DNA of 64,000 nucleotides from Nymphaea colorata (taxonomy: Eukaryota > Streptophyta > Magnoliopsida > Nymphaeales > Nymphaeaceae), in the NCBI RefSeq assembly GCF_008831285.2, contig NC_045144.1, forward strand, positions 558,001 through 622,000, read 5' to 3'. A model generated the notes under the pieces. The model ran no database searches. It was not told where the DNA came from and saw only the letters and a program-made list of their open reading frames with translations. Positions 1 through 64,000 of this stretch are shown in pieces. Position 1 is the first letter of the stretch. Each line of letters opens with the position of its first letter. Both the position numbers and the translations under genes were made by a program.

Positions 1-545
1 GTATATCACCAACTTCAACACAAAGCAGCATCACCACAAAAGCCTATAGAAAACACATATGCTAATGAAACCACATCTAAAAGACGCCCTGCCATGATCG
101 ACCAGCTCCCTTCCCTATTTTAAAGCTATTCACAGTACCTACACCACCACGGTCCTCATGAATCTTCATGGTTGCTGATCGTCACTAGCTGATGCCGGAA
201 GGAATTCCATCTTTCTGTTTGCTCTCCCTCCCCCCCCCCCTCTCTCTCTCTCCCTCTCTCTAGACATGCATAAGAACTCAAAATGCGTGGAGCTGTCACT
301 TTATTTCTTTCTTCCACCACACTTCACTTTTAGTGGTGGAGAATTCAAAAAAGAGGGGAACCACCCAGTTGAATAGAGACAAATAATTTACATTGATAAG
401 ACTTTTCTCAATATTTTTTGTTATAAAAGAGATAGCACTCTCATTGAAATTATATATATATCTAATAATTTATAATGAAAATACATATCACTTTTTTCTC
501 TTATTTTTCTCCTAACTATCTATCAAGTTAGATCGGACAACTGTG
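1..545. repeat. Repeat A, partial copy at the window edge
   Basis: This stretch matches 1796-2345 and 35372-35935 almost base for base (the start, the CT-rich tract near 231-261, and the segment around 360-480). It matches 18107-18290 more loosely. It is cut by the window start and has no coding frame worth calling. The match to 1796-2345 gives a direct repeat with a spacing of about 1.8 kb. The similarity was read by eye, so the edges are approximate. Confidence 0.75.
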
Positions 546-586
<41 letters not shown>

Positions 587-605
587 AAAAAATATATATA
601 TAAAC
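545..605. repeat. AT microsatellite and A-rich tract
   Basis: An alternating TA tract of about 35 bases is followed by an A run and more TA. This is a simple-sequence repeat at the end of the first repeat A copy. Confidence 0.9.
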
Positions 606-2387
606 TTTATGCTACATATAAAATAGGTTTTTAAAGATTGACATGCGACCCTTGGAATCCAGCCATATAACTAAATCAAAAATATTTTACTTGCATAATA
701 AGTTCTAGAGTCTTTGGGGTATTATTGTATACCAACTTAAATTATTTCTTTCTTTCCTTTGTGTAGTCTAAACAAACATAGTTTGAACAATTCTTTTTCT
801 TTCTATTCAAACAAGCTTTTATAACAATTTGTTTCATTCTATTTTCTTTCCTCTCCTTTCTTCCAAATCCTTTCTTTCCCTTTCCATTCTTTTCCTTTTA
901 TCCACTTTCTCTCCATCCAAACAGGTGCTATAATAGGTCAACAAAATATTTATTTAACAATTGAGATTGTGTTGCCTAAAGCCTCTCTAAGAGCCAGCAC
1001 GTTTGAAATGACTTTATATAAGAAGTTACATGGGGAAATAGGTTGCTACTGGTGTACACTTGTAGCTCCTTCTATCTTGAGAATCAGAACAATCACAGTG
1101 TTGTTAAACTTCTTCACCATTCATCTTATTCCCAAGAAAACTTCAACCATCTTGATCAGGTAATGACTGGTTACTCCTCGGTATTGTTGAAAAAGGGACC
1201 TGAAGGATCCATTACGTCCCGAAGTGCTCTCCACTTTCAAACTAAAGTTGCATACTTCAGTTCTTTTGTTAAAACTGATCTTAGGATTTGTTGGACTCAT
1301 CTCTCTTTTCCACTTGCCAGCACATACTACTATTTAAAATAAGAACAAAACTGTCATAGCCATCACTCTCTCTCTCTCGCTCTCTTCATGCAAGAGAAGT
1401 CAAAGGTCATGGAGCTCTTACTTTGTTTCTTTCTTCCACCACACTTTCACTTTCAGTGGTAGACAAGTAAAAAAAGAGAGGAACGACCCTGTTGAATAGA
1501 AACCATTAATTTACATGATATGACACGTTGATATTAAAGTTCATGTCTTGATGGGAAACACGCAGACTTAGAGGTGGAATAGAAAGGTTCAAATCAAAAT
1601 ACTTATGTGAAGTTGGTAGATTGTGCTTCCCATGGCAATATGGTGGCTATCGAAGACAGGAATTATAAATACCATGGCAACAAGAAAAATCCAAATCTGT
1701 TACATCAGAAGCAATTGACAGTCTAATTATATGCTCTTCAAGCAGAAGAACAAGTTTCCCCACTTTTCGACCTTTTTTATGAAGGAAGCTCTCATGTATA
1801 TCACCACTTCAACACAAAGCAGCATCACCACAAAGCCTATAGAAAACACATATGCTAATGAAACCACATCTGAAAGACGCCCTACCATGATCGACCAGCT
1901 TCCCTTCCCTATTTTAAAGCTACACCACGGTCCTCATGAATCTTCATGGTTGCTGATCGTCACTAGCTGATGCCGGAAGGAATTCCATCTTTCTGTTTGC
2001 TCTCCCTCCCCCCCCTCTCTCTCTCTCCCTCTCTCTAGACATGCATAAGAACTCAAAACGCGTGGAGCTGTCACTTTATTTCTTTCTTCCACCACACTTC
2101 ACTTTTAGTGGTGAGAATTCAAAAAAGAGGGGAACCACCCAGTTGAATAGAGACAAATAATTTACATTGATAAGACTTTTCTCAATATTTTTTGTTATAA
2201 AAGAGATAGCACTGTCATTGAAAATTATATATATATATTATATAATGTGTGTGTGTGTATAACTAATAATTTATAATGAAAATACATATCACTTTTTTCT
2301 CTTTATTTTTCTCCTAACTATCTATGAAGTTAGATCGGACAATTGTGATTAGATGGCTGAATAACTCTAAAAAGACAGTTCACCATT

Positions 2388-2390
<3 letters not shown>

Positions 2391-2429
<39 letters not shown>

Positions 2430-2452
2430 ATATATATTTATATACACACACA
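2391..2452. repeat. TA and CA microsatellite
   Basis: An alternating TA run of about 30 bases is followed by TATG and CA repeats. It lies inside repeat A at a site where the second copy carries an expanded, rearranged version. Confidence 0.9.
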
Positions 2453-2827
2453 CACACACTACTTCAATCACAAACAAAAACCAACAGACCTCTTACATTT
2501 GTGTTAAAAAGTGTTCTGAACAAAATATGAATCTCCTAATGTCTTCATTATAAACACTAATTTAATCTAAACACTGTTTATGTTCAAATTACTTTTATAA
2601 AAAAAAGTATTTTTTCTAATATTAAAATTTTGATGTTATAAGTGCCATTCCTTTTTTAATTATTATGGTATATTAATAAAATAAAAAATAACTAACTTGT
2701 GTATCCCCAAATATATTTTAAGATAGTGCTAAATTATAAAGAAAAGGAATTTTAATACGCCTAGCTTCTGTCCCTTATCTAAGTGTATGTTATTTATATA
2801 TACGTATATATGCACATGCACACTCAA

Positions 2828-2830
<3 letters not shown>

Positions 2831-2864
<34 letters not shown>
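2831..2864. repeat. GA microsatellite
   Basis: An uninterrupted GA run of about 32 bases. It falls in the 240-bp part of repeat A that is absent from the copy at 34-37 kb. Confidence 0.95.
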
Positions 2865-2870
<6 letters not shown>

Positions 2871-3969
2871 TTAGTGAAACTAAAAACATCCAAAGAGTAA
2901 TGGAAGCCACAGTACAACTTAAAAAAAAAAGACGAACCAAAAGAAAATAGAAGCAGCAGAGAAGAAGAGAGGAACCAACAGCGAGAAATCCCTCAGGATA
3001 GCTAAAAGCTCCATTCTTAGGGTTTGCAATAAGTGGTGGAAAACGAAACGAGCTTTAGGAAAGAACACTTAATTGGGAATGATCCAAATCTTCCACCAGA
3101 AAATACAAAACCATGTATGCCAACTTCAAATACAGATGGCACATGGATCTACAACTTTAGTTTAAAGGAATTAGACATTTTCCTCTTGTTGACAAATCTA
3201 GCACAGCTCTATGTTACAGAAATTTCCTAATAGCCATCCGTTAGCAAACTGACCAAAATATCTTGATTGCCACGTTATTTTCTCCAGAAACCCCAAAGGA
3301 GGATTTGCTGATAGATACGAAAGAGATACATGGGCTCTACTACATCAACTAAATCAAAGACAAACAAGGCCACCACCAACAACAATCAAATTCTCTCGGT
3401 CCAACTAAATTGAAGACAAGCAAGTCCAGGAGAAAGACAAAGAATGTATCGTTTCTTTGCTGTCCTTAATTTGTACTTTGGTGTTTTCTTGTCATCTATT
3501 TTACATTTTGTTTTCATTTTACATGCAAAAATTGGTTTGAATCAACCAATTTGAATTGTACCAGTTCGTTCTCACCCAATATTTCATGATTTTATCATCC
3601 AGATAGCACTAGCTTTGATAGTCATACATGAAAAGACCTGAATACTTAGTAAGTTTCTTGTGAAGTTACATCATGTTTTGCATGTCTCCATTTATTTTGT
3701 AGCTCTAAAACAATTATTGACGTCGACTTTTCTCTATATGCCACAGCTTTCTTAAACTCCAAATCTATCAACCCCAAAAGGTCGCTGCTCTTCCATATCA
3801 AGCTGTAGCTGGATGTCCCCAGCACGGGTTTTCCGTGAGTTCTCAAATGCAACTACCTAGCAGCGTCTTCTAGGTGATTGTCACCTGAAAGTGAGCATGT
3901 CCTAGACGCAAATGTCATAACTAAATGACTGAGTAAGAATTTTGAGAAACCAAAGAAGTATTAAGTCAT

Positions 3970-5344
3970 TTATTGTTCATCATCTCCAATACTGATAGGA
4001 TTGCTAGTAGAGTCCTTCCTTTCTCTCGTCCATCTATAGAGTCCTCCTTTCTCAAGCGGCCCTGTGTGAAGAATCTTGCCCGTCTGCATATTCTTAACAA
4101 TAAAACCATTAGAGGAAAATGCAATAGAGCATTGGTTGTCTTTGGTAAACCTTGCTATTGACATAAGATTCTTCTGTGCTTTAGGACATCCAACACATTT
4201 TTCAAAACAGTGGATCACATCTTGGTAGGTAGGTACACATTCCCTATATTTTTAATTTGCATCTTACTACCATTGCCAACTATAGTAGAATTAGAACCAT
4301 GATATGGAACTTTACCTTGCATATCTTGTTCTGAATTTGTCACATGGTGGGAGGCACCTACGTCTGGATACCAGGCTGAGTCTTGAGTGTTGCTAACATT
4401 TTCTCGGCTACTAGATGCAATATCAGATTTTCCCATGTTGAGTGCCATGGCCATAAATGACTTTGGAATATCATAACATTGTCGAGCGGTATGATTTCTT
4501 CTACCAAAATGTTGACAAGTTACTCCTTGGCTAGACTTGTTAGTATTATTATTTTTTGCATAGTTTCCTCTTCCTCCATTACAGCCTCTACCCCTACCAC
4601 CATTATAGTTGCCATGCCCACGCCCTTGTTCAGCAATTGTTCAGCAATAAAGGCAGTGGCAGTGGCATCAACCTGAGTCATCTGGGATGAAGAAAGCATT
4701 CCAAGTCATCGCTCTTGAGTAATTAACGTATCACATAATTCAGACCATTAAGGCAGATCTTTCAATGCAGTAACTGTGGTAATAAAAGATTCATATTCAG
4801 AATTCAGTCCATTCAAGGTATAGAGAACAACATCTATATCCGAGACAAAGTGTTGCACTTTGCTAAGAGAATCATGTAAGAAACTAATATGTGGAAGGTA
4901 TTCAGTCATAGACATTCCTCCCTTTTTTATGTTTTGTAATTCTCTTTTCAACTGAATAATACGAAGATTATTTTGTGAGGCATACTGTTTTTCAAGGATG
5001 CACCAAGCATCTATAGCCGTGCCAACACGAACCTGTTGTGACATGACTGGTTGAGTCACAGTGACTTTGATCCAACTTAGTGCAAGTTGGTCTTCACAAT
5101 ACCATAAATCATATGCAGTATTTTATTGTGTGTGTGCTTCATCAAGAAATTCAGGTGGAGCAGAACATTTTCCAATAATATACTTGATCAAATTTTGACT
5201 TTTCATAACACTTTCAATTTGAGAACATCAGAGAAGATAATTTGATTCATCAAGCTTGACTGAAACCAAACTTGAGAAAGCATTCCATTGTGTACCTGGT
5301 GGAGTGGGAGTGCAAGGAGTGTTAGAAGAGGACAATGCAGCCAT
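3970..5344 (-). pseudogene. Ty1/copia gag-protease fragment (decayed)
   Basis: The gag reading frame starts at the ATG ending at 5344 and continues to about 4748. It carries the UBN2-type gag region (a polypeptide with AWCILEKQY and YLPHISFLHDSL). In-frame stops lie at codon 39 (a TGA) and codon 74 (a TAA). Further on, 4454-4215 encodes the retropepsin region, with DVGASHHVT where DSGASHHVT is usual, so the serine after the catalytic aspartate is changed. 4218-3970 continues towards the pre-integrase region (GKILHTGPLEKGGLYRW). Integrase, reverse transcriptase and the left LTR are missing. It is a dead element, truncated at about 3900, exactly where repeat A ends. Its family differs from the copia pair at 39 and 51 kb, judging from the gag and protease residues. 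Confidence 0.85.
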
Positions 5345-6005
5345 ATTATACTAGAAAAATCTCACTCGTTCAATCAACAGCCGACGAGCACAGTCAATAC
5401 AATTTGAGTCTGATAAACAAAAAAGGTGACTGAGGAGGTGGATCGGGCGACTGAAGGGGCAGATAGGCCTCAGTGGCACTCCCTTGTTAGTACGCTCCTC
5501 GATGAACATGTGAACACAAAAGGAAACAGCACACCTCTTGGTGAGGGCTGGAAATAGCGTGACCTTCCCTTGTTGAGACACAAAAAAGGAAATCAACAGC
5601 ATGCTCCTCGGTGATGGCTGGAAAGACCATGGCCTTCCTTAGACAAAAAAGGAGGCACGTGCCTCACTGAAAGCAGGGAATAACACACTCCAAAAGGAAG
5701 GCACGTGCCTCCTTAGTGAAACAGCGCGCTCCTCGATGAAGACAGGAAGCAGCACACTCCTCAGTGAAGGCCTTGGTAGCTTTCACTTGCTCATCACAAA
5801 AAGAAAAGAGCATGAAACCACACTCTCCTCTATGGTTTCCCTTGTTACGCAAAAAACAATGGATGTAGGAAGAGGAACAGGAGACGCAGCAGAGAGTGGC
5901 TGGAAAACGATGGTGGCGGCATCAAACAATGGTCGTGCACCAGATAGGTGAAGCGTGGCTCTAGAAAGATGCAGGATACAGAAGACCATGGTGAAAGTAG
6001 TTGCA
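5345..6005 (-). mobile_element. Copia 5' leader with imperfect tandem repeats
   Basis: This lies between the gag start and the primer-binding site of the minus-strand element. From about 5440 to 5830 it holds a degenerate array. Each unit contains a variant of ctcctcggtgaaggctgga and a variant of acaaaaaaggaaa or gcacgtgcctc. Several ORFs cross it, but none resembles a known protein, so I treat it as an untranslated leader. Confidence 0.6.
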
Positions 6006-6018
6006 GGCTCTGATACCA
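6006..6018 (-). promoter_or_regulatory. Copia primer-binding site (tRNA-Met type)
   Basis: On the minus strand this reads TGGTATCAGAGCC, the standard plant copia primer-binding site, which pairs with the 3' end of initiator tRNA-Met. It lies 662 bases upstream of the gag ATG, and the LTR should begin just beyond it. Confidence 0.9.
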
Positions 6019-6019
6019 A

Positions 6020-6310
6020 GTTAAAAGAAAAGATGAACACACAGGTGTAACGTGGTTCAAACACTCTCTCTTCTATTCAATAACCACACAGAGAGAGTAT
6101 AGATATTTATAATCACTTTATACAATTTAGATTCTTGATTTTAGGATCTTGATTTACACGACAGATTTAGGCAGAATTATAGGAGAAGATAGGGGAAATG
6201 ATTTCTTTCTCATTTAGAGAAGATTGGTCAGTTTTGGATAGCTCTTGAGTATGGAAACTCTACCCTGTCCTTTGTAACTGATCCTGATTGTATCTGTTCC
6301 ATAGATCTTA
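6020..6310 (-). mobile_element. Probable 5' LTR (partial) of the copia element
   Basis: This follows the primer-binding site at the correct side for a minus-strand element. It ends near 6310, where plus-strand copia-like sequence begins. I see no second LTR copy left of 3970, so the boundaries are uncertain and the element is truncated. Confidence 0.45.
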
Positions 6311-6800
6311 TCATTGTTAACAAATCAAGCACAGCTCTATGTTACAGAAATTTCTGAATATTTTATCCAACTAGAAGGTCATTCTGCTGGACCAGAAATC
6401 CCGGAAGAGGCTTGGTGATGGTTATGAGAGAGATGAGCTCTATCTACTACATTAACTTGAACACAAACAAGGCACTTCCAGCTGACAAGAAGAATGAAGA
6501 ATCGCTCCTATGGCACTATAGGTTGGGACATTTGTGTGATCTAATTCTCAAAACTGTGTTTCTTTTGCTCATCTACAATTTTCCAGTATGTAAGATATGC
6601 AATTACGCAAAGATGACTGGACAATCATTTCCTGAATCTGAAATAAAAAGCCAATATTGCTTCAACTTGGTTCAGGCCGATGTATGGGGCCCAGCTCCTG
6701 CTGTTTCCAACTTTATTTTCAGATACTTTCTCCTGTTAAAAGATGACAAATCATGGATGAGTTGGGTGTTCTTTCTCAAGAAAAAAGGATGAAGTCTTTT
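6310..6800 (+). pseudogene. Ty1/copia pre-integrase and integrase N-terminal fragment
   Basis: The frame from about 6412 to 6792 encodes a GAG-pre-integrase segment ending in LLWHYRLGH. A Cys pair (VCKICNYAKM) follows, completing the HHCC zinc motif. The first integrase core strand follows (QADVWGPAP, containing the first catalytic aspartate). Upstream, 6380-6450 in another frame gives DQKSRKRLGDGYERDELYLL, the usual lead-in to this domain, so there is at least one frameshift. The frame dies after about 6790. Parts of the same element recur at 3010-3640, 13975-14380 and 36490-37120. It is a non-functional fragment. Confidence 0.85.
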
Positions 6801-6829
6801 TTATTAGCAGGAATTGTATGGCCACTAGC

Positions 6830-7330
6830 AATATCTTATATTAACAAAAGTCACGCACTGGGTGAATTTTATCCAATCTTAAGACTGTGAAAGGTTCCAG
6901 ATTGCGTTGAGAAGGACTTGGTTTCACATGAAAGACCCACAAATATTATTAACCGACAAATTTTTGGTGGTGGCGAACCCTCTGCTAGGTTAGAGAATCA
7001 AAACTTAGCTGGAACAATCTTGACATCAGGGCTGGGTCTTGTTCTCTCTATATGTTTGAAGTCAAAATCTTGTCCTCATAAGAGGGGTCGACCTTTTGGT
7101 TGTTGTTAGCTCATAACCATCTAGACATCCTTTGTCTTTCTCACTCCTCTTTTTTGCTTCTATTGTCGTTTCTTTGCTGTTCTTAATTTGTAATTTGGTG
7201 CTTTCTTGTCATCTATTTTATAATTTTTTTTTCATTTTATCTGTGAAAATTGATTTGGATCAACCTATTTGAATTGTACCAGTTTGTTATCGGCCCGATA
7301 TTTGATCAAATTATAATTGGCAAGCAGAGT
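6830..7330. repeat. Dispersed repeat shared with 13975-14380
   Basis: The segment following the integrase fragment matches 13975-14380, and its second half also matches 3450-3570 and 36930-37050 (a cgtttctttgctgt block followed by cttgtcatctatttta). It is probably the tail of the same copia family. No gene is present. Confidence 0.65.
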
Positions 7331-7840
7331 TCTATATTTTATTAAATAATCTTATTCCTAGTCCCATGAGTTCTTTTCGGCGATTGCCTCGGCCTCCCTT
7401 TTTACACCCCTACGCATGTCCAATGATATTGGATCGTGTAGGTTGGTGCAAGGTTGGAGTATTTTTTATTTTTTTATAAGTGTATATTTTGGAATATTTA
7501 CTTTTTCATAAACCCTTTTTGTCCTTCTAAAAGACTTTTTTTTTTACTTAGACATGTTCTCTTGGTTATTAAGCACCCATATGCATAAATTTTCATGCAT
7601 AAGACCATATAAGACACTAATTTTAGATCCGGCTTTCCATAATGCCCATGCCCATGTGAGTAGAGTCAAATGTCCTTCAACTGGCATACATAGTGCTTCC
7701 AAGTTCCATCCTTGCGTATAGCACATTGCTCTCGATCCGACCAGGTCGACTGGAAACTGAAAGCATGTCATCGTCGTTTAAGAAAAAAGTCATTCCTGGG
7801 ATTCAAAGAAAAGTCGGCCGAATTTTTCTCCTTTAACTGG
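7330..7840. other. Intergenic; piece shared in inverted orientation with 18410-18530
   Basis: No coding signal is present. 7620-7740 is similar to the reverse complement of 18410-18530 (shared blocks around atgcccatgcccatgtgagtag). Confidence 0.5.
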
Positions 7841-7914
7841 CCCTTGCATCCAATTAAGACGAACCGATATAATTAATTTCTGGTAACTAAAACTTACAAG
7901 TACAACATATGTTC

Positions 7915-7945
<31 letters not shown>

Positions 7946-8560
7946 ATATATAAAGGAATTGAAATCAGCTATTTTTTTTGTTTTGTGTGGATAAAAACCA
8001 TCACAGTGCATTTGCATTGATCAGTTGTTTGAGCACGGTCTTTTGAAAGCAGTTTTAAATTATACTGCAGAATGGCTGCCTGAAATGTGTGAAGTTATTA
8101 ACATGAACATAACTAAAGTTTGTGCGGCACCATCCATCATGTAGCTCCACCACGGGACTTACCATCAGACAAGATGATTCAGTTGAATTTGAATGTACCT
8201 GCAATTGTGGGTGACCTTATACATAATAGGCTCTGGCACTAGGGAAGATCTCTATATTTTAATTTTAATTGGTTCTCTCTTAAAGCAAAATACAAGGTCG
8301 GCCGAATGCTATTGGACCAGCTATCATTAATTACAAAATAAGCACTTTGTTAATTTGTAAGTCATTTGACCCAAATAATGCCAATGTTTAATTGATACCA
8401 TATTTTTTTCGTTTAAGTTTTAGAAAAAGAATTATATCAGTTAATTATCAGACATTTCATGATTTTGTCATCAAGCTACCTCCAGATTTGATAGTCATAG
8501 CACCAACTTCATCCACATTTTCTTTTCCCCGGCCCTGCAAATATCATCGTCAAAAACATT
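7840..8560. repeat. Repeat R, diverged copy
   Basis: This is similar to 15655-16260 and 33400-34200. The shared order is a tgcatttgcaatgatca-type block, an AT microsatellite, then a gttgaatttgaatg block and a ctagggaagatctctata block. It contains a TA microsatellite at about 7914-7950. No coding function is visible. Confidence 0.65.
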
Positions 8561-8561
8561 T

Positions 8562-10465
8562 TCATAAAAATAGATCAAACTGATAGATATAAATTTCAAA
8601 AAAATAACAAAGTATATTATTTTGCAAACATGTACGAAGGTTATTATAATGTACTGCTGAAGTTGAAAAAAATAAAATCATTATCAATAGAATATTGATA
8701 AAAAAAAACATATAAAGACAAAGAAAATAGTGTGTGGGCACCCCGATCGTCAGGAAGGGGATGTTCAAGTAATATTGACAAAGTTAATCTTTGATGTAGA
8801 TTCATTACTTATTCTTCCTACTAAAAGAGACGGCAGCCTAACTCCCAGCAGAGTTTGCATCGAAAGTGACAAAGAAAATTGTGATGGTGTACTTATGTCC
8901 GGATGGTTTGAGAGATTGGTTCGATCCTCCTTCGTACTTTAAGTTGTGTTTGATAGTTCGTTGTAGCATTAAAAGGTAAGCTTTAAAAGATCCTCAGCTA
9001 AAAAACCAAAGATTTATGTAGCATGGATCTTAAATCCACGTATATTAAAAATGATAGATTTAAGGTGGGACGGGGGGGAGTTTCGACCTGATCTGGTCCC
9101 GGGTGAAACAAATACAACCACAACAATAAAGACAAGCTATTGGCAATGCCTTTTGTCGTTGCAAATAAGTTTATTGCCAACTCTCAAAAGACCAATACTA
9201 GTCCTTGCCCTTTGCAGTGTTGCCAAAAATGTTTCGCTAGCCTCAGATCACCTGCCACCATTTTAGAAGTGCACGGACTGGTCATTCCCAGCATTTATCC
9301 AATGACGTGCCCGTGTTGAGAAAACTTGACAAATCAATGTAAATTTGAAAATTTACATGGATAACGACAGATTTAGTTTAGACATCCCTATCAAGTCTGA
9401 ATGAAGAATAAATTTATAAAATAAAGAATCGTTAAATTTACTTGTTTCCACCATTCCTCCCATTCTACTTCAAACTTCCCAAACATGGAAAAATGATGTA
9501 TTTGATGTAATCCAAGCATGGGTTTCCTTCAACAATATTGGGCGGGCAGTAACTTCTTGATTTCCACATCAACTTCTGCCTACAAGATCCAAGATCAAAG
9601 AATAGATCAGTTTTCAGCACAAAGAAACTAACCAGCCTCAATCAATGGGACAAGCTTCCACAAGACGAAGAAACTAATCAAGCATGCACCTTAGAAAGGA
9701 CAAGCTTCTGTGAATCAATCATGCCTATCGAGTCTAGATCTTGAATAACTCTCCGCTCCTTGCTGACATCCACATCTGCAGTGCCTGATAGGACCATAAC
9801 TAGTTCATATCTGATGAGATGACTCAGATGTTCTCTAGAAGAGAAATTAACTCATGATCCACTAAGTCAAAACCAGCTTCATGCCACCAAGGGACAAAAT
9901 GCAAGTTCCGACTAAAATTGACTTGATACTGATGAAACTACAAAGAAAAGGAGTAAATTCGGAAATTCAAACTGTTACAGTCTTAAGGTATTAGAAGCAA
10001 AGTAGTTTACAAACCAAATCATGAGAATATATATTGTTACATTAAAGAGTGGCAGCTCTTTGCAAATGCACCATGTCTCAAACAGCAACTATGTGTTTCA
10101 ACAACTATACTTAGTAAGTAGATTACACCTGTGACATGTAACTTGTTTCCAATAGCTATAGATGTGCCATCAGTCTTAAGAATTATATTTATAATTGCAC
10201 CAATACATTCTATTTGTTGAGTGCATTGGCCACCTGTAACCACATTCTAGAAATAAAATCAGCATTAATAGAAGATATAGCAAGATAAGATCGAGAGAAA
10301 GGATTAAGTAGACCAAGTAAGGTTACTAAAAATAGCAAGAAGGTAATAGACAGTATAAAGGCTATAAGCCCAAAAGATCTTGGACGCTCCATGAGTAGCA
10401 ATTTGGGCACAGACATCAGCAAAGAGGAATTCTTACATCCATACCAGTGCTACATAGTAATGAGC
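8562..10465. other. No recognisable gene
   Basis: This is AT-rich non-coding sequence. A minus-strand frame over 9690-9840 is open, but I do not recognise it. It lies downstream of the NEK kinase remnant and could be part of that decayed gene, but I have no family evidence for this. Confidence 0.5.
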
Positions 10466-10473
10466 CTGAATAA

Positions 10474-10840
10474 TCATCTTACCCATGTGTTGCAGGAGGA
10501 AGGCCCTGAAGTTGTTCAGTATAAGGTGGCATATCAAAAAGTACAAAGTCATAAAATTCTTAATAAATAAGTAGATTGTATTGATTTCCAAATAAATATC
10601 TTCATGCATACAAAGTATGTGGAATGGATCAAAGAAAGTAGGTCTTACAAAAGCTTTGAATGCTGGACGATGTGCAGCCATCTCATATAAGCAATTTGCA
10701 AACCATATCCAAAACTTATACTAAAAAAATTAGTACAATTATCATACAAAATATTGGCCATCATGGAAAAAACGAGAGAGAGAAGACACCAAATATCAGA
10801 TTTGAAACCATATTGAATGGCTGAATATAGATCGTTAGAG
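10474..10840 (-). pseudogene. NIMA-related (NEK) serine/threonine kinase, exon remnants
   Basis: Three short minus-strand pieces line up in order with the C-lobe of plant NEK kinases. 10840-10783 gives YGFKSDIW, matching the subdomain IX motif PYGxKSDIWSLG. 10699-10649 gives CLYEMAAHRPAFKAF, the next NEK signature, and is followed by a good donor (GTAAGA). 10535-10474 starts as a DM.. segment and ends with a donor-like GTAAGA, as the next NEK exon does, but is altered by small indels. The N-lobe, catalytic HRD/DFG region and C-terminal tail were not found. NEKs act in microtubule organisation and cell expansion in plants. This copy cannot encode a kinase. The first two pieces are convincing; the third is weaker. 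Confidence 0.65.
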
Positions 10841-10869
10841 AGAGTTATAAGATTATATAGGTTAGCCAC

Positions 10870-11460
10870 AATCTACTTCACCCATTTTCAAAGACCCAGA
10901 GAATTTAATCAACAAAAGAATATCCAAAACAAAACAGCAGAAGCTATGGTAAAAATGCATGCTTGAAATGTAGAATGCTTTGTAGCTGCACCTACTAAAA
11001 ACACTCGATATTCTCTTTGACTTAGCTATTACTTACAAGACACACTCACAGGACTCGTGTGTAAAAAAAATGTAGCAAATACCACCAAACTACCTTATAG
11101 GTATCCACACTGCCCTTTCAAGATAATCTAAGATGCCTCTATTGTTCCTTGCAACACCACCTTTAAAGTCAAATAAAATAAAACATCAACCTCGTATTTG
11201 AAAAGAATTAACATGGCTAGGAGAAAAGATAATGTAGTCAGACTAGGAGAAAAGATAATGAAAGATATACAAAATGTGTCATTTCTAAGATTCTAACTTT
11301 TAGATCCACAAGAGGGGGAGGGAGAGAGTTGAACGTGCAATAACCAGAAACACACAATTATGACCAAATAAAACCCTTACTTATAGGTGACAAAAGTCTA
11401 GAACTTTTGTTCGTATGATAAACAATTCATTTCTACATGTTGGACTTTTTCATGGCTGGA
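10870..11460. other. No recognisable gene
   Basis: This is AT-rich sequence between the kinase remnant and the first aspartic protease stop codon. It may include the 3' untranslated region of the protease gene. No repeat was recognised. Confidence 0.5.
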
Positions 11461-11462
11461 CC

Positions 11463-12915
11463 TTAGCCCTGTGTACATTCAGTTGGTGCAAAAGAAAGCA
11501 GTCTGTTGCCCAGATCATACTTGACATGCATGTTTTGCTGCGCAATATTCCCAAAGATGGGCATCTCTCCATCTTTAATGGCTAAGCAGGTGATTCCACT
11601 TCTAAACATTCCAAAGATATTGAAGTGGCAGCTTCCAGTCTGCATTAGTGAAATGAAAGGTCATCTCCAGCAACCCTTCATTTGGATCAGCATTGTCCTC
11701 TACATGGTAACACAGCAAATCTTGCTCAGGAGGATAGATGTGTTCACGGTTTATGACATTAGCCACTGCATTTGCCACTTGACCATACACATCTTTGGCA
11801 ATAAAAGTCAGGCTGGTACCCGAGTCTATGATGATCGATCTAGCATCTCCCAACAATGCAGTCGTTTGTGCACCACCAAATTGTATGTTGAGTCTGCTGT
11901 TCCCGACACTTATGTCTGTCAGGATGAGCACATAAAAGCTGCCTTCACCACCATCTGATGCCATCGGCGTCTCTTGAACCTCTTCTGTGCCTGAAAACTC
12001 TGTGTCCTCGCTGAATTTGAGCTGTCCCACGGAATTGTTTTCATTGCTATATGGAGGAAGACAGTAAGCAAATTTGTCATCAATGGAAGAGCCAGCCAAT
12101 CTGTTTAACAAGAGAGAGAGGACCACGGCCAAGGCCAACAAGGCCAGGAACTTTACGCAAGGCAGACTCAGGATTATCTTCATGATGAACACAACCAAAG
12201 ACAATTCCTTCATGCTTGATGGTGTCGGCACCATTGTCAAACAGGAGCATCTCGGAGGCTAGGACCCCTTATACTTTGGAATTGTCTCCATAGTAATATC
12301 TGAACCAGAAAGTGGGTCGCTGGTGCAACGATGGTTCCGCAATTCCATGCAAAAGTGGGTGGAGCATCTCTGGTTCTAATTGTCTCCATAGGAATATCTG
12401 GACCAGCAAAGTGGGCCGCTGGTGCAATGATGGTTCCGCAATTCCATGCAAAAGTGGGTGGAGCATCTCTGGTTCTTGTAGGTGGACGACTGAAGTGGAT
12501 CAAACATTGGTGTTTTGACGGGGCAGTTGTCACAATGGCAGCATGTTGCCCATTTGAGGTTGCTACCAGTGTCTATGATGGCCCAGTACAGGCTGGATGG
12601 GGTACCCAGCGAGAGCTTCACGAGAAACTCACCGGGACCAGCCATCACGGGGCTGGAGATCACACTGGAGGTATTGGTAAACCGTGAAGCAATGCTGCGG
12701 GAGCACAACATGGAGCGCAGATTCGCCTGCTCAGCTCATTGAGCTAGAGTGGATGAAGGGTCGTAGAGAGGTGACAGGGATGAGTCTCGATGAATGAGGT
12801 CTATAGAGAAGCCGAGAGGTTTGGAAGCGAAGATTGTGGTAGGGCTAGGCAGTATTGCAAGTAAGAGCAGCTGCAGGAGGAGGCTGAATGCTAAGGAGGA
12901 GAAGAACGCTGCCAT
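11463..12915 (-). pseudogene. Nepenthesin-like aspartic protease, decayed copy 1
   Basis: A pepsin-family (A1) plant endopeptidase of the nepenthesin/CDR1 type, normally secreted. Reading from the ATG ending at 12915 there is a hydrophobic signal peptide (rich in Leu, FSLLLQLLLLAIL), then the family motif FSIDLIHRDSS. A premature TGA follows at 12738-12736. The frame resumes with GEFLVKLSLGTP, the first catalytic motif DTGSN, cysteine pairs, and SYGD. A 98-bp tandem duplication at 12280-12475 then breaks the frame. The C-terminal half has the KFAYCLPPYS segment, the second catalytic motif DSGTS, IFGNIAQQNMHVKYD and the end FAPTECTQG, with one more frame change near 11605-11640. No intron is needed, as is usual in this subfamily. 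Both catalytic aspartates are present, but the gene is broken. It resembles the copy at 21705-23650. Confidence 0.88.
12280..12475. repeat. 98-bp tandem duplication inside the aspartic protease
   Basis: Two units begin at 12280 and 12378 with aattgtctccata and differ at a few positions. The period of 98 is not a multiple of three, so the duplication shifts the protease frame after its SYGD region. Confidence 0.92.
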
Positions 12916-13022
12916 GGTGAGGTCTAAAAGGTTGCTGTACTAAGGATAAATGTGTTGATATTTATAACGGAAGTCATAGTTATGGTGGCCGCTGATGAAG
13001 GAAGGATTTGGATTTGAAAATT

Positions 13023-13043
13023 ATGCAAAAAAAAAAAAAAAAA
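13023..13043. repeat. Poly-A tract
   Basis: An A run of about 19 bases lies upstream of the aspartic protease start. No adjoining retroposon body was recognised. Confidence 0.8.
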
Positions 13044-13289
13044 ACAGACATGTGGCTGATCTGAGTTACATATTCCTTTGTGTAACCAGTAACCATCACA
13101 ATGGAGAAAAGTGGTAGCATTTTCAATTGTTAAGCTTAGGAATAACAATCACAAACATTTGAAGACTTTCAAACACAAAAGAAAGGCCGCAGACACTTTA
13201 ACGTATTACTTAAGGTGACCGCAATAACTGTTGAATATGTTGGAAGAAGAGATTGTCCTAGTGGTGTTTGAAAATTTTTTTTAGGCATT

Positions 13290-13478
13290 AGGGGTGGAGC
13301 CAAGGGAGGCTCGCATGGCCCTTGCCCACCTCAATTTTTTTTTAAAAAAATCTATATGTAAATTTTAGTAAATTTCACTTGTCCTATATAAAAATTTTGA
13401 AAAATGATATTTTGACCTTAGTCAAAATTTAGAAACATTAATCGGCCCTTCTCATGAATTTTTTTGGCTCTGTCCCTG
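13290..13478. mobile_element. Small inverted-repeat element (MITE-like)
   Basis: The left end AGGGGTGGAGCCAA matches the reverse complement of the right end (AGGGACAGAGCCAA) with three mismatches. The interior is about 190 bp and AT-rich. I could not find a convincing target duplication. This end sequence is common in short non-autonomous elements of plants. The classification is inferred. Confidence 0.5.
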
Positions 13479-13479
13479 T

Positions 13480-13975
13480 AACACATGGTAGTCCCTGCTC
13501 CAAAACCTGTCCATTGACCTCCTTAAACCGTGAACCTTGAAGTGATTGGAAAATCTTTCTCCCACACGATCTCTCTCTATACATATATATATACAAATGT
13601 CTTTCCACCCCATGATATTATGGGCTCTCATCTGGTGATAGTTCATGGGGCAGAGGCTCATGCAGTGAGGGTTTTCAGGTATGCTATGTCCATTTTGGCC
13701 ATATCATATGCCTCCTTTATATTTTTATATATATAGCAAAAAAATAAATGGGGACTCTGATTATTCAATGTTACTCTACTCGTTCATAAGGACTATTTGA
13801 TTCATTATAATGAATTGACGAGAGAAAACTAAAGAAAAAAAAAGTAATGGGTATTTTTGTCATCTAGTATTAGTTTATACTTTTTTTTCTTCATCTTTCT
13901 CTCAACCGTTAAGTGGGTGAATGTGAATATGGCCAGAATATATATATATATATACTAATTGGCTGGCGTTACATG
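13480..13975. other. Intergenic, no recognised feature
   Basis: AT-rich, with short TA runs near 13577 and 13940. No gene or clear repeat was recognised. Confidence 0.5.
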
Positions 13976-14380
13976 GCTACTAACAATATTTTATGTTATC
14001 AAAGTCTTGCATTGAGTGATGTTTATCCACTCTCAAGACTGTAAAAGGTTTCATGTTTGAGTTGAATTTGGACTTCCATTTAATTCTTAAATCAAAATTC
14101 CAAACCATCAAACGCCCCCTAAAAGAGCAGTTGACCGATTGTTTGTTTGTGCCATTCTCTCAGGCCAGGCTATCTATAATAGTGTGTAGTCATCTTTTGA
14201 CATCATTCTCCTGCTCTTTTTTGCTTCTATATATTATTGTTTGTGTGCTGTCCTTTATAATTTGGGGATTTCTTTTCATCTATTTTATAATATATTTTTT
14301 TCATTTTATCTCTGAAAATTGGTTTGAATCGACCTATTTGAGTCATACCAGCTTGTTCGCCTGAATGATGAAATAACAAT
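13975..14380. repeat. Copia-derived repeat tail, copy of 6830-7330
   Basis: Collinear with 6830-7330, including the segment around tcaagactgtaaaaggtttc and the block before ctatttgagtcataccag. It is non-coding. Confidence 0.65.
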
Positions 14381-14439
14381 CGGTAAAGTTTAATATTTTA
14401 TAAATAAATTTGTGCCAACTCCTTTGCTAAAAAATAACA

Positions 14440-14565
14440 TAACATATGTAGGGCTCTAATTTTAGATGAGCAGGAGGACACCCCACAATCTTAGTGAAAG
14501 CCAGAAGCTCCATCTTTCCCCTTACCCTCAAGCCCATGGCCGCATCGATGCCTGTGAGTGGGGCC
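14440..14565 (-). repeat. SINE-tail-like fragment related to 20360-20650
   Basis: On the minus strand the order GGTAAGGGGAAAGATGGAGC, then CTTCTGGCTT, then CTCCTGCTCATC, parallels 20390-20480 of the SINE candidate. It lacks the tRNA-like head. Confidence 0.4.
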
Positions 14566-14959
14566 AAATATCCATCAACTAGAATAGTGCTTCCACTCCA
14601 GTGGCAGTATAGAAATCTAGCACCAACATCACTCACACTCGGTTAGACTTCTGCTAAGCATCCACATTTCCGTCTACCTACTTAGGGGTTGTTCTTATTT
14701 TGAAAATTTTATGAGTGTCCCTGCTGTCAAACGACTCTTTAACAAGATTGGAGCCACATTGCGGATATTGTAAGCAATTTCCCTTACCAGTCATTGATAC
14801 TAGTTTTTAAAACTTTTTATATACCTTAAAGTTGAAAATTAAACTAATACTGCCCCTTAGCCAGAAATTTTTGGATTTGCCACTACCCCTTTAGGGTTCT
14901 ACTTTTCTTCAGCTTGTTCTCTCACTGAAAACCATTTTGGTGATTTTTGGACTCTAACT

Positions 14960-15846
14960 GTCCATGTCATAATTTACAGACACCAAGATTGGAACATTTT
15001 ATCGGGGGGGGGGTGGACTTATAGTGGTTGGTGACATTAGCTAGTAATGTAACAAGTTCTTGTGTCATTTACCAGGGATTGCATGCAACTTTTTGTGTTT
15101 CTGCACCCTTATCCAAAATCCAAGCATGCTAAGTAATAACGTTTGAATATTCTTGTGTTGAAGAATTCCAATCACAAATTGATCAAGAACAGTATCCCTT
15201 ACGTTACCCACAGTAAGCGTTGAACCTGCTGTAAGAGGAAAGTACTGAAGCTAAGTGTGGGTTGCTGTGCACCATTGCCTATACCAGCAGTCAAAAGTAT
15301 ATTGTGATGATGCTGGACCCACTTGCTGTCACATCATAGTGCCCACGTTTGATGTGACTCATGTGCCCTCCAGCCAAAAAGTCTTTGCTCCGCCACTAAA
15401 AAACGGGTTGAGATCACAAGTTGGCGGGTTAGCATGAGCTTATTTGTGTCATGAGAAATCAATTTTTTGATGGGATATTCATATGATCCATCTATTCTAG
15501 AAGGTTGACTGGAAAATAGAGGAATGTCATCATACTTTAAACATGTTTAACGATTAAAATGGGTGATCAACAATGGATTGGTGAGATCATTTCTGAATAT
15601 TCAAGGGATTCAAATAAAAGTTGGCCTATTTTTTTCTCTTTGAACTGGCCTTTGTGTCCAATTAAGACGAACTTCTATGGCTGGATGGTTATTTTTTTGC
15701 TTGGTGTTGATAAAAACCATTGCAAAAGATGCATTTGCAATGATCAATTGCTTGACCATGGTTTTCAAGGATGGAATACAACTTTTATGGCAGTTTTTAA
15801 CAACACAAAATAACCATCGGAGCATAGAAACAGCTGTGACTTCAAT

Positions 15847-15882
<36 letters not shown>

Positions 15883-16260
15883 TCCCTCTAGCATTGCTTT
15901 GTTTGATGCTTCTAGTATGCTTTCTATCTGGGAAGACCTTTGCACAATTATTTCCGATGCTGAAACATTTTTTTAGGATTTACCATCATAGAAACTGATT
16001 TTGTTGAATTTGAATGAACCAGCATTGTGGGACACTTGATACAGAATAGGCTCTAGGGAAATGGAGGTAAGGCTAAGGTTTCGGCCATCTTGTTGAGCGG
16101 TAGTATGAAATACCCCTCTTGCTTACCTGATGCTAGGGAAGATCTCTATAGAGTGTTCTTATTTTTTTAATTGGTTCAGTCTTAACACAAAAAATAAGGT
16201 CGACTGAATGCTAGTCGGGTCTGGCTCATGGCGATCATTTACCAACAATTGAGCCTTCAC
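14960..16260. repeat. Repeat R, copy (paired with 32690-34050)
   Basis: This is collinear with 32690-34050 in the same orientation. Landmarks are acaccaagattggaacattt near 14980, ttgcatgcaactttttgtgt near 15078, the tgcatttgcaatgatca region near 15730, a CA/TA microsatellite at 15847-15881, and gatctctatagagtgt near 16140. Short ORFs occur but no protein family is recognisable. Confidence 0.8.
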
Positions 16261-17560
16261 GGCCTTTATGATTGCAGCTAGCCCACGTTGGTCGGCTTTG
16301 ACTCGTGGTTGATGTTGAAAGAACAAGCCGACCTTGGCAGGACGTGACGAAGCACAAAGTCACGCAGGCGCCAACCTTGACTTCCATGTAAATGAGTGAA
16401 GCCAGTAAGAGAAAGCTTTATCTGCAATATTTCGCGCTTGCTGGTCTACATATCAGATCTATGGGCAGCCAGCAGCAATCCCACTTAACTGCTTTATTCA
16501 ATTAACTTCAGCATAGGAGGTTAGGAGCCTAGACAGAAGATCAAAATTCTAGATAAAGGACACTAGGTATAAATTTTTCAATTTTTAAAGAATGAGAAAA
16601 TTTGTTCAAAAATATTAACATAAAAATAAAAAGTTTTTAAAATTTATGTAATTACCAATACTTAATGATAGAAAGTGTTGTGTCCATCAAAGGAGAGAAG
16701 AATATTTTGGTAATTTATTAAAAATATTCTCGTTAGTCTTTTTACTTTTTTCTACTTTCAATTTTGACTTTACAATTTTTTTTAATGTGAATTGAAGTTA
16801 TTTAATCATTAACCATATTGACGTACAAAAAAAATTATGCATCAGTATAGCGACACTTAACCTATACCTGCCTCTACTCCTGCTAGCTGCTCTCAACAGG
16901 TGTTATGGGACTTATGGTCACCTTTTAAAGGTGGTACTGATTTTTATGAGTCGCCTCATCAGATGGGTAGAACCCTTGTGGCCTCCTTCCCGCAAAAAAA
17001 CTACTTTAAAGAGGCCCACACACTAGTCCACATTTTTGAAAAATATGTTTGGTTGGCAAAAATTCATCATCCAAATACCTTGGATGATGGCTAGAACAGA
17101 AAGGGAAAGGAGAAAAGTGAGGAAAGGATGGACAAAGAAAGAGAAAACATTTCGTTTCTAGGTCTTGCTTTTGTTTACAATTTCAAAAAGCGGACCAAAA
17201 AGGCATTGGATTTTCTTTACCATAGACCTTCCCTTAAAAGGATAGGGAAGCCTGGAATAACAACATATCTATTGAATCCAGACATGGTAGTACTCATTGT
17301 GGAAATATCTAGTGCCAAAGTCACTCAATGGGTAAGTCATGAATCCTTAACCTAAATCCATTTTACCAAAAGTTTCTACCATATCAATCTACCCTTTTGT
17401 ACAACCCAATAATTTCAAAAAATGAGCCATCTATGAGGCCAATTGTATTTTTGTGTCTTTTTTCTTTGGGCTTAACAGGTTGGCGCATTGTTTAATCCGT
17501 GTTTCATTTCCTATAAAATTACTTATTTCCTATAAAATTACTTGGGTGTCCCATAAGCTC
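16260..17560. other. Intergenic, no recognised gene
   Basis: AT-rich and unassigned. Plus-strand ORFs at 16900-17094 and 17128-17355 are short, match no family I recognise and are probably incidental. The doubled 20-base piece ttcctataaaattactt near 17510-17545 is a local tandem repeat. Confidence 0.5.
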
Positions 17561-18284
17561 ATCCCTCTCTCCCACTCGCCAGTGTGGACTACTATTTAAA
17601 ATAAGAATAAAACATGTAATACCTATCGCTTTCTCTGTCCGTCTCTCTCTCTATCTCTATACATGCAAGAGAACTCAAATGGCATGGAGCTGTTTCTTTG
17701 TTTCTTTCTTCCACCACATTTTCACTTTCGGGGTAGACAAGTCAAAAAAGAGAGGAACCACCATGTTGAATAGGAACCACTAGTTTACATGATATGGCAG
17801 TTCTATCATCATTGATATACAGTTCCAGACATGGTGGCAGAGACGCAGACATGTAGTGGAATAAAAAGGCTCGAATCAAAATACTTATGTGAAGTTGGAA
17901 ATTGTGTTCCCATGGCAATATGGTGGCTATGGAAGAACATGAATTATGAATACCATGACAACAAGAAAAATCGAAATATGTTACATCAGAGGCAACTGAC
18001 CGTCTTTTTATTATGATTCAACAAGTGCTAAATATGACTATTCAAGCAGAAGAATGAGTTTCCACAACTTTTGGTCCTTTTTTATGTAGGAAGTCTCTCA
18101 CATATATCATCGACTTCAACACAGATCAGCATCACCACAAAAGCATATAGAATACGGATATGCTAATGAAACCACATCTGAAAGATGCCTTGGTTTGATC
18201 GACCAACTTCCCCATCCCTATTTTAATGCTATTCACGTTACCTACACCATGGTCCTTATAAAAGAGATAGCAATGTCATTGAAA

Positions 18285-18290
<6 letters not shown>
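17560..18290. repeat. Repeat A, diverged shorter copy
   Basis: This matches 1290-2230 and 34845-35810 (ctactatttaaaataagaa, the CT tract, the catggcaatatggtggctat block and the caccacaaaagcatatagaa block). Its divergence is clearly greater than between the other two long copies. Confidence 0.75.
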
Positions 18291-18337
<47 letters not shown>

Positions 18338-18367
18338 TATAATATATATATATAATATATATATATA

Positions 18368-18398
<31 letters not shown>

Positions 18399-18402
18399 GA
18401 CA
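18287..18402. repeat. AT/CA microsatellite
   Basis: About 100 bases of alternating TA with occasional AATA phase breaks, ending in a CA run. It sits at the right end of the repeat A copy. Confidence 0.95.
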
Positions 18403-18559
18403 CACTATTCCGGATGTGCTGTACTAGTGCAACTAGGGTGGAAGCGCTATGCCAGTTGATGGACATTTGGCTCTACTCACATGGGCATGGGCATTATCGG
18501 ATGCCGGATTTCAGTTTTCACTCAAACTGAAACTTGAATGATAACCTTGCTTAGATTAT

Positions 18560-19017
18560 CTTGCAATCGAGCTATCATGTTCTAAGTGTAACATATATAG
18601 TTTTCCCGTACCTAACATATATGTTCAAGTATAATAATGTAATTGGTCTGCATGCCCATCCGGCAGCCACTGCTTGTGATATCAAGTAGGTAATTTTTTG
18701 CTGGGAAACTGCCGAGGGAGCCCTCGCTTTATTGAAATGTCAAATAGGTAATTAAATAAATAAACTAATCCACTGTCTATGTCACTAATTTCTAGACACC
18801 AGCTGACATTGTAACATTTTGTGAGGGGACTATGTTGTAAGAAGGGCAGTAGTGGAGCTAAGGGTGGGTCGGTGTGCACCATATTTACCCATACCAGTTA
18901 GTCAAAAATTATATTGTGATAAAGCTGGACTCAGTTCCAGTCACATCATAGTGCCCACATGGGCACTATCAAACTCAGGTCGCTGACTCAAGTGATGTTC
19001 AGTAAAAAATTTGGGTA
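18560..19017. repeat. Repeat R, partial copy
   Basis: This matches 32490-33080. Shared blocks include cagccactgcttgtga near 18664, gaaactgccgagggagccc near 18704, and the cataccag region near 18890. Confidence 0.65.
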
Positions 19018-19238
19018 CTGCCTACACCAGCCCACGTATGACTCCACCAAATGCTCTAGCCCCAATCTCAATTTTCTGTACTTCCATGAATTTCATGATC
19101 CTGACAATCAAAATAAAGGTTCGTATAGAATTTTAAAATAAAATTTGAATTCACACTGACAAATGCACATTTAAAATAAATAGCAAATTAAGCAGATTAC
19201 TTGTTTGATGATTGAATTCAGTGCAGAACCTTCAACAA
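19018..19238. repeat. Direct repeat, left copy (with 19817-20040)
   Basis: About 221 bp, nearly identical to 19817-20040. It runs from the cctacaccagcccacgtatg block to gaaccttcaacaa. The intervening 580 bp contains repeat R pieces (19260-19430, compare 33170-33400) and 19440-19510 (compare 32400-32460). No LTR-type TG...CA ends or primer site were seen, so an LTR interpretation is unsupported. Confidence 0.85.
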
Positions 19239-19816
19239 GTTGATGGGTTAGGGCGAGCTTATCCATGTAGTGAGAAATCAATTTTCTCAAAGATCATGGC
19301 AACTTTCCTGCTTGGTGGGCCATTACAGATCCTTTGATGGGATTTTCATATGATCCTATCAGGTCGACTCAAAACTGGATTGGCCAGGTCATTCCTGAAT
19401 ATTCAAGGGATTCAAATAAAAGTCAAGAAGAATGAGGAGAGAAGGGTGGTGGAGGAGGAGAAACTGAACTTTAGCCACCAGCATTGTCATGGGATGTCGC
19501 TTGTTGATTTCTTCAATCGATGCTGCTTGAGTTTTCGACACTGATGGTCAATGGCGAAGCTACCAATTGGTAACATATTTATTACATGATTAAGAAAAAC
19601 TTAGTACAATCAATTATCAGAAACTTCATTATTTTATCATCTAGCTAGTTCCACCTCCAACCATGGTTAGTGGCAGCTAGAGTTAGGAATGTTGGACTTA
19701 GGGGCACTAATTTAAAGAATCTCAAACCTATAGGGTCACTGGTGCATATAAAGAAGCAAGTAGTTGAAAGCTTACGTAAAAATGAAAATAAAGAAATTTG
19801 ATAGGACCATTTGGGC

Positions 19817-20040
19817 AACTGCCTACACCAGCCCACGTATGACTCCACCAAAGGCTCTAGCCCCAATCTCAATTTTCTGTACTTCCATGAATTTCATGGT
19901 CCTGACAATCAAAATAGGGTTTGTATATAAAATTTTAAAATAAAATTTGAATTCACACTGGCAAATGCACATTTAAATTAAATAGCAAATTAAGTAGATT
20001 AGTTGTTTGATGATTGAATGCAGTGCGGAACCTTCAACAA
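19817..20040. repeat. Direct repeat, right copy
   Basis: Right partner of 19018-19238, same orientation, with few mismatches. Both copies stop at the same sequence, gaaccttcaacaa, and the flanks then differ. Confidence 0.85.
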
Positions 20041-20359
20041 TATATATTTATTTGGATAATCGTGAAAATGAATCCATTATATAGACCATTCGTTTCTAAT
20101 AAATGTTTATAACAATCGGAATCAGAACCGAAACCCAAAGCGAAACAACCTGCAGGCTGTCGGTAAGATAAATCAGTATACTATATCTAAAAAAATAAGT
20201 GAAAAATAGAAAAGAAAAAATCTTAAAAGTATTTAAAGATAAATAAATAACAACATGGGGCAACAGCCACTGGATAAAACAGGTTTGCCAAACAATTCAA
20301 ATTGACTTAAATTGATTCAGGGCAACTTTTATAATCACTGTTCTCAAATGCATGACATT

Positions 20360-20650
20360 TTAGTGGACCTCTTGCTTGTGGAGAAAACTCTTCTTTGTTA
20401 CGGGTGAGCGGGAGTGAACCTTCCAGCTGCATGCACTAGGGGCAGAAGCTCTACTCTTCCCCGTTACCCCAGGGTCTAGAGAAACATCAAAACCAGGGGA
20501 ATTTACGGTCACTCCCTTCAGTTTAGGAGTAGGTCCTGCCAACCTTTATGGTTCATTGAGAATAATGCTCATGGTATTAGAACTGACTACCTTACTCTCA
20601 CCAAACTCTTAACTCGACCAGTTATGCTACTCTTCTCGGAGTAACCTGAT
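20360..20650 (-). mobile_element. tRNA-derived SINE candidate
   Basis: On the minus strand, 20645-20575 has a tRNA-like head. A box-A-like TAGCATAACTGG is followed about 35 bases later by a box-B-like AGTTCTAATACC. This is the arrangement of a Pol III internal promoter. The body continues to about 20360, with a part related to 14440-14565. No poly-A or poly-T tail or target duplication was confirmed. The boxes are diverged, so the copy is probably inactive. Confidence 0.45.
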
Positions 20651-20949
20651 CTCTTTGTTTGACCCTATGAAAAAGAGTACATATAAGACTATTGAAGCTT
20701 ACAACTTTCTGGAGGTAAAGTCTTTTGTGTAACCTGCGCTGAGACTTTTAAATCCTCTTAGATGGAACTTGTTAAGAATAATATTCTGCTTTTTTTTAAA
20801 ATATATATATAAAAGCACCATATTCTTATTTCAAGAAACGTAACTGCATTTCAATTAACAAAAAAATTAATCTTCTAATGAATTAAATGCAGAGCAGGTA
20901 CTATATGTTCCGAATTTTGGCTACACATGCACTAGTTTAATATTCTTCA

Positions 20950-21156
20950 GTGATCCCAAAATCTGTTCCAAACATGTGTCAGCAACTTGAAAATATGTCG
21001 TTGTGTACTAAATCCATCCCATACATGTGTCAGGGACTCAAGAATATGTCGCTGTGTACTAAATCCATTCCAAACATGTGTAAGGGACTCGAAAATATGT
21101 TGCTAGCCAGTACACTTTGCAAACTACAACAACCATCATTATTGATGGAGGGTTAG
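20950..21156 (+). other. Open frame with three 17-residue repeats, unrecognised
   Basis: Three 51-bp units begin at 20959, 21010 and 21061. In the frame starting with GTG at 20950 they encode KSVPNMCQQLENMSLCT, then KSIPYMCQGLKNMSLCT, then KSIPNMCKGLENMLLAS. I do not recognise the protein. The frame continues only to 21156. It may be part of a decayed transposon ORF or simply a minisatellite. 21390-21470 nearby carries attagcgacag motifs of the kind seen in subterminal arrays of CACTA elements, which is only a hint. Confidence 0.4.
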
Positions 21157-21159
21157 CAT

Positions 21160-21704
21160 TGTTAGTTGCAAAGTTAAAAGACATTGTGAAGTTAAGCGAC
21201 TTATATAACCGTCACGGAACACATTGTGTTATGGGATGGAAAATTCCATCGTCAAAGTTACAATATGGTGTAGGCACATTCCATGGTCATTATGCTAACT
21301 TAAAGCAACTAATGTCGCAACAAACACAACTAAGACATGGTGGCCATTTTCATCGGTAATCGTTTGTGCAACGGGACTTGTGTTGGTAGAGTTTTGACCG
21401 TCGTGATTACTTATTAGCGACAGAATTGCCAGTATTAGCGACAGTCGAGTTAAAGCCATAGTTAGTGTTCATACTCACTCAGACATATCTAAGTTAAGCT
21501 TTAAACTTAAACGGAGGGGAAAGCATCTTTAAAACAAGATACATATATTTATTCAACATGAAAAAATAACACCATCAACCACATGACAATCAGGACATAA
21601 AACATAAGCAGCGTCCAATGCTGCCAATTATAGACTAGTATAGAGAACCACATAGATCCTCACGAAAGAAATATATATATATATATATATATACGTATAC
21701 AACT
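21160..21704. other. Intergenic, possible decayed DNA transposon sequence
   Basis: No protein family was recognised. Two ttagcgacag motifs occur near 21412 and 21435, and a TA microsatellite occurs at 21670-21692. Confidence 0.35.
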
Positions 21705-23650
21705 TTAGCCCTGAGTACATTCAATTGGTGCAAAAGAAAGCAGCCCCTTCCCCAAATCATATTTCACATGCATGTTCTGCTGGAAAACATTCCCGAAAAT
21801 GGCTAAGCTAGCCGTCGCACTTCTATACATCCAAAAGATATTTGAAGGTGGCAACTTCATGTCTGCATTGGTGGAATGAAAGGTCATCTCCAGCAATCCT
21901 TAATATGGATCACCAGTATTCTCTACATTATAACACAAATAATCTTGGTTAGGATGATAGAATCTTTTATGGTTTGTGACTTTAGCCACCGTGTTTGCCA
22001 CTTGGTCATACACATCTTTGGCAAGATAGTCAGTGTGGTACCCGAGTCTATCATGATTGATCCAGCATATCCCAACCATGTTGCTGTCTGTGCACCTCCA
22101 AACTATATGTTGAGTCTGTTGTTCCCCACATTTATGTAATCTATTGTGAGTGTATAGAAAGTGCCTTGAGCTGCATTTGCTTTCATTGGCATCTGTTGAA
22201 CCTCTTGGGTTCCGAAGAACTCTACCTCCTCACAGAATTTGATCTACTCAATGACATTATTTTTCTTGCTATTGAGAGGAAGACTGTAAGCAAATTTATG
22301 GTTAATAAAGAAGCCGATGTGACTAACAAGTGAAAGAGATCCTGGCCTGAGGCCAACAAGACTAGGATCGACAAGATTTTCGAAATCAACACTATTTTCT
22401 TTATGAACGCAACCAAAGGAAATTGTCGGAAGCTTGATGCCATCAGTGCCATCCTCAAACCAAAATCTTTTGAGAGCAAGGGACCCTTCTACAACAGATC
22501 CATCACCATATGAGGACTTGACGCTACGAAGTTGGTTGTCATCACAAGCGGACCAGAAGCTAGTGGTGCATCTCAGGTTATGGTATGTGGAAGACTGAAT
22601 TGGCTTTAATGTGGAGTTCATTTGGCAGGTAAAGTTGTAGTAAGGAACACACAATGTCCATATGAGGTTGCTGCCAGTATCGATCATGACCCATAGCATT
22701 GGACTTCTAGTGATGCTCTAATGAAAGCTGCATGAGAAACTCTCTATATATAGATGTATCAATGTCTTCTTTTTATAGCCATGAAGTTGCTGCTTCGATA
22801 ACTCGAGACAACTGCCTACCAGCCTATTCACTCATAGGTTAAAGTATATAGGTTGTATGGTGGGATTTGATAAGAAATAGTTGGACATATGGCCAACTTT
22901 CTTTTTAAAATTTTTGTCTTGTCATACAGGCGGAACTTTTCCAAAACATTTCAACCAGGTTGATTTGAGGATGCCAACGCTTGTCGGCAATTTCATCTGT
23001 TTAGCGGACCCCAACACATTTCACAAGTTGACCAGATAGTCCTACTCAACTCAATTAAACATGAAAACAAAGAGAATAATCGTAGCAATTGAATCTTGAA
23101 AGGACCCTTAGATAGCTGGACACAAGTTTCAATCAATTTTTGTTACTTTTCACAAGAGGCCAATCAACGTTTCTACTTTTCGACATTTCATTTCTTTCTT
23201 TTCATGCATCAAGTTCCACTGTGATAACCCAGATGAACGTTTCTAGGATCAATGGGCTTTAGTTCTAAACTTCTAAGTTATTGGGGCATTTCCTTGAAAT
23301 CTGGAATTTGCCAGATATTTCCAGATTTTAATGGTCAGGCATTGGAATTAGTTCATCTGATCAGTCTTCATGAGAATACACGTGGATGGTCGTTTTGTTG
23401 GTGTTGGCATAACCTGAAGCCAATCGGGAGCTCAACTTGAAGCGTAGAGCTGCCCTGCTCAGTGCATTGAACTGGAGTGGATGAAGGATCATAGAGATGA
23501 GAGAGAGCAAGTCTTGGTGAATGATGTCTATTGAGAAGCCTGGATTTCTGGTTAACATTGACAGTGTTAGTGAAGATGTTGGTAGGAAAGTTTGATAGTG
23601 CAACTGGGAGAAGTTACAGGAGGAGGATCATGAAGGAGGAGAGGAAGTGG
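21705..23650 (-). pseudogene. Nepenthesin-like aspartic protease, decayed copy 2
   Basis: The same family as 11463-12915. 22699-22244 carries the first catalytic motif DTGSN, SSYGDGSVVEGSLAL and ISFGCVHKENS, then HKFAYSLPLNS. 21896-21705 carries the C-terminal part IFGNVFQQNMHVKYD and the end FAPIECTQG. The middle, with the second active site, is frameshifted. The N-terminal family motif FSIDIIHQD appears separately at 23540-23480. About 650 bp of unrelated sequence (22740-23400) lies between it and the catalytic part, suggesting an insertion. The likely start codon near 23660 reads ATA. The gene is dead. A tandem or dispersed duplication together with copy 1 is likely. Confidence 0.82.
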
Positions 23651-23879
23651 CTATGGCAACTGTTAATCATAGATCTACAAAGAAAAACTCCTTGTATTTA
23701 TAAAGGAGATCATGAGGTAGGTTGTGACTAAGGGTTTGGATTTAAATACAAATGGTGGGGAAAAGAAGCTCATGGTCAAAGTGAGTAGCGTGTGGATTTT
23801 TCCACATGTAACAGTTCTTGGTCAAGGAGAAGATGTGGTTATCACGTGAAGGAGCAGAGAAAGGGAACAACATGAACCC

Positions 23880-26800
23880 TAGGTTAGAGTTAGGAAAATG
23901 TTCATGAACATCACTTTATCGTGGGTGGTGGAGGCTCTCGCCCATCCTTAGAGATGATGGATCATGAAAAGTCACCTATTGATCAAGGATTCCAGTCAGT
24001 TCTATCAGCGTGATGATTTTGGGTGTCAGTGGTAAAGAGCGCTGGTGTTGGGACCAAAATGAGTGGGAGGAGGCATTTGGATTACAGATCTTGCAGTGTG
24101 TGAAATTGAGGGGAAGCAAATGATCAGACCTTTCAGATGGACTGCTATTGCAATTCTATTAGCCGGTAGCTCAAGATTTCATCTGGATTGGGTGGAAGTT
24201 TTTCACAATTTGTATCAGGTGAAAACAATTTTCACTCCTTCCTGACTCTTTTTGATCAAGGCTTCCTCAAAGGAATATTTAGAGGAAGTTATGCAACAAA
24301 AAAAATGGCGTGTTCGTGACAGGTTTTTGGTCTCTAGCAAGTGGAAGTCAGGAATGCTGCTCCGACTTCAAGCTGCCACGAGAACCCCTCTAGGGATTCA
24401 TCTACCGAAGTTGCCTCCTTATATGCGGAACTGCAAGGTGTTAGCTGGTGTCGTTAAGGTTCTGTGTAGTTTTTTTGTAGATGCTGATGGCTTCACTTAT
24501 GGGTTCAATTTGTATACTTGATGGTGATAAAGTTCTTGAATAAATGGTGGAAGATGAAACAAAAATTTGTTTCTGTACCTTATGTGGGGTTTCATTACAT
24601 TCCACAAGAGATCGTCTCACTCGTATGAGGGAGGGAAAAGTGTACTAAACCCTCAAATGGATGTACTCAGGCCATTGTTGCTAATAGAGGTGGAATCTAG
24701 GCTCTAAGCAATGCAAGCTATCTAATATTAAATGAAATCAATTTGTGCCTCTTGAAAAAGATCCTATTGAAGACCTATGATCTATGGGCCACGAGTGTCA
24801 AGGGATTATCTCATATCAAATGGTGATGGAATCATCTTCATTGAAGGTTAACCATGGTAAAACTATTGCTGAGTCCTGCCATGAGACCAATAAGAAAGCC
24901 ACGGAAGTTGAGGAGGAATTTTTTCCTGGATTTGGCTGTTTGAACTCCACTAGACTGTACTAATGGCCTGAAAACAAAAAGATAAAAGGTCTTCCTCTCC
25001 TATAAATATTAGTTTGAACAAAAAAGAGCTCTCCATTCCAAAGAAGTTAACAATTTTAAGAAGAAGGGTTGTGGGACAACATTTTTTAAGGCTATATAAA
25101 GTTCTGTCCTGAAAGAAAGGAAGTTGGCGCAACATGATCCATTCATGGATATCCAAGGAGCAGAGGATTTCCATAACAAAGAGAATGTTCTCCTGTAGGA
25201 AAAGGATCGTAAGAGGAGTTGCCAATTGCCATCAAATGAAGTTAATAGTTGGAATGTTAGAGGCCTTGGTACTCTACCAACCTAAAAAGATTTTGGCAAT
25301 TGGGTGATATCTCATCAACTTGGGATCATTTTCATGTTTCGATATCATGTTGAATGCGGACAACTTCAAATCCTTTTGCAATCACTATGAGGAGCTTTTT
25401 TTTTAATCTAATATTGATACAAATCTTAATGAGGCCATAATTGTGTGTAGTTAGAGACAGGCTGATTTTAGATTGACTAGTTGCAAATTTAATAAATTTT
25501 GGATGGATTGTTTGTTTACTCATAAAGCTTTAAATCTCAACTTTGATACAATAGGGGTGTATCTTCACCCTCACTCTAGAATTCGCAAAGACCAATTGGT
25601 TATGTTAAATATCATTATTGCCAATAAACAAATGTTAGTATTATAATGAAAGATTTTAATTCAACTTATAAGGAGTCGGAAAAATGGGCCTGCCCCTGCT
25701 TGACAAGCTTGTTTAGCATTCAATGGATTCATTCAAGATGTTGGACTAAGAGAGATTGTGGACAGAAACAGAGCATTCACTTGAACCAATCTCAGCGCCC
25801 CGACAGCACTGGTTCAAAGCAAATTAGATAGATTTTTGAGCAAGTTGAAAATTGTGGGCAGCTTTTGGTAGAACCAAGAAGTTCTTTAGACCACTCAGCA
25901 CTTCTCTTTTACATGTAAATTAAATATCTTTAAAACCGCATGCAAGAGAAGACGAAGATTTAAATAGTTCCTTTATTGAGAGTGTCAACCTAGTTGTAAG
26001 GTCATTATTCCAAGAGCATGGAGAGTGGAGTGAGAGGATGTGCAGTGCTTAAACTTCTCGCAAAACAGAATAGAGTACGACCATGCCTAAGTAATTGGAG
26101 TAAGTATAGAACCAAGAAAGTTGATACCAGAATTAACGTACTTCAAAAGGATTTTATTGTAATTTATAAGAAGTAGATATTGACTCTCATAACTGGTCCA
26201 CTTCTGAAAATCATATTAGATGTTTTCTTGCGGATGCTCTTAGAGATAAAGCCATGTACTAGAAAAAGAGAGTAAGGGTATCATGGCAAAAAAATGGGGA
26301 TAATAACAGCAAATGTTTTCATGCTATTTTCAAGGAACGTAAAAAAAAAAATAGACTCTTGCACATGAAGACAGATGATGGGGAGTTTTATGAGGAGCAT
26401 CCAATTCTTTCAGCATGTACTTCTCATTTTTAAAGATTTTTTACCCTGACAACTCAACAAGAATGATTATGGATCAGCTTGCTGTAGGTCACAGCGTATT
26501 TATAAAAGAAAACTTAACGTTGTTAAGTCCCATTTCAGATGAGGAAGTGCAATAGCTGTTATGGGTGCCAACTCCAATAGCGCGCCAGGTCTGAATGGGT
26601 TTCTGAAATTGTTCCTTCAAAAAAGTCAGGACACGTTAAGGACTAATATCACAGTTGCCACTAGAGATTTTTTTTTTTTTAGAAAGGGAAAGCTTATTAA
26701 GGAACTAGGCAGATGTCATATAATCATAATTCTTAAATTTGATTCAGCTGTGCACATTTCCAATTTCAGACATATTGTTCTTGAGAATAGTGTACTGAAA

Positions 26801-29136
26801 TTTATTTTCAGAATCATGGTTTCAAGAATGAAGAAGGCACTAAAGTGGGTCATTTCCAAGATGCAAGGTGGTTTTTTAAAAGATAGAAACATCCATCAAT
26901 GTCTTCTTCTTGTGCTTGAGATGGTATACACAATGTCTAAAGCTAGATCAACTAGCTTATGTTGAAGATAGACCTATCAAAAGCATATGACAGGGTCAAT
27001 TGGACTTTCTTACAAGCTGCCATCTTGCAATTAGGATTTCATCCTATTTGGACTTAAAAAGTAATGACAGTAGTGAAAAATGATTTCTGTGCTCTTGGGA
27101 TTAATGACCATCAAGGTGAACACTTTGGATCTTCTGATGGTCTGCAATAAGGATACCTTTATCTTCATTTTTGTTCCTCATTGTCATGAAAATCTTTTCA
27201 CATACCTTGCAAGCTACAATTCAAAGAAGAATGACTGAAGTACTGCATATTCGAAGAGGCATAGAAGGAGTTTTTTATATAATATATGCTGATGACGTCT
27301 TGCTTTTCTTAGCTTTCAAGAATGGCTTTCTTTATCTACAATTTTTTTTTCTGTTTGAACTCCATGCTGGAATGATGATTAACCTTCAAAAATCAGCATT
27401 CTACTTTTTCAATATGGGCAAAGCAAGATTGCAAGTATTTGTAATCAGTTCGGCGAGAGCCTAGGACAGTTTCCTACTCGATATTTGGGTCTTACTCCCA
27501 AGCCAACGAATTTGAGAATGTTGGTATGTTTCTTATTCATTTAAAAATACAGAGTAAACTTAGTTTATGAAAAACATGCTACTTTCCCATGCAGTAGGAT
27601 CTACTTGATCAAATCAGTATTAGAAGCACTTCGTATTTACTGGATGTTGGTGTTCAAGTGCCCTCTTGGTGTCATTAAGAAAATGGAACAGATTATGTGC
27701 AGTTTTTTATAGGAAGAGTCAGATGGAGGGGATAAGCCTCATTTAATTGCCTGGAATGTGTTGGCTTTTCCTAAATAGGAAGGTGGGCTTGGCATTAGAA
27801 AACTTAAAGAGGTCAATGAAGCTAATCGGTTGTTTCTAGGATGTACATTAATTTTTCACCAGGGCATTTGGGACTCATTATGCCTGAAAAAATATTTGAA
27901 AAGTACTTGGAATGTGGATATGTTCCTAATATTTCTTCTCTTGGGCAGGATCTAAATCTGTTACTTGAAATGTGATGAATGGAGAGCTTGCTAAGTTCTA
28001 TGGAGGATGTTTTTGTCAAGCAGATTCCATTGGATCTGCTTGGGAAGTAGAACCTTTCCTTCGTAATACAGCACCACATTGAGCTAAATCTATGGTGGCA
28101 TGGGCAATGCATTGGAGATTGCCTTCAACTTAGGCTCATGCAAAGCGCAGATTTTCATTGTTCTAAAGAAAATCTTAAACCTGCAAAGCTCAGGAGCCAA
28201 GTTTGGAATCGTGTAAAATTAAAGGAATGGTAGTACATGGCACTGTAGATTGTGAAACGCAAAAGCATTACCTAGAGCTAACTGGCTTGTGTTTGTTTGT
28301 AGTTATTAATGTCTACCTGCTGATGCCAAACTTCAACATGTAGGGTCTTCCATTGTTTCTGTGTTTAAGTTGTGTGGAGGGCTTGTGAAGATTTATCTCA
28401 CTTTCTTTTCTCATATACTAATGCTATGAACATTTAGCATTACATCTATTCATGGTTTGGAGTTGATAAATTCCATACATAAAACTTTTTCTCTGTCTGG
28501 AACTGGTGGTGGAGGAAGAGGTTCTCATGTAATGAATTCGGATGGTGTTGGCTTGCCTGCTTCAATATCACAATCTGGAAGCTATGGTGTTTCAAAAATC
28601 AGGTGGTGCATAAAGAGGTGGTTAAGCTAGCTGAGATTGCTAAGAGGAATGTTTGAAACTCATGTTGTGAGGTATTCTATAAACAAGAATGAGGACAATA
28701 TGTAAAACATGCGATAAATATCTAGCTGCAAACCATAATTTTCAGTCACTTTTGGCATTGTCAGAGTAAAGATGAGTGGGGGCTGGAAGTGGTCACTACA
28801 TGTGTTGCAAATGTTTATAAAGTGGCTGGTTTACTATGGTTTAATGTCTCCCCAATCAGGAAAACCAGGTTGGTGGTACAAGGGTTTCTCTTCTCAAACA
28901 TGATCAGAATTATGGACTCTGTTCTTGTAGAGAGGATTCCTAAAGACTGTCATGTTACTATAATCACAAATTGTCATGCTCTTAGTTCTTGTGTCAAGGA
29001 ACTAAGAGAGTGACTCTGGTTCATTGGTAGGCTCAATAGTGAGAAGGTATTCCGTGGTTAAAGATCACTTCTCTTTGGAGGCTATGTCCTTTGGAAACTC
29101 CTTTGTCGTTGACAAAGTAAAAAAAAAAAAAAAACG
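23880..29136 (+). mobile_element. L1-type LINE, decayed, with 3' poly-A
   Basis: Order on the plus strand: an ORF1-like DUF4283-type region (about 24060-24530, weak), then an endonuclease start with WNVRGLG near 25250-25270 and a second endonuclease piece with DFNSTY near 25655. The pre-RT motif follows at 26283-26350 (WQKNGDNNSKCFHAIFKER, a match to the common plant LINE pattern). Reverse transcriptase pieces follow: SAPGLNGF at 26585, FRHIVLENSVLKFIFRI near 26770, KIDLSKAYDRVNW near 26970 and the catalytic YADDVLLF at 27284. A possible RNase H remnant lies at 28790-29010. The 3' end is an A run at 29120-29136. Many stops and frameshifts make it inactive. The 5' end is approximate. Confidence 0.85.
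26561..27464 (+). pseudogene. LINE reverse transcriptase domain remnant
   Basis: This is the best preserved part of the LINE. It spans fingers and palm in three frame segments: 26561-26965, about 26965-27055, and 27171-27464. Motif SAPGLNGF opens it, KIDLSKAYDRV supplies the palm aspartate, and YADDVLLF supplies the catalytic pair. A T-rich insertion near 26670 and frame changes after 26965 and 27060 break it. The enzyme would normally copy LINE RNA at the nicked target site. Confidence 0.85.
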
Positions 29137-31769
29137 AAAGAAAAGCCGACGTTAATGATATTGATTCAGGTCACATTAATGAAAAGTGCTGACCCTGACC
29201 ATCGACAGTTTGCTGAGTGAGCAAGAGAGTGTTGAAGCTTAGTTAGAGGCCAGTACTTAATTGTGATTTTTCTGTTGATTTTTTTTTCTTTATATTATTT
29301 TTCATCATTAATGGAAGGAGAAACCCAGCCCGATTACATCAGAATGGTTCTTCGTTCTTGAAAACAGTAATATTCAAAAAAATATTGTTCTTAGGAAAAT
29401 AAGGTTCCTAGTGATAAATATAATTATAAATACAGATAAATATATATTAAATATATATATATATATTCATTTTAATCTTCTGGATGTTGGACGACCAATA
29501 GATTTAAAATGTGTCACTCACAAACCCATAAACCATTAAAAAAAGTGCCATAAATAGGCATTATTTGATACTGTTGCTAATACAACTGCATGCTTTAGTG
29601 ACCGATTTTTATTTTTAGTAATAAACAAGATCTAAGAAATGACAAATTTGAATATGTGTGTGTGTGTGGATTCAAATTTGACGGATGCTAGATACTGTCA
29701 TATAGCTCAAAATAAAACATTATTTGCTAAAATATAGACACTATAGGGGTATTAGCAACGTTTTATGGTTTGTGGTAGTGTGTTTTTATAATAGTTTATC
29801 GTGATGCATCATCCAAAAATATTAATTAGCTGACAAGTAGGTTCTCAATGATGGCAAACCTCTCACACACAAGATCAGTGGGAACTTCGTAGCAAAAGTC
29901 CTCTATATATGCTGCCAAAACACTATGACTTGACTCTAAGGGTAGTCACTGGGCCAGGCACCAGATGGACAATTGAGACCATTTGACCTACTCGCCAGAT
30001 AAAAAAACTTGCTGGGATAGCTGGCCTGGGTGGGTATTGGGGGCTTGACTTGGCCCAAATACATACTTTATACTTTTTTTCTTCCACATTCTTTGGCATG
30101 ATGTCAGTAGTCGACTCCCATACAAACTCTTGACATATTTCTAATGGTTTCCAAAAAATTAGAAAATGAAAGTGAAGAGTTTCAAATAAGGATAGATATC
30201 GGGTTGAGTACAAGATAAACATGAAGTTGATGGTCAGGCCCTGGCCCAATAAGTAAACAGAACAGGCTTGGACTGCCAATAAAGGCTTTGGGTCAGCCCA
30301 AGCACAGCTTTGTCAAGCCTTGGTCCAGCCTAATGCTATTCCAGATCCGGTTCACCCACATTCATTTAGGTGAGAGCCAGCTTGCTCGGACCTAATCCAA
30401 CTCTTTGACATCCCCAGGTTGGGTTAAACTGCAGATGCCCTCTTTGACCAACTCCAATGATGTCATTGATCGATTCCTCAACAATGCCAAACTGCAGATG
30501 CTGGACTGTAGATGGTCCGTGTGGGCCCGCAGTTTGAGAGTGAGATCAAGCTGGGAGCTACTTTGTCAATATTTTGGAAATTTCTCTGAATGAATTGTAA
30601 ATTCAAATGGAAACTGAAAGAAACCCGTATGACATCTGCATCTTTTAAAATGGGTGATTGGCGATGAATTGGCTAAATCATGGTTCATTCGAATCACTTG
30701 AATATAGATTGGCTGATTGCCTCAAGGCACATAGGGCAACTGGGCTGCAAGGAAGTTCATATCCAAGGAATTCAAGGATTGAATCTTGTGGCCGCTGTCA
30801 CATTCTAGTGTGTTATTTCTCTTGCTGCAAACCATGGCAAGAACAATATTCGAGTTGAATGAAGTACAATACATCCACCTTGGTGGTTTTACGAAGAAGA
30901 GAGTTTCTTCTAAGTAAACATAAATAAATAAATAAATATTAGCCGATTTGTATAACACTTTGGATCAACCCAAGCCAAGCCCCTACAATTCAAACCGGCT
31001 GCTTCCAACCAACTTTTACAAGAGAAAAACAGAATGTGAGAATATGAAGAATTAAAGTACCATTAAGGCGGATTGATAAGTATCACAATAGGAAACTCCT
31101 ATTTATCAAGAATGATGCAGGAACATGTGGGCTTGTCTCGGAAATTGCCCACACAGGCACACAAAAATTACTAGTTTACTTGCTAAAGCTCCGAAGCTAT
31201 TGTGCTGCTTAGCATATGGCATCCCTCAGCCACTGATTTTCTGAAGGGCCTGCCTGTCAGCACTGAATGTCCTGCTTCGCCACCGACGGGTAACTGTGTT
31301 TTGCGGACCCATTCAAACTGTGAACTGATGAGGTTGGTTCTTTTCCTTTGGAAAAACTGTGGAGTCAATGGCCACTAATCGTGTTTGACAAGTCCTGGAT
31401 TTCTGAAAACGCAATCAGGGCAGGCCAGTCCAAGAAACTGGGCTCGATCCATCGACATCCAGCCGTGCTCTTCAGATGGCCGGACCCACCATGCAACTTC
31501 TTCTTGATTGATGTTTAATATTTATATGCTTCCTACTGAGGCGATCTTCTAGGTCATGCATACAGACCTCACGTCAGCTAACAACGCCAGATGCAATGGT
31601 TTAGGCTACTTGTCAAAGAAAGGAAAATGTGACCCATGGATGCAATGGAAATCTGACACAAGAATATTCCATGCATGTCTCTCTCTCTAACAGCCCACAT
31701 CGTCCGTTAATCTTTCCACCATCCTTAAGAGCTGTTTTAGAATAAAGAAACAAATCAGGCTAAATCAGG

Positions 31770-31811
<42 letters not shown>

Positions 31812-32490
31812 GTGGTGACAGTTGCTCATGAAGACGCAGTGAGTGGAGAGCGTTCAGCTGAGTTTGGGTAGATTGAGTTGAGTGCCCGGTTAAGGGTACC
31901 CAATGTACTTTTTTTTTACTTCCACTTTTGTCTTCCCAATTTTTTTTTTCGGTGTGAATTCGGACTATTTTCATCATAACCAGCACACAAAAATTTTTTG
32001 CATTAGTATGACACATATAAAACCAGGATTAGAGTTTAGGTGGACATGGGACAACACAAACATATTTGTATTAATGTAACTGCCATAATGAAAGGAGAGT
32101 ATCCGGCACAAGAAAAGGTATTATGAAAGATACTATGAAAGAGTTAAAAAGTCTAAAATAAACATCATTTTTTTAAAAAAATCAAAACTACCCCAACCCC
32201 ATCTTTTTTCTCTGTATATATAAAAAAAGAAACATTTTAAAAGAGTAGAAAAAAGTTATGAAAAGGTCAAAAAAGTCTAAAATAAACATTTCTTTATTAA
32301 AAAAATTGAAATATCAAAACCCCAGCTTTTTTCCACTGCATACTTGTGCGTTTGGATGTGCACACAACTCAATCCCATATCGGGGCTTCGGGTCTGCAGG
32401 TGGTGGAGAGAAGAAACTGCACTTTGGCCACCATCATTGTCATGGGATATCGCTTGTGATGCTGTGGATGAGATATCACTTTAAAAATTA
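29137..32490. other. Gene-poor interval, no recognised gene
   Basis: AT-rich non-coding sequence. 29920-30380 is richer in GGCC-like words and may be a non-autonomous DNA element, but I could not find its ends. A GA microsatellite lies at 31774-31807. 32140-32180 and 32270-32300 share a tctaaaataaacat block. Short ORFs at 29923-30279, 30405-30593 and 31183-31368 match nothing I recognise. Confidence 0.45.
31774..31807. repeat. GA microsatellite
   Basis: A near-perfect GA run of about 33 bases in otherwise unassigned sequence. Confidence 0.95.
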
Positions 32491-34230
32491 GCCTAAAATA
32501 TATAGTTTTCCAGTACCTAACAAAAATTCTTGTATAATAATGTAATTGCTCTGCATGAACTTCCAGCAGCCACTGCTTGTGAAATCAAATAGGGTTTTTG
32601 CGTTCGGAAACTGTCGAGGGAGCCCCTCGTTCTATTCATGAGAGATCAAATAGGTAATTAAATATACAAATCACAGAAATTAATCCACTTTCTATGTCAC
32701 AATTTATAGACACCAAGATTGGAACATTTTCCAGGGGACTTACAGTGGCTGGCGACAATAGCTAGTGATGTAACAAGTTTTTGCGTCATTTACCGAGGAT
32801 TGCATGCAACTTTTTGTGTTTTCTACACCCTTCTCCACAATCCAAGCAATTTTAAGTAATAGCATTTGAATATTCTTGTGTTGAAGAATTCCAATCACCA
32901 TTTGATCAATAAGAGAGACATCTTAACGTATTCCTTAGGTAACCACAATAAGCGGTGAAAAGTAAGAAGGGAAGTATAGAAGCGAAGTGTGGGTTGCTGT
33001 GTACCATTGCCCACATCAGTATTGTTGCAACGATGCTGGACCTAGTTGCTGTCACATCATAGTCCCCACATCAAACCCAGGTCGGTGACTCATGTGCCCT
33101 TCAGCCAAAAATTCTTGGCTCCCCCCACTAAAGAAGGGGTTGACATCACAAGTTGGCGGACTAGTGTGAAATTATTCATGTCATGAGGAATCAATTTTTT
33201 GAAAGATCATAGTAATTTTGCTTTGCTGGGCCATCCTACATCCTTGGATGGGATATTCATATGATCCATATATTTTACAACATTGACTGGAAAATAAACG
33301 AATGTCATCATACTTTAAACATGTTTAAGGGTAATTAAAATGGGTGATTAACAATCGATTGGAGTGATCATTTCTGAATATTCAAGTGATTCAAAGATGA
33401 ACCTCCACGGCTGGATGGTTATTTGTTTGCTTGTTGTCGATAAAAAACGTCGCAAAAGATGCATTTGCAACGATCCATTGCTTGACCATGGTTTTCCATT
33501 ATGGAATCCAACTTTTATGGCAGTTTTGAACAATACAAAATAACCATCGGAGCACAGAAATAGCTGCCTAATTTCAACACACACACACACACACACACTC
33601 ATATATATAAATATATATATATATTCCCACTATCATTGATTTGTTTGATGCTTCTAGTATGTTTCTATCTGGAAGATGCCTAACCCAACAAATAACAAAC
33701 ATTATCTAAGTCTACAGATGACCTTGCTCAATTATATGTCTAAACTAGTCATGATTCATTATTTATTTCTGACAATGAAATAAGTATATTTTATTTAGGG
33801 TTTACCATCACAGAGGCTGATTATGTTGAATTTCAATGAACCTGCAACTGTGGTACACCTGATACAGAATTGGCTCTAGGGATGAAATACCCCTCTTGTT
33901 GAGCGGTAGGATGAAATATCCCTCTTATCACCCGGCACAAGGGAAGATCTCTATAGAGTGTATTTATTTTTTAAATTGGTTCAGTCTTAACACAAAAAAT
34001 ATGGTCGATTGAATGCTAGTTGGGTCTGGCTCATGGCAAACATTGACCAAAGAAACACTGGATTTATGAGTCATTTGACCCAAATAATGAAAATGTTTAA
34101 TTGATAACATATTTTCTCTGGTCTTATTAAGAAAGAAAATGATGGCTATTAATTACCAGACCCTTCAAGATTTATCATCTAGCTAGCCCAGTCCAGCTTC
34201 ATCCACATTTTCTTGTCATTTTGTGCCTTC
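32490..34230. repeat. Repeat R, longest copy
   Basis: This contains the full set of R landmarks found separately at 7840-8560, 14960-16260 and 18560-19017, all in the same orientation. It carries a CA/TA microsatellite at 33578-33625, at the same place as the one at 15847. No coding function is visible. It runs directly into repeat A at about 34280. Confidence 0.75.
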
Positions 34231-34279
34231 CCAGTGCGCAAATCAAACTAAAGTTCTTTCTTTCTATTCAAACAACTTA

Positions 34280-37200
34280 AATTATTTCTTTCTTTTCTTT
34301 ATGTAGTTTAAACAAACATAGTTTGAACAATTCTTTTTCTTTCTATTCAAACAAGCTTTTATAACAATTTGTTTCATTCTATTTTCTTTCCTCTCCTTTT
34401 CTTCCCAAATCCTTTCTTTCCCTTTCCATTCTTTTCCTTTTAGACTAATTATTCTCCATCCAAACAGGTGCTATAATAGGTTAATGAAAAATTTATTTCA
34501 CAATTGGGATTGTGTTGCCTAAAGCCTCTCTAAGAGCCAGCACGTTTGAAATGACCTTATATAAGAAGTTACACGGGGAAATAGGATGCTACTGGTGTAC
34601 ACTTGTAGCTCCTTCTATCTTGAGATTCAGAACAATCAGAGTGTTGTTAAACTTCTTCACCATTCATCTTATTCCCATGAAAACTTCAACCATCTTGACT
34701 ATGTAATGACTGGTTACTCCTCGGTACTGTTGAAAAAGCGACCTGAAGGATCCACTATGTCTTGAAGCGCTCTCCGCTTTCAAACTAAAGTTGCGTACTT
34801 CAGTTCTTTTGCTAAAACAGATCTTAGGATTTATCGGCTCATCTCTCTTTTCCACTCGCCAGCACAGACTACTATTTAAAATAAGAACAAAACATGTAAT
34901 TCCCGTCTCTCGCTCTCTCTCTCTCTCTCTCTTGCTCTCTTCATGCAAGAGAAGTCAAAGGGCATGGAGCTGTTACTCTGTATCTTTCTTCCACCACACA
35001 TTCACTTCCAGCGGTAGACAAGTAAAAAAAGAGAGGAACGACCCCGTTGAATAGAAACCGTTAATTTACATGATATGACATTGTTGATATTAAAGTTTCT
35101 GTCTTGGTGGGAGAGACGCAGACTTAGAGGTGGAATAGAAAGGCTCGAATCAAAATACTTATGTGAAGTTGGTAGATTGTGCTTCCCATGGCAATATGGT
35201 GGCTATCAAAACAGGTATTATGAATACCATGGCAACATGAAAAATCCAAATCCGTTACATCAGAAGCAATTGACAGTCTAATTTATATGATTCGACATGT
35301 GCTAAAAATGAATCTTCAAGCAGAAGAACAAGTTTCCGCAACTTTTCGTCCTTTTTATGAAGGAAGTCTCTCACGTATATCACCGACTTCAACACAAAGC
35401 AGCATCACCACAAAAGCATATAGAAAACACATATGCTAATGAAACCACATCTGAAAGACGCCTTGATCGACCAGCTTCCCTTCCCTATTTTAAAGCTAGT
35501 CACAGTACCTACACCACGGTCCTCATGAATCTTCATGGTTGCCGATCGTCACTAGCTAATGCTGGAAGGAATTCCATCTTTCTGTTTGCTCTCTCTCCTC
35601 CCCCTCTCTCTCTCCCCCTCTCTCTAGACGTGCATAAGAACTCAAAATGCGTGGAGCTATCACTTTATTTCTTTCTTCGACCGCACTTCACTTTTAGTGG
35701 TGGAGAAGTCAAAAAAGAGGGAAACCACCCTGTTGAATAGAAACAAATAATTTACATTGATAAGACTTTTCTCAATATTTTTTGTTATAAAAGAGACAGC
35801 ACTGTCATTGAAAATTATACACACACATATATATATATTTATATTATGTGTGTGTATAACTAATAATAGATAATGAAAATACATATCACTTTTTTCTCTT
35901 TATTTTTCTCCTAACTATCTATCAAGTTAGATTGTATAACAGACCAACAGACCTCTTACAATATATATATGTAAACAGATAATGAAAATACACACACACA
36001 TACACTACTTCGATCACAAACAAAAAACCAACAGACCTCTTACAATATATATATGTATATGTATATATATATATACACACACACACCCTACTTGGATCAC
36101 AAACAAAAACCAACAGACCTCTTACATCATATATATATACACACAAACACTATACTTCGATCACAAAGAAAAACCAACAGACCTCTTATATTTGTGTTAA
36201 GAAGTGTTCTGAACAAAATATGAATCTCCTAATGTCTTCATTATAAACACTAATTTAATCTAAACAATGTTTAAGTTCAAATTACTTTTATAAAAAAAGT
36301 ATTTTTTCAACTTTTAATATTTTGATGTTATAAGTGCCATTCCTTTTTTAATTATTATGGTATATTAATAAAATAAAAAATAACTAACTTAATGTATGTT
36401 TATCACCAAATATATTTTAAGATAGTGCTAAATTATAAAGAAAAGGAATTTTAATATGCCCGGCTTCTGTCCCTTACCTAAGTGGTATGACCATTCTTAG
36501 GGTTTGCAATAAGTGGTGGAAAACGAAACGAGCTTTAAGAAAGAAGACTTAATTGGGAATGATCCAAATCTTCTACCAGAAAATACAAAACCATGTATGC
36601 CAACATCAAATACAGATGGCACATGGATCTACAACTTCAGTTTAAAGGAATTAGACATTTTCCTCTTGTTGACAATCTAGCACAGCTTATGTAACAGAAA
36701 TTTCCTATTAGCCATCGGTTAGCAAACTAACCAACATATCTTGATTGCCACGTTATTTACTCCAGAAACCCCAAAGGAGGATTTGGTGATGGATACGGAA
36801 GATATACATGGCTCTACTACATCAACTAAATCGAAGACAAAAAAGGCCACCACCAACAACAATCAAATTCTCTCGGGCCAGCTAAATTGAAGACAAGCAA
36901 GGCCAGGAGAAAGACAACGAATGTATTTCGTTTCTTTGCTGTTCTTAATTTGTACTTTGCTGTTTTCTTGTCATCTATTTTACATTTTTTTTTTCATTTT
37001 ACATGTGAAAATTGGTTTGAATCAACCTATTTGAATTGTACCAGTTCGTTCTTGGCCCGATATTACATGATTTTATCATCTAGATAGCACTAGGTTTGAT
37101 AGTCATACATGAAAAGACCACAATACTTAGTCCATTTCTTGTGAAGTTACATCATGTTTTGCATGTCTCCATTTATTTTGTAGCTCTTAAACAATTAATG

Positions 37201-37369
37201 ACATCGACTTTTCTCTATATGCCACAGATTTCTTAAACTCCAAATCTGTCAACCCTAAAAGGTCGTTTCTCTTCCCTATCAAGGTGTAGCTGGATGTTCC
37301 CAGCACGGGTTTTCCGTGAGTTCTCAAATGCAACAACCTAGCAACGTCTTCTAGGTGATTGTCACCTTG
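34280..37369. repeat. Repeat A, second long copy
   Basis: Collinear partner of 740-3890. Extra simple repeats appear at 35820-35850 and 35940-36150, where the segment around aaccaacagacctcttaca is itself repeated three to four times. The match ends at 37369. There it joins a piece of repeat R, whereas the first copy ends against a copia fragment. Confidence 0.8.
35940..36200. repeat. Tandem array of a TA/CA microsatellite plus flank
   Basis: Four imperfect units combine a caacagacctcttaca block, a TA run, a CA run, and a tacttcgatcacaaa block. The first long copy of repeat A has only one such unit, near 2440-2500. Confidence 0.85.
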
Positions 37370-37530
37370 AATCCATCAAAAGATGCATTTGCAATGATCA
37401 GTTGCTTGATCATGGTTTTAAATAATGGAATACAACTTTTACAGCAGTTTTTAATGATACAAAATAACCATTCCAGCACAAAAATAGCTGCCCGATTTCA
37501 ATATACACACACACACATATATATATATGC
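37370..37530. repeat. Repeat R fragment
   Basis: This matches 15722-15870 and 33445-33600 (caaaagatgcatttgcaatga, then the tgatacaaaataaccat block, then a CA/TA tract). It is fused directly to the end of repeat A. Confidence 0.75.
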
Positions 37531-37619
37531 CACACACCTTAATTAGGTCGTCATAAATATGGTAAATAGTGCCTGTGTAGGGGTCTAACCCAATATACTG
37601 GGAACATCTAGTCCCAATA

Positions 37620-38198
37620 TGTTACATCTTATATTGTATAGTCTGTTATAAAGTATAACTAATCTGTTCACTATGTTATGTATATATAACTATTATAGTT
37701 GTACATATGTGTATTACATAAATATTATATATAATTGTATATAATGTATATGTAACATCATAATTGTAGTATATACTATATAACTTAATGGTATATATAT
37801 ATATATATATATATATATCAAAAATAATATATTCGACGTATATGATATACGTATATTTATAATATTCATATGCGTTAACATATAACATGTATGTAGCACT
37901 ATATACATATGAAGTAATATATGAGATATATAAGTATTATATATGACATATACTATACATTATTACACATGTAAGACAATATATATGTATAATACATGTT
38001 ACAATTTTATTAATAGTTATAATTACATATATAATAATATACGTATATACACATATATTATATTATATATTATACATAAATAATATGTATGCATAATTAA
38101 TAAACCGTATGTATGTATATGTACATGTGTATATATACATATACATATCTGTACATGTATGCATACATATATAGTATACAACAATATATACAATATAC

Positions 38199-38254
<56 letters not shown>

Positions 38255-38330
38255 GTACATTATAATATGTATGTACAATTGTACTTGTGTACAATGTACA
38301 TATAATATACATTATAATATGTATGCCATG
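37620..38330. repeat. 700-bp AT-rich simple-sequence tract
   Basis: Nearly all A and T with interspersed GTA/CAT words and many short palindromes such as gtatatatac. Pure TA runs lie at about 37790-37818 and 38202-38252. It has no coding potential. The long Tyr/Ile/His-rich minus-strand frames are artefacts of the composition. Confidence 0.9.
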
Positions 38331-38825
38331 CTTGTTTGAGTTTTAGTTAAAGTAGTTGCAGTAACTGTGTGTTGTCTTCATTGAGCTTGTGATTCTATTT
38401 AAATGCAGGTACGTTAGTTGCACATGTCATGGCTGTACCCAGGCACAAGGATGCATGTGTATACTGGAGTTTTATAGTCATCTATATTTGCTGCTACTTC
38501 TTCTACATCGGTATCTGCACTTTGTTTTGTTTCTCACTTCAAGCCTCTTATTTATTGCAAAGGCTAGCCCCTTTCTCTCTTGAGTGCGTAAGACACTTGA
38601 ATATGCTTTCTTGTAGGGGAGACTCTACCTGTCTTCATAATTGTTGATGGTACAGTAGAACAAGGAGGCAATAGTTGATCTATAAAGATTTGATCATTGA
38701 TTCTGCATGCATTGTATTTTCTCTTAAAATTGGTAGTCAGGGTTGTGAAGAAAGGGATTATGATCATTTTATCACCACCTACTATGCATCAATGTACCAG
38801 TGCAATTTTTGAAGTTGAAAGTTCA
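38330..38825. other. Unassigned, more GC-balanced sequence
   Basis: The sequence after the AT tract has ordinary composition and a short plus-strand frame at 38389-38647. I do not recognise a family. It could be host sequence next to the copia fragment. Confidence 0.3.
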
Positions 38826-38826
38826 T

Positions 38827-40450
38827 CTACAAGCCGTTTGCGGAGGTCTGGCAGGACTCCGATTGTGTGATGAGGATGTATTGTTTCTTTCCACCCCTTT
38901 CATGTTTTGTTTCAAGCATGCATTTCGAAGAGAATGTATTATTCTTTTCTACAAATAGTTGAACAATCAGTAGGATTGACAATTCAACACATTGTGTCAG
39001 CATTGTCAGCATCTTGGACTCCAAGCAAATAGTTGAACAATAAGTGGGAAGCTCCTTATTTTTAGTTTCTGTCTGAACAGTTTCTGTCTGAATGTCTTCC
39101 TGAGCATGACTTGGGTCATCCAGGGAAGAAGAATGATTGGGATTAGGAGTAAAATTATCATCATCAGTCACCTTATCTATACAAACTCTTCGCCTAGAGT
39201 ACACCTGCCCAAATAAACGACTACATTCCTCTTCTGTCCCAGTGAAACATCCTTCATTCCTTTCATGTTCAAGCACCTCAACAACCGGTGGACTCTCTTC
39301 TCGCTTGTACTCCAAGAAATTTCCTGACTCAGATAATACTCTTCCCCTGACATAGACTTCTCCCCCTAAAGAGAATTCTCACCAAAATAAGAGACATGTT
39401 CCAAGAATGTGACATCCAAACACGACCAGTGGTAGGATCAAGACATTTATACCCCTTTTGAGTAGGAGGATACCCAACAAATATTCCCTTGGTTGACCTT
39501 AGATCAAGTTTTTTGACTGTAGGGCTGTGATCATGAATGAAGCAAACATATCCAAAGACACGAGAGGGAAGATGAAATGGTTGACGATTCCCTAGAAGCA
39601 TAGAGTGGGGGGTTTGCCCATTTAACACACGACTAGGCATGTGCTTAATCAAGTATGCACGAGTAAGAACAACATCTCCCCAATAATGTTTTGGAAAATT
39701 TCTTTGAAACAAGAGGACTCTAGTGACATTAAGTAGCTGACGATTTTTCCTCTCAGCGAGCCCATTTTGAGGAGGGGTACAACTGCAAGATGTCTAATGA
39801 AGAATCACCAGTTTTCAAAGGACATCCTCAACAGCTTGACAAACATAAATCTTAACAGAACCACCATATTGGTTATCCACAAGAAGAATGAAGGTCTCTA
39901 TGATATGCGGCACTTCGCTACGATCTTTCAACAGGTAAACAAAGGTATTCCTTAAGTAATCATCTATAAAGGTTATAAAATACTGAAAACCACCACAACG
40001 GGTATGAATTCCATAAGGCCCCCACACATAGAATGAATCAAAGAAAAATTTTCATTAGCAAGATTGTTTGAAACAGGGTAAGAAGCCCTAACATGTTTAG
40101 CAAGCTGACATACATCACAAGATATCATAGATATGATCAAATTAGAACATAATTCAGGAAATAACTGTTTCAAAACTCCAAAACGGAGATGTCCAAGGCA
40201 TTCATGCCAATACAAAAATAACTGAAGACAATCTTCTCTCTTCTTCTCGGTCCTGCTAACTGCTGTCATAAGAGCATTGGCCACACGGATGGGAAGTTGT
40301 TATAAGCCTTCAGACACCAAACCAATCCCAATCCTCTTCTCTGTCACCAAGTCCTGTAAAACACAACGATTTGCAGAGTTCACAATTCAACTCCTTTGTA
40401 ATCTTGCTGACAGATAAAAGATTCAAGGGAAGATGAAGAACTTGTAATTG
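38827..40450 (-). pseudogene. Ty1/copia protease-integrase fragment, family B copy 1
   Basis: Reading leftwards from about 40450: LPLNLLSVSKITKELNCEL (end of the protease and start of the pre-integrase region), then YWHECLGHLRFGVL and SCDVCQLAKH (HHCC zinc motif). The integrase core follows with FQYFITFIDD, then HYWGDVVLTRAYLIKHMPSR and the conserved FGYVCFIHDHSPTVKKL and KGIFVGYPPTQKGYKC. The frame ends about 39050, after NKELP, in place of the usual lead into reverse transcriptase. Frameshifts occur near 40030, 39830 and 39400. Gag, RT, RNase H and LTRs are missing. It is closely similar to 50560-53878. Confidence 0.88.
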
Positions 40451-40565
40451 ATTATCCATCTTCATTCTTCTCTCATTGTGTATCATGACAAGAACCGATA
40501 AGCATCTGACCGGTTTATATCTACGTGTGAACTTGTGCATGTGAATCTAGATTCTTTCAACAAAC

Positions 40566-40580
40566 AATTGGTAGCAGAGC
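40566..40580 (+). promoter_or_regulatory. Possible plus-strand LTR end and primer-binding site
   Basis: The sequence ttggtagcagagcc, preceded by caacaaacaa, resembles an LTR end followed by a variant of the TGGTATCAGAGC primer site (one substitution). It is in the opposite orientation to the adjoining copia fragment. A short frame beginning with ATG near 40600 follows, but I do not recognise it. Confidence 0.4.
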
Positions 40581-40599
40581 CGGTTAATGCCCTATATCA

Positions 40600-43000
40600 T
40601 GTCTTCTTTGTTTGGAACCTACGAGAGACCAGTAGATATCTGTCCACCATACAGATCAACGAGGGACGGCATCTAACTGACTTCCCCCTTAAGCTCCTTT
40701 TTTTTATTGGAGACCTCATTGAGGCAGTAAATATGGTTAAACTGATGATAGAAAGATGATTCCTTGTTGTCTTCTTTCTGATCCTCTTCCCTTTAATGAT
40801 TATTAAATTGTCTCTCTTAATCTTTAAATACTGAAACCCCACCAATTGATCACAATTTTTTTTTTAAATATAAAAAGCTATTGACCCACAGATCTCTTCT
40901 CACAGCGTTTCTCTACTGTGACTCTGTTGTTAGGTACTGGAAAGGCTCAATCACTAGCATTTGCTCCAGTAGCAGATTTTCATATCCGAAAGGGCACTTA
41001 TATATATATATGTACATATACATACATTCACACATACAAATATTTGAATATGTTAATGTGAAAATAAAGAAACATTGAAGGGCTGATGTGGGCAGTTCAT
41101 ATGTGGCTCCGTCACTGATTTGCATTCAGTTTCAATCAGTATGGATGGTTTTTCAGTCTTTGCTCCTGGATCTCATTCTAATGCATTTGTTTTGCGGTAT
41201 TACGATTTGTTGGATGCTCTTTTAAAAATTGTGAAATTTTAATTAGAAAGCCGTTTTTATATTTAAATGTTAACATAAATACAGTAAAATACTATTGGCT
41301 TGTATGATCAAAGTATCAAAATAAAAAAAGCTGCATATTGTTAAAGTCAATGCATTATAGCAGATGTGATCATCTCGCTATCAAAATTGTTGTTGTCAGC
41401 CTGTGACCTATTGGTCACAGCGACACCTTCTAGCTATGAACTAGCGTGCTTTGGAAAAGGGTCTGCTTACAACATGGATGTTATATGAATATCGGACTTT
41501 CCTACGTTGTCGCTTTTCTTTGTTGGCTGCTAAATGCCTTCATCTGTTTAATTATATTTGGGCCTGTCTATTGTACTTCCTAGCATTAATGACATTATTG
41601 GCTTTCAAATCGTATGGTTTCTTCTCCTATCCTTGACTAGTTCTAAATATTGCTTAGGTCTTTCCTATAATTCTGCTTTTCTTGTATTTGCAGTTATGAC
41701 TTGTGACCTAATTCTGCTGATGGCGGGTCAAATTTGTCGTGAAAAAGGGAAGGCTCAATGACGCAGCGCATTGTTGTAGACAGGCTTTAGCAGTCGCTAT
41801 CGGGTATGCATTTTTTTCTTTTTTTCTTTCTTTCCTTCTTAATTGGTGGACTGCACTTGTCTAAGACAGTCTTATTGTCAAAAAATGTTTCCCCTTAATG
41901 CTGCACCAATTAATTGTCATGGTAACCTTTGGGAATACGATGAAGGTTGATGGTCCATTACAAGAAGTGAGTTACTCTGTTCTTTGAAGAGGAAATCTGT
42001 TTTCTATAAATTCTATAGAATAACATAGTGTGATTTCTTCTTTGTATTTGTATTATTCGTGCCCTGTGTGCTTGAGTGTTGTATATTCATCTTTGGTGCA
42101 AGCATTTTGTGTTTTGATCTTCTTGCATGTGATTATAGTTTTCTGAATTTTGTGGGTTTTTTACTGACCTTTAATAGTTTAATTAGGAAAAATTGTTTTT
42201 GAGAACTTTTATTTTGTTCTACTTTGTACAGAAATTGGGAAGAATAAAAAAATACCAAAATTGTTCAAAAAATTCTGAATTTTGGTTTTCTAAAATCCTC
42301 TACTTCTGTAGAGTAAAAAAATCCTTAGTTTTCATATCGGTTCTTTACAACATAATGTCTTTTTAACCCAGATTTGTGAACCTGTCAGAAGTCGTAAAGT
42401 CTGCCTCTTACTCAGTCTACCCATCTTGTTTTGCATTCACCCATCTCTTTAGGGAGTAGAGCTCATGCCTCCTCGTGATATACCATTTGATGTCAAGAAC
42501 ATTTGTAAAGTAAAAAAAAAATTAATTTTGTTTAAAAACATTTTAAAAATGTCTTCGCTCATAATGATATCTCTTTGCTTTACTCTTAGTATCTTCTCGA
42601 GTAGGAGAAACTTTCAAGTTTTTGTTGTCAAGCAATGGAAGAGGAAAGCTGAAAAAATCCTGGATCTGAACAGTTAAGACTCGGAAATGCTATTGACTCT
42701 GGTGTTCAAACATTTGCAAGGATTTAACATGAATATATACTGAGAGAGAAGCCACAATGCTATGTAAGATCTTGGCAGGTAGCAAAATGAGTGTTGAGAG
42801 ATGGGCTCGGGGCTTGTGTAGTTGTTCCTCTGAGTCAGTAATCAAGAGTACCGAGTAGGCATAAAGCTGATTTATGTCTATTTCGCGAAGATAATGACTT
42901 ACGAACCTTTGGCTCATCGAAAACCCGTAAGGTGAAGCGGGTTGGACACGTGACAAAGCTATACATAACCACCAAAGCGGTGGAGCTTCGTAGTAGCCTT
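40600..43000. other. Intergenic, no recognised gene
   Basis: Mixed AT-rich sequence. Short plus-strand ORFs at 41451-41761 and 42465-42677 match no family I recognise. A TA/CA microsatellite lies near 41000. Confidence 0.4.
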
Positions 43001-43074
43001 TGAGGTGGTGAGGTATTCCCTTGGAGGTGAAGGTCGGCCTAAAAAAAAAATCAAACAAAAAAAAAAGCAAAAAG

Positions 43075-43560
43075 CTAAATGCAAAAGAGAGAAAAACAAA
43101 AAAACTAAGAAAAAAAAAACAAAAGGTGCCTGCCAAGAGATGAAAGACATGAAGGTTGAACTCGCAGGAATTGAATGTAACGATCTTTTGTGGATGTGCA
43201 AATTTGGGGTCAATATCTACTCCTTTTTTTTTATTAGCTAAGATGTCGAGGATGTTTCCTTTATGGTCACATTTTGGAAATTGAAAGATATCCCTTCTAG
43301 ATGTTCGACGACATTGATGCGAAATGAATCCTAATCCTTGTATGGTACTATGGATAAGTGAATGACATATTACTTGCACAACACGAGCACTCAGCTTATG
43401 AGTTAAAGTGATAATTTTGAACTATTTCAAAGTCAAAATTTGACATCTTTTGTTATATTTCGAGGTTTTCTTGGCATAAGAGGAACTAACCAATCCCCTT
43501 TGGTCTTGAAAGGTGTTTTCCATTTCATTAACAAACTACTATTCCATTCATGGAATAGAT
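43075..43560. repeat. Direct repeat, left copy (with 46862-47345)
   Basis: About 480 bp is collinear with 46862-47345 at moderate divergence. Shared blocks are ttgcacaacacgagcactca, an A-rich tract with aaaaacaaaaggt, and the ggaactaaccaatcc region. It has no strong coding frame. The minus-strand frame through it is low-complexity Phe-rich and probably not real. Confidence 0.8.
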
Positions 43561-44266
43561 GGAACTCTTCAAACCTAGTTCACTTATGCTGAATGTGACA
43601 ATTTGTCCATCTTTTCCTTTGTCTTAGGAGAGGCACATCATTTGGGAACCTGACCCATAATTCCATCTTAACCGAGTGTCTTCACCCATTGAAATGTCTT
43701 TATCCTGTTTTTCAATGACATAACCTAGACTTAGGGTTGAGGCTATCATGGAAGATCTCTTATTTGTTTTCAAAAGAACTGGTCGATTTTGAACTGTGAC
43801 GTTTTTGAAAAGTTCTATCCTTTGAAGTTGCATGAATTTTGTTCTTCGCTTCATCTCATATTTGTCTTGGCTTGCAATACATGGTTTTGCAAAATGAGGT
43901 GGAGTTATTCTTCATCGCCACCAACTACCCACCCATGCCTTTGCTTCGACAGTTGGGTCCTTTATGGTTTCGGACCAGGTTAGTATTCAGTTTCTTCTTG
44001 TGTCATGTTAGTTGAGTGTTATGGATATTTATCATATTTTGACTAATATGTGTTTTGTTTATCCATAAATGAGGGCAGTATTCAGCATTGGGGAAACTGT
44101 GGCTTATGGGCCCACTGTTCAAATGTGCGTATATTGTGTTTTTATTTTTAGAGCTAACATGTCAATTCATACAGTTAAAAGCATGCTTTCTTTTTGTCCT
44201 CATAGCTAAATCTTAGTTATGAGATCTAATTGCAGGACTTGCCTTTGGTTGCAAATTTTATTGCAG

Positions 44267-44413
44267 GTGGGACATTTGCATTGTACTCAATGATATGCAA
44301 GGATGTAAAGCTCTGTCTTCTTCCAAACCAATTTTCATCTGATGATCGTATCAAGTTCAACTAAAGGTGCCACCTCCACAGCTTGGGATGTCAATAACGA
44401 TTAAAGAAAGGAG
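44267..44413 (+). pseudogene. KUP/HAK potassium transporter, single exon remnant
   Basis: After an acceptor (ttgcag, ending at 44266) the frame reads GGTFALYSMICKDVKLCLLP, then NQFSSDDRI. This matches the exon of plant KUP/HAK/KT K+ transporters that starts with GGTFALYS, and includes the LLPNQ segment between membrane helices. The intron phase is the usual one (GAG-G|GT). A one-base loss after KFN makes a stop. The other frame resumes with LKVPPPQL and IKERR up to a good donor, GTATGTG, at 44414. No neighbouring transporter exons were found on either side. It is an isolated, broken exon. The intact protein is a plasma-membrane or tonoplast K+ carrier. Confidence 0.75.
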
Positions 44414-45450
44414 GTATGTGAGCTTCATTGTCAATGAAAAGGATGTTCTCGTTTGTTCTTGTTGGTACTTGACAGAAGTGTCTACTGTCTTTTGATGTCA
44501 TTGTTGAACTTCTCCAAGATAGTAAGGGTTCAACTAGATATAGGATTTTAATGCTACTATGTTACTATGTTCTAATTTCAGTTTGTTTTTTACTTTTTTT
44601 ATGGAACAGGCAATTGCTTTATAGATTACCACAATTATGGTGTGCCTATGAATTATTTTTTCCTCCAAAATATTTAACACATTTGATGTAGAAGGTTTGC
44701 AGTCATATGGGTTCAAGCTGGACTTTGGCAAGTTCTTGTATGAAAACCCCTGTATTATAACAATTTTTTTTTTCCTTGTACACGTGAAAATCTAATTATG
44801 AAGGAAAATGAAGAAATTGAAGAAACATGAGAAAGTGACTTAAAGTAGAAGAGACCATATTCTCCATATAGGATGTATGAAGCAAATTCTTGTTCTTTCT
44901 TACAGATGATATGTGCCTCATAGGGAGAGTTACTTATGCAAGTTTTTTGTCCGTGCAGTTGATTGCCACAACTTCTCTTTTCCAGGGGGGGACTCCTCAT
45001 CTCCTGAACACTGAAGGCTGATTTTGAAAATTGCCATAAGCACAACTTTCCATTTTGCTCCTATTTTCTTTCTGCTGTGAGCATCTGTGATTGGTCTAGT
45101 TGTCATGACCAGTGACCACTTTAACGATGCTGCAACAGAAGAAGCCAGATATTAGGGGCTGTTTGGCCTTCATCTTGATCAAAAGAGAAACAGATTATGA
45201 ATCGTAGGTGTGGATCAAATTGCTGGCAAACTACGGTGGATGTAGACTTGCCATTTATCACTTTTTTGTTATTTTCTCAAGTCCTTTAAGATTTTTCTTA
45301 TTTATATATTATTTATTCTTTGACAAAAGTAGATAATATTTGTTGCTAAGCCCAACTGATTGAGTCTTTGAATCAGCCAATTCACCAAATGGGTACCCTA
45401 ACCAATTTGATTCACATTGAGATTTTTATAACACTGATTAAGACTTGATA
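44414..45450. other. No recognisable gene
   Basis: I looked here for downstream KUP/HAK exons (the next would carry a GDGVLTPAIS-like motif) and found none. The sequence is otherwise unassigned. Confidence 0.5.
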
Positions 45451-45564
45451 GGAAAAGTGCTCATTGGCAGCCAAGGTACAAGCATCTCCCTCTTTCATTT
45501 CCGTAGAGGAAAAGTGCTCATTGGCAGCCAAGGTACAAGCATCTCTCTCTTTCATTTCCCTTAG
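45451..45564. repeat. 57-bp tandem duplication
   Basis: Two nearly identical units start at 45451 and 45508 (ggaaaagtgctcattggcag). They differ at about two positions. Confidence 0.9.
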
Positions 45565-45986
45565 AAATGAGGGCTGGCCAAAAAGCCCTGTGTTTTGGGT
45601 CTGTTCTCTCTCTCTTTCACTAGGAGATGCTCATGCCGATTTACAACAACTGGAATTCTGCAACAACCTGCATCGATTTCCTTTTCCAATTTTGATTTTT
45701 TTTTCCTAAATATCAATTGACGATGGATGGACGGATTAGTCAAAGGTCATGACCTTTTGCCGAGGAGACCTTGGTTGAGAAGGCAGAGGTTGTGGCCATT
45801 GCTGGCAGAAGGTAGTGCTGAGGTAAAAAAAGCAAGGATAAAAAAAGTCAAGGATCTGGAACTTGACATAGCTGAGAAACCAACCGAAGCCTGAGCATTT
45901 TGGTTTTCTTTATTATTGATTTGCCTGTTTCTTGGCTGTTTTTCTTTTCTTTTTCGTGCACTGCAGAAGCTCTCCCGCATGCATCT

Positions 45987-46065
45987 GCTCACGTCTGAAT
46001 CAGCTCCTCTTCCTCACGGCAGCTGCTCACGTCTGCATCAGTTCCTCTTCCTCATCTCTGTCGAG
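45987..46065 (+). repeat. 38-bp tandem duplication before a donor-like site
   Basis: Units starting at 45987 and 46025 (gctcacgtctg) are followed by tctctgtcgag and GTAAGG at about 46066. A frame is open across them from the ATG near 45979 and could be a first exon. No family was recognised, and whether it belongs to the RadA gene further right is unknown. Confidence 0.45.
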
Positions 46066-46861
46066 GTAAGGCGCAGGCTTGCCTCTTTCGATCGCGTTTT
46101 ATTCTCATGTCTGCCTGTGTTTCCTGTCTGCCTTTCCCCAAATCACAGCCCTAGTCATCTTCTACGCCCTTTTAACATAAGGAGGGTCGTTTTAGATATG
46201 CTTTATCTTTGAAAAAGTAGATGATATTTGTTAATTAGCCCAACTGATTGAGTCATTGAATATCTTACAGTGGCCAAAATTTATTGGATCTTTGTTGCCT
46301 TTGCTGTATTTGAGGAACATGTGATCACTATCCTCATTAGCTTGCTTACACATGACGGTAAGGGTTCTCCTTGAGGTTCAGACAACTCGCGATTTGCAGA
46401 GGCAGACCCAGCTATGCATCGGGCTGCCCTCCTCTTTCCAAACCCTCTCCTCTTTTAAGTCTGGCCACTTCCATCTCCTCCATATTAAACCATGTCATAT
46501 CATATCATAGAGTTCTTGGCTCCCTTCACTTTGAGCCCCACATAGGATTTGCCAAGTTGGACAAGTTTCATATCTAATAGGTAATTTAATTTAGAGAATT
46601 GTTAATTTTGTTGGAGAACGTCTGCTGAAGGCTTCACTGGTTGTGACCCTTCATTCCAAAAATTCTTCACCATGCACCTCTTTATTTCGCACCCATTCAA
46701 GAGCCAGAACGGTTTCAATAGTTGAAAAATTTTTGAGGATCAGTCCCTGCTCACCTTCAATGTTTAGCACCTGTGTTCGTGTTCATTGACGGTAGCCGTT
46801 AGCTGAAGAGATTATCCATGTTCACCTTCAATGTTTAGCTCCACCACTTTGGTGGTTATAT

Positions 46862-47345
46862 GTAGCCAAATGCAAAAGAAGGAACGAAACAAAGAAAAAA
46901 ACAAAAAAAACAAAAGGTATCTGTCAAGGAATGAAAGGCATGATGGCTGAACTTGTAGAAATTGGATGCGACAGTCTTTTGCAGATGTGTAATTTTGGAG
47001 TCAATTTGACTCCTCTTTTTTATTTCCTGAGATGTTGAGGACCATTCCTTTATGTTCATATTTTGGAAATTGAGAGAAATTCCTTCTAGAGATTCAACAA
47101 CAATTATGTGAAATGGATCTTGATGCTTGTATAGTACTGTGAGTAAATGAAAGACATATTATTTGCACAACACGAGCACTCAAGCTTATGAGTTGATGGA
47201 TGATTTATGAACTATTTCAAACTAAAAGCTTGACATCTCTTGTTATATTTCTTGGTTTTCTGAGTGTAGGAGAAACTAACCCAATCCTTCTTTGGTCTTG
47301 TAATATATTGCCCCTTTCATTACCAAGCTACTAGTACATTAATTG
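46862..47345. repeat. Direct repeat, right copy (with 43075-43560)
   Basis: Right partner of the repeat at 43075. The copies lie 3.8 kb apart in the same orientation. The preceding 40 bp, with a ctttggtggttat word, also has a match in inverted order near 42960. Confidence 0.8.
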
Positions 47346-48347
47346 AATACACAAAACCTCTCATATACCCAAGTTGAGTGTCATGCCCCATCATCTCCTC
47401 TATCTTAAGAGAGACATGCCTTTCAGGATAGAAGATTAAACCAAAACCGTCATTCCATCTTAATTGTCTTAGTTGTTTGGTTTTCATTTCATTGCCTTCA
47501 CTTGTGTTGTGGACCAACTATCCCTTAGCACCCCATTGTTCAAATAGACTTGAAAAAGTTAGCCCGTGACAACTTGATTCTTTTGATAAGTACAATCTGA
47601 TCAAATTCATGGGTGTGTTGGTTGTGTCACATTATGATATAGTCTTTGAATTACATATCATACATCGCTTAGGTTTTTAGGTTGCTTGACAGAATATCTA
47701 TGAGAACCACTTTGCATCTCACATCCAACTTGGTTATGATACAATCATGTGTTTGCTAACTTGGGAGCCTACATTTTAAAAATATGCCAAGCTATTTTGT
47801 TCACATCCAACTCAGTTATGATAGAATCATGTGTTCCTAACATGGAAGCCTCCATGCCAAGCTTTGTCTCTAGAGTGCTAGAAAAGTTTTGTTTTCTCAG
47901 AATGCAGTTGTTCCAGCAGGAGAAGAAATTCGTAAAGACAACCTCCTACCTTTTGGAGTCCCCAAAAGCTTCCGTTTCAGAATAAAATCTAATGATATAT
48001 CAAATAATAGTTGTCTAGAGAGTCATTCCTTAGTTTTGGTGTGGCTTGTTGTAGCATTAATTTAGTTGTGTCTTTTTGGTTGATAAAAGTCGAAAGCACT
48101 TTTGTTTTACTTTTGGTGTCCCACATGGTTGCGGTTGCTGTTCTTGAAATGTGTTTTCAAAATCATGAATAAATGTTTCATGTGTTTCGAAAAATCCTAT
48201 CAACAGTAATAACTTTGCCTCCTTTTTTGGGAGTAAATTTCCTATTTTTAGAAATTTACCTGATTCTTTTTGTATTTTCTTAATTTTTGTGCTGCTGAAT
48301 TTTATTCCTGATTGGACATTGATGATAGGTTTTCTTTTTCGGTACAG
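47346..48347. other. No recognisable gene; upstream flank of RadA exons
   Basis: I looked here for the upstream RadA exons (zinc finger, Walker A and the AGPRVLEHIVDVVLY region) and saw none. A 37-base segment (acatccaact...atcatgtgtt) is repeated near 47724 and 47803. Confidence 0.5.
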
Positions 48348-49501
48348 GGTGAGAGATACATGTCCCATCATTTGTTGTGGTCTGTAAAGAATCGTTTTGG
48401 ATCCACCGATGAGGTTGGTCTAAAAGACTCCCTTCAGACATGAAATTTGACCATTGTGGTGCATCAATGAAAGTTTTTAATTGATTTTGAGGATTAAAAA
48501 ATGTGGCCTGATGAAACATTGACATTTCCTATGAGTTTGAATTTCAGTAGTCTTGAATACCATAAATGCCTGTTGGCAGTACTCTGAGGCATTTCCTCAT
48601 GACAATAGCGTGTCAAGTGTTGGTCAAATAGGCAAAATGGAAACTGTTGACTTACAGTGCATAAAGGGTAATCTGTAGCTTCATTTGCATGGAGGGTAAC
48701 CTGTTTGACCTGTGTCCCATACAAATGCACATGCGGTGCATAAATGTTCTATTGAGGGTTCTATATATGACTGCTCAAAATTGTTTGTGGATGATAAATT
48801 ATCATGGTTCATAGATCTTCACCACTGTAAGTTCTATTAATAGAATATTTTACCTTCTCAGTTTGGGGTATTTGAAATGTCCCAGTCTGGTCTTCAAGCT
48901 GCTTCAAATCCAAGTGAGATCTTCTTAAGTGAGAAAAATTGTAATTCAGAAGTTTTAGCAGGCTTAGCCATCTCTGTTATTATTGATGGATCTCGGATCT
49001 TTCTCCTGGAGGTGCAGGTATTCTCTGACATGCCTCATCAATGTGCTGGTTCAAATTTTCGTTTATACATTTTCACAGGAGTGAATTTCATGATACAGTT
49101 CTTTTCTGTGATTGAACATCATGATGTCCGGATGGTTCTGCTCTTTGGGTAGCTACTTCACTATATTGCCCTTTCTTCGTGGTTATGAAGAGGTTTTGAT
49201 TTCTGTTCTATATTTGATCATGTGCATGGATCTTACATACATCCTATTTGTTCCATTTGCATATGCAATGCAACTTTTTTTCTTCTCAAATAACGATAGA
49301 TTAGCACTGCAAATGTGGATTTTTTTTTCTACTCAATTGCAAATGCAGATGTTTCTTTTTCCTCTAGTCAGATCATTTGTGGTACCTATAGTTATGAGGT
49401 GCTGTCTGGTAGGCCTCTGACCTGCATTAGTAACTGTCTCTGATGAGAATATGTAGAACATATAGGCCTGATGAGAACAGGCCTCTGACAGGACTGTTCC
49501 A

Positions 49502-49502
49502 C

Positions 49503-49534
<32 letters not shown>

Positions 49535-49556
49535 GGAGAGAGAGGGAGAGAGAAGC
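49502..49556. repeat. GA microsatellite in the RadA intron
   Basis: An interrupted GA run of about 50 bases. The minus-strand Ser/Leu-rich frame across it is an artefact. Confidence 0.95.
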
Positions 49557-50559
49557 ATAAGGAGGAGGGAGTGACTCATGGAAGGAGTAGGGGCTAAAGT
49601 GGTTAGGTTCAAAGCAAGAGGAGAATGTTATGGTTGACCCGGGCCAGGTTGGTTCTGCTGCTTCTGCACTGCTTACCCATAGGCCATAACTGGCCTCCTC
49701 TATTCAAATTGTTGTGGTCAGATAGGCATGTCTTAAGTCTTAACCTGTGCAAAGTGTATCTCTGCCTCAAATAATCTGCTGACTGTTTTGTTTGGTAAAT
49801 GTGCTTCATCGGGTCCACATTCCTTCTTCCTTTTTTTGTTATTTTTCTGAGCTGCTCTAACTCCTTATATCAGATATGCTGTGAGACATGGCTTAAAGCT
49901 TGGTGTAGGCTGCTTGGACCTAAACGCCTAAATAAAAATATTTAGCTTAAACCCATAAGTCTGTAACATATCAAGCATGATGGTGTTTGCAATATTTTCT
50001 AGTATAGTATGTGGTATTGTAGTGTTTTATTATGAAATCCTTGTGTGAGTAGAGCTAGGGGCTCTTATTTCACCAAATTGTTCCTTTATGTGCTTTTGTT
50101 ACAACTTACAGTCTTACACTACACACAGAAGAAGCTTAATTAGCAGAAGGTTCATTGGAAATCAGTTTATCAATTCAAGAAATGGAGTTTCGTCAAAAGA
50201 CAACCTGTTGCTTGGCCAATCAATATTTATACTCTATAGTGACTATACATTACTTTGAGGGAAAAAAATCTAATGACAAGGAATCACTGAAAATTATCTA
50301 AAATACGATGTTTTTGTTTTAAGTCACATGAGTACATGTGATCTTACCACCTACCCATGTCGATATGTGAATAAGGAAACACAAGTACGTTGGTACGGCT
50401 GTATAGGCTGTATTTTAAAACAAAAAAAATATTTTTTGATACTTAATTTTTTCTTTAATTTTGATTTTTCCCTTCTTTTTTATTTTTCTTCCATCAAGAT
50501 TCTATATTTTCTTCTCATTTTTCATTAAGTTTGAGAATTTTTGTGGATTGACCTGACAC

Positions 50560-53230
50560 CCTTCCTCAGGGCAATGGGAAGCTCGTCATTTTCTTTTTCA
50601 ACCTCATCTTGAGTCTTCAAGGTAGGACTTGGTTCATCCAGGGAAGGAATGGCATTGGGATTGGAATTAGACCTCGCACCACAAGTCACCTCCTCTGTCC
50701 GAGCACCTCATATAGAGTAGACCTGTCCAAACAAACGAAGGCCTTCCTTCTCAGTCCCGGTGTTACACCCTTTCTCCTTCTCAGGCATATCAACAACTGT
50801 GAGAGGTTTTGAACATCCTTTCTCCCTTTCATACCCATAATCAACTGTGATAGGTTCTTCTTTCTTGTAATCCAAGAAGTCTGTAAATTGAATCTCTTGA
50901 CTCTGAGAATACTCTTCCCTAACCACAGACTTCTCACCCTGAAGAGTATTCTCACAAAAGTAAGATGCACCTTCCAAAAAGTTAACATCCCTTGTAACAT
51001 AAACTTGACCAGTAGTAGGATAAAGACATCTATACCCTTTTTGAGTGGAAGAATACCCAACAAACACACCCTTGATAGACCGGGGGTCAAGTTTCTTAAC
51101 ATTTGGACTGTGATCATGAATAAAACACACACAACCAAACACACGAGGGGGGAGAAGAAAAGGTTGACGACTTCCCGGAAGTAAGGAATGAGGAGTCCGA
51201 CCATTCAGTACACGACTGGGCATGCGGTTGATGAGGTACGCACTAGTAAGAACTGCATCACCCCAATAGTGTTTGGGAAGATTTCTCTGAAACAAAAGGG
51301 CTCTCGTGACATTAAGGAGCTGGCGGTTCTTCCTCTCAGCCACCCCGTTCTGAGGGGGGAGTATAACTACAGGACGTCTCATGAACAATCTCCCTTTTTC
51401 GAAGGAAATTCTCAACTGACTGACACATATACTCACGGGCATTATAAGATCGAAAAGTTTTAACATTTCCACCATATTGAGTTTGCACAAGAAGAATGAA
51501 TGTCTCTATGATTTAAGGTACCTCACTGCGATCTTTTAACAAGTACACAAAGGTGGTCCTAGAGAAGTCATCAATAAAAGTAATAAAATATTGAAACCCT
51601 TGACGGGTATGAATTCTCAAAGGCCCCCACACTTCAGAGTGAACCAAGGAAAAAACTTCATTAACACAACTAGTAGAAATAGGGTACGAAGCCCTCACAT
51701 GTTTGGCAAACTGACATACATCACAAGAAATCAAAGGCAAATTTAGAGTGGAAAACAAATCGAAAAACAACTCTTTTAAAATCCCAAAAGGTAAATGCCC
51801 AAGGCGTTCATGCCAATACAAAAAAGAATGAAGACAATCTTCTCTTCTCTTTTCTGTCTTGCTGATCGTTGTCATAAGAGTCGTGGCCACGCGTATGAGA
51901 AGACAATATAAGCCATCAGACGCCAAACCAATCCCAATCCTCTTCCTTATCACCAAGTCCTGCAAAACACAACGATTTATAGAGAAATGAGTTCACAATT
52001 CAGCTCTTTAGTAAGTTTACTAACTGATAAGAGATTTAAGGGAAGCTGAGGGACATGTAATGCTCCTCGCACATGAAATTTGTCAAACAAGGACAGACTC
52101 CCTTCTCCAGCCACAAAGGAAGAGGAACCATCTGCGAGGGATAACTCATTCCCTTCGAGAAGCCAACTTATACTCATGAAACAATTTAGGGTTACCTGTC
52201 ATGTGGTGAGTAGCACCACTGTCAACAATCCATTCTCCCAAGTAGGAGTTACCTTTATCCCCTACAATGGCAAGAGCATGATTAGCCTTCGTTTCGCAGT
52301 TCACAAAGCTGTTCAGCAGAAATGGAGGCCTTGCATCCAGTAGACTTGGTATCCTCCGACACAAGCATCTTCCCACTAGAAGATCTCGCCCTGTTACCCC
52401 ATTTTTCTAGATGAAGATCCCAACGGAAATCCACAGTATGGCCAGTCTTCTTGCAATGAGTGCATCTACGAAGAGGTTTGGGAGCACTACCCAGACCACG
52501 ACTAACAAGTGCAGATCTCTCATTATAAGGTATGTGATCCCTCTTCCCCCCAGGGGAACAAGTCTTCTCTGTTCTTCAGCCTCAACATGGGAGTAGACAT
52601 CTTCGATACTGAAGGATTCTTCAGAGTTAAGAATCTGACTCCTGATATTTTCAAATTCATCATTTAGCCCTACTAAGAACAGGAATATCCTATTCTCCCA
52701 TTCTTTTGCAATGTACTGCATCTGGTTGTCATGACAGTGCCAAGTAGCCTCGGAATGGTAGTCAAGATCCTCCCATTTAGATTTTAGAGCTGCATAGAAA
52801 TCTGCGACCGAGAGATCCCCTTGCCTGAGAGCGTACACATCCTTCATCAGTTGATACACATGAACCTTCCTCTTCTTCTGGCCATACATTTGTTCAAACA
52901 TCATCCACATATCTCTCGCAGTCTTCTTACGAAGAATGAGAGATTGAATATCAGATGAGACTGAATTAACAATCCAAGTTTTCACTTGGTTGTCCTCAAG
53001 AAACCAAGTATCTTAAGCTATATACTGTTCGTAGCAGGTTCAACCTTACTCCCATTCACATATGCAATACGGCCTCGACCAGCTATTCCCATGGTGATGG
53101 CGGCAGCCCACTTAAGATAATTTTCCTTAGTAAGGCGAACGGTAGTGACCTGAAGGGGAATACTCTCGGTTCTATAAGCCACAGCTTCATTCTAACTAGT
53201 GTTGACGGTTGACGGGGAAGAGGCTGCCAT
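50560..53230 (-). pseudogene. Ty1/copia gag-protease-integrase, family B copy 2
   Basis: Gag starts at the ATG ending at 53230 (MAASSPSTVNTS) with stops at codons 13 and 72. It continues as a UBN2-type gag to about 52600. A zinc knuckle near 52460 reads CTHCKKTGH but lacks the last cysteine. The protease follows with WIVDSGATHHMTG near 52230, then LPLNLLSVSKLTKELNCEL. The pre-integrase HHCC (WHERLGHLPF, SCDVCQFAKH) and integrase core follow, with HSEVWGP carrying Glu in place of the first catalytic Asp, and FQYFITFIDD. The integrase C-terminal part has AERKNR, KHYWGDAVLTSAYLINRMPS and KGVFVGYSSTQKGY. It stops at ELPIALRKGVRS near 50550, exactly where RT normally begins. RT, RNase H and the left LTR are absent. 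It lies in the large RadA intron. Confidence 0.9.
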
Positions 53231-53864
53231 AATTGCAGACCTGCCTTACAAAGGGGGCAAAAAGAAACAACAGGAAAAAAGGGAACAAACGGGCCAAAAA
53301 CATGAACTCCACCACAACAGAACCAGGGGCTGAACAGAAACAACCTGCCGTGCGATGGAGTAACGTTGGGCGAGGCAGCCGGTGGCAGCAGCGTTTCCAG
53401 GCGATGCAGTCAGGTGGTGGCGGCAGGAACAGAGCACGGAGTGGCGACGTTAGGCGCTGGCAAAGGCGACAGCGGCGGTCTCGAGCGATGCTCTTCGAAG
53501 GGTGAAGAGAAAAAAAACTCGGGCGCAGAAGGTGCACCGTCGGGCACAGCAGCCTTCGCCTGAGTCCACCAAAACTTCACAGCCGCAAGCAGGGCAGAAA
53601 GAGAGAGTCACCAGAATAGAGAGACACCGAAACTCCAGAAGGCGTTGAGTGCGTTGCCAAAACTCCAATAGTGTCGAGTGCATCGCTGGAAGAGACGCCG
53701 GAACTCCACGATGTCAGGCGATGACCAACGTCGGGCAGCGAACAGTAACAGCACGTGATTGGAACCGTCGGGCGATGGGCAATGAACAGTACCAGCACAA
53801 GTCCTCCTCTCACACGGCCACAACAGAAACAAAAACGCGAATCAGTCACGCCGGAACTTCACGA
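53231..53864 (-). mobile_element. Copia family B 5' leader, GC-rich
   Basis: The interval between the gag ATG and the primer site is unusually GC-rich compared with the rest of the window and is crossed by several overlapping ORFs on both strands. None matches a family I know. It is probably an untranslated leader and possibly captured sequence. Confidence 0.5.
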
Positions 53865-53875
53865 CTCTGATACCA
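53865..53875 (-). promoter_or_regulatory. Copia primer-binding site (tRNA-Met type)
   Basis: On the minus strand this reads TGGTATCAGAG. It abuts an LTR end, CCTACA, at 53881-53876, which fits the usual ...CA terminus. Confidence 0.92.
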
Positions 53876-54091
53876 TGTAGGAACACGAGGATCAAGAACA
53901 AAGGAATACGATGAACACGATGTAACGTCGAAAAACCCTCAGAAAGAGGAAAAAAAAACCATGGACGAGGAGGAACTGGCGCCCACTAGCAACCAGACTC
54001 TCTCTCTCTTAAGATTTCATTAACAACTCAAAATTAGGGCTACACGATGGATCGGGTATGGATCCAGACCCGGTCCTGAAACCCATTTAAC
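53876..54091 (-). mobile_element. Probable 5' LTR of copia family B copy 2
   Basis: The LTR begins with tgtaggaacacg on the plus strand (the reverse complement of an LTR 3' end). It may finish near 54091 (ttaaca), but this outer end is a guess. I found no partner LTR at the left side near 50550, so the element is truncated there. Confidence 0.5.
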
Positions 54092-54818
54092 ATGCTTCAA
54101 CAGTACTGTTAAAATTTAGAAACAGCAAACTACTTGAAATTCAATGTTGTTGTGCTACTCCTTTTTCTTGCTTTATGTGCTAATCTCATTATTCAAGAAG
54201 ATAAACGATGTTGACAGCTCCGTGTGAGACATATCTTCTGACAGTAATAGCCTGCAGATATTGACTGCCATGGGTTTTCTAGGAGCAAACTTCCTTTGAG
54301 GCCTGAAACTTGTTGTACAATCAGCTTTACCTCGTTAAAGCTTGTCCAATGGCTTGTCTGAACACTGTTAAAGTGACGCTCTAATGAAGCTTGCTTTTAC
54401 CTCTCCTTGACCATACTTGATTTTCAGGCTAGACCATTGGTTCCACAGATCCTAACCAGTTTTGGAAACTTAAAATGTCTTTTAAGTTGAAACTCCACTA
54501 GTAGATGGAACTGTGTCTTTCAAGTCAGAACTCTACTAGTAGATGGAACTCATTAATTCAAAGTTGATTTGGGTGTCCACAAAAGCTCATCATTAGACGA
54601 CCCTTTTGAGCTTTTCTGTGTGGGTGGAAGGACTCTTCTAAGTTATTTGGTTCAGATTCTCAGAATAGTTATAAAAGCTCTGGGACCAAATTGCAATAAA
54701 ATGTTTTTAATTATGTTCTAATTCTTTCTATCAATTAATTTGTGCATTCTCTTTAAAGACATTTGATTATTCATGCCATGAAGAATATGTGCTAACTTCA
54801 TGAAATTTCTTTTCATAG
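54092..54818. other. RadA intron sequence, no recognised feature
   Basis: AT-rich intron flank between the LTR and the next RadA exon. A duplicated 35-base block (agatggaactgtgtctttcaag versus agatggaactcattaa, with ctccactagtag) lies near 54490-54545. I looked for the missing RadA exon here and did not see it. Confidence 0.5.
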
Positions 54819-55060
54819 GCCATTTTTTTGAATGTTGTTAGCGGTATGAAGTTGACAGAGACAGCTGGGGATCTTGCAATTGCAGCTGCTATTTGCAGTG
54901 GGCATGTATTTCTTGATCATCTTGTTACGAGCAAAACTCTTGTTACTCTTTCCATGGATGGCACTGAATTCTGATCGAATGATTATTTTCTCATACTGTT
55001 TCCTGGAAATGTGCTGATAGCTTTTTGGAGTTTCTAATACCTAAGAATGTAGGTTTTATC

Positions 55061-55076
55061 GGAGAAGTGGAGAAGT
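55061..55076 (+). repeat. 8-bp tandem duplication in a RadA exon
   Basis: GGAGAAGT occurs twice in a row. Without one copy the sequence would read GEVGLGGELRT, the conserved RadA text. With both it reads GEVEKLVLVASFER. Confidence 0.9.
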
Positions 55077-56046
55077 TGGTCTTGGTGGCGAGCTTCGAAC
55101 GGGTATGTTTAGAAAATTGTGTACATTATAATTGCATCCTTTTTCTTTTTGTCATTTAAATGACAATGAAAAATGGTTTTCATTTTAACATACATAACAT
55201 GTTACCCTTAAAAACATTATTAAAAATATTTCAAACATTGTTTAAGATTATGATTGAGAATGTTGAATGCAATGTCGAATGATCGTTAGCACTGTGTTGA
55301 CATGTAGTGTGGGAACAGCAACCTCCTCCATCTGTTCTCTAGAAAGGTTTTACGATCAAAGTTTTTGGATGTCCACTATTCTGTATCAATCTGTTCTTTT
55401 CGGATGATATCATCTGACAATCACTATATGAATACCTTGATAACATCAATGAACTTGGCCAAGGGAATCTGTTCATAGTAAAGAGATTTCTAATGCATGG
55501 CTACCATGCCAATCCTAACCTGTTTGCCCCTCTTTTTGTGCTTAAGATATGAGGTGCATTCCTCTCTTAACAGTTAACATTGAACACATGTCCACGGTCC
55601 TTAGCCTTCTGATTGGTTCCAGCTATCTTTTGATGCTTGGCATCATGACTTAGTAGATTGCATACATTACTTCAATGTTGAAAATATCAATGCATCTCAT
55701 TTATATCTAAAATGCTGATTTTTTGTAAAATCCTTTCAAGTGTTTGAGCTGTTTGTCCATTTATTACTTTCTCTAGTTCTTTTGTTTTTTGAGAAATTAA
55801 CGTGAATTTTATGTGAGCAATCGACTAGATCTCTTGCTTGTATTTGCTTCAGCTTTTCTGAGGTCTGCCTGTAGATTTAACCTCTCATACTTGCAGTGCA
55901 CGGCTAAGTGTGCTGTGCTTGGATGATGTCATGTTTTAAGTTAGCCAAATATTCATGCTACTTGATAATGCAAGGACAATTTGGATATTTCAGGTTGCAA
56001 GAATGGATAAGAGGCTTAACGAACTTATTAAATTGCGCAATTTAAG

Positions 56047-56144
56047 AAGTGCGTTATTCCAAAAGTGGCAGAGAAGTCGTTCAAAGCCATTGACAAAGTG
56101 CGTTATTCCAAAAGTGGCAGAGAAGTCGTTCAAAGCCATTGACA
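56047..56144 (+). repeat. 49-bp tandem duplication in the last RadA exon
   Basis: Identical units start at 56047 and 56096 (aagtgcgttattcc). Only the second unit is read in the RadA frame (KCVIPKVAEKSFKAID); the first is read in another frame. Confidence 0.95.
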
Positions 56145-56378
56145 CAAGCGGGATAACCACAGTGACTTGTAGCAATCTGAAAGAGGTTCTGAACAAAGTA
56201 TTTCGGACAGATTAAGTCCTCCTTTGCACAACTTCCCTCGACGCCTTTGGTGCAGTGTTGTACATAACAACTAAGGTTGCAAATAGGCCAATGTTATGAA
56301 ATAACTGTCAATTAACATAATTGAGAGCTCGCGGGAGCTAGGTTGGTTCACAAAACTATCAAAATCTCTTGATCCGAA

Positions 56379-57906
56379 TTATGACGTCGCCGAGAAATTG
56401 GCGTCCTCACTCAAGGCCTTCCCGTCTGCCAAGAACATTTGTAGATCTTGAATGCTCGACTCTCGCTTACTCTTGGCTTCTTCAATGTCCTCTGGGCTGA
56501 GGAAGCTAGGTTGGTTCGCAGAGGAAAGCAACCTCGCCCACATACGGTCGGTTATACAGACTTGATTCTGCTTCTCAGTCGCACGCTGCAAGATCAGGAC
56601 AATAAAAGCCAGAAATGAGATTCGAATAAATTTCAAACTGAAAAGGAAATTTGACACATTAGACAATCGTGGTGTTTTTCAGTCACGGAGGAACTTACGT
56701 AGATAGGTATATAAGCATGCCTGCCATTAACAGGACTGACAGTGAAGCCCAAGTATTCAGCCATGGCGCCATGGACAACACTATGAACGAGAAGCGTGCA
56801 ATAGACGTTGTCTGAAGCATTGCTAGGAATGGCACGAATCATGTACGTGGGATCTGCAGACAAATGCCATCGTTCAAATTTAGTCTTCTAGAACAATCTT
56901 TTGTTTGCATCCAAAGTTGCTTTACTCACATACCTATGTATGTGAGGTTCATTACAATCTTTTCCTTGGCAAAGTGGTCCTGCAATTCAAAGGAAGACGA
57001 GTTTATTATGGACCTCAAAGACTATTCAACTTTGTCACTTACAAGCACTCTGCGTAGGCCTTATCCTCCAGTTGTAATAACTTGATCTTGTGAGAAAGCC
57101 ACAGCTCAACGTCAAGAAGGACCTAGTTTCCCTAAGCATCCTTGTGTTCCATGTCGCGCAAGTGCTCCTCAATAAGATTCTGCCCACCACCTTCTGCTAT
57201 AACAATAACCATATGACCATTCTCTCTGAGTCTGTGCTCTATGAATTCGAAGAGTCTCCCCCCCGGCCCTTCCAAATAGAAGGGAGATTCAGGAATCTGG
57301 TAACAGTCCTACCAATCGCAAGAGGAGTTTGTCAAAAACCAGGCAACATTCGACTGGTGCATAAGACACAAGACTTATTAGGTTAAGAAATTTAAAGCAT
57401 ACCACATCTCTGCTAGCCAACGTAGAGTACATAGCAATAAATCCTGCAGCATCAAATGTATGACGGAATTAATAATCAGATAGAGAAATTCATTTCATGA
57501 ATTGACCCACTTCAAAAGAGGGGTTGCATTCTTACGGAGAGAATTCAGACATCTCAAAGAAGGCTCCAACTTCCTATTCGACAGCTACAAAACAATTTGA
57601 TCTTAGAAAAACTGCACCAAAAGGCCCGGTGGAGTTGCGGCAGTGAGGTGAATTATGAACCTCTTAGAGTTCAAGTTGTATGAACTACACCGCACTTCAA
57701 TTCAAAGAAAACCTTAACATGAATAAACCAACAGCATACCAGCCCATCAGCTTAGAGCCATGTAGCATAAGGATCTACTTGGCTGATATCTCCAATGGAA
57801 TAAAGAGTGCTTCAATGCCAAGTTGCAAGCATATTACCGCAATCTCATTGTCAATAGTCTTTGGAATTCCGACAACTGAAACTTTAAGACCACGCCTTTC
57901 AATCTC
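56379..57906 (-). pseudogene. ATP-dependent 6-phosphofructokinase, 3' part of gene
   Basis: Plant ATP-PFK phosphorylates fructose 6-phosphate in glycolysis. Minus-strand exons: 57906-57838 (GLKVSVVGIPKTIDNEIA, the conserved GIPKTIDND segment), 57443-57403 (FIAMYSTLASRDV), 57308-57081 ([13 protein letters not shown], then [12 protein letters not shown]), 56979-56934 (DHFAKEKIVMNLTYI), 56853-56699 ([26 protein letters not shown]) and 56585-56379 ([24 protein letters not shown]). Splice sites are mostly good. The exon at 57308-57081 has TAG stops at 57134-57132 and 57125-57123, and its donor reads AAG|TT. The exon carrying the LMGR segment was not identified, apart from a doubtful piece at 57587-57540 with a stop. 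The N-terminal ATP-binding exons with the GG motif are absent. It is tail to tail with RadA, 163 bp apart. Confidence 0.9.
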
Positions 57907-57909
57907 CTG

Positions 57910-59110
57910 CAGGGAAGAAAGTCCAGAAGTTTAATATTCATGTTACCATAATGCGGTGCAATAAACTACGGTGACTCCATGACCAAGCAACATGAAAAGA
58001 TAAGCGCAGCGACAAGAGGTTTTATTCCAAACGATGAATTTAGGTTAGAAAGGAAAATACCTGCAGGTATCATGACAACTTGCCCTATCTTATTGTAAAT
58101 TAGTAGTTATAGTTTATACATGGCATGAAGTTTCATAGTATATTTTATCTTTTCATATGCCAACAACTGAAATACTGCACCTTTCTTGGACTACCATTAG
58201 GTGGAAAAATATGCATTCATATAGCACAATCACCAAGACATCTATTGCACTCTTAAAAAACAAGAACGAATAGGTGGCAGCAAATTTCTGAAAAATTTTC
58301 TCCACATGCAAATGGGAAGATTAGTAGGTGACATGAAACGAACGTCTCGCATTTGCAAGAGATACTAATCAAACGTTCAACATAGGCAGGAAGAAGCGAA
58401 ATGATATACACAAACAAGATTAAAATATTCAACATAAATACACCATGCAACGTAGATAGCTTCTTGTTATCTACATGAGAAATGAACTTATGAACAAGAC
58501 CTCATCTATTCAATGTTTAACCAAGCTAACAGGCCTTCAGTAAACAAGCCAGATTATAAAGTTCCAGGAGCATGCAAAGACTTTCTTCATCCAAACAGCA
58601 TACAAGAACGAAAAAAAACCCAAACCACAAATGCAACCTAAATCAAGATATTTTGCTCTTTTCTTCATCTTAAGAAAGAAAAAATCTCACAATTGTGAGA
58701 CATCAAAAAAATTATCTTGATCACAAGGATGCAGCAATCCATTTGGGGTTCGGCAATTGTAATAGAGATAAAAATATCAGTTCCATATAAAAAGATACAA
58801 AGCTAGAAACAGAATCACATCAGTTTGATACAAGCTCCAACCACTTGGACATCTGTAATTGGGTCAACACTAAACAATCACAGGTCATTCTTTTACATTA
58901 GATCATCTAACCACTTGGACCTGGCAGATTGTCCATTCAGCTATAAAATAGGGTACAAGTCATATTCAGCTATAAAATAGCCTACAAGTCATGGAAATAT
59001 GTTGCATGTCATAGGCCAACTAATTTTTTCATTCTCTACTCTCTCTTCAACCTTGAAAATTTCAGCAATCAAAAGTTCTATTTGGCCAATTCTTCAGGGA
59101 AAGAAAAAAT
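57910..59110. other. No recognisable gene
   Basis: AT-rich sequence upstream of the phosphofructokinase fragment. I looked for the missing N-terminal PFK exons and saw none. A short duplicated piece (agctataaaatag...acaagtcat) lies near 58938-58995. Confidence 0.5.
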
Positions 59111-59114
59111 GAGT

Positions 59115-59668
59115 TTATTTACATGGAAGATTCCGTGCCCAAAGTGGAGCAAGACCCCTGTAGAACCTGCAGTTACAAAGGCATTTAGCAATTAGAATCA
59201 AAGAGATGAACTCAAAGTCTGAAACCATCTTCAGATATACACAAATAACTTCGAGCAATGAACAAAGAAGCTCCTCCTTACCCTGGCAGACCTTCAGCTG
59301 CACACAATTTTGGAAAGCCATCAACCAATCCTTTAGCATAGTTAGGTTGAGTTTGCACACGAATTTTGACTTCCTCAAAAGGATAGAGGGCAGCATCTGC
59401 AATCACTGCTCAACATCTGGAATCACTTGAGCAGATGCACTGCTCAAAAATTAAATCCAAGTTCTCCGCCTCCCAGCGACATTTAGCCCAAACGCATCAG
59501 CATACGTCTTCTTGAAGTATTCATAAAGGCCAAACTTACAACCTCCTTGTGCAAGGCACCATATCCATATAACTTCCCAGCCCAACCTCTCCAAAGTCCT
59601 AGAACCCCTTGCTCCTTCCATAATACACTAAAATCAGAAAAAATGCCATTGTATTTTGCTGGATTCAC
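59115..59668 (-). pseudogene. Mitochondrial phosphate carrier, internal gene fragment
   Basis: A member of the mitochondrial carrier family that imports phosphate across the inner membrane (PHT3/MPT type). Minus-strand exon 59668 to about 59460 reads VNPAKYNGIFSDFSVLWKEQ, then GLWRGWAGKLYGYGA. A frameshift of a few extra bases (gccttgcac) follows, after which the other frame gives QGGCKFGLYEYFKKTYADAF, the expected continuation. Exon 59397-59282 reads YPFEEVKIRVQTQPNYAKGL, the carrier signature P-x-[DE]-x-[VI]-[KR] region, with a GTAAGG donor. Exon 59166-59115 reads FYRGLAPLWARNLP and then stops, where the family has PYTMMKF. The N-terminal exons and the third carrier repeat are missing. It is a truncated fragment with intron structure retained. 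Confidence 0.88.
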
Positions 59669-59779
59669 CTACAAAGAAAAATATCACAAAATGAAACACG
59701 TTTCAAGCAAAATTCTCTTTCTTTGCTTTACGATTATTTTATGAGTTCGCATTTTTTTTTTAAGCTGAACTGTTCTTCT

Positions 59780-60416
59780 GGGGGCCGTTTGATGGCTGGA
59801 AATATGGAAACAGAAAAAAATTTCCAGAAAAAAATTTCTGGAATTGAGGAATAAGAAATAAAATTCCACATTTTCAAAACCAGCTTGTGTTTGTTAAGTT
59901 GGAAATATTTTTCTGGAAAGAAATTTCTTCGTCATCATCATCTTCTTCGCCTCCACATTCGTCATTGCTTTCCTCCAGACGAAGTGGCTGTCTCATTAGC
60001 CCCTTTATTCTTCTTATTTGTTTCCCATTTTTGGACCCTCCCTGTCCCTGGTCTACCATCCATCCCTTCAGCATAGATGTCCTCCGGTGAGAAGCGTGTC
60101 CTGGCCATGACCGACCCACAGAGGGTGAGAGGCTTTCGTGCGCAGGCAGGAGGGAGGTGACCAAGGAAGGCAGCAGCGGCAGGAGGGAGCGATGAGCATG
60201 CCCTAACGGGCAAAAAAAATTTCCAGAAAGTTTCAACCTCTCGCGGTGGAAACATTTTTTCGGAAAAAAATTTCAAAATATTTCCGGTTTATCAAACGCG
60301 GAATTTTTTTTTGTTACTGTTAAAACCAAAATCGGAAATTTTTTTCCCGAAAAATGTTTCCACGCGAGAGGTGAAAACATTTTTCTGGAAATTTTTTTTG
60401 CCCGTTTTGGGAATAC
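59780..60416. mobile_element. Nested fold-back / MITE-like element with a GC-rich insert
   Basis: The left end near 59780 (ccgtttgatggctggaaata) is an inverted match to 60256-60302 (ttccggtttatcaaacgcgg). A second pair of long arms, 60205-60274 and 60333-60416, is nearly perfectly inverted (aacgggcaaaaaaaatttcc against its complement), giving a fold-back of about 210 bp. Between 59930 and 60200 lies a GC-rich segment with open frames on both strands but no recognised family. It could be captured gene sequence. It lies between the phosphate carrier and patatin-like fragments. Confidence 0.65.
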
Positions 60417-60447
60417 TTTGTGCAAAGCCATATTGCAATTTTGCATT

Positions 60448-61305
60448 TCAATCGCAACTTTGAAAAGCATTAGTGCCAAAGGTGGATTGCAGAGCGTCCT
60501 CCATGGTGTTTCCGGATACAATAACTGCACACACTATAGCCCTGAAAGATGAACCAGCTAACAGAGTGTTCTCCTGCAGCCATAACCCTAGTTGAGACAA
60601 GATCGGATTATGGAGGGGGAAGAAAAAAAAAGAAAGAAAGAAGTTCATTATTTAATCGAAGCAAGCACTTCCGAGAACTTATGCAGAATTTGTTTGCAAC
60701 AAATCATCTGACCAAGAAATCCGTCAGCACTCAATTTGTCGAAGTTCCGAAAGAAATTCAGACCTACGAGGCTACTAAGATAAAACTAGGTGGAATTCCC
60801 ATTTACAATGGGTGCTTTTCCTTGAAAACGGCTAAAATTTTGATGTTCTCACCAAAGTATCAAATTGCTAGGCAATCAGAAAAGCACACGGTTGGGTCTA
60901 AGCATGAGTCAGAACACAGAGAATCACAGCATCAAGATCACAGATATAATCCAATTGCAGTTGCACACGACAAAAGCAACACAGAGCGATAAACTCTTTC
61001 CCTCTTCATTACCCGAATGTACCCCTTCTCCAGGAGAATCTGCGCGACGCCGAGATGGTAAGGAAACGAAAGCCCCGCAGCGGAGAAGCTGAAGCCGGGG
61101 CTCGTAATCTTCGACCACTCCCTCTCCGCTTCGACGTCCTTCTCCCTCTGCTCCCAGAAGACGGCGGACTCCGCCTCAACGACGATCATGGCAGCCACAC
61201 CAACTCGATCGCCCTCCTCGAAACTCACCAGGACGGAACCTCCGCCCGAATGCCGCGTCCTCAGGAGCGAGGACGCGAGGCCCATGAAGAAATCGCCAGT
61301 AGCGA
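60448..61305 (-). pseudogene. Patatin-like acyl hydrolase, 5' part of gene
   Basis: Exon 1 is read on the minus strand from inside the transposon junction at 61305 to 61013. It has ATGDFFMGLASSLL, FWEQREKDVEAEREW and SPGFSFSAAGLSFPYHLGVA, the patatin N-terminal strand and oxyanion region, and ends EKGYIR at a GTAATG donor. Exon 2, from 60573, has ENTLLAGSSFRAIVCAVIVS, then GNTMEDALQS, and stops at 60448. The nucleophile-elbow motif GxSxG should read GSSAG but reads GSSFR, so the elbow glycine is lost. The catalytic aspartate region and all later exons are missing. The family removes acyl chains from membrane lipids. The true start lies beyond the hAT-like insertion (62557 and onward, frame VTRLPSRLFVV). 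It is a broken fragment. Confidence 0.85.
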
Positions 61306-62556
61306 TAGGGGTGCACAACGAGTCGAGTTACTCGAACTCGACTCGTTTAACTCGACTCGTTAGTTTAAACGAGCTGCTCATTTTGTTAAACGAGTCGAGC
61401 TCGAGTTGACGAGTCGACTCGTTTAACTAATCGAGTTCGAGTTCGAGTTGCACGAACTCGACTCGTATAAACTTGACTCGACTCGTACAAACCGGTTCAT
61501 GAAACCATTCACCGGTTTAAGGTTAAAAGTAAAAACGAAACGTCGAAAGCCTTTCTCTCTATTCTCGATTTCTCCCATTCCATCGACAGCAAAATGTCTT
61601 CCCTCTTCCGTTTCCGTCGACCACGACCATGTCTTCCGTCGACCCCGACCGTCGACCACCAGACCAGACGAGGTCACGAGAGAAGCACCCTTGTGATTCG
61701 ACCATGTTCCATCTAGAAGGGGAAGGCCGATGGGGTGAAGCCACAAAGCGCAGCAGCGGAGCAACCGGCAGGGCGGCGGGCGGTAGGTTTTCTTCTTCTT
61801 CTTCTTCTTCTTGAATCGGTTCTTCTTCTATTGGGTTTTCATTTTTTCCCCCTTCTTCAAGCGCTTGGGTCTCGCTTGCATGGTCGGTGATTTTCCCCCT
61901 TATTCAAGCACCTGGGTCTCCTTTGCGTGGTCGGTGATTTCCCCCTTCTTCAAGCACCTGGGTCTCGTTTGCATGATCAGTGACGCGCGACCTTTGTCCC
62001 GAACTCCCCCCCGGTTAGGGTTTAACTTCTCCCTCGTTTTTTTTTTGGTTTATTGCTTTGAATCTTGTGGTATTTTCTATTTTGTTGTTATTGATAGTAA
62101 ATTTGTTCTTCTCGTTTTCGTGTGTTGTTTTTACATGTAATGTGGACTGATTACATCTCTGTTTTTACATGTAATGTTGTTTTTGGTGTTTTCATCTCTG
62201 TTTTTCATCTTTGTTTTGCTGTTATTGTCGTGTGATTTTCATCTCTGTTTTTTCATATCTGTTTTTCATCTCTGTTTTGCTGTTACGCGAGTCGAGCTCG
62301 AGCTAAACGAGCTAAAGTTAAATGAGCTTAAATGGTAAACAAGTTGTCGAGCTAAATCGGGTTAATTGAGTTGAGCTCGAGCTTGACTTTCAGTAGTCGA
62401 GTCGAGCTCGAGCTTGCTGTAAGAAGCTCGACTCGAGCTCGAGCTTGCTGTAAGAAGCTCGACTCGGGCTCGAGTCGAGTTCGAGCTCGAATAATTTTAG
62501 TCGAGTCGAGCTCGAGCTGGCCAAGCTCGGCTCGAACTCGCTCATGAACAGCCCTA
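61306..62556. mobile_element. Non-autonomous hAT-like element, 1,251 bp, with 8-bp target duplication
   Basis: The 8-base direct repeat AGTAGCGA flanks it exactly at 61298-61305 and 62557-62564. The ends are TAGGGGTG at the left and CAGCCCTA at the right (complement TAGGGCTG), a short imperfect terminal inverted repeat. Subterminal arrays of gagtcgagctcgag words lie at 61320-61500 and 62285-62545 in inverted arrangement. The eight-base target duplication and the TAGGG-type ends fit the hAT superfamily. The interior has no transposase. It contains a CTT run (61790-61815) and a 47-bp tandem repeat (61846-61984). Confidence 0.85.
61846..61984. repeat. Three-unit 47-bp tandem repeat inside the hAT-like element
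   Basis: Each unit runs cccccttcttcaagcacctg, then ggtctc, and ends with a ggtcggtgatt word, with several mismatches between units. Confidence 0.85.
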
Positions 62557-62690
62557 AGTAGCGACGACGAACAACCGACTGGGCAACCTAGTCACGTGCC
62601 TTCTCCTGTACTGTGGAAAATAATCTGAGGGCTTCTTGGTAGTCGGCAGAAGGAGGGAGTGTTGGCGAAAGGCGCATTGGAAGCTTCGAG

Positions 62691-63059
62691 TTGAAGAAAT
62701 CTCGTCGCTTGCTCACATTCTCCTTCTGTTTTGTGTTCTTTATTTTATCATTGTGGAGGAGCGGTGTGTGTAATGTGTATTGTAGAGATCCAGGGGAAAA
62801 CTTGAACGAGGAGGAAATGGCTCCAGTTATATGGACCCTGAACGAAGTTTACGTCCATAAAATTGGTGTTAATTTCATAAATGGGTCATACATTTTCGAA
62901 AATGTTGTGAACGCTTACTTTTTTTTTTCTAAAATCAACGTAACTTTTATACATCATGAAAATATTGGGATGGACAACTTGCCATTGCTATGTCTCGCTC
63001 TCCTCCAGTGTAGGCACATTATTGCCCATACCAGCCTCTTAAAAGTTTTTTATTTTTAA
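62691..63059 (+). CDS. Unrecognised 122-residue open frame
   Basis: An ATG-started frame with a hydrophobic N-terminal stretch (FSFCFVFFILSLW) and no family I recognise. It lies divergent to the patatin-like fragment and could be part of that gene's upstream region or a chance frame. Base composition becomes AT-rich in its second half, and the frame runs into a T-rich tract, which argues against a real gene. Confidence 0.2.
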   Translation: MKKSRRLLTFSFCFVFFILSLWRSGVCNVYCRDPGENLNEEEMAPVIWTLNEVYVHKIGVNFINGSYIFENVVNAYFFFSKINVTFIHHENIGMDNLPLLCLALLQCRHIIAHTSLLKVFYF

Positions 63060-63116
63060 ATAGAAATATTAAATATTTATTCTTAGATATATATAAGTGA
63101 TCTACAAGATTTAAGT

Positions 63117-63117
<1 letters not shown>

Positions 63118-63146
<29 letters not shown>
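63118..63146. repeat. TA microsatellite
   Basis: An alternating TA run of about 28 bases. Confidence 0.95.
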
Positions 63147-63149
<3 letters not shown>

Positions 63150-63294
63150 GTATATACAGTATATTTGTGAACGCCGATCGATTTGAGTTGGAAGAAAACG
63201 GAAGAAAAAGAAAGAAGAAAAATGAAAGGAGGTAAGAAAGTCCGATGGAGGGAGAGAAAAAGTTTTCGCTCTGTGTTAAGCGTCTCCATAAGCT

Positions 63295-63440
63295 GATTAT
63301 TAAACCATTTCTCGCAACACGTTGTGACAGAGGTGCAAATGATGATTATTAGACCGTTTCACATGACACGTTGTAACAAAGGTGAAAGTGAGTTGTTATA
63401 CTACTTCGCACAACACATTGTGACATAGGTGAAAATGATG
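63295..63440. repeat. Three-unit 48/49-bp tandem repeat
   Basis: Units start near 63295, 63344 and 63392. Each has a gattattaaacc-like start, a gcaacacgttgtgac-like core and an aggtgaaaatgat-like end. The rest of 63441-64000 is AT-rich with no recognised feature. Confidence 0.8.
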
Positions 63441-64000
63441 ACATGTGAACAACACTTTCGATGATATTAAAATTTTAAAAAATAAAAAGAAAAATGTGCA
63501 AAATTTGTTTTGTTACTGAAAATATATTTGTGGGGTTGTTATTGCATTTTGTTCATGTTTTCTTGTTTTCTCCTTTTTTACTTGCATGTCATCATGTAAG
63601 CCAAATTCCATCGCGATCTTGAAAACCACCCTAATTCCATTGGTCCAAGCCACAATACATATTTTGCATGTAGATGAAACCTCTTTTCAATAATATGTCA
63701 CTAATATGCGATACAACTAGCCGCCATACTTTCAAAGCACTAGAAACATGGTTTACATATAAACAAAAAAATATGCAAAATTATCAGTTGTCTTTTATAA
63801 ACAATACATATATTTCACTATAATATCCTAAGACGTATGTTCTACTGCCTCAAGGCTTACTCCCGCCTCATTGTTTTTAACAATATTGATCTAAGTTTTT
63901 CCTTGTTGCACACATTAAAATTGTCTCACACACACACCTGCTTATGAAGATATGTACGTGATGTCGCACTGCACCCATATAATGCATTTCTCCTTCATTG

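Follow-up and report, generated by a model that had tools for sequence, protein, structure and literature searches.

The window (the whole 64,000-nucleotide stretch analysed here, from Nymphaea colorata) carries near its right end patatin-like, mitochondrial carrier and phosphofructokinase (PFK) sequences in succession on the minus strand. An earlier note, based on the letters of the DNA, had described these as three truncated gene fragments, and profile matches were found for all of them (that to Patatin being weak). A fourth piece, the 3′ part of a RADA/Sms gene, has to be added; it lies on the plus strand and comes from the same source segment as PFK.

Gene pieces and other features of the array

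47993..58399, no strand assigned: segment matching C1:28145047-28155124 at 89-93% identity, with a RADA 3′ part (plus) and a PFK 3′ part (minus)
48342..56203, plus: RADA/Sms 3′ part (TIGR00416, E 8.9e-13; tblastn exon matches)
50711..53012, minus: remains of a Copia-type retrotransposon between RADA exons (Pfam matches)
56379..57906, minus: 3′ exons of a plant-type ATP-dependent PFK (NF005301; PDB 2hig; C1:28152910-28155124)
57753..57754, no strand assigned: site of a 128-129 bp loss in the window copy, removing a PFK intron end and most of the exon reading VIDKSFGFDTAVEEAQ
58400..58412, no strand assigned: C1/C9 joint, 8-13 bp of filler or microhomology
58408..59778, minus: mitochondrial phosphate carrier fragment (C9:12039973-12041319, 92.9%)
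59779..60403, no strand assigned: interstitial repeat-like stretch, ~0.6 kb, at the carrier/patatin boundary
60404..61305, minus: 5′ part of a patatin-like pseudogene (exon 1 61285-61013, intron 1, exon 2 60573-60482, 68-bp deletion, intron 2)
61306..62556, no strand assigned: non-autonomous hAT-type element upstream of the patatin ATG, with the 8-bp target-site duplication (TSD) AGTAGCGA
62557..63534, minus: sequence upstream of the patatin pseudogene, three pieces of which are common with C8:2261278-2262100 (79-91%)

The window was compared against the organism's own 408-Mb genome, and the parent-gene search that the earlier note had proposed returned longer loci on contigs C1, C8 and C9. 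Homology breakpoints are sharp, and related loci continue past the ends of the carrier, PFK and patatin pieces, which are indeed cut off. Moreover, introns are kept in the pieces and align to the matching loci for all three genes, whereas introns would be absent from processed pseudogenes; thus copying took place at the DNA level and not by retrotransposition.

The C1 match starts at window 47993 and covers ~10 kb, with order and orientation as in C1 wherever the two were compared; for this comparison 241 bp of C1 were read and the remainder was taken from match coordinates, leaving out window 50,400-54,800, which holds the Copia-like element, and 56,220-56,380. RADA and PFK are convergent neighbours in C1 and likewise in the window. 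With an approximate RADA sequence as tblastn query, exon matches were obtained at 48342-48440, 48859-49017, 54819-54899, 55019-55101 and 55994-56203, and none with this query for the first ~190 aa and probe residues 266-304. Two tandem duplications, of 8 bp and 49 bp, upset the RADA reading frame. The PFK piece matches positions 194-441 of the 445 in profile NF005301 (E 1.8e-57) and the structure PDB 2hig (E 2.5e-22), and in an alignment of the window with seven copies it shows in-frame stops and one frameshift. All seven fetched block copies contain the PFK sequence lost from the window, and match coordinates indicate that the copy at C7:212875-215003 has it too. In C1 the next PFK exon (VYIIGGDGTQKGASSIYA) follows 69 bp past the break. 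A separately captured PFK 3′ piece was considered and rejected, since PFK shares a single C1 segment with RADA.

The carrier fragment, ~1.35 kb of a longer C9 gene, consists of an intron end, an exon, an intron, an exon and almost the whole next intron, and gives two Mito_carr (Pfam) matches (E 1.3e-8 and 7.9e-12). At the C9 locus carrier exons flank the copied part on both sides, as located with an approximate query sequence. When eight copies and C9 were aligned, a 4-5 bp insertion, a 20-bp duplication and a nonsense codon were seen. The insertion, which disturbs the frame, occurs in all eight aligned copies and so is most simply older than their split. The nonsense codon and the 20-bp duplication have a conflicting distribution among these copies, which have thus probably exchanged sequence, making the order of events less certain.

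The patatin-like piece starts with an ATG at 61285 and has the motif GSSFR in exon 2; its Pfam Patatin match is weak (E 0.012, 16.2 bits vs a cut-off of 27.7), and a PDB search using the piece gave no matches. It had been thought to end in exon 2, but a 68-bp deletion spans the exon 2/intron 2 border and the sequence continues in intron 2 to ~60400. Sequence after ‘MEDALQST’ in exon 2 was also tried as a MITE, which was rejected because comparison with the C8 homologue identifies it as intron 2 following the 68-bp deletion. This deletion is common to the window copy, a longer copy at C8:2.26 Mb and a 3′ part at C7:1.278 Mb, and the longer pseudogene copies run on normally where the window piece stops. 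C8, which has these longer relatives, is a candidate donor.

The hAT-type element upstream is a later insertion and carries none of the gene fragments. It has terminal inverted repeats (TIRs; 9/14 matching) and its TSD, AGTAGCGA, at 61298-61305 and 62557-62564; copy c1311 has the empty site with a single TSD, and the element is missing from four of the seven fetched copies. Rfam and tRNA scans of the whole window gave no matches.

Copies of the composite and its joints

At least nine copies of the array were found, the window included, and these counts are lower bounds. Seven lie on C7, and the other two are on C182 and C778, which are short contigs; none of those found is dispersed elsewhere. 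On C7 the amplified sites lie 0.1-3.7 Mb from one end, a range that counts partial pieces, and some 0.8 Mb from the opposite end. A subtelomeric location was suspected and dropped, as no telomere repeat was found in the 600 bp at each C7 end, nor at the start of C8 over the same length. Satellite-like repeats with a period of ~115 bp come after the array from about 65.8 kb, and the right edge of the composite block falls beyond the window end.

Copies are distinguished by the hAT insertion, by local deletions and by inversion: the left block edge lies at 47993 or 49132, and c1311 and c1358 have an inverted part. Such differing edges and inverted parts fit duplication through recombination. Over the carrier piece, K2P distances are 0-0.023 among copies vs 0.048-0.053 to C9, so that joining of the segments preceded amplification.

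The two joints between segments differ in kind. The C1/C9 joint is identical in all nine array copies found and is nearly bare, as expected of mosaic segmental duplication, with a short filler and no transposon element end. The carrier/patatin joint is not bare, unlike the C1/C9 joint: the carrier piece ends (59778) exactly where repeat-like sequence starts. This interstitial stretch contains an imperfect palindrome ~200 bp long (60205-60406, 77%), and an imperfect TIR pair may be present at about 59780 and 60303. It is ~860 bp longer in five of the seven fetched copies, and two copies are missing ~408 bp. The longer version in c1311, of which the window retains only about 121 bp of the query used, has relatives at C11:18712166 (88%), on C6 (85%) and on C10 (84%). 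The end of the carrier piece at repeat-like sequence, together with these dispersed relatives, suggests that a transposon was possibly involved in this joint.

Origin of the array

Taken together, the array is very probably part of a mosaic segmental duplication, and not the product of the Helitron or Pack-type capture that the earlier note had favoured. C1-type, C9-type and C8-like patatin segments are placed end to end on C7, and long collinear sequence of high identity, with introns and neighbour genes, is present at more than one locus, the middle of the C1 segment being outside the comparison. Among the observations that tell against capture, PFK travelled with its convergent neighbour RADA in the ~10-kb C1 segment, and the patatin piece lies within a longer segment shared with C8. 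The succession of a 5′ piece, a middle piece and a 3′ piece, which had been read as a sign of capture, is a by-product of the strand and the edge that survive from each segment; the PFK ‘3′ piece’ forms one margin of a segment with two genes, the second of which is on the opposite strand. In our model, double-strand-break repair, by end joining or template switching, would have linked the three segments, and ectopic recombination on C7, beside the satellite-like repeats, would then have multiplied the composite; the gene fragments in it would be non-functional passengers.

A variant compatible with mosaic duplication supposes that end joining carried the segments, but that the carrier piece came in when a transposon inserted into the patatin intron or was aberrantly excised from it. 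The carrier stop at 59778 and the patatin stop at ~60400 are both at repeat-like sequence, at a point where longer patatin pseudogenes continue normally. By inspection, however, no TSD surrounds the interstitial stretch, and the stretch varies among copies; we regard this variant as possible, if doubtful.

Stepwise uptake of the C1, C9 and C8-like pieces by one large Helitron, which moved them to C7 where later duplications produced the copies, is very unlikely. There is precedent in maize, where one Helitron can capture several gene fragments stepwise (as outlined in PMC3288121), and the retained introns and sharp breakpoints would suit it. Moreover, 54-64 kb holds one Helitron-like 3′ end vs a mean of 0.2 in 30 random resamplings, but this single match (57297, plus strand) falls within the PFK fragment; the whole-window scan added only 14582 (minus strand), and neither lies at an edge of the array, where the earlier note had suggested looking for such ends. 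The joints inspected have no TC/CTRR ends, the cargo would include a ~10-kb two-gene segment, and the copies found are confined to C7 and the short contigs instead of dispersed. No Rep/helicase appeared in Pfam results for five sequences and 20 chosen frames, though a non-autonomous Helitron would not carry one.

We consider it highly improbable that a Pack-type (TIR) element caught the pieces, even though TIR superfamilies other than MULEs can also form Pack-TYPE elements (as described in PMC8903248) and an imperfect TIR pair may enclose the interstitial stretch, the longer form of which has dispersed relatives. That possible element lies between gene pieces rather than around them, and the hAT element, with its empty site in another copy, holds no fragments. 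No TIR pair with an 8-11 bp TSD bounds the array in a scan of 53-64 kb, shorter-TSD superfamilies being covered only by a listing of CACTA-like ends; besides hAT, the scan gave one AT-rich pair (63143-63532), with 0-5 expected per resampling. Self-comparison showed no long inverted repeat on the two sides of the array. In-place decay of resident neighbour genes, or assembly error, accounts for the presence of pseudogenes and nothing further, and C182 and C778 are possibly alternative haplotypes, but the matching loci on C1, C8 and C9 and one C1/C9 joint recurring in nine copies with differing edges make it extremely unlikely.

Known systems and meaning

Primate LCR16a blocks are mosaic interspersed segmental duplications, or duplicons (as summarised in PMC7419210). 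From that account, the array resembles them in combining segments of mixed origin in each block, in its incomplete gene copies, in having many copies enriched on one chromosome, and in differing breakpoints, inversions, deletions and repeats at breakpoints. Unlike them, it lies in a plant genome beside satellite-like repeats, and the likeness is drawn without reference to a transcribed core gene family. Multi-fragment maize Helitrons, as PMC3288121 outlines them, are alike in that fragments from several loci adjoin; they differ in that here no Helitron ends were found, a two-gene segment of ~10 kb is included, the found copies sit only on C7 or short contigs, and one joint has a short filler. 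With Pack-MULE and Pack-TYPE elements, as PMC8903248 describes them, the array shares gene-fragment copies able to yield chimeric transcripts, but no TIR pair with an 8-11 bp TSD surrounds the gene fragments here. A literature search on subtelomeric blocks of gene fragments in plants brought up no paper recognisable, from its title or the start of its abstract, as dealing with such a block.

A broader reading, to which we give little credence, is that C7 serves as a sink for duplicated segments, where pieces with relatives on at least three other contigs were joined beside the ~115-bp satellite-like repeats and then amplified, much as in a region that is recombination-poor or supernumerary-like; the nine-copy composite would be a plant equivalent of the core duplicons of primates.

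The array itself has a local history of ordinary kind, for which no fragment-collecting transposon is needed. It illustrates how what looks like a transposon's catch of gene fragments can be explained by mosaic segmental duplication, and the two could be told apart due to the matching loci, where an opposite-strand neighbour gene proved to have moved along with one ‘captured’ piece. In annotation, blocks of this kind can raise gene counts artificially and pass for Pack-type or Helitron elements.

Gene pieces and their matching loci

The window is C7:558,001-622,000 of a genome of 408 Mb in 783 contigs, whose intron-bearing plant-type genes and Copia-type elements indicate a plant; we searched this genome for copies and matching loci of the gene pieces. 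The earlier note had described patatin-like, mitochondrial phosphate carrier and PFK pieces that are consecutive on the minus strand with introns present, which we confirmed, but a fourth, plus-strand piece had been overlooked.

Pieces of the array (window positions)
61285 (ATG), minus strand: patatin-like start; exon 1 (91 codons), then exon 2 after a GT-AG intron
58,408-59,778, minus strand: two exons of mitochondrial phosphate carrier, between the patatin and PFK pieces
stop near 56380, minus strand: PFK exons, last of the three from 61.3 kb
48.3-56.2 kb, plus strand: RADA/Sms 3' part

Family matches were strong for PFK (NF005301, E 1.8e-57; PDB 2hig, E 2.5e-22) and, in profile searches, for the carrier (E 1.3e-8 and 7.9e-12); for patatin the profile match was weak (E 0.012, under the curated cut-off), and PDB gave no match to this piece. 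The patatin assignment was made mainly from an 83% DNA match to contig C8 at 13.93 Mb, where the frame runs beyond the frame break of the window. The nucleophile-elbow motif is GSSFR in the window and GSSAG at this C8 locus.

The PFK piece corresponds to C1:28,152,910-28,155,124 (90-93% identity), the RADA piece to C1:28,150,751-28,152,106 (90%), and a third query put the left end of the match at position 47,993 of the window (C1:28,145,047). Thus, window 47,993-58,399 resembles about 10 kb of C1 with two neighbouring genes, a correspondence based on the window parts on both sides of 50,400-54,800 (where a Copia-like element lies) and on 241 bp read in C1 itself. In both places RADA and PFK lie on opposite strands, tail to tail. 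In C1 the following PFK exon lies 69 bp past the right edge, whereas the window changes there to carrier sequence, which matches C9:12,039,973-12,041,319 with 92.9% identity; carrier exons flank the copied part of C9 on both sides, and the gap between the C1 and C9 matches is 8 to about 13 bp. The earlier note had proposed to look for full parent genes and sharp breakpoints; longer matching loci with sharp breakpoints were found, and both C1 and C9 go on past the window's break. PFK is represented by its 3' part since it forms the margin of a segment; inside that segment lies its convergent neighbour RADA, on the other strand. With four fragments, one of them reversed, no particular significance attaches to the 5'-middle-3' order.

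A 68-bp deletion over the exon 2/intron 2 border is common to the patatin copies in the window, at C8:2.26 Mb and at C7:1.278 Mb, the last of which has the 3' side alone. Genome search placed three patatin copies (95%) at 2.10-2.26 Mb of C8, one of which was read. The 2.26-Mb copy extends 3', where 338 bp match C8:13.93 Mb at 91%; upstream, it has sequence in common with window 62,557-63,534 (79-91%). Hence the patatin pseudogene is a longer segment that was cut in the window's block, which contradicts a clean 5' capture. C8 holds patatin relatives and is a candidate donor. At locus L037 (C7:1277900-1279100), the 3' patatin part adjoins sequence like window 44439-44982 (82%), so that C7 has another kind of mosaic as well.

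Copies of the composite block

PFK sequence together with the C1/C9 joint occurs in at least nine copies, seven on C7 (about 0.21, 0.23, 0.61 (window), 0.83, 1.31, 1.36 and 24.74 Mb) and one each on the short contigs C182 and C778; such counts are lower bounds, as genome searches score only the best candidates. RADA is also matched in part at C7:0.92 and 3.72 Mb. The carrier query found eight of the nine copies, the ninth (C7:0.21 Mb) being read to window-equivalent 58.9 kb. Among these eight, K2P over the carrier piece is 0-0.023, against 0.048-0.053 to C9; all carry a 4-5 bp insertion, seven a 20-bp duplication and four a nonsense codon. On the simplest reading, joining and first damage are older than amplification. 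As the 20-bp duplication and the nonsense codon conflict in distribution, some sequence exchange between copies is likely.

Compared with seven fetched block copies, the window is closest to C182 and C778. Two stretches that the other five have, one of about 550 bp separating RADA from PFK and one of about 860 bp at 59,932, are missing from these three; C182 and C778 also lack window 54,124-56,080. A PFK stretch of 128-129 bp is missing from the window only and kept in all seven others. Four of the seven lack the hAT element at 61,306-62,556, and in one the empty site was read and is intact; part of the block is inverted in copies c1311 and c1358. Right of the window, at about 65.8 kb, a satellite-like array with a period of ~115 bp begins (loci L032/L033, C7:622001-642000).

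Several frame-breaking changes at window 55060-56144 and 59380-59420 are short tandem duplications (8, 20, 49 bp), which are often tied to break repair. Elsewhere, blocks at 1-3900 and 34400-37500 are repeated about 33.5 kb apart with 90-97% identity, which suggests duplication of a larger unit within the window itself. The window also contains aspartic-protease-like gene fragments (TAXi_N/TAXi_C) on the minus strand at 11605-12735, where positions 12280-12476 form a 99-bp tandem repeat, and at 22247-22717, and plus-strand remains of a LINE-type retrotransposon at 24246-29010 (DUF4283, E 8.7e-9; RVT_1, E 3.4e-5, under its curated cut-off).

Transposon ends and formation of the joints

For Helitron or Pack-type capture, which the earlier note had favoured, our scans found no enclosing ends. 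The sole Helitron-like 3' end in 54-64 kb lies within PFK (resampled-sequence mean 0.2), and the TIR/TSD scan (8-11 bp TSDs) gave, hAT element aside, one AT-rich pair where 0-5 were expected. A possible TIR pair is present at 59,779-60,403, where the carrier and patatin pieces are separated. Copy c1311 holds a longer version of this stretch, about 121 bp of which remain in the window; relatives of the longer version are dispersed over contigs C11, C6 and C10. Thus, a small transposon may have acted at the carrier/patatin joint alone; the gene pieces are not enclosed by such an element. A ~1-kb stretch in five block copies (L016:5645-6640) shows signals like those of introns and has a relative at C11:18712166 (88%); it may be part of another gene or a Pack-type element.

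The segments of the block match several unlinked loci, the joint that its copies share is bare, many copies of the composite lie on one contig, and the edges vary. Double-strand-break repair or template switching would have made the joints between segments, and ectopic recombination near satellite-like repeats may then have multiplied the block.
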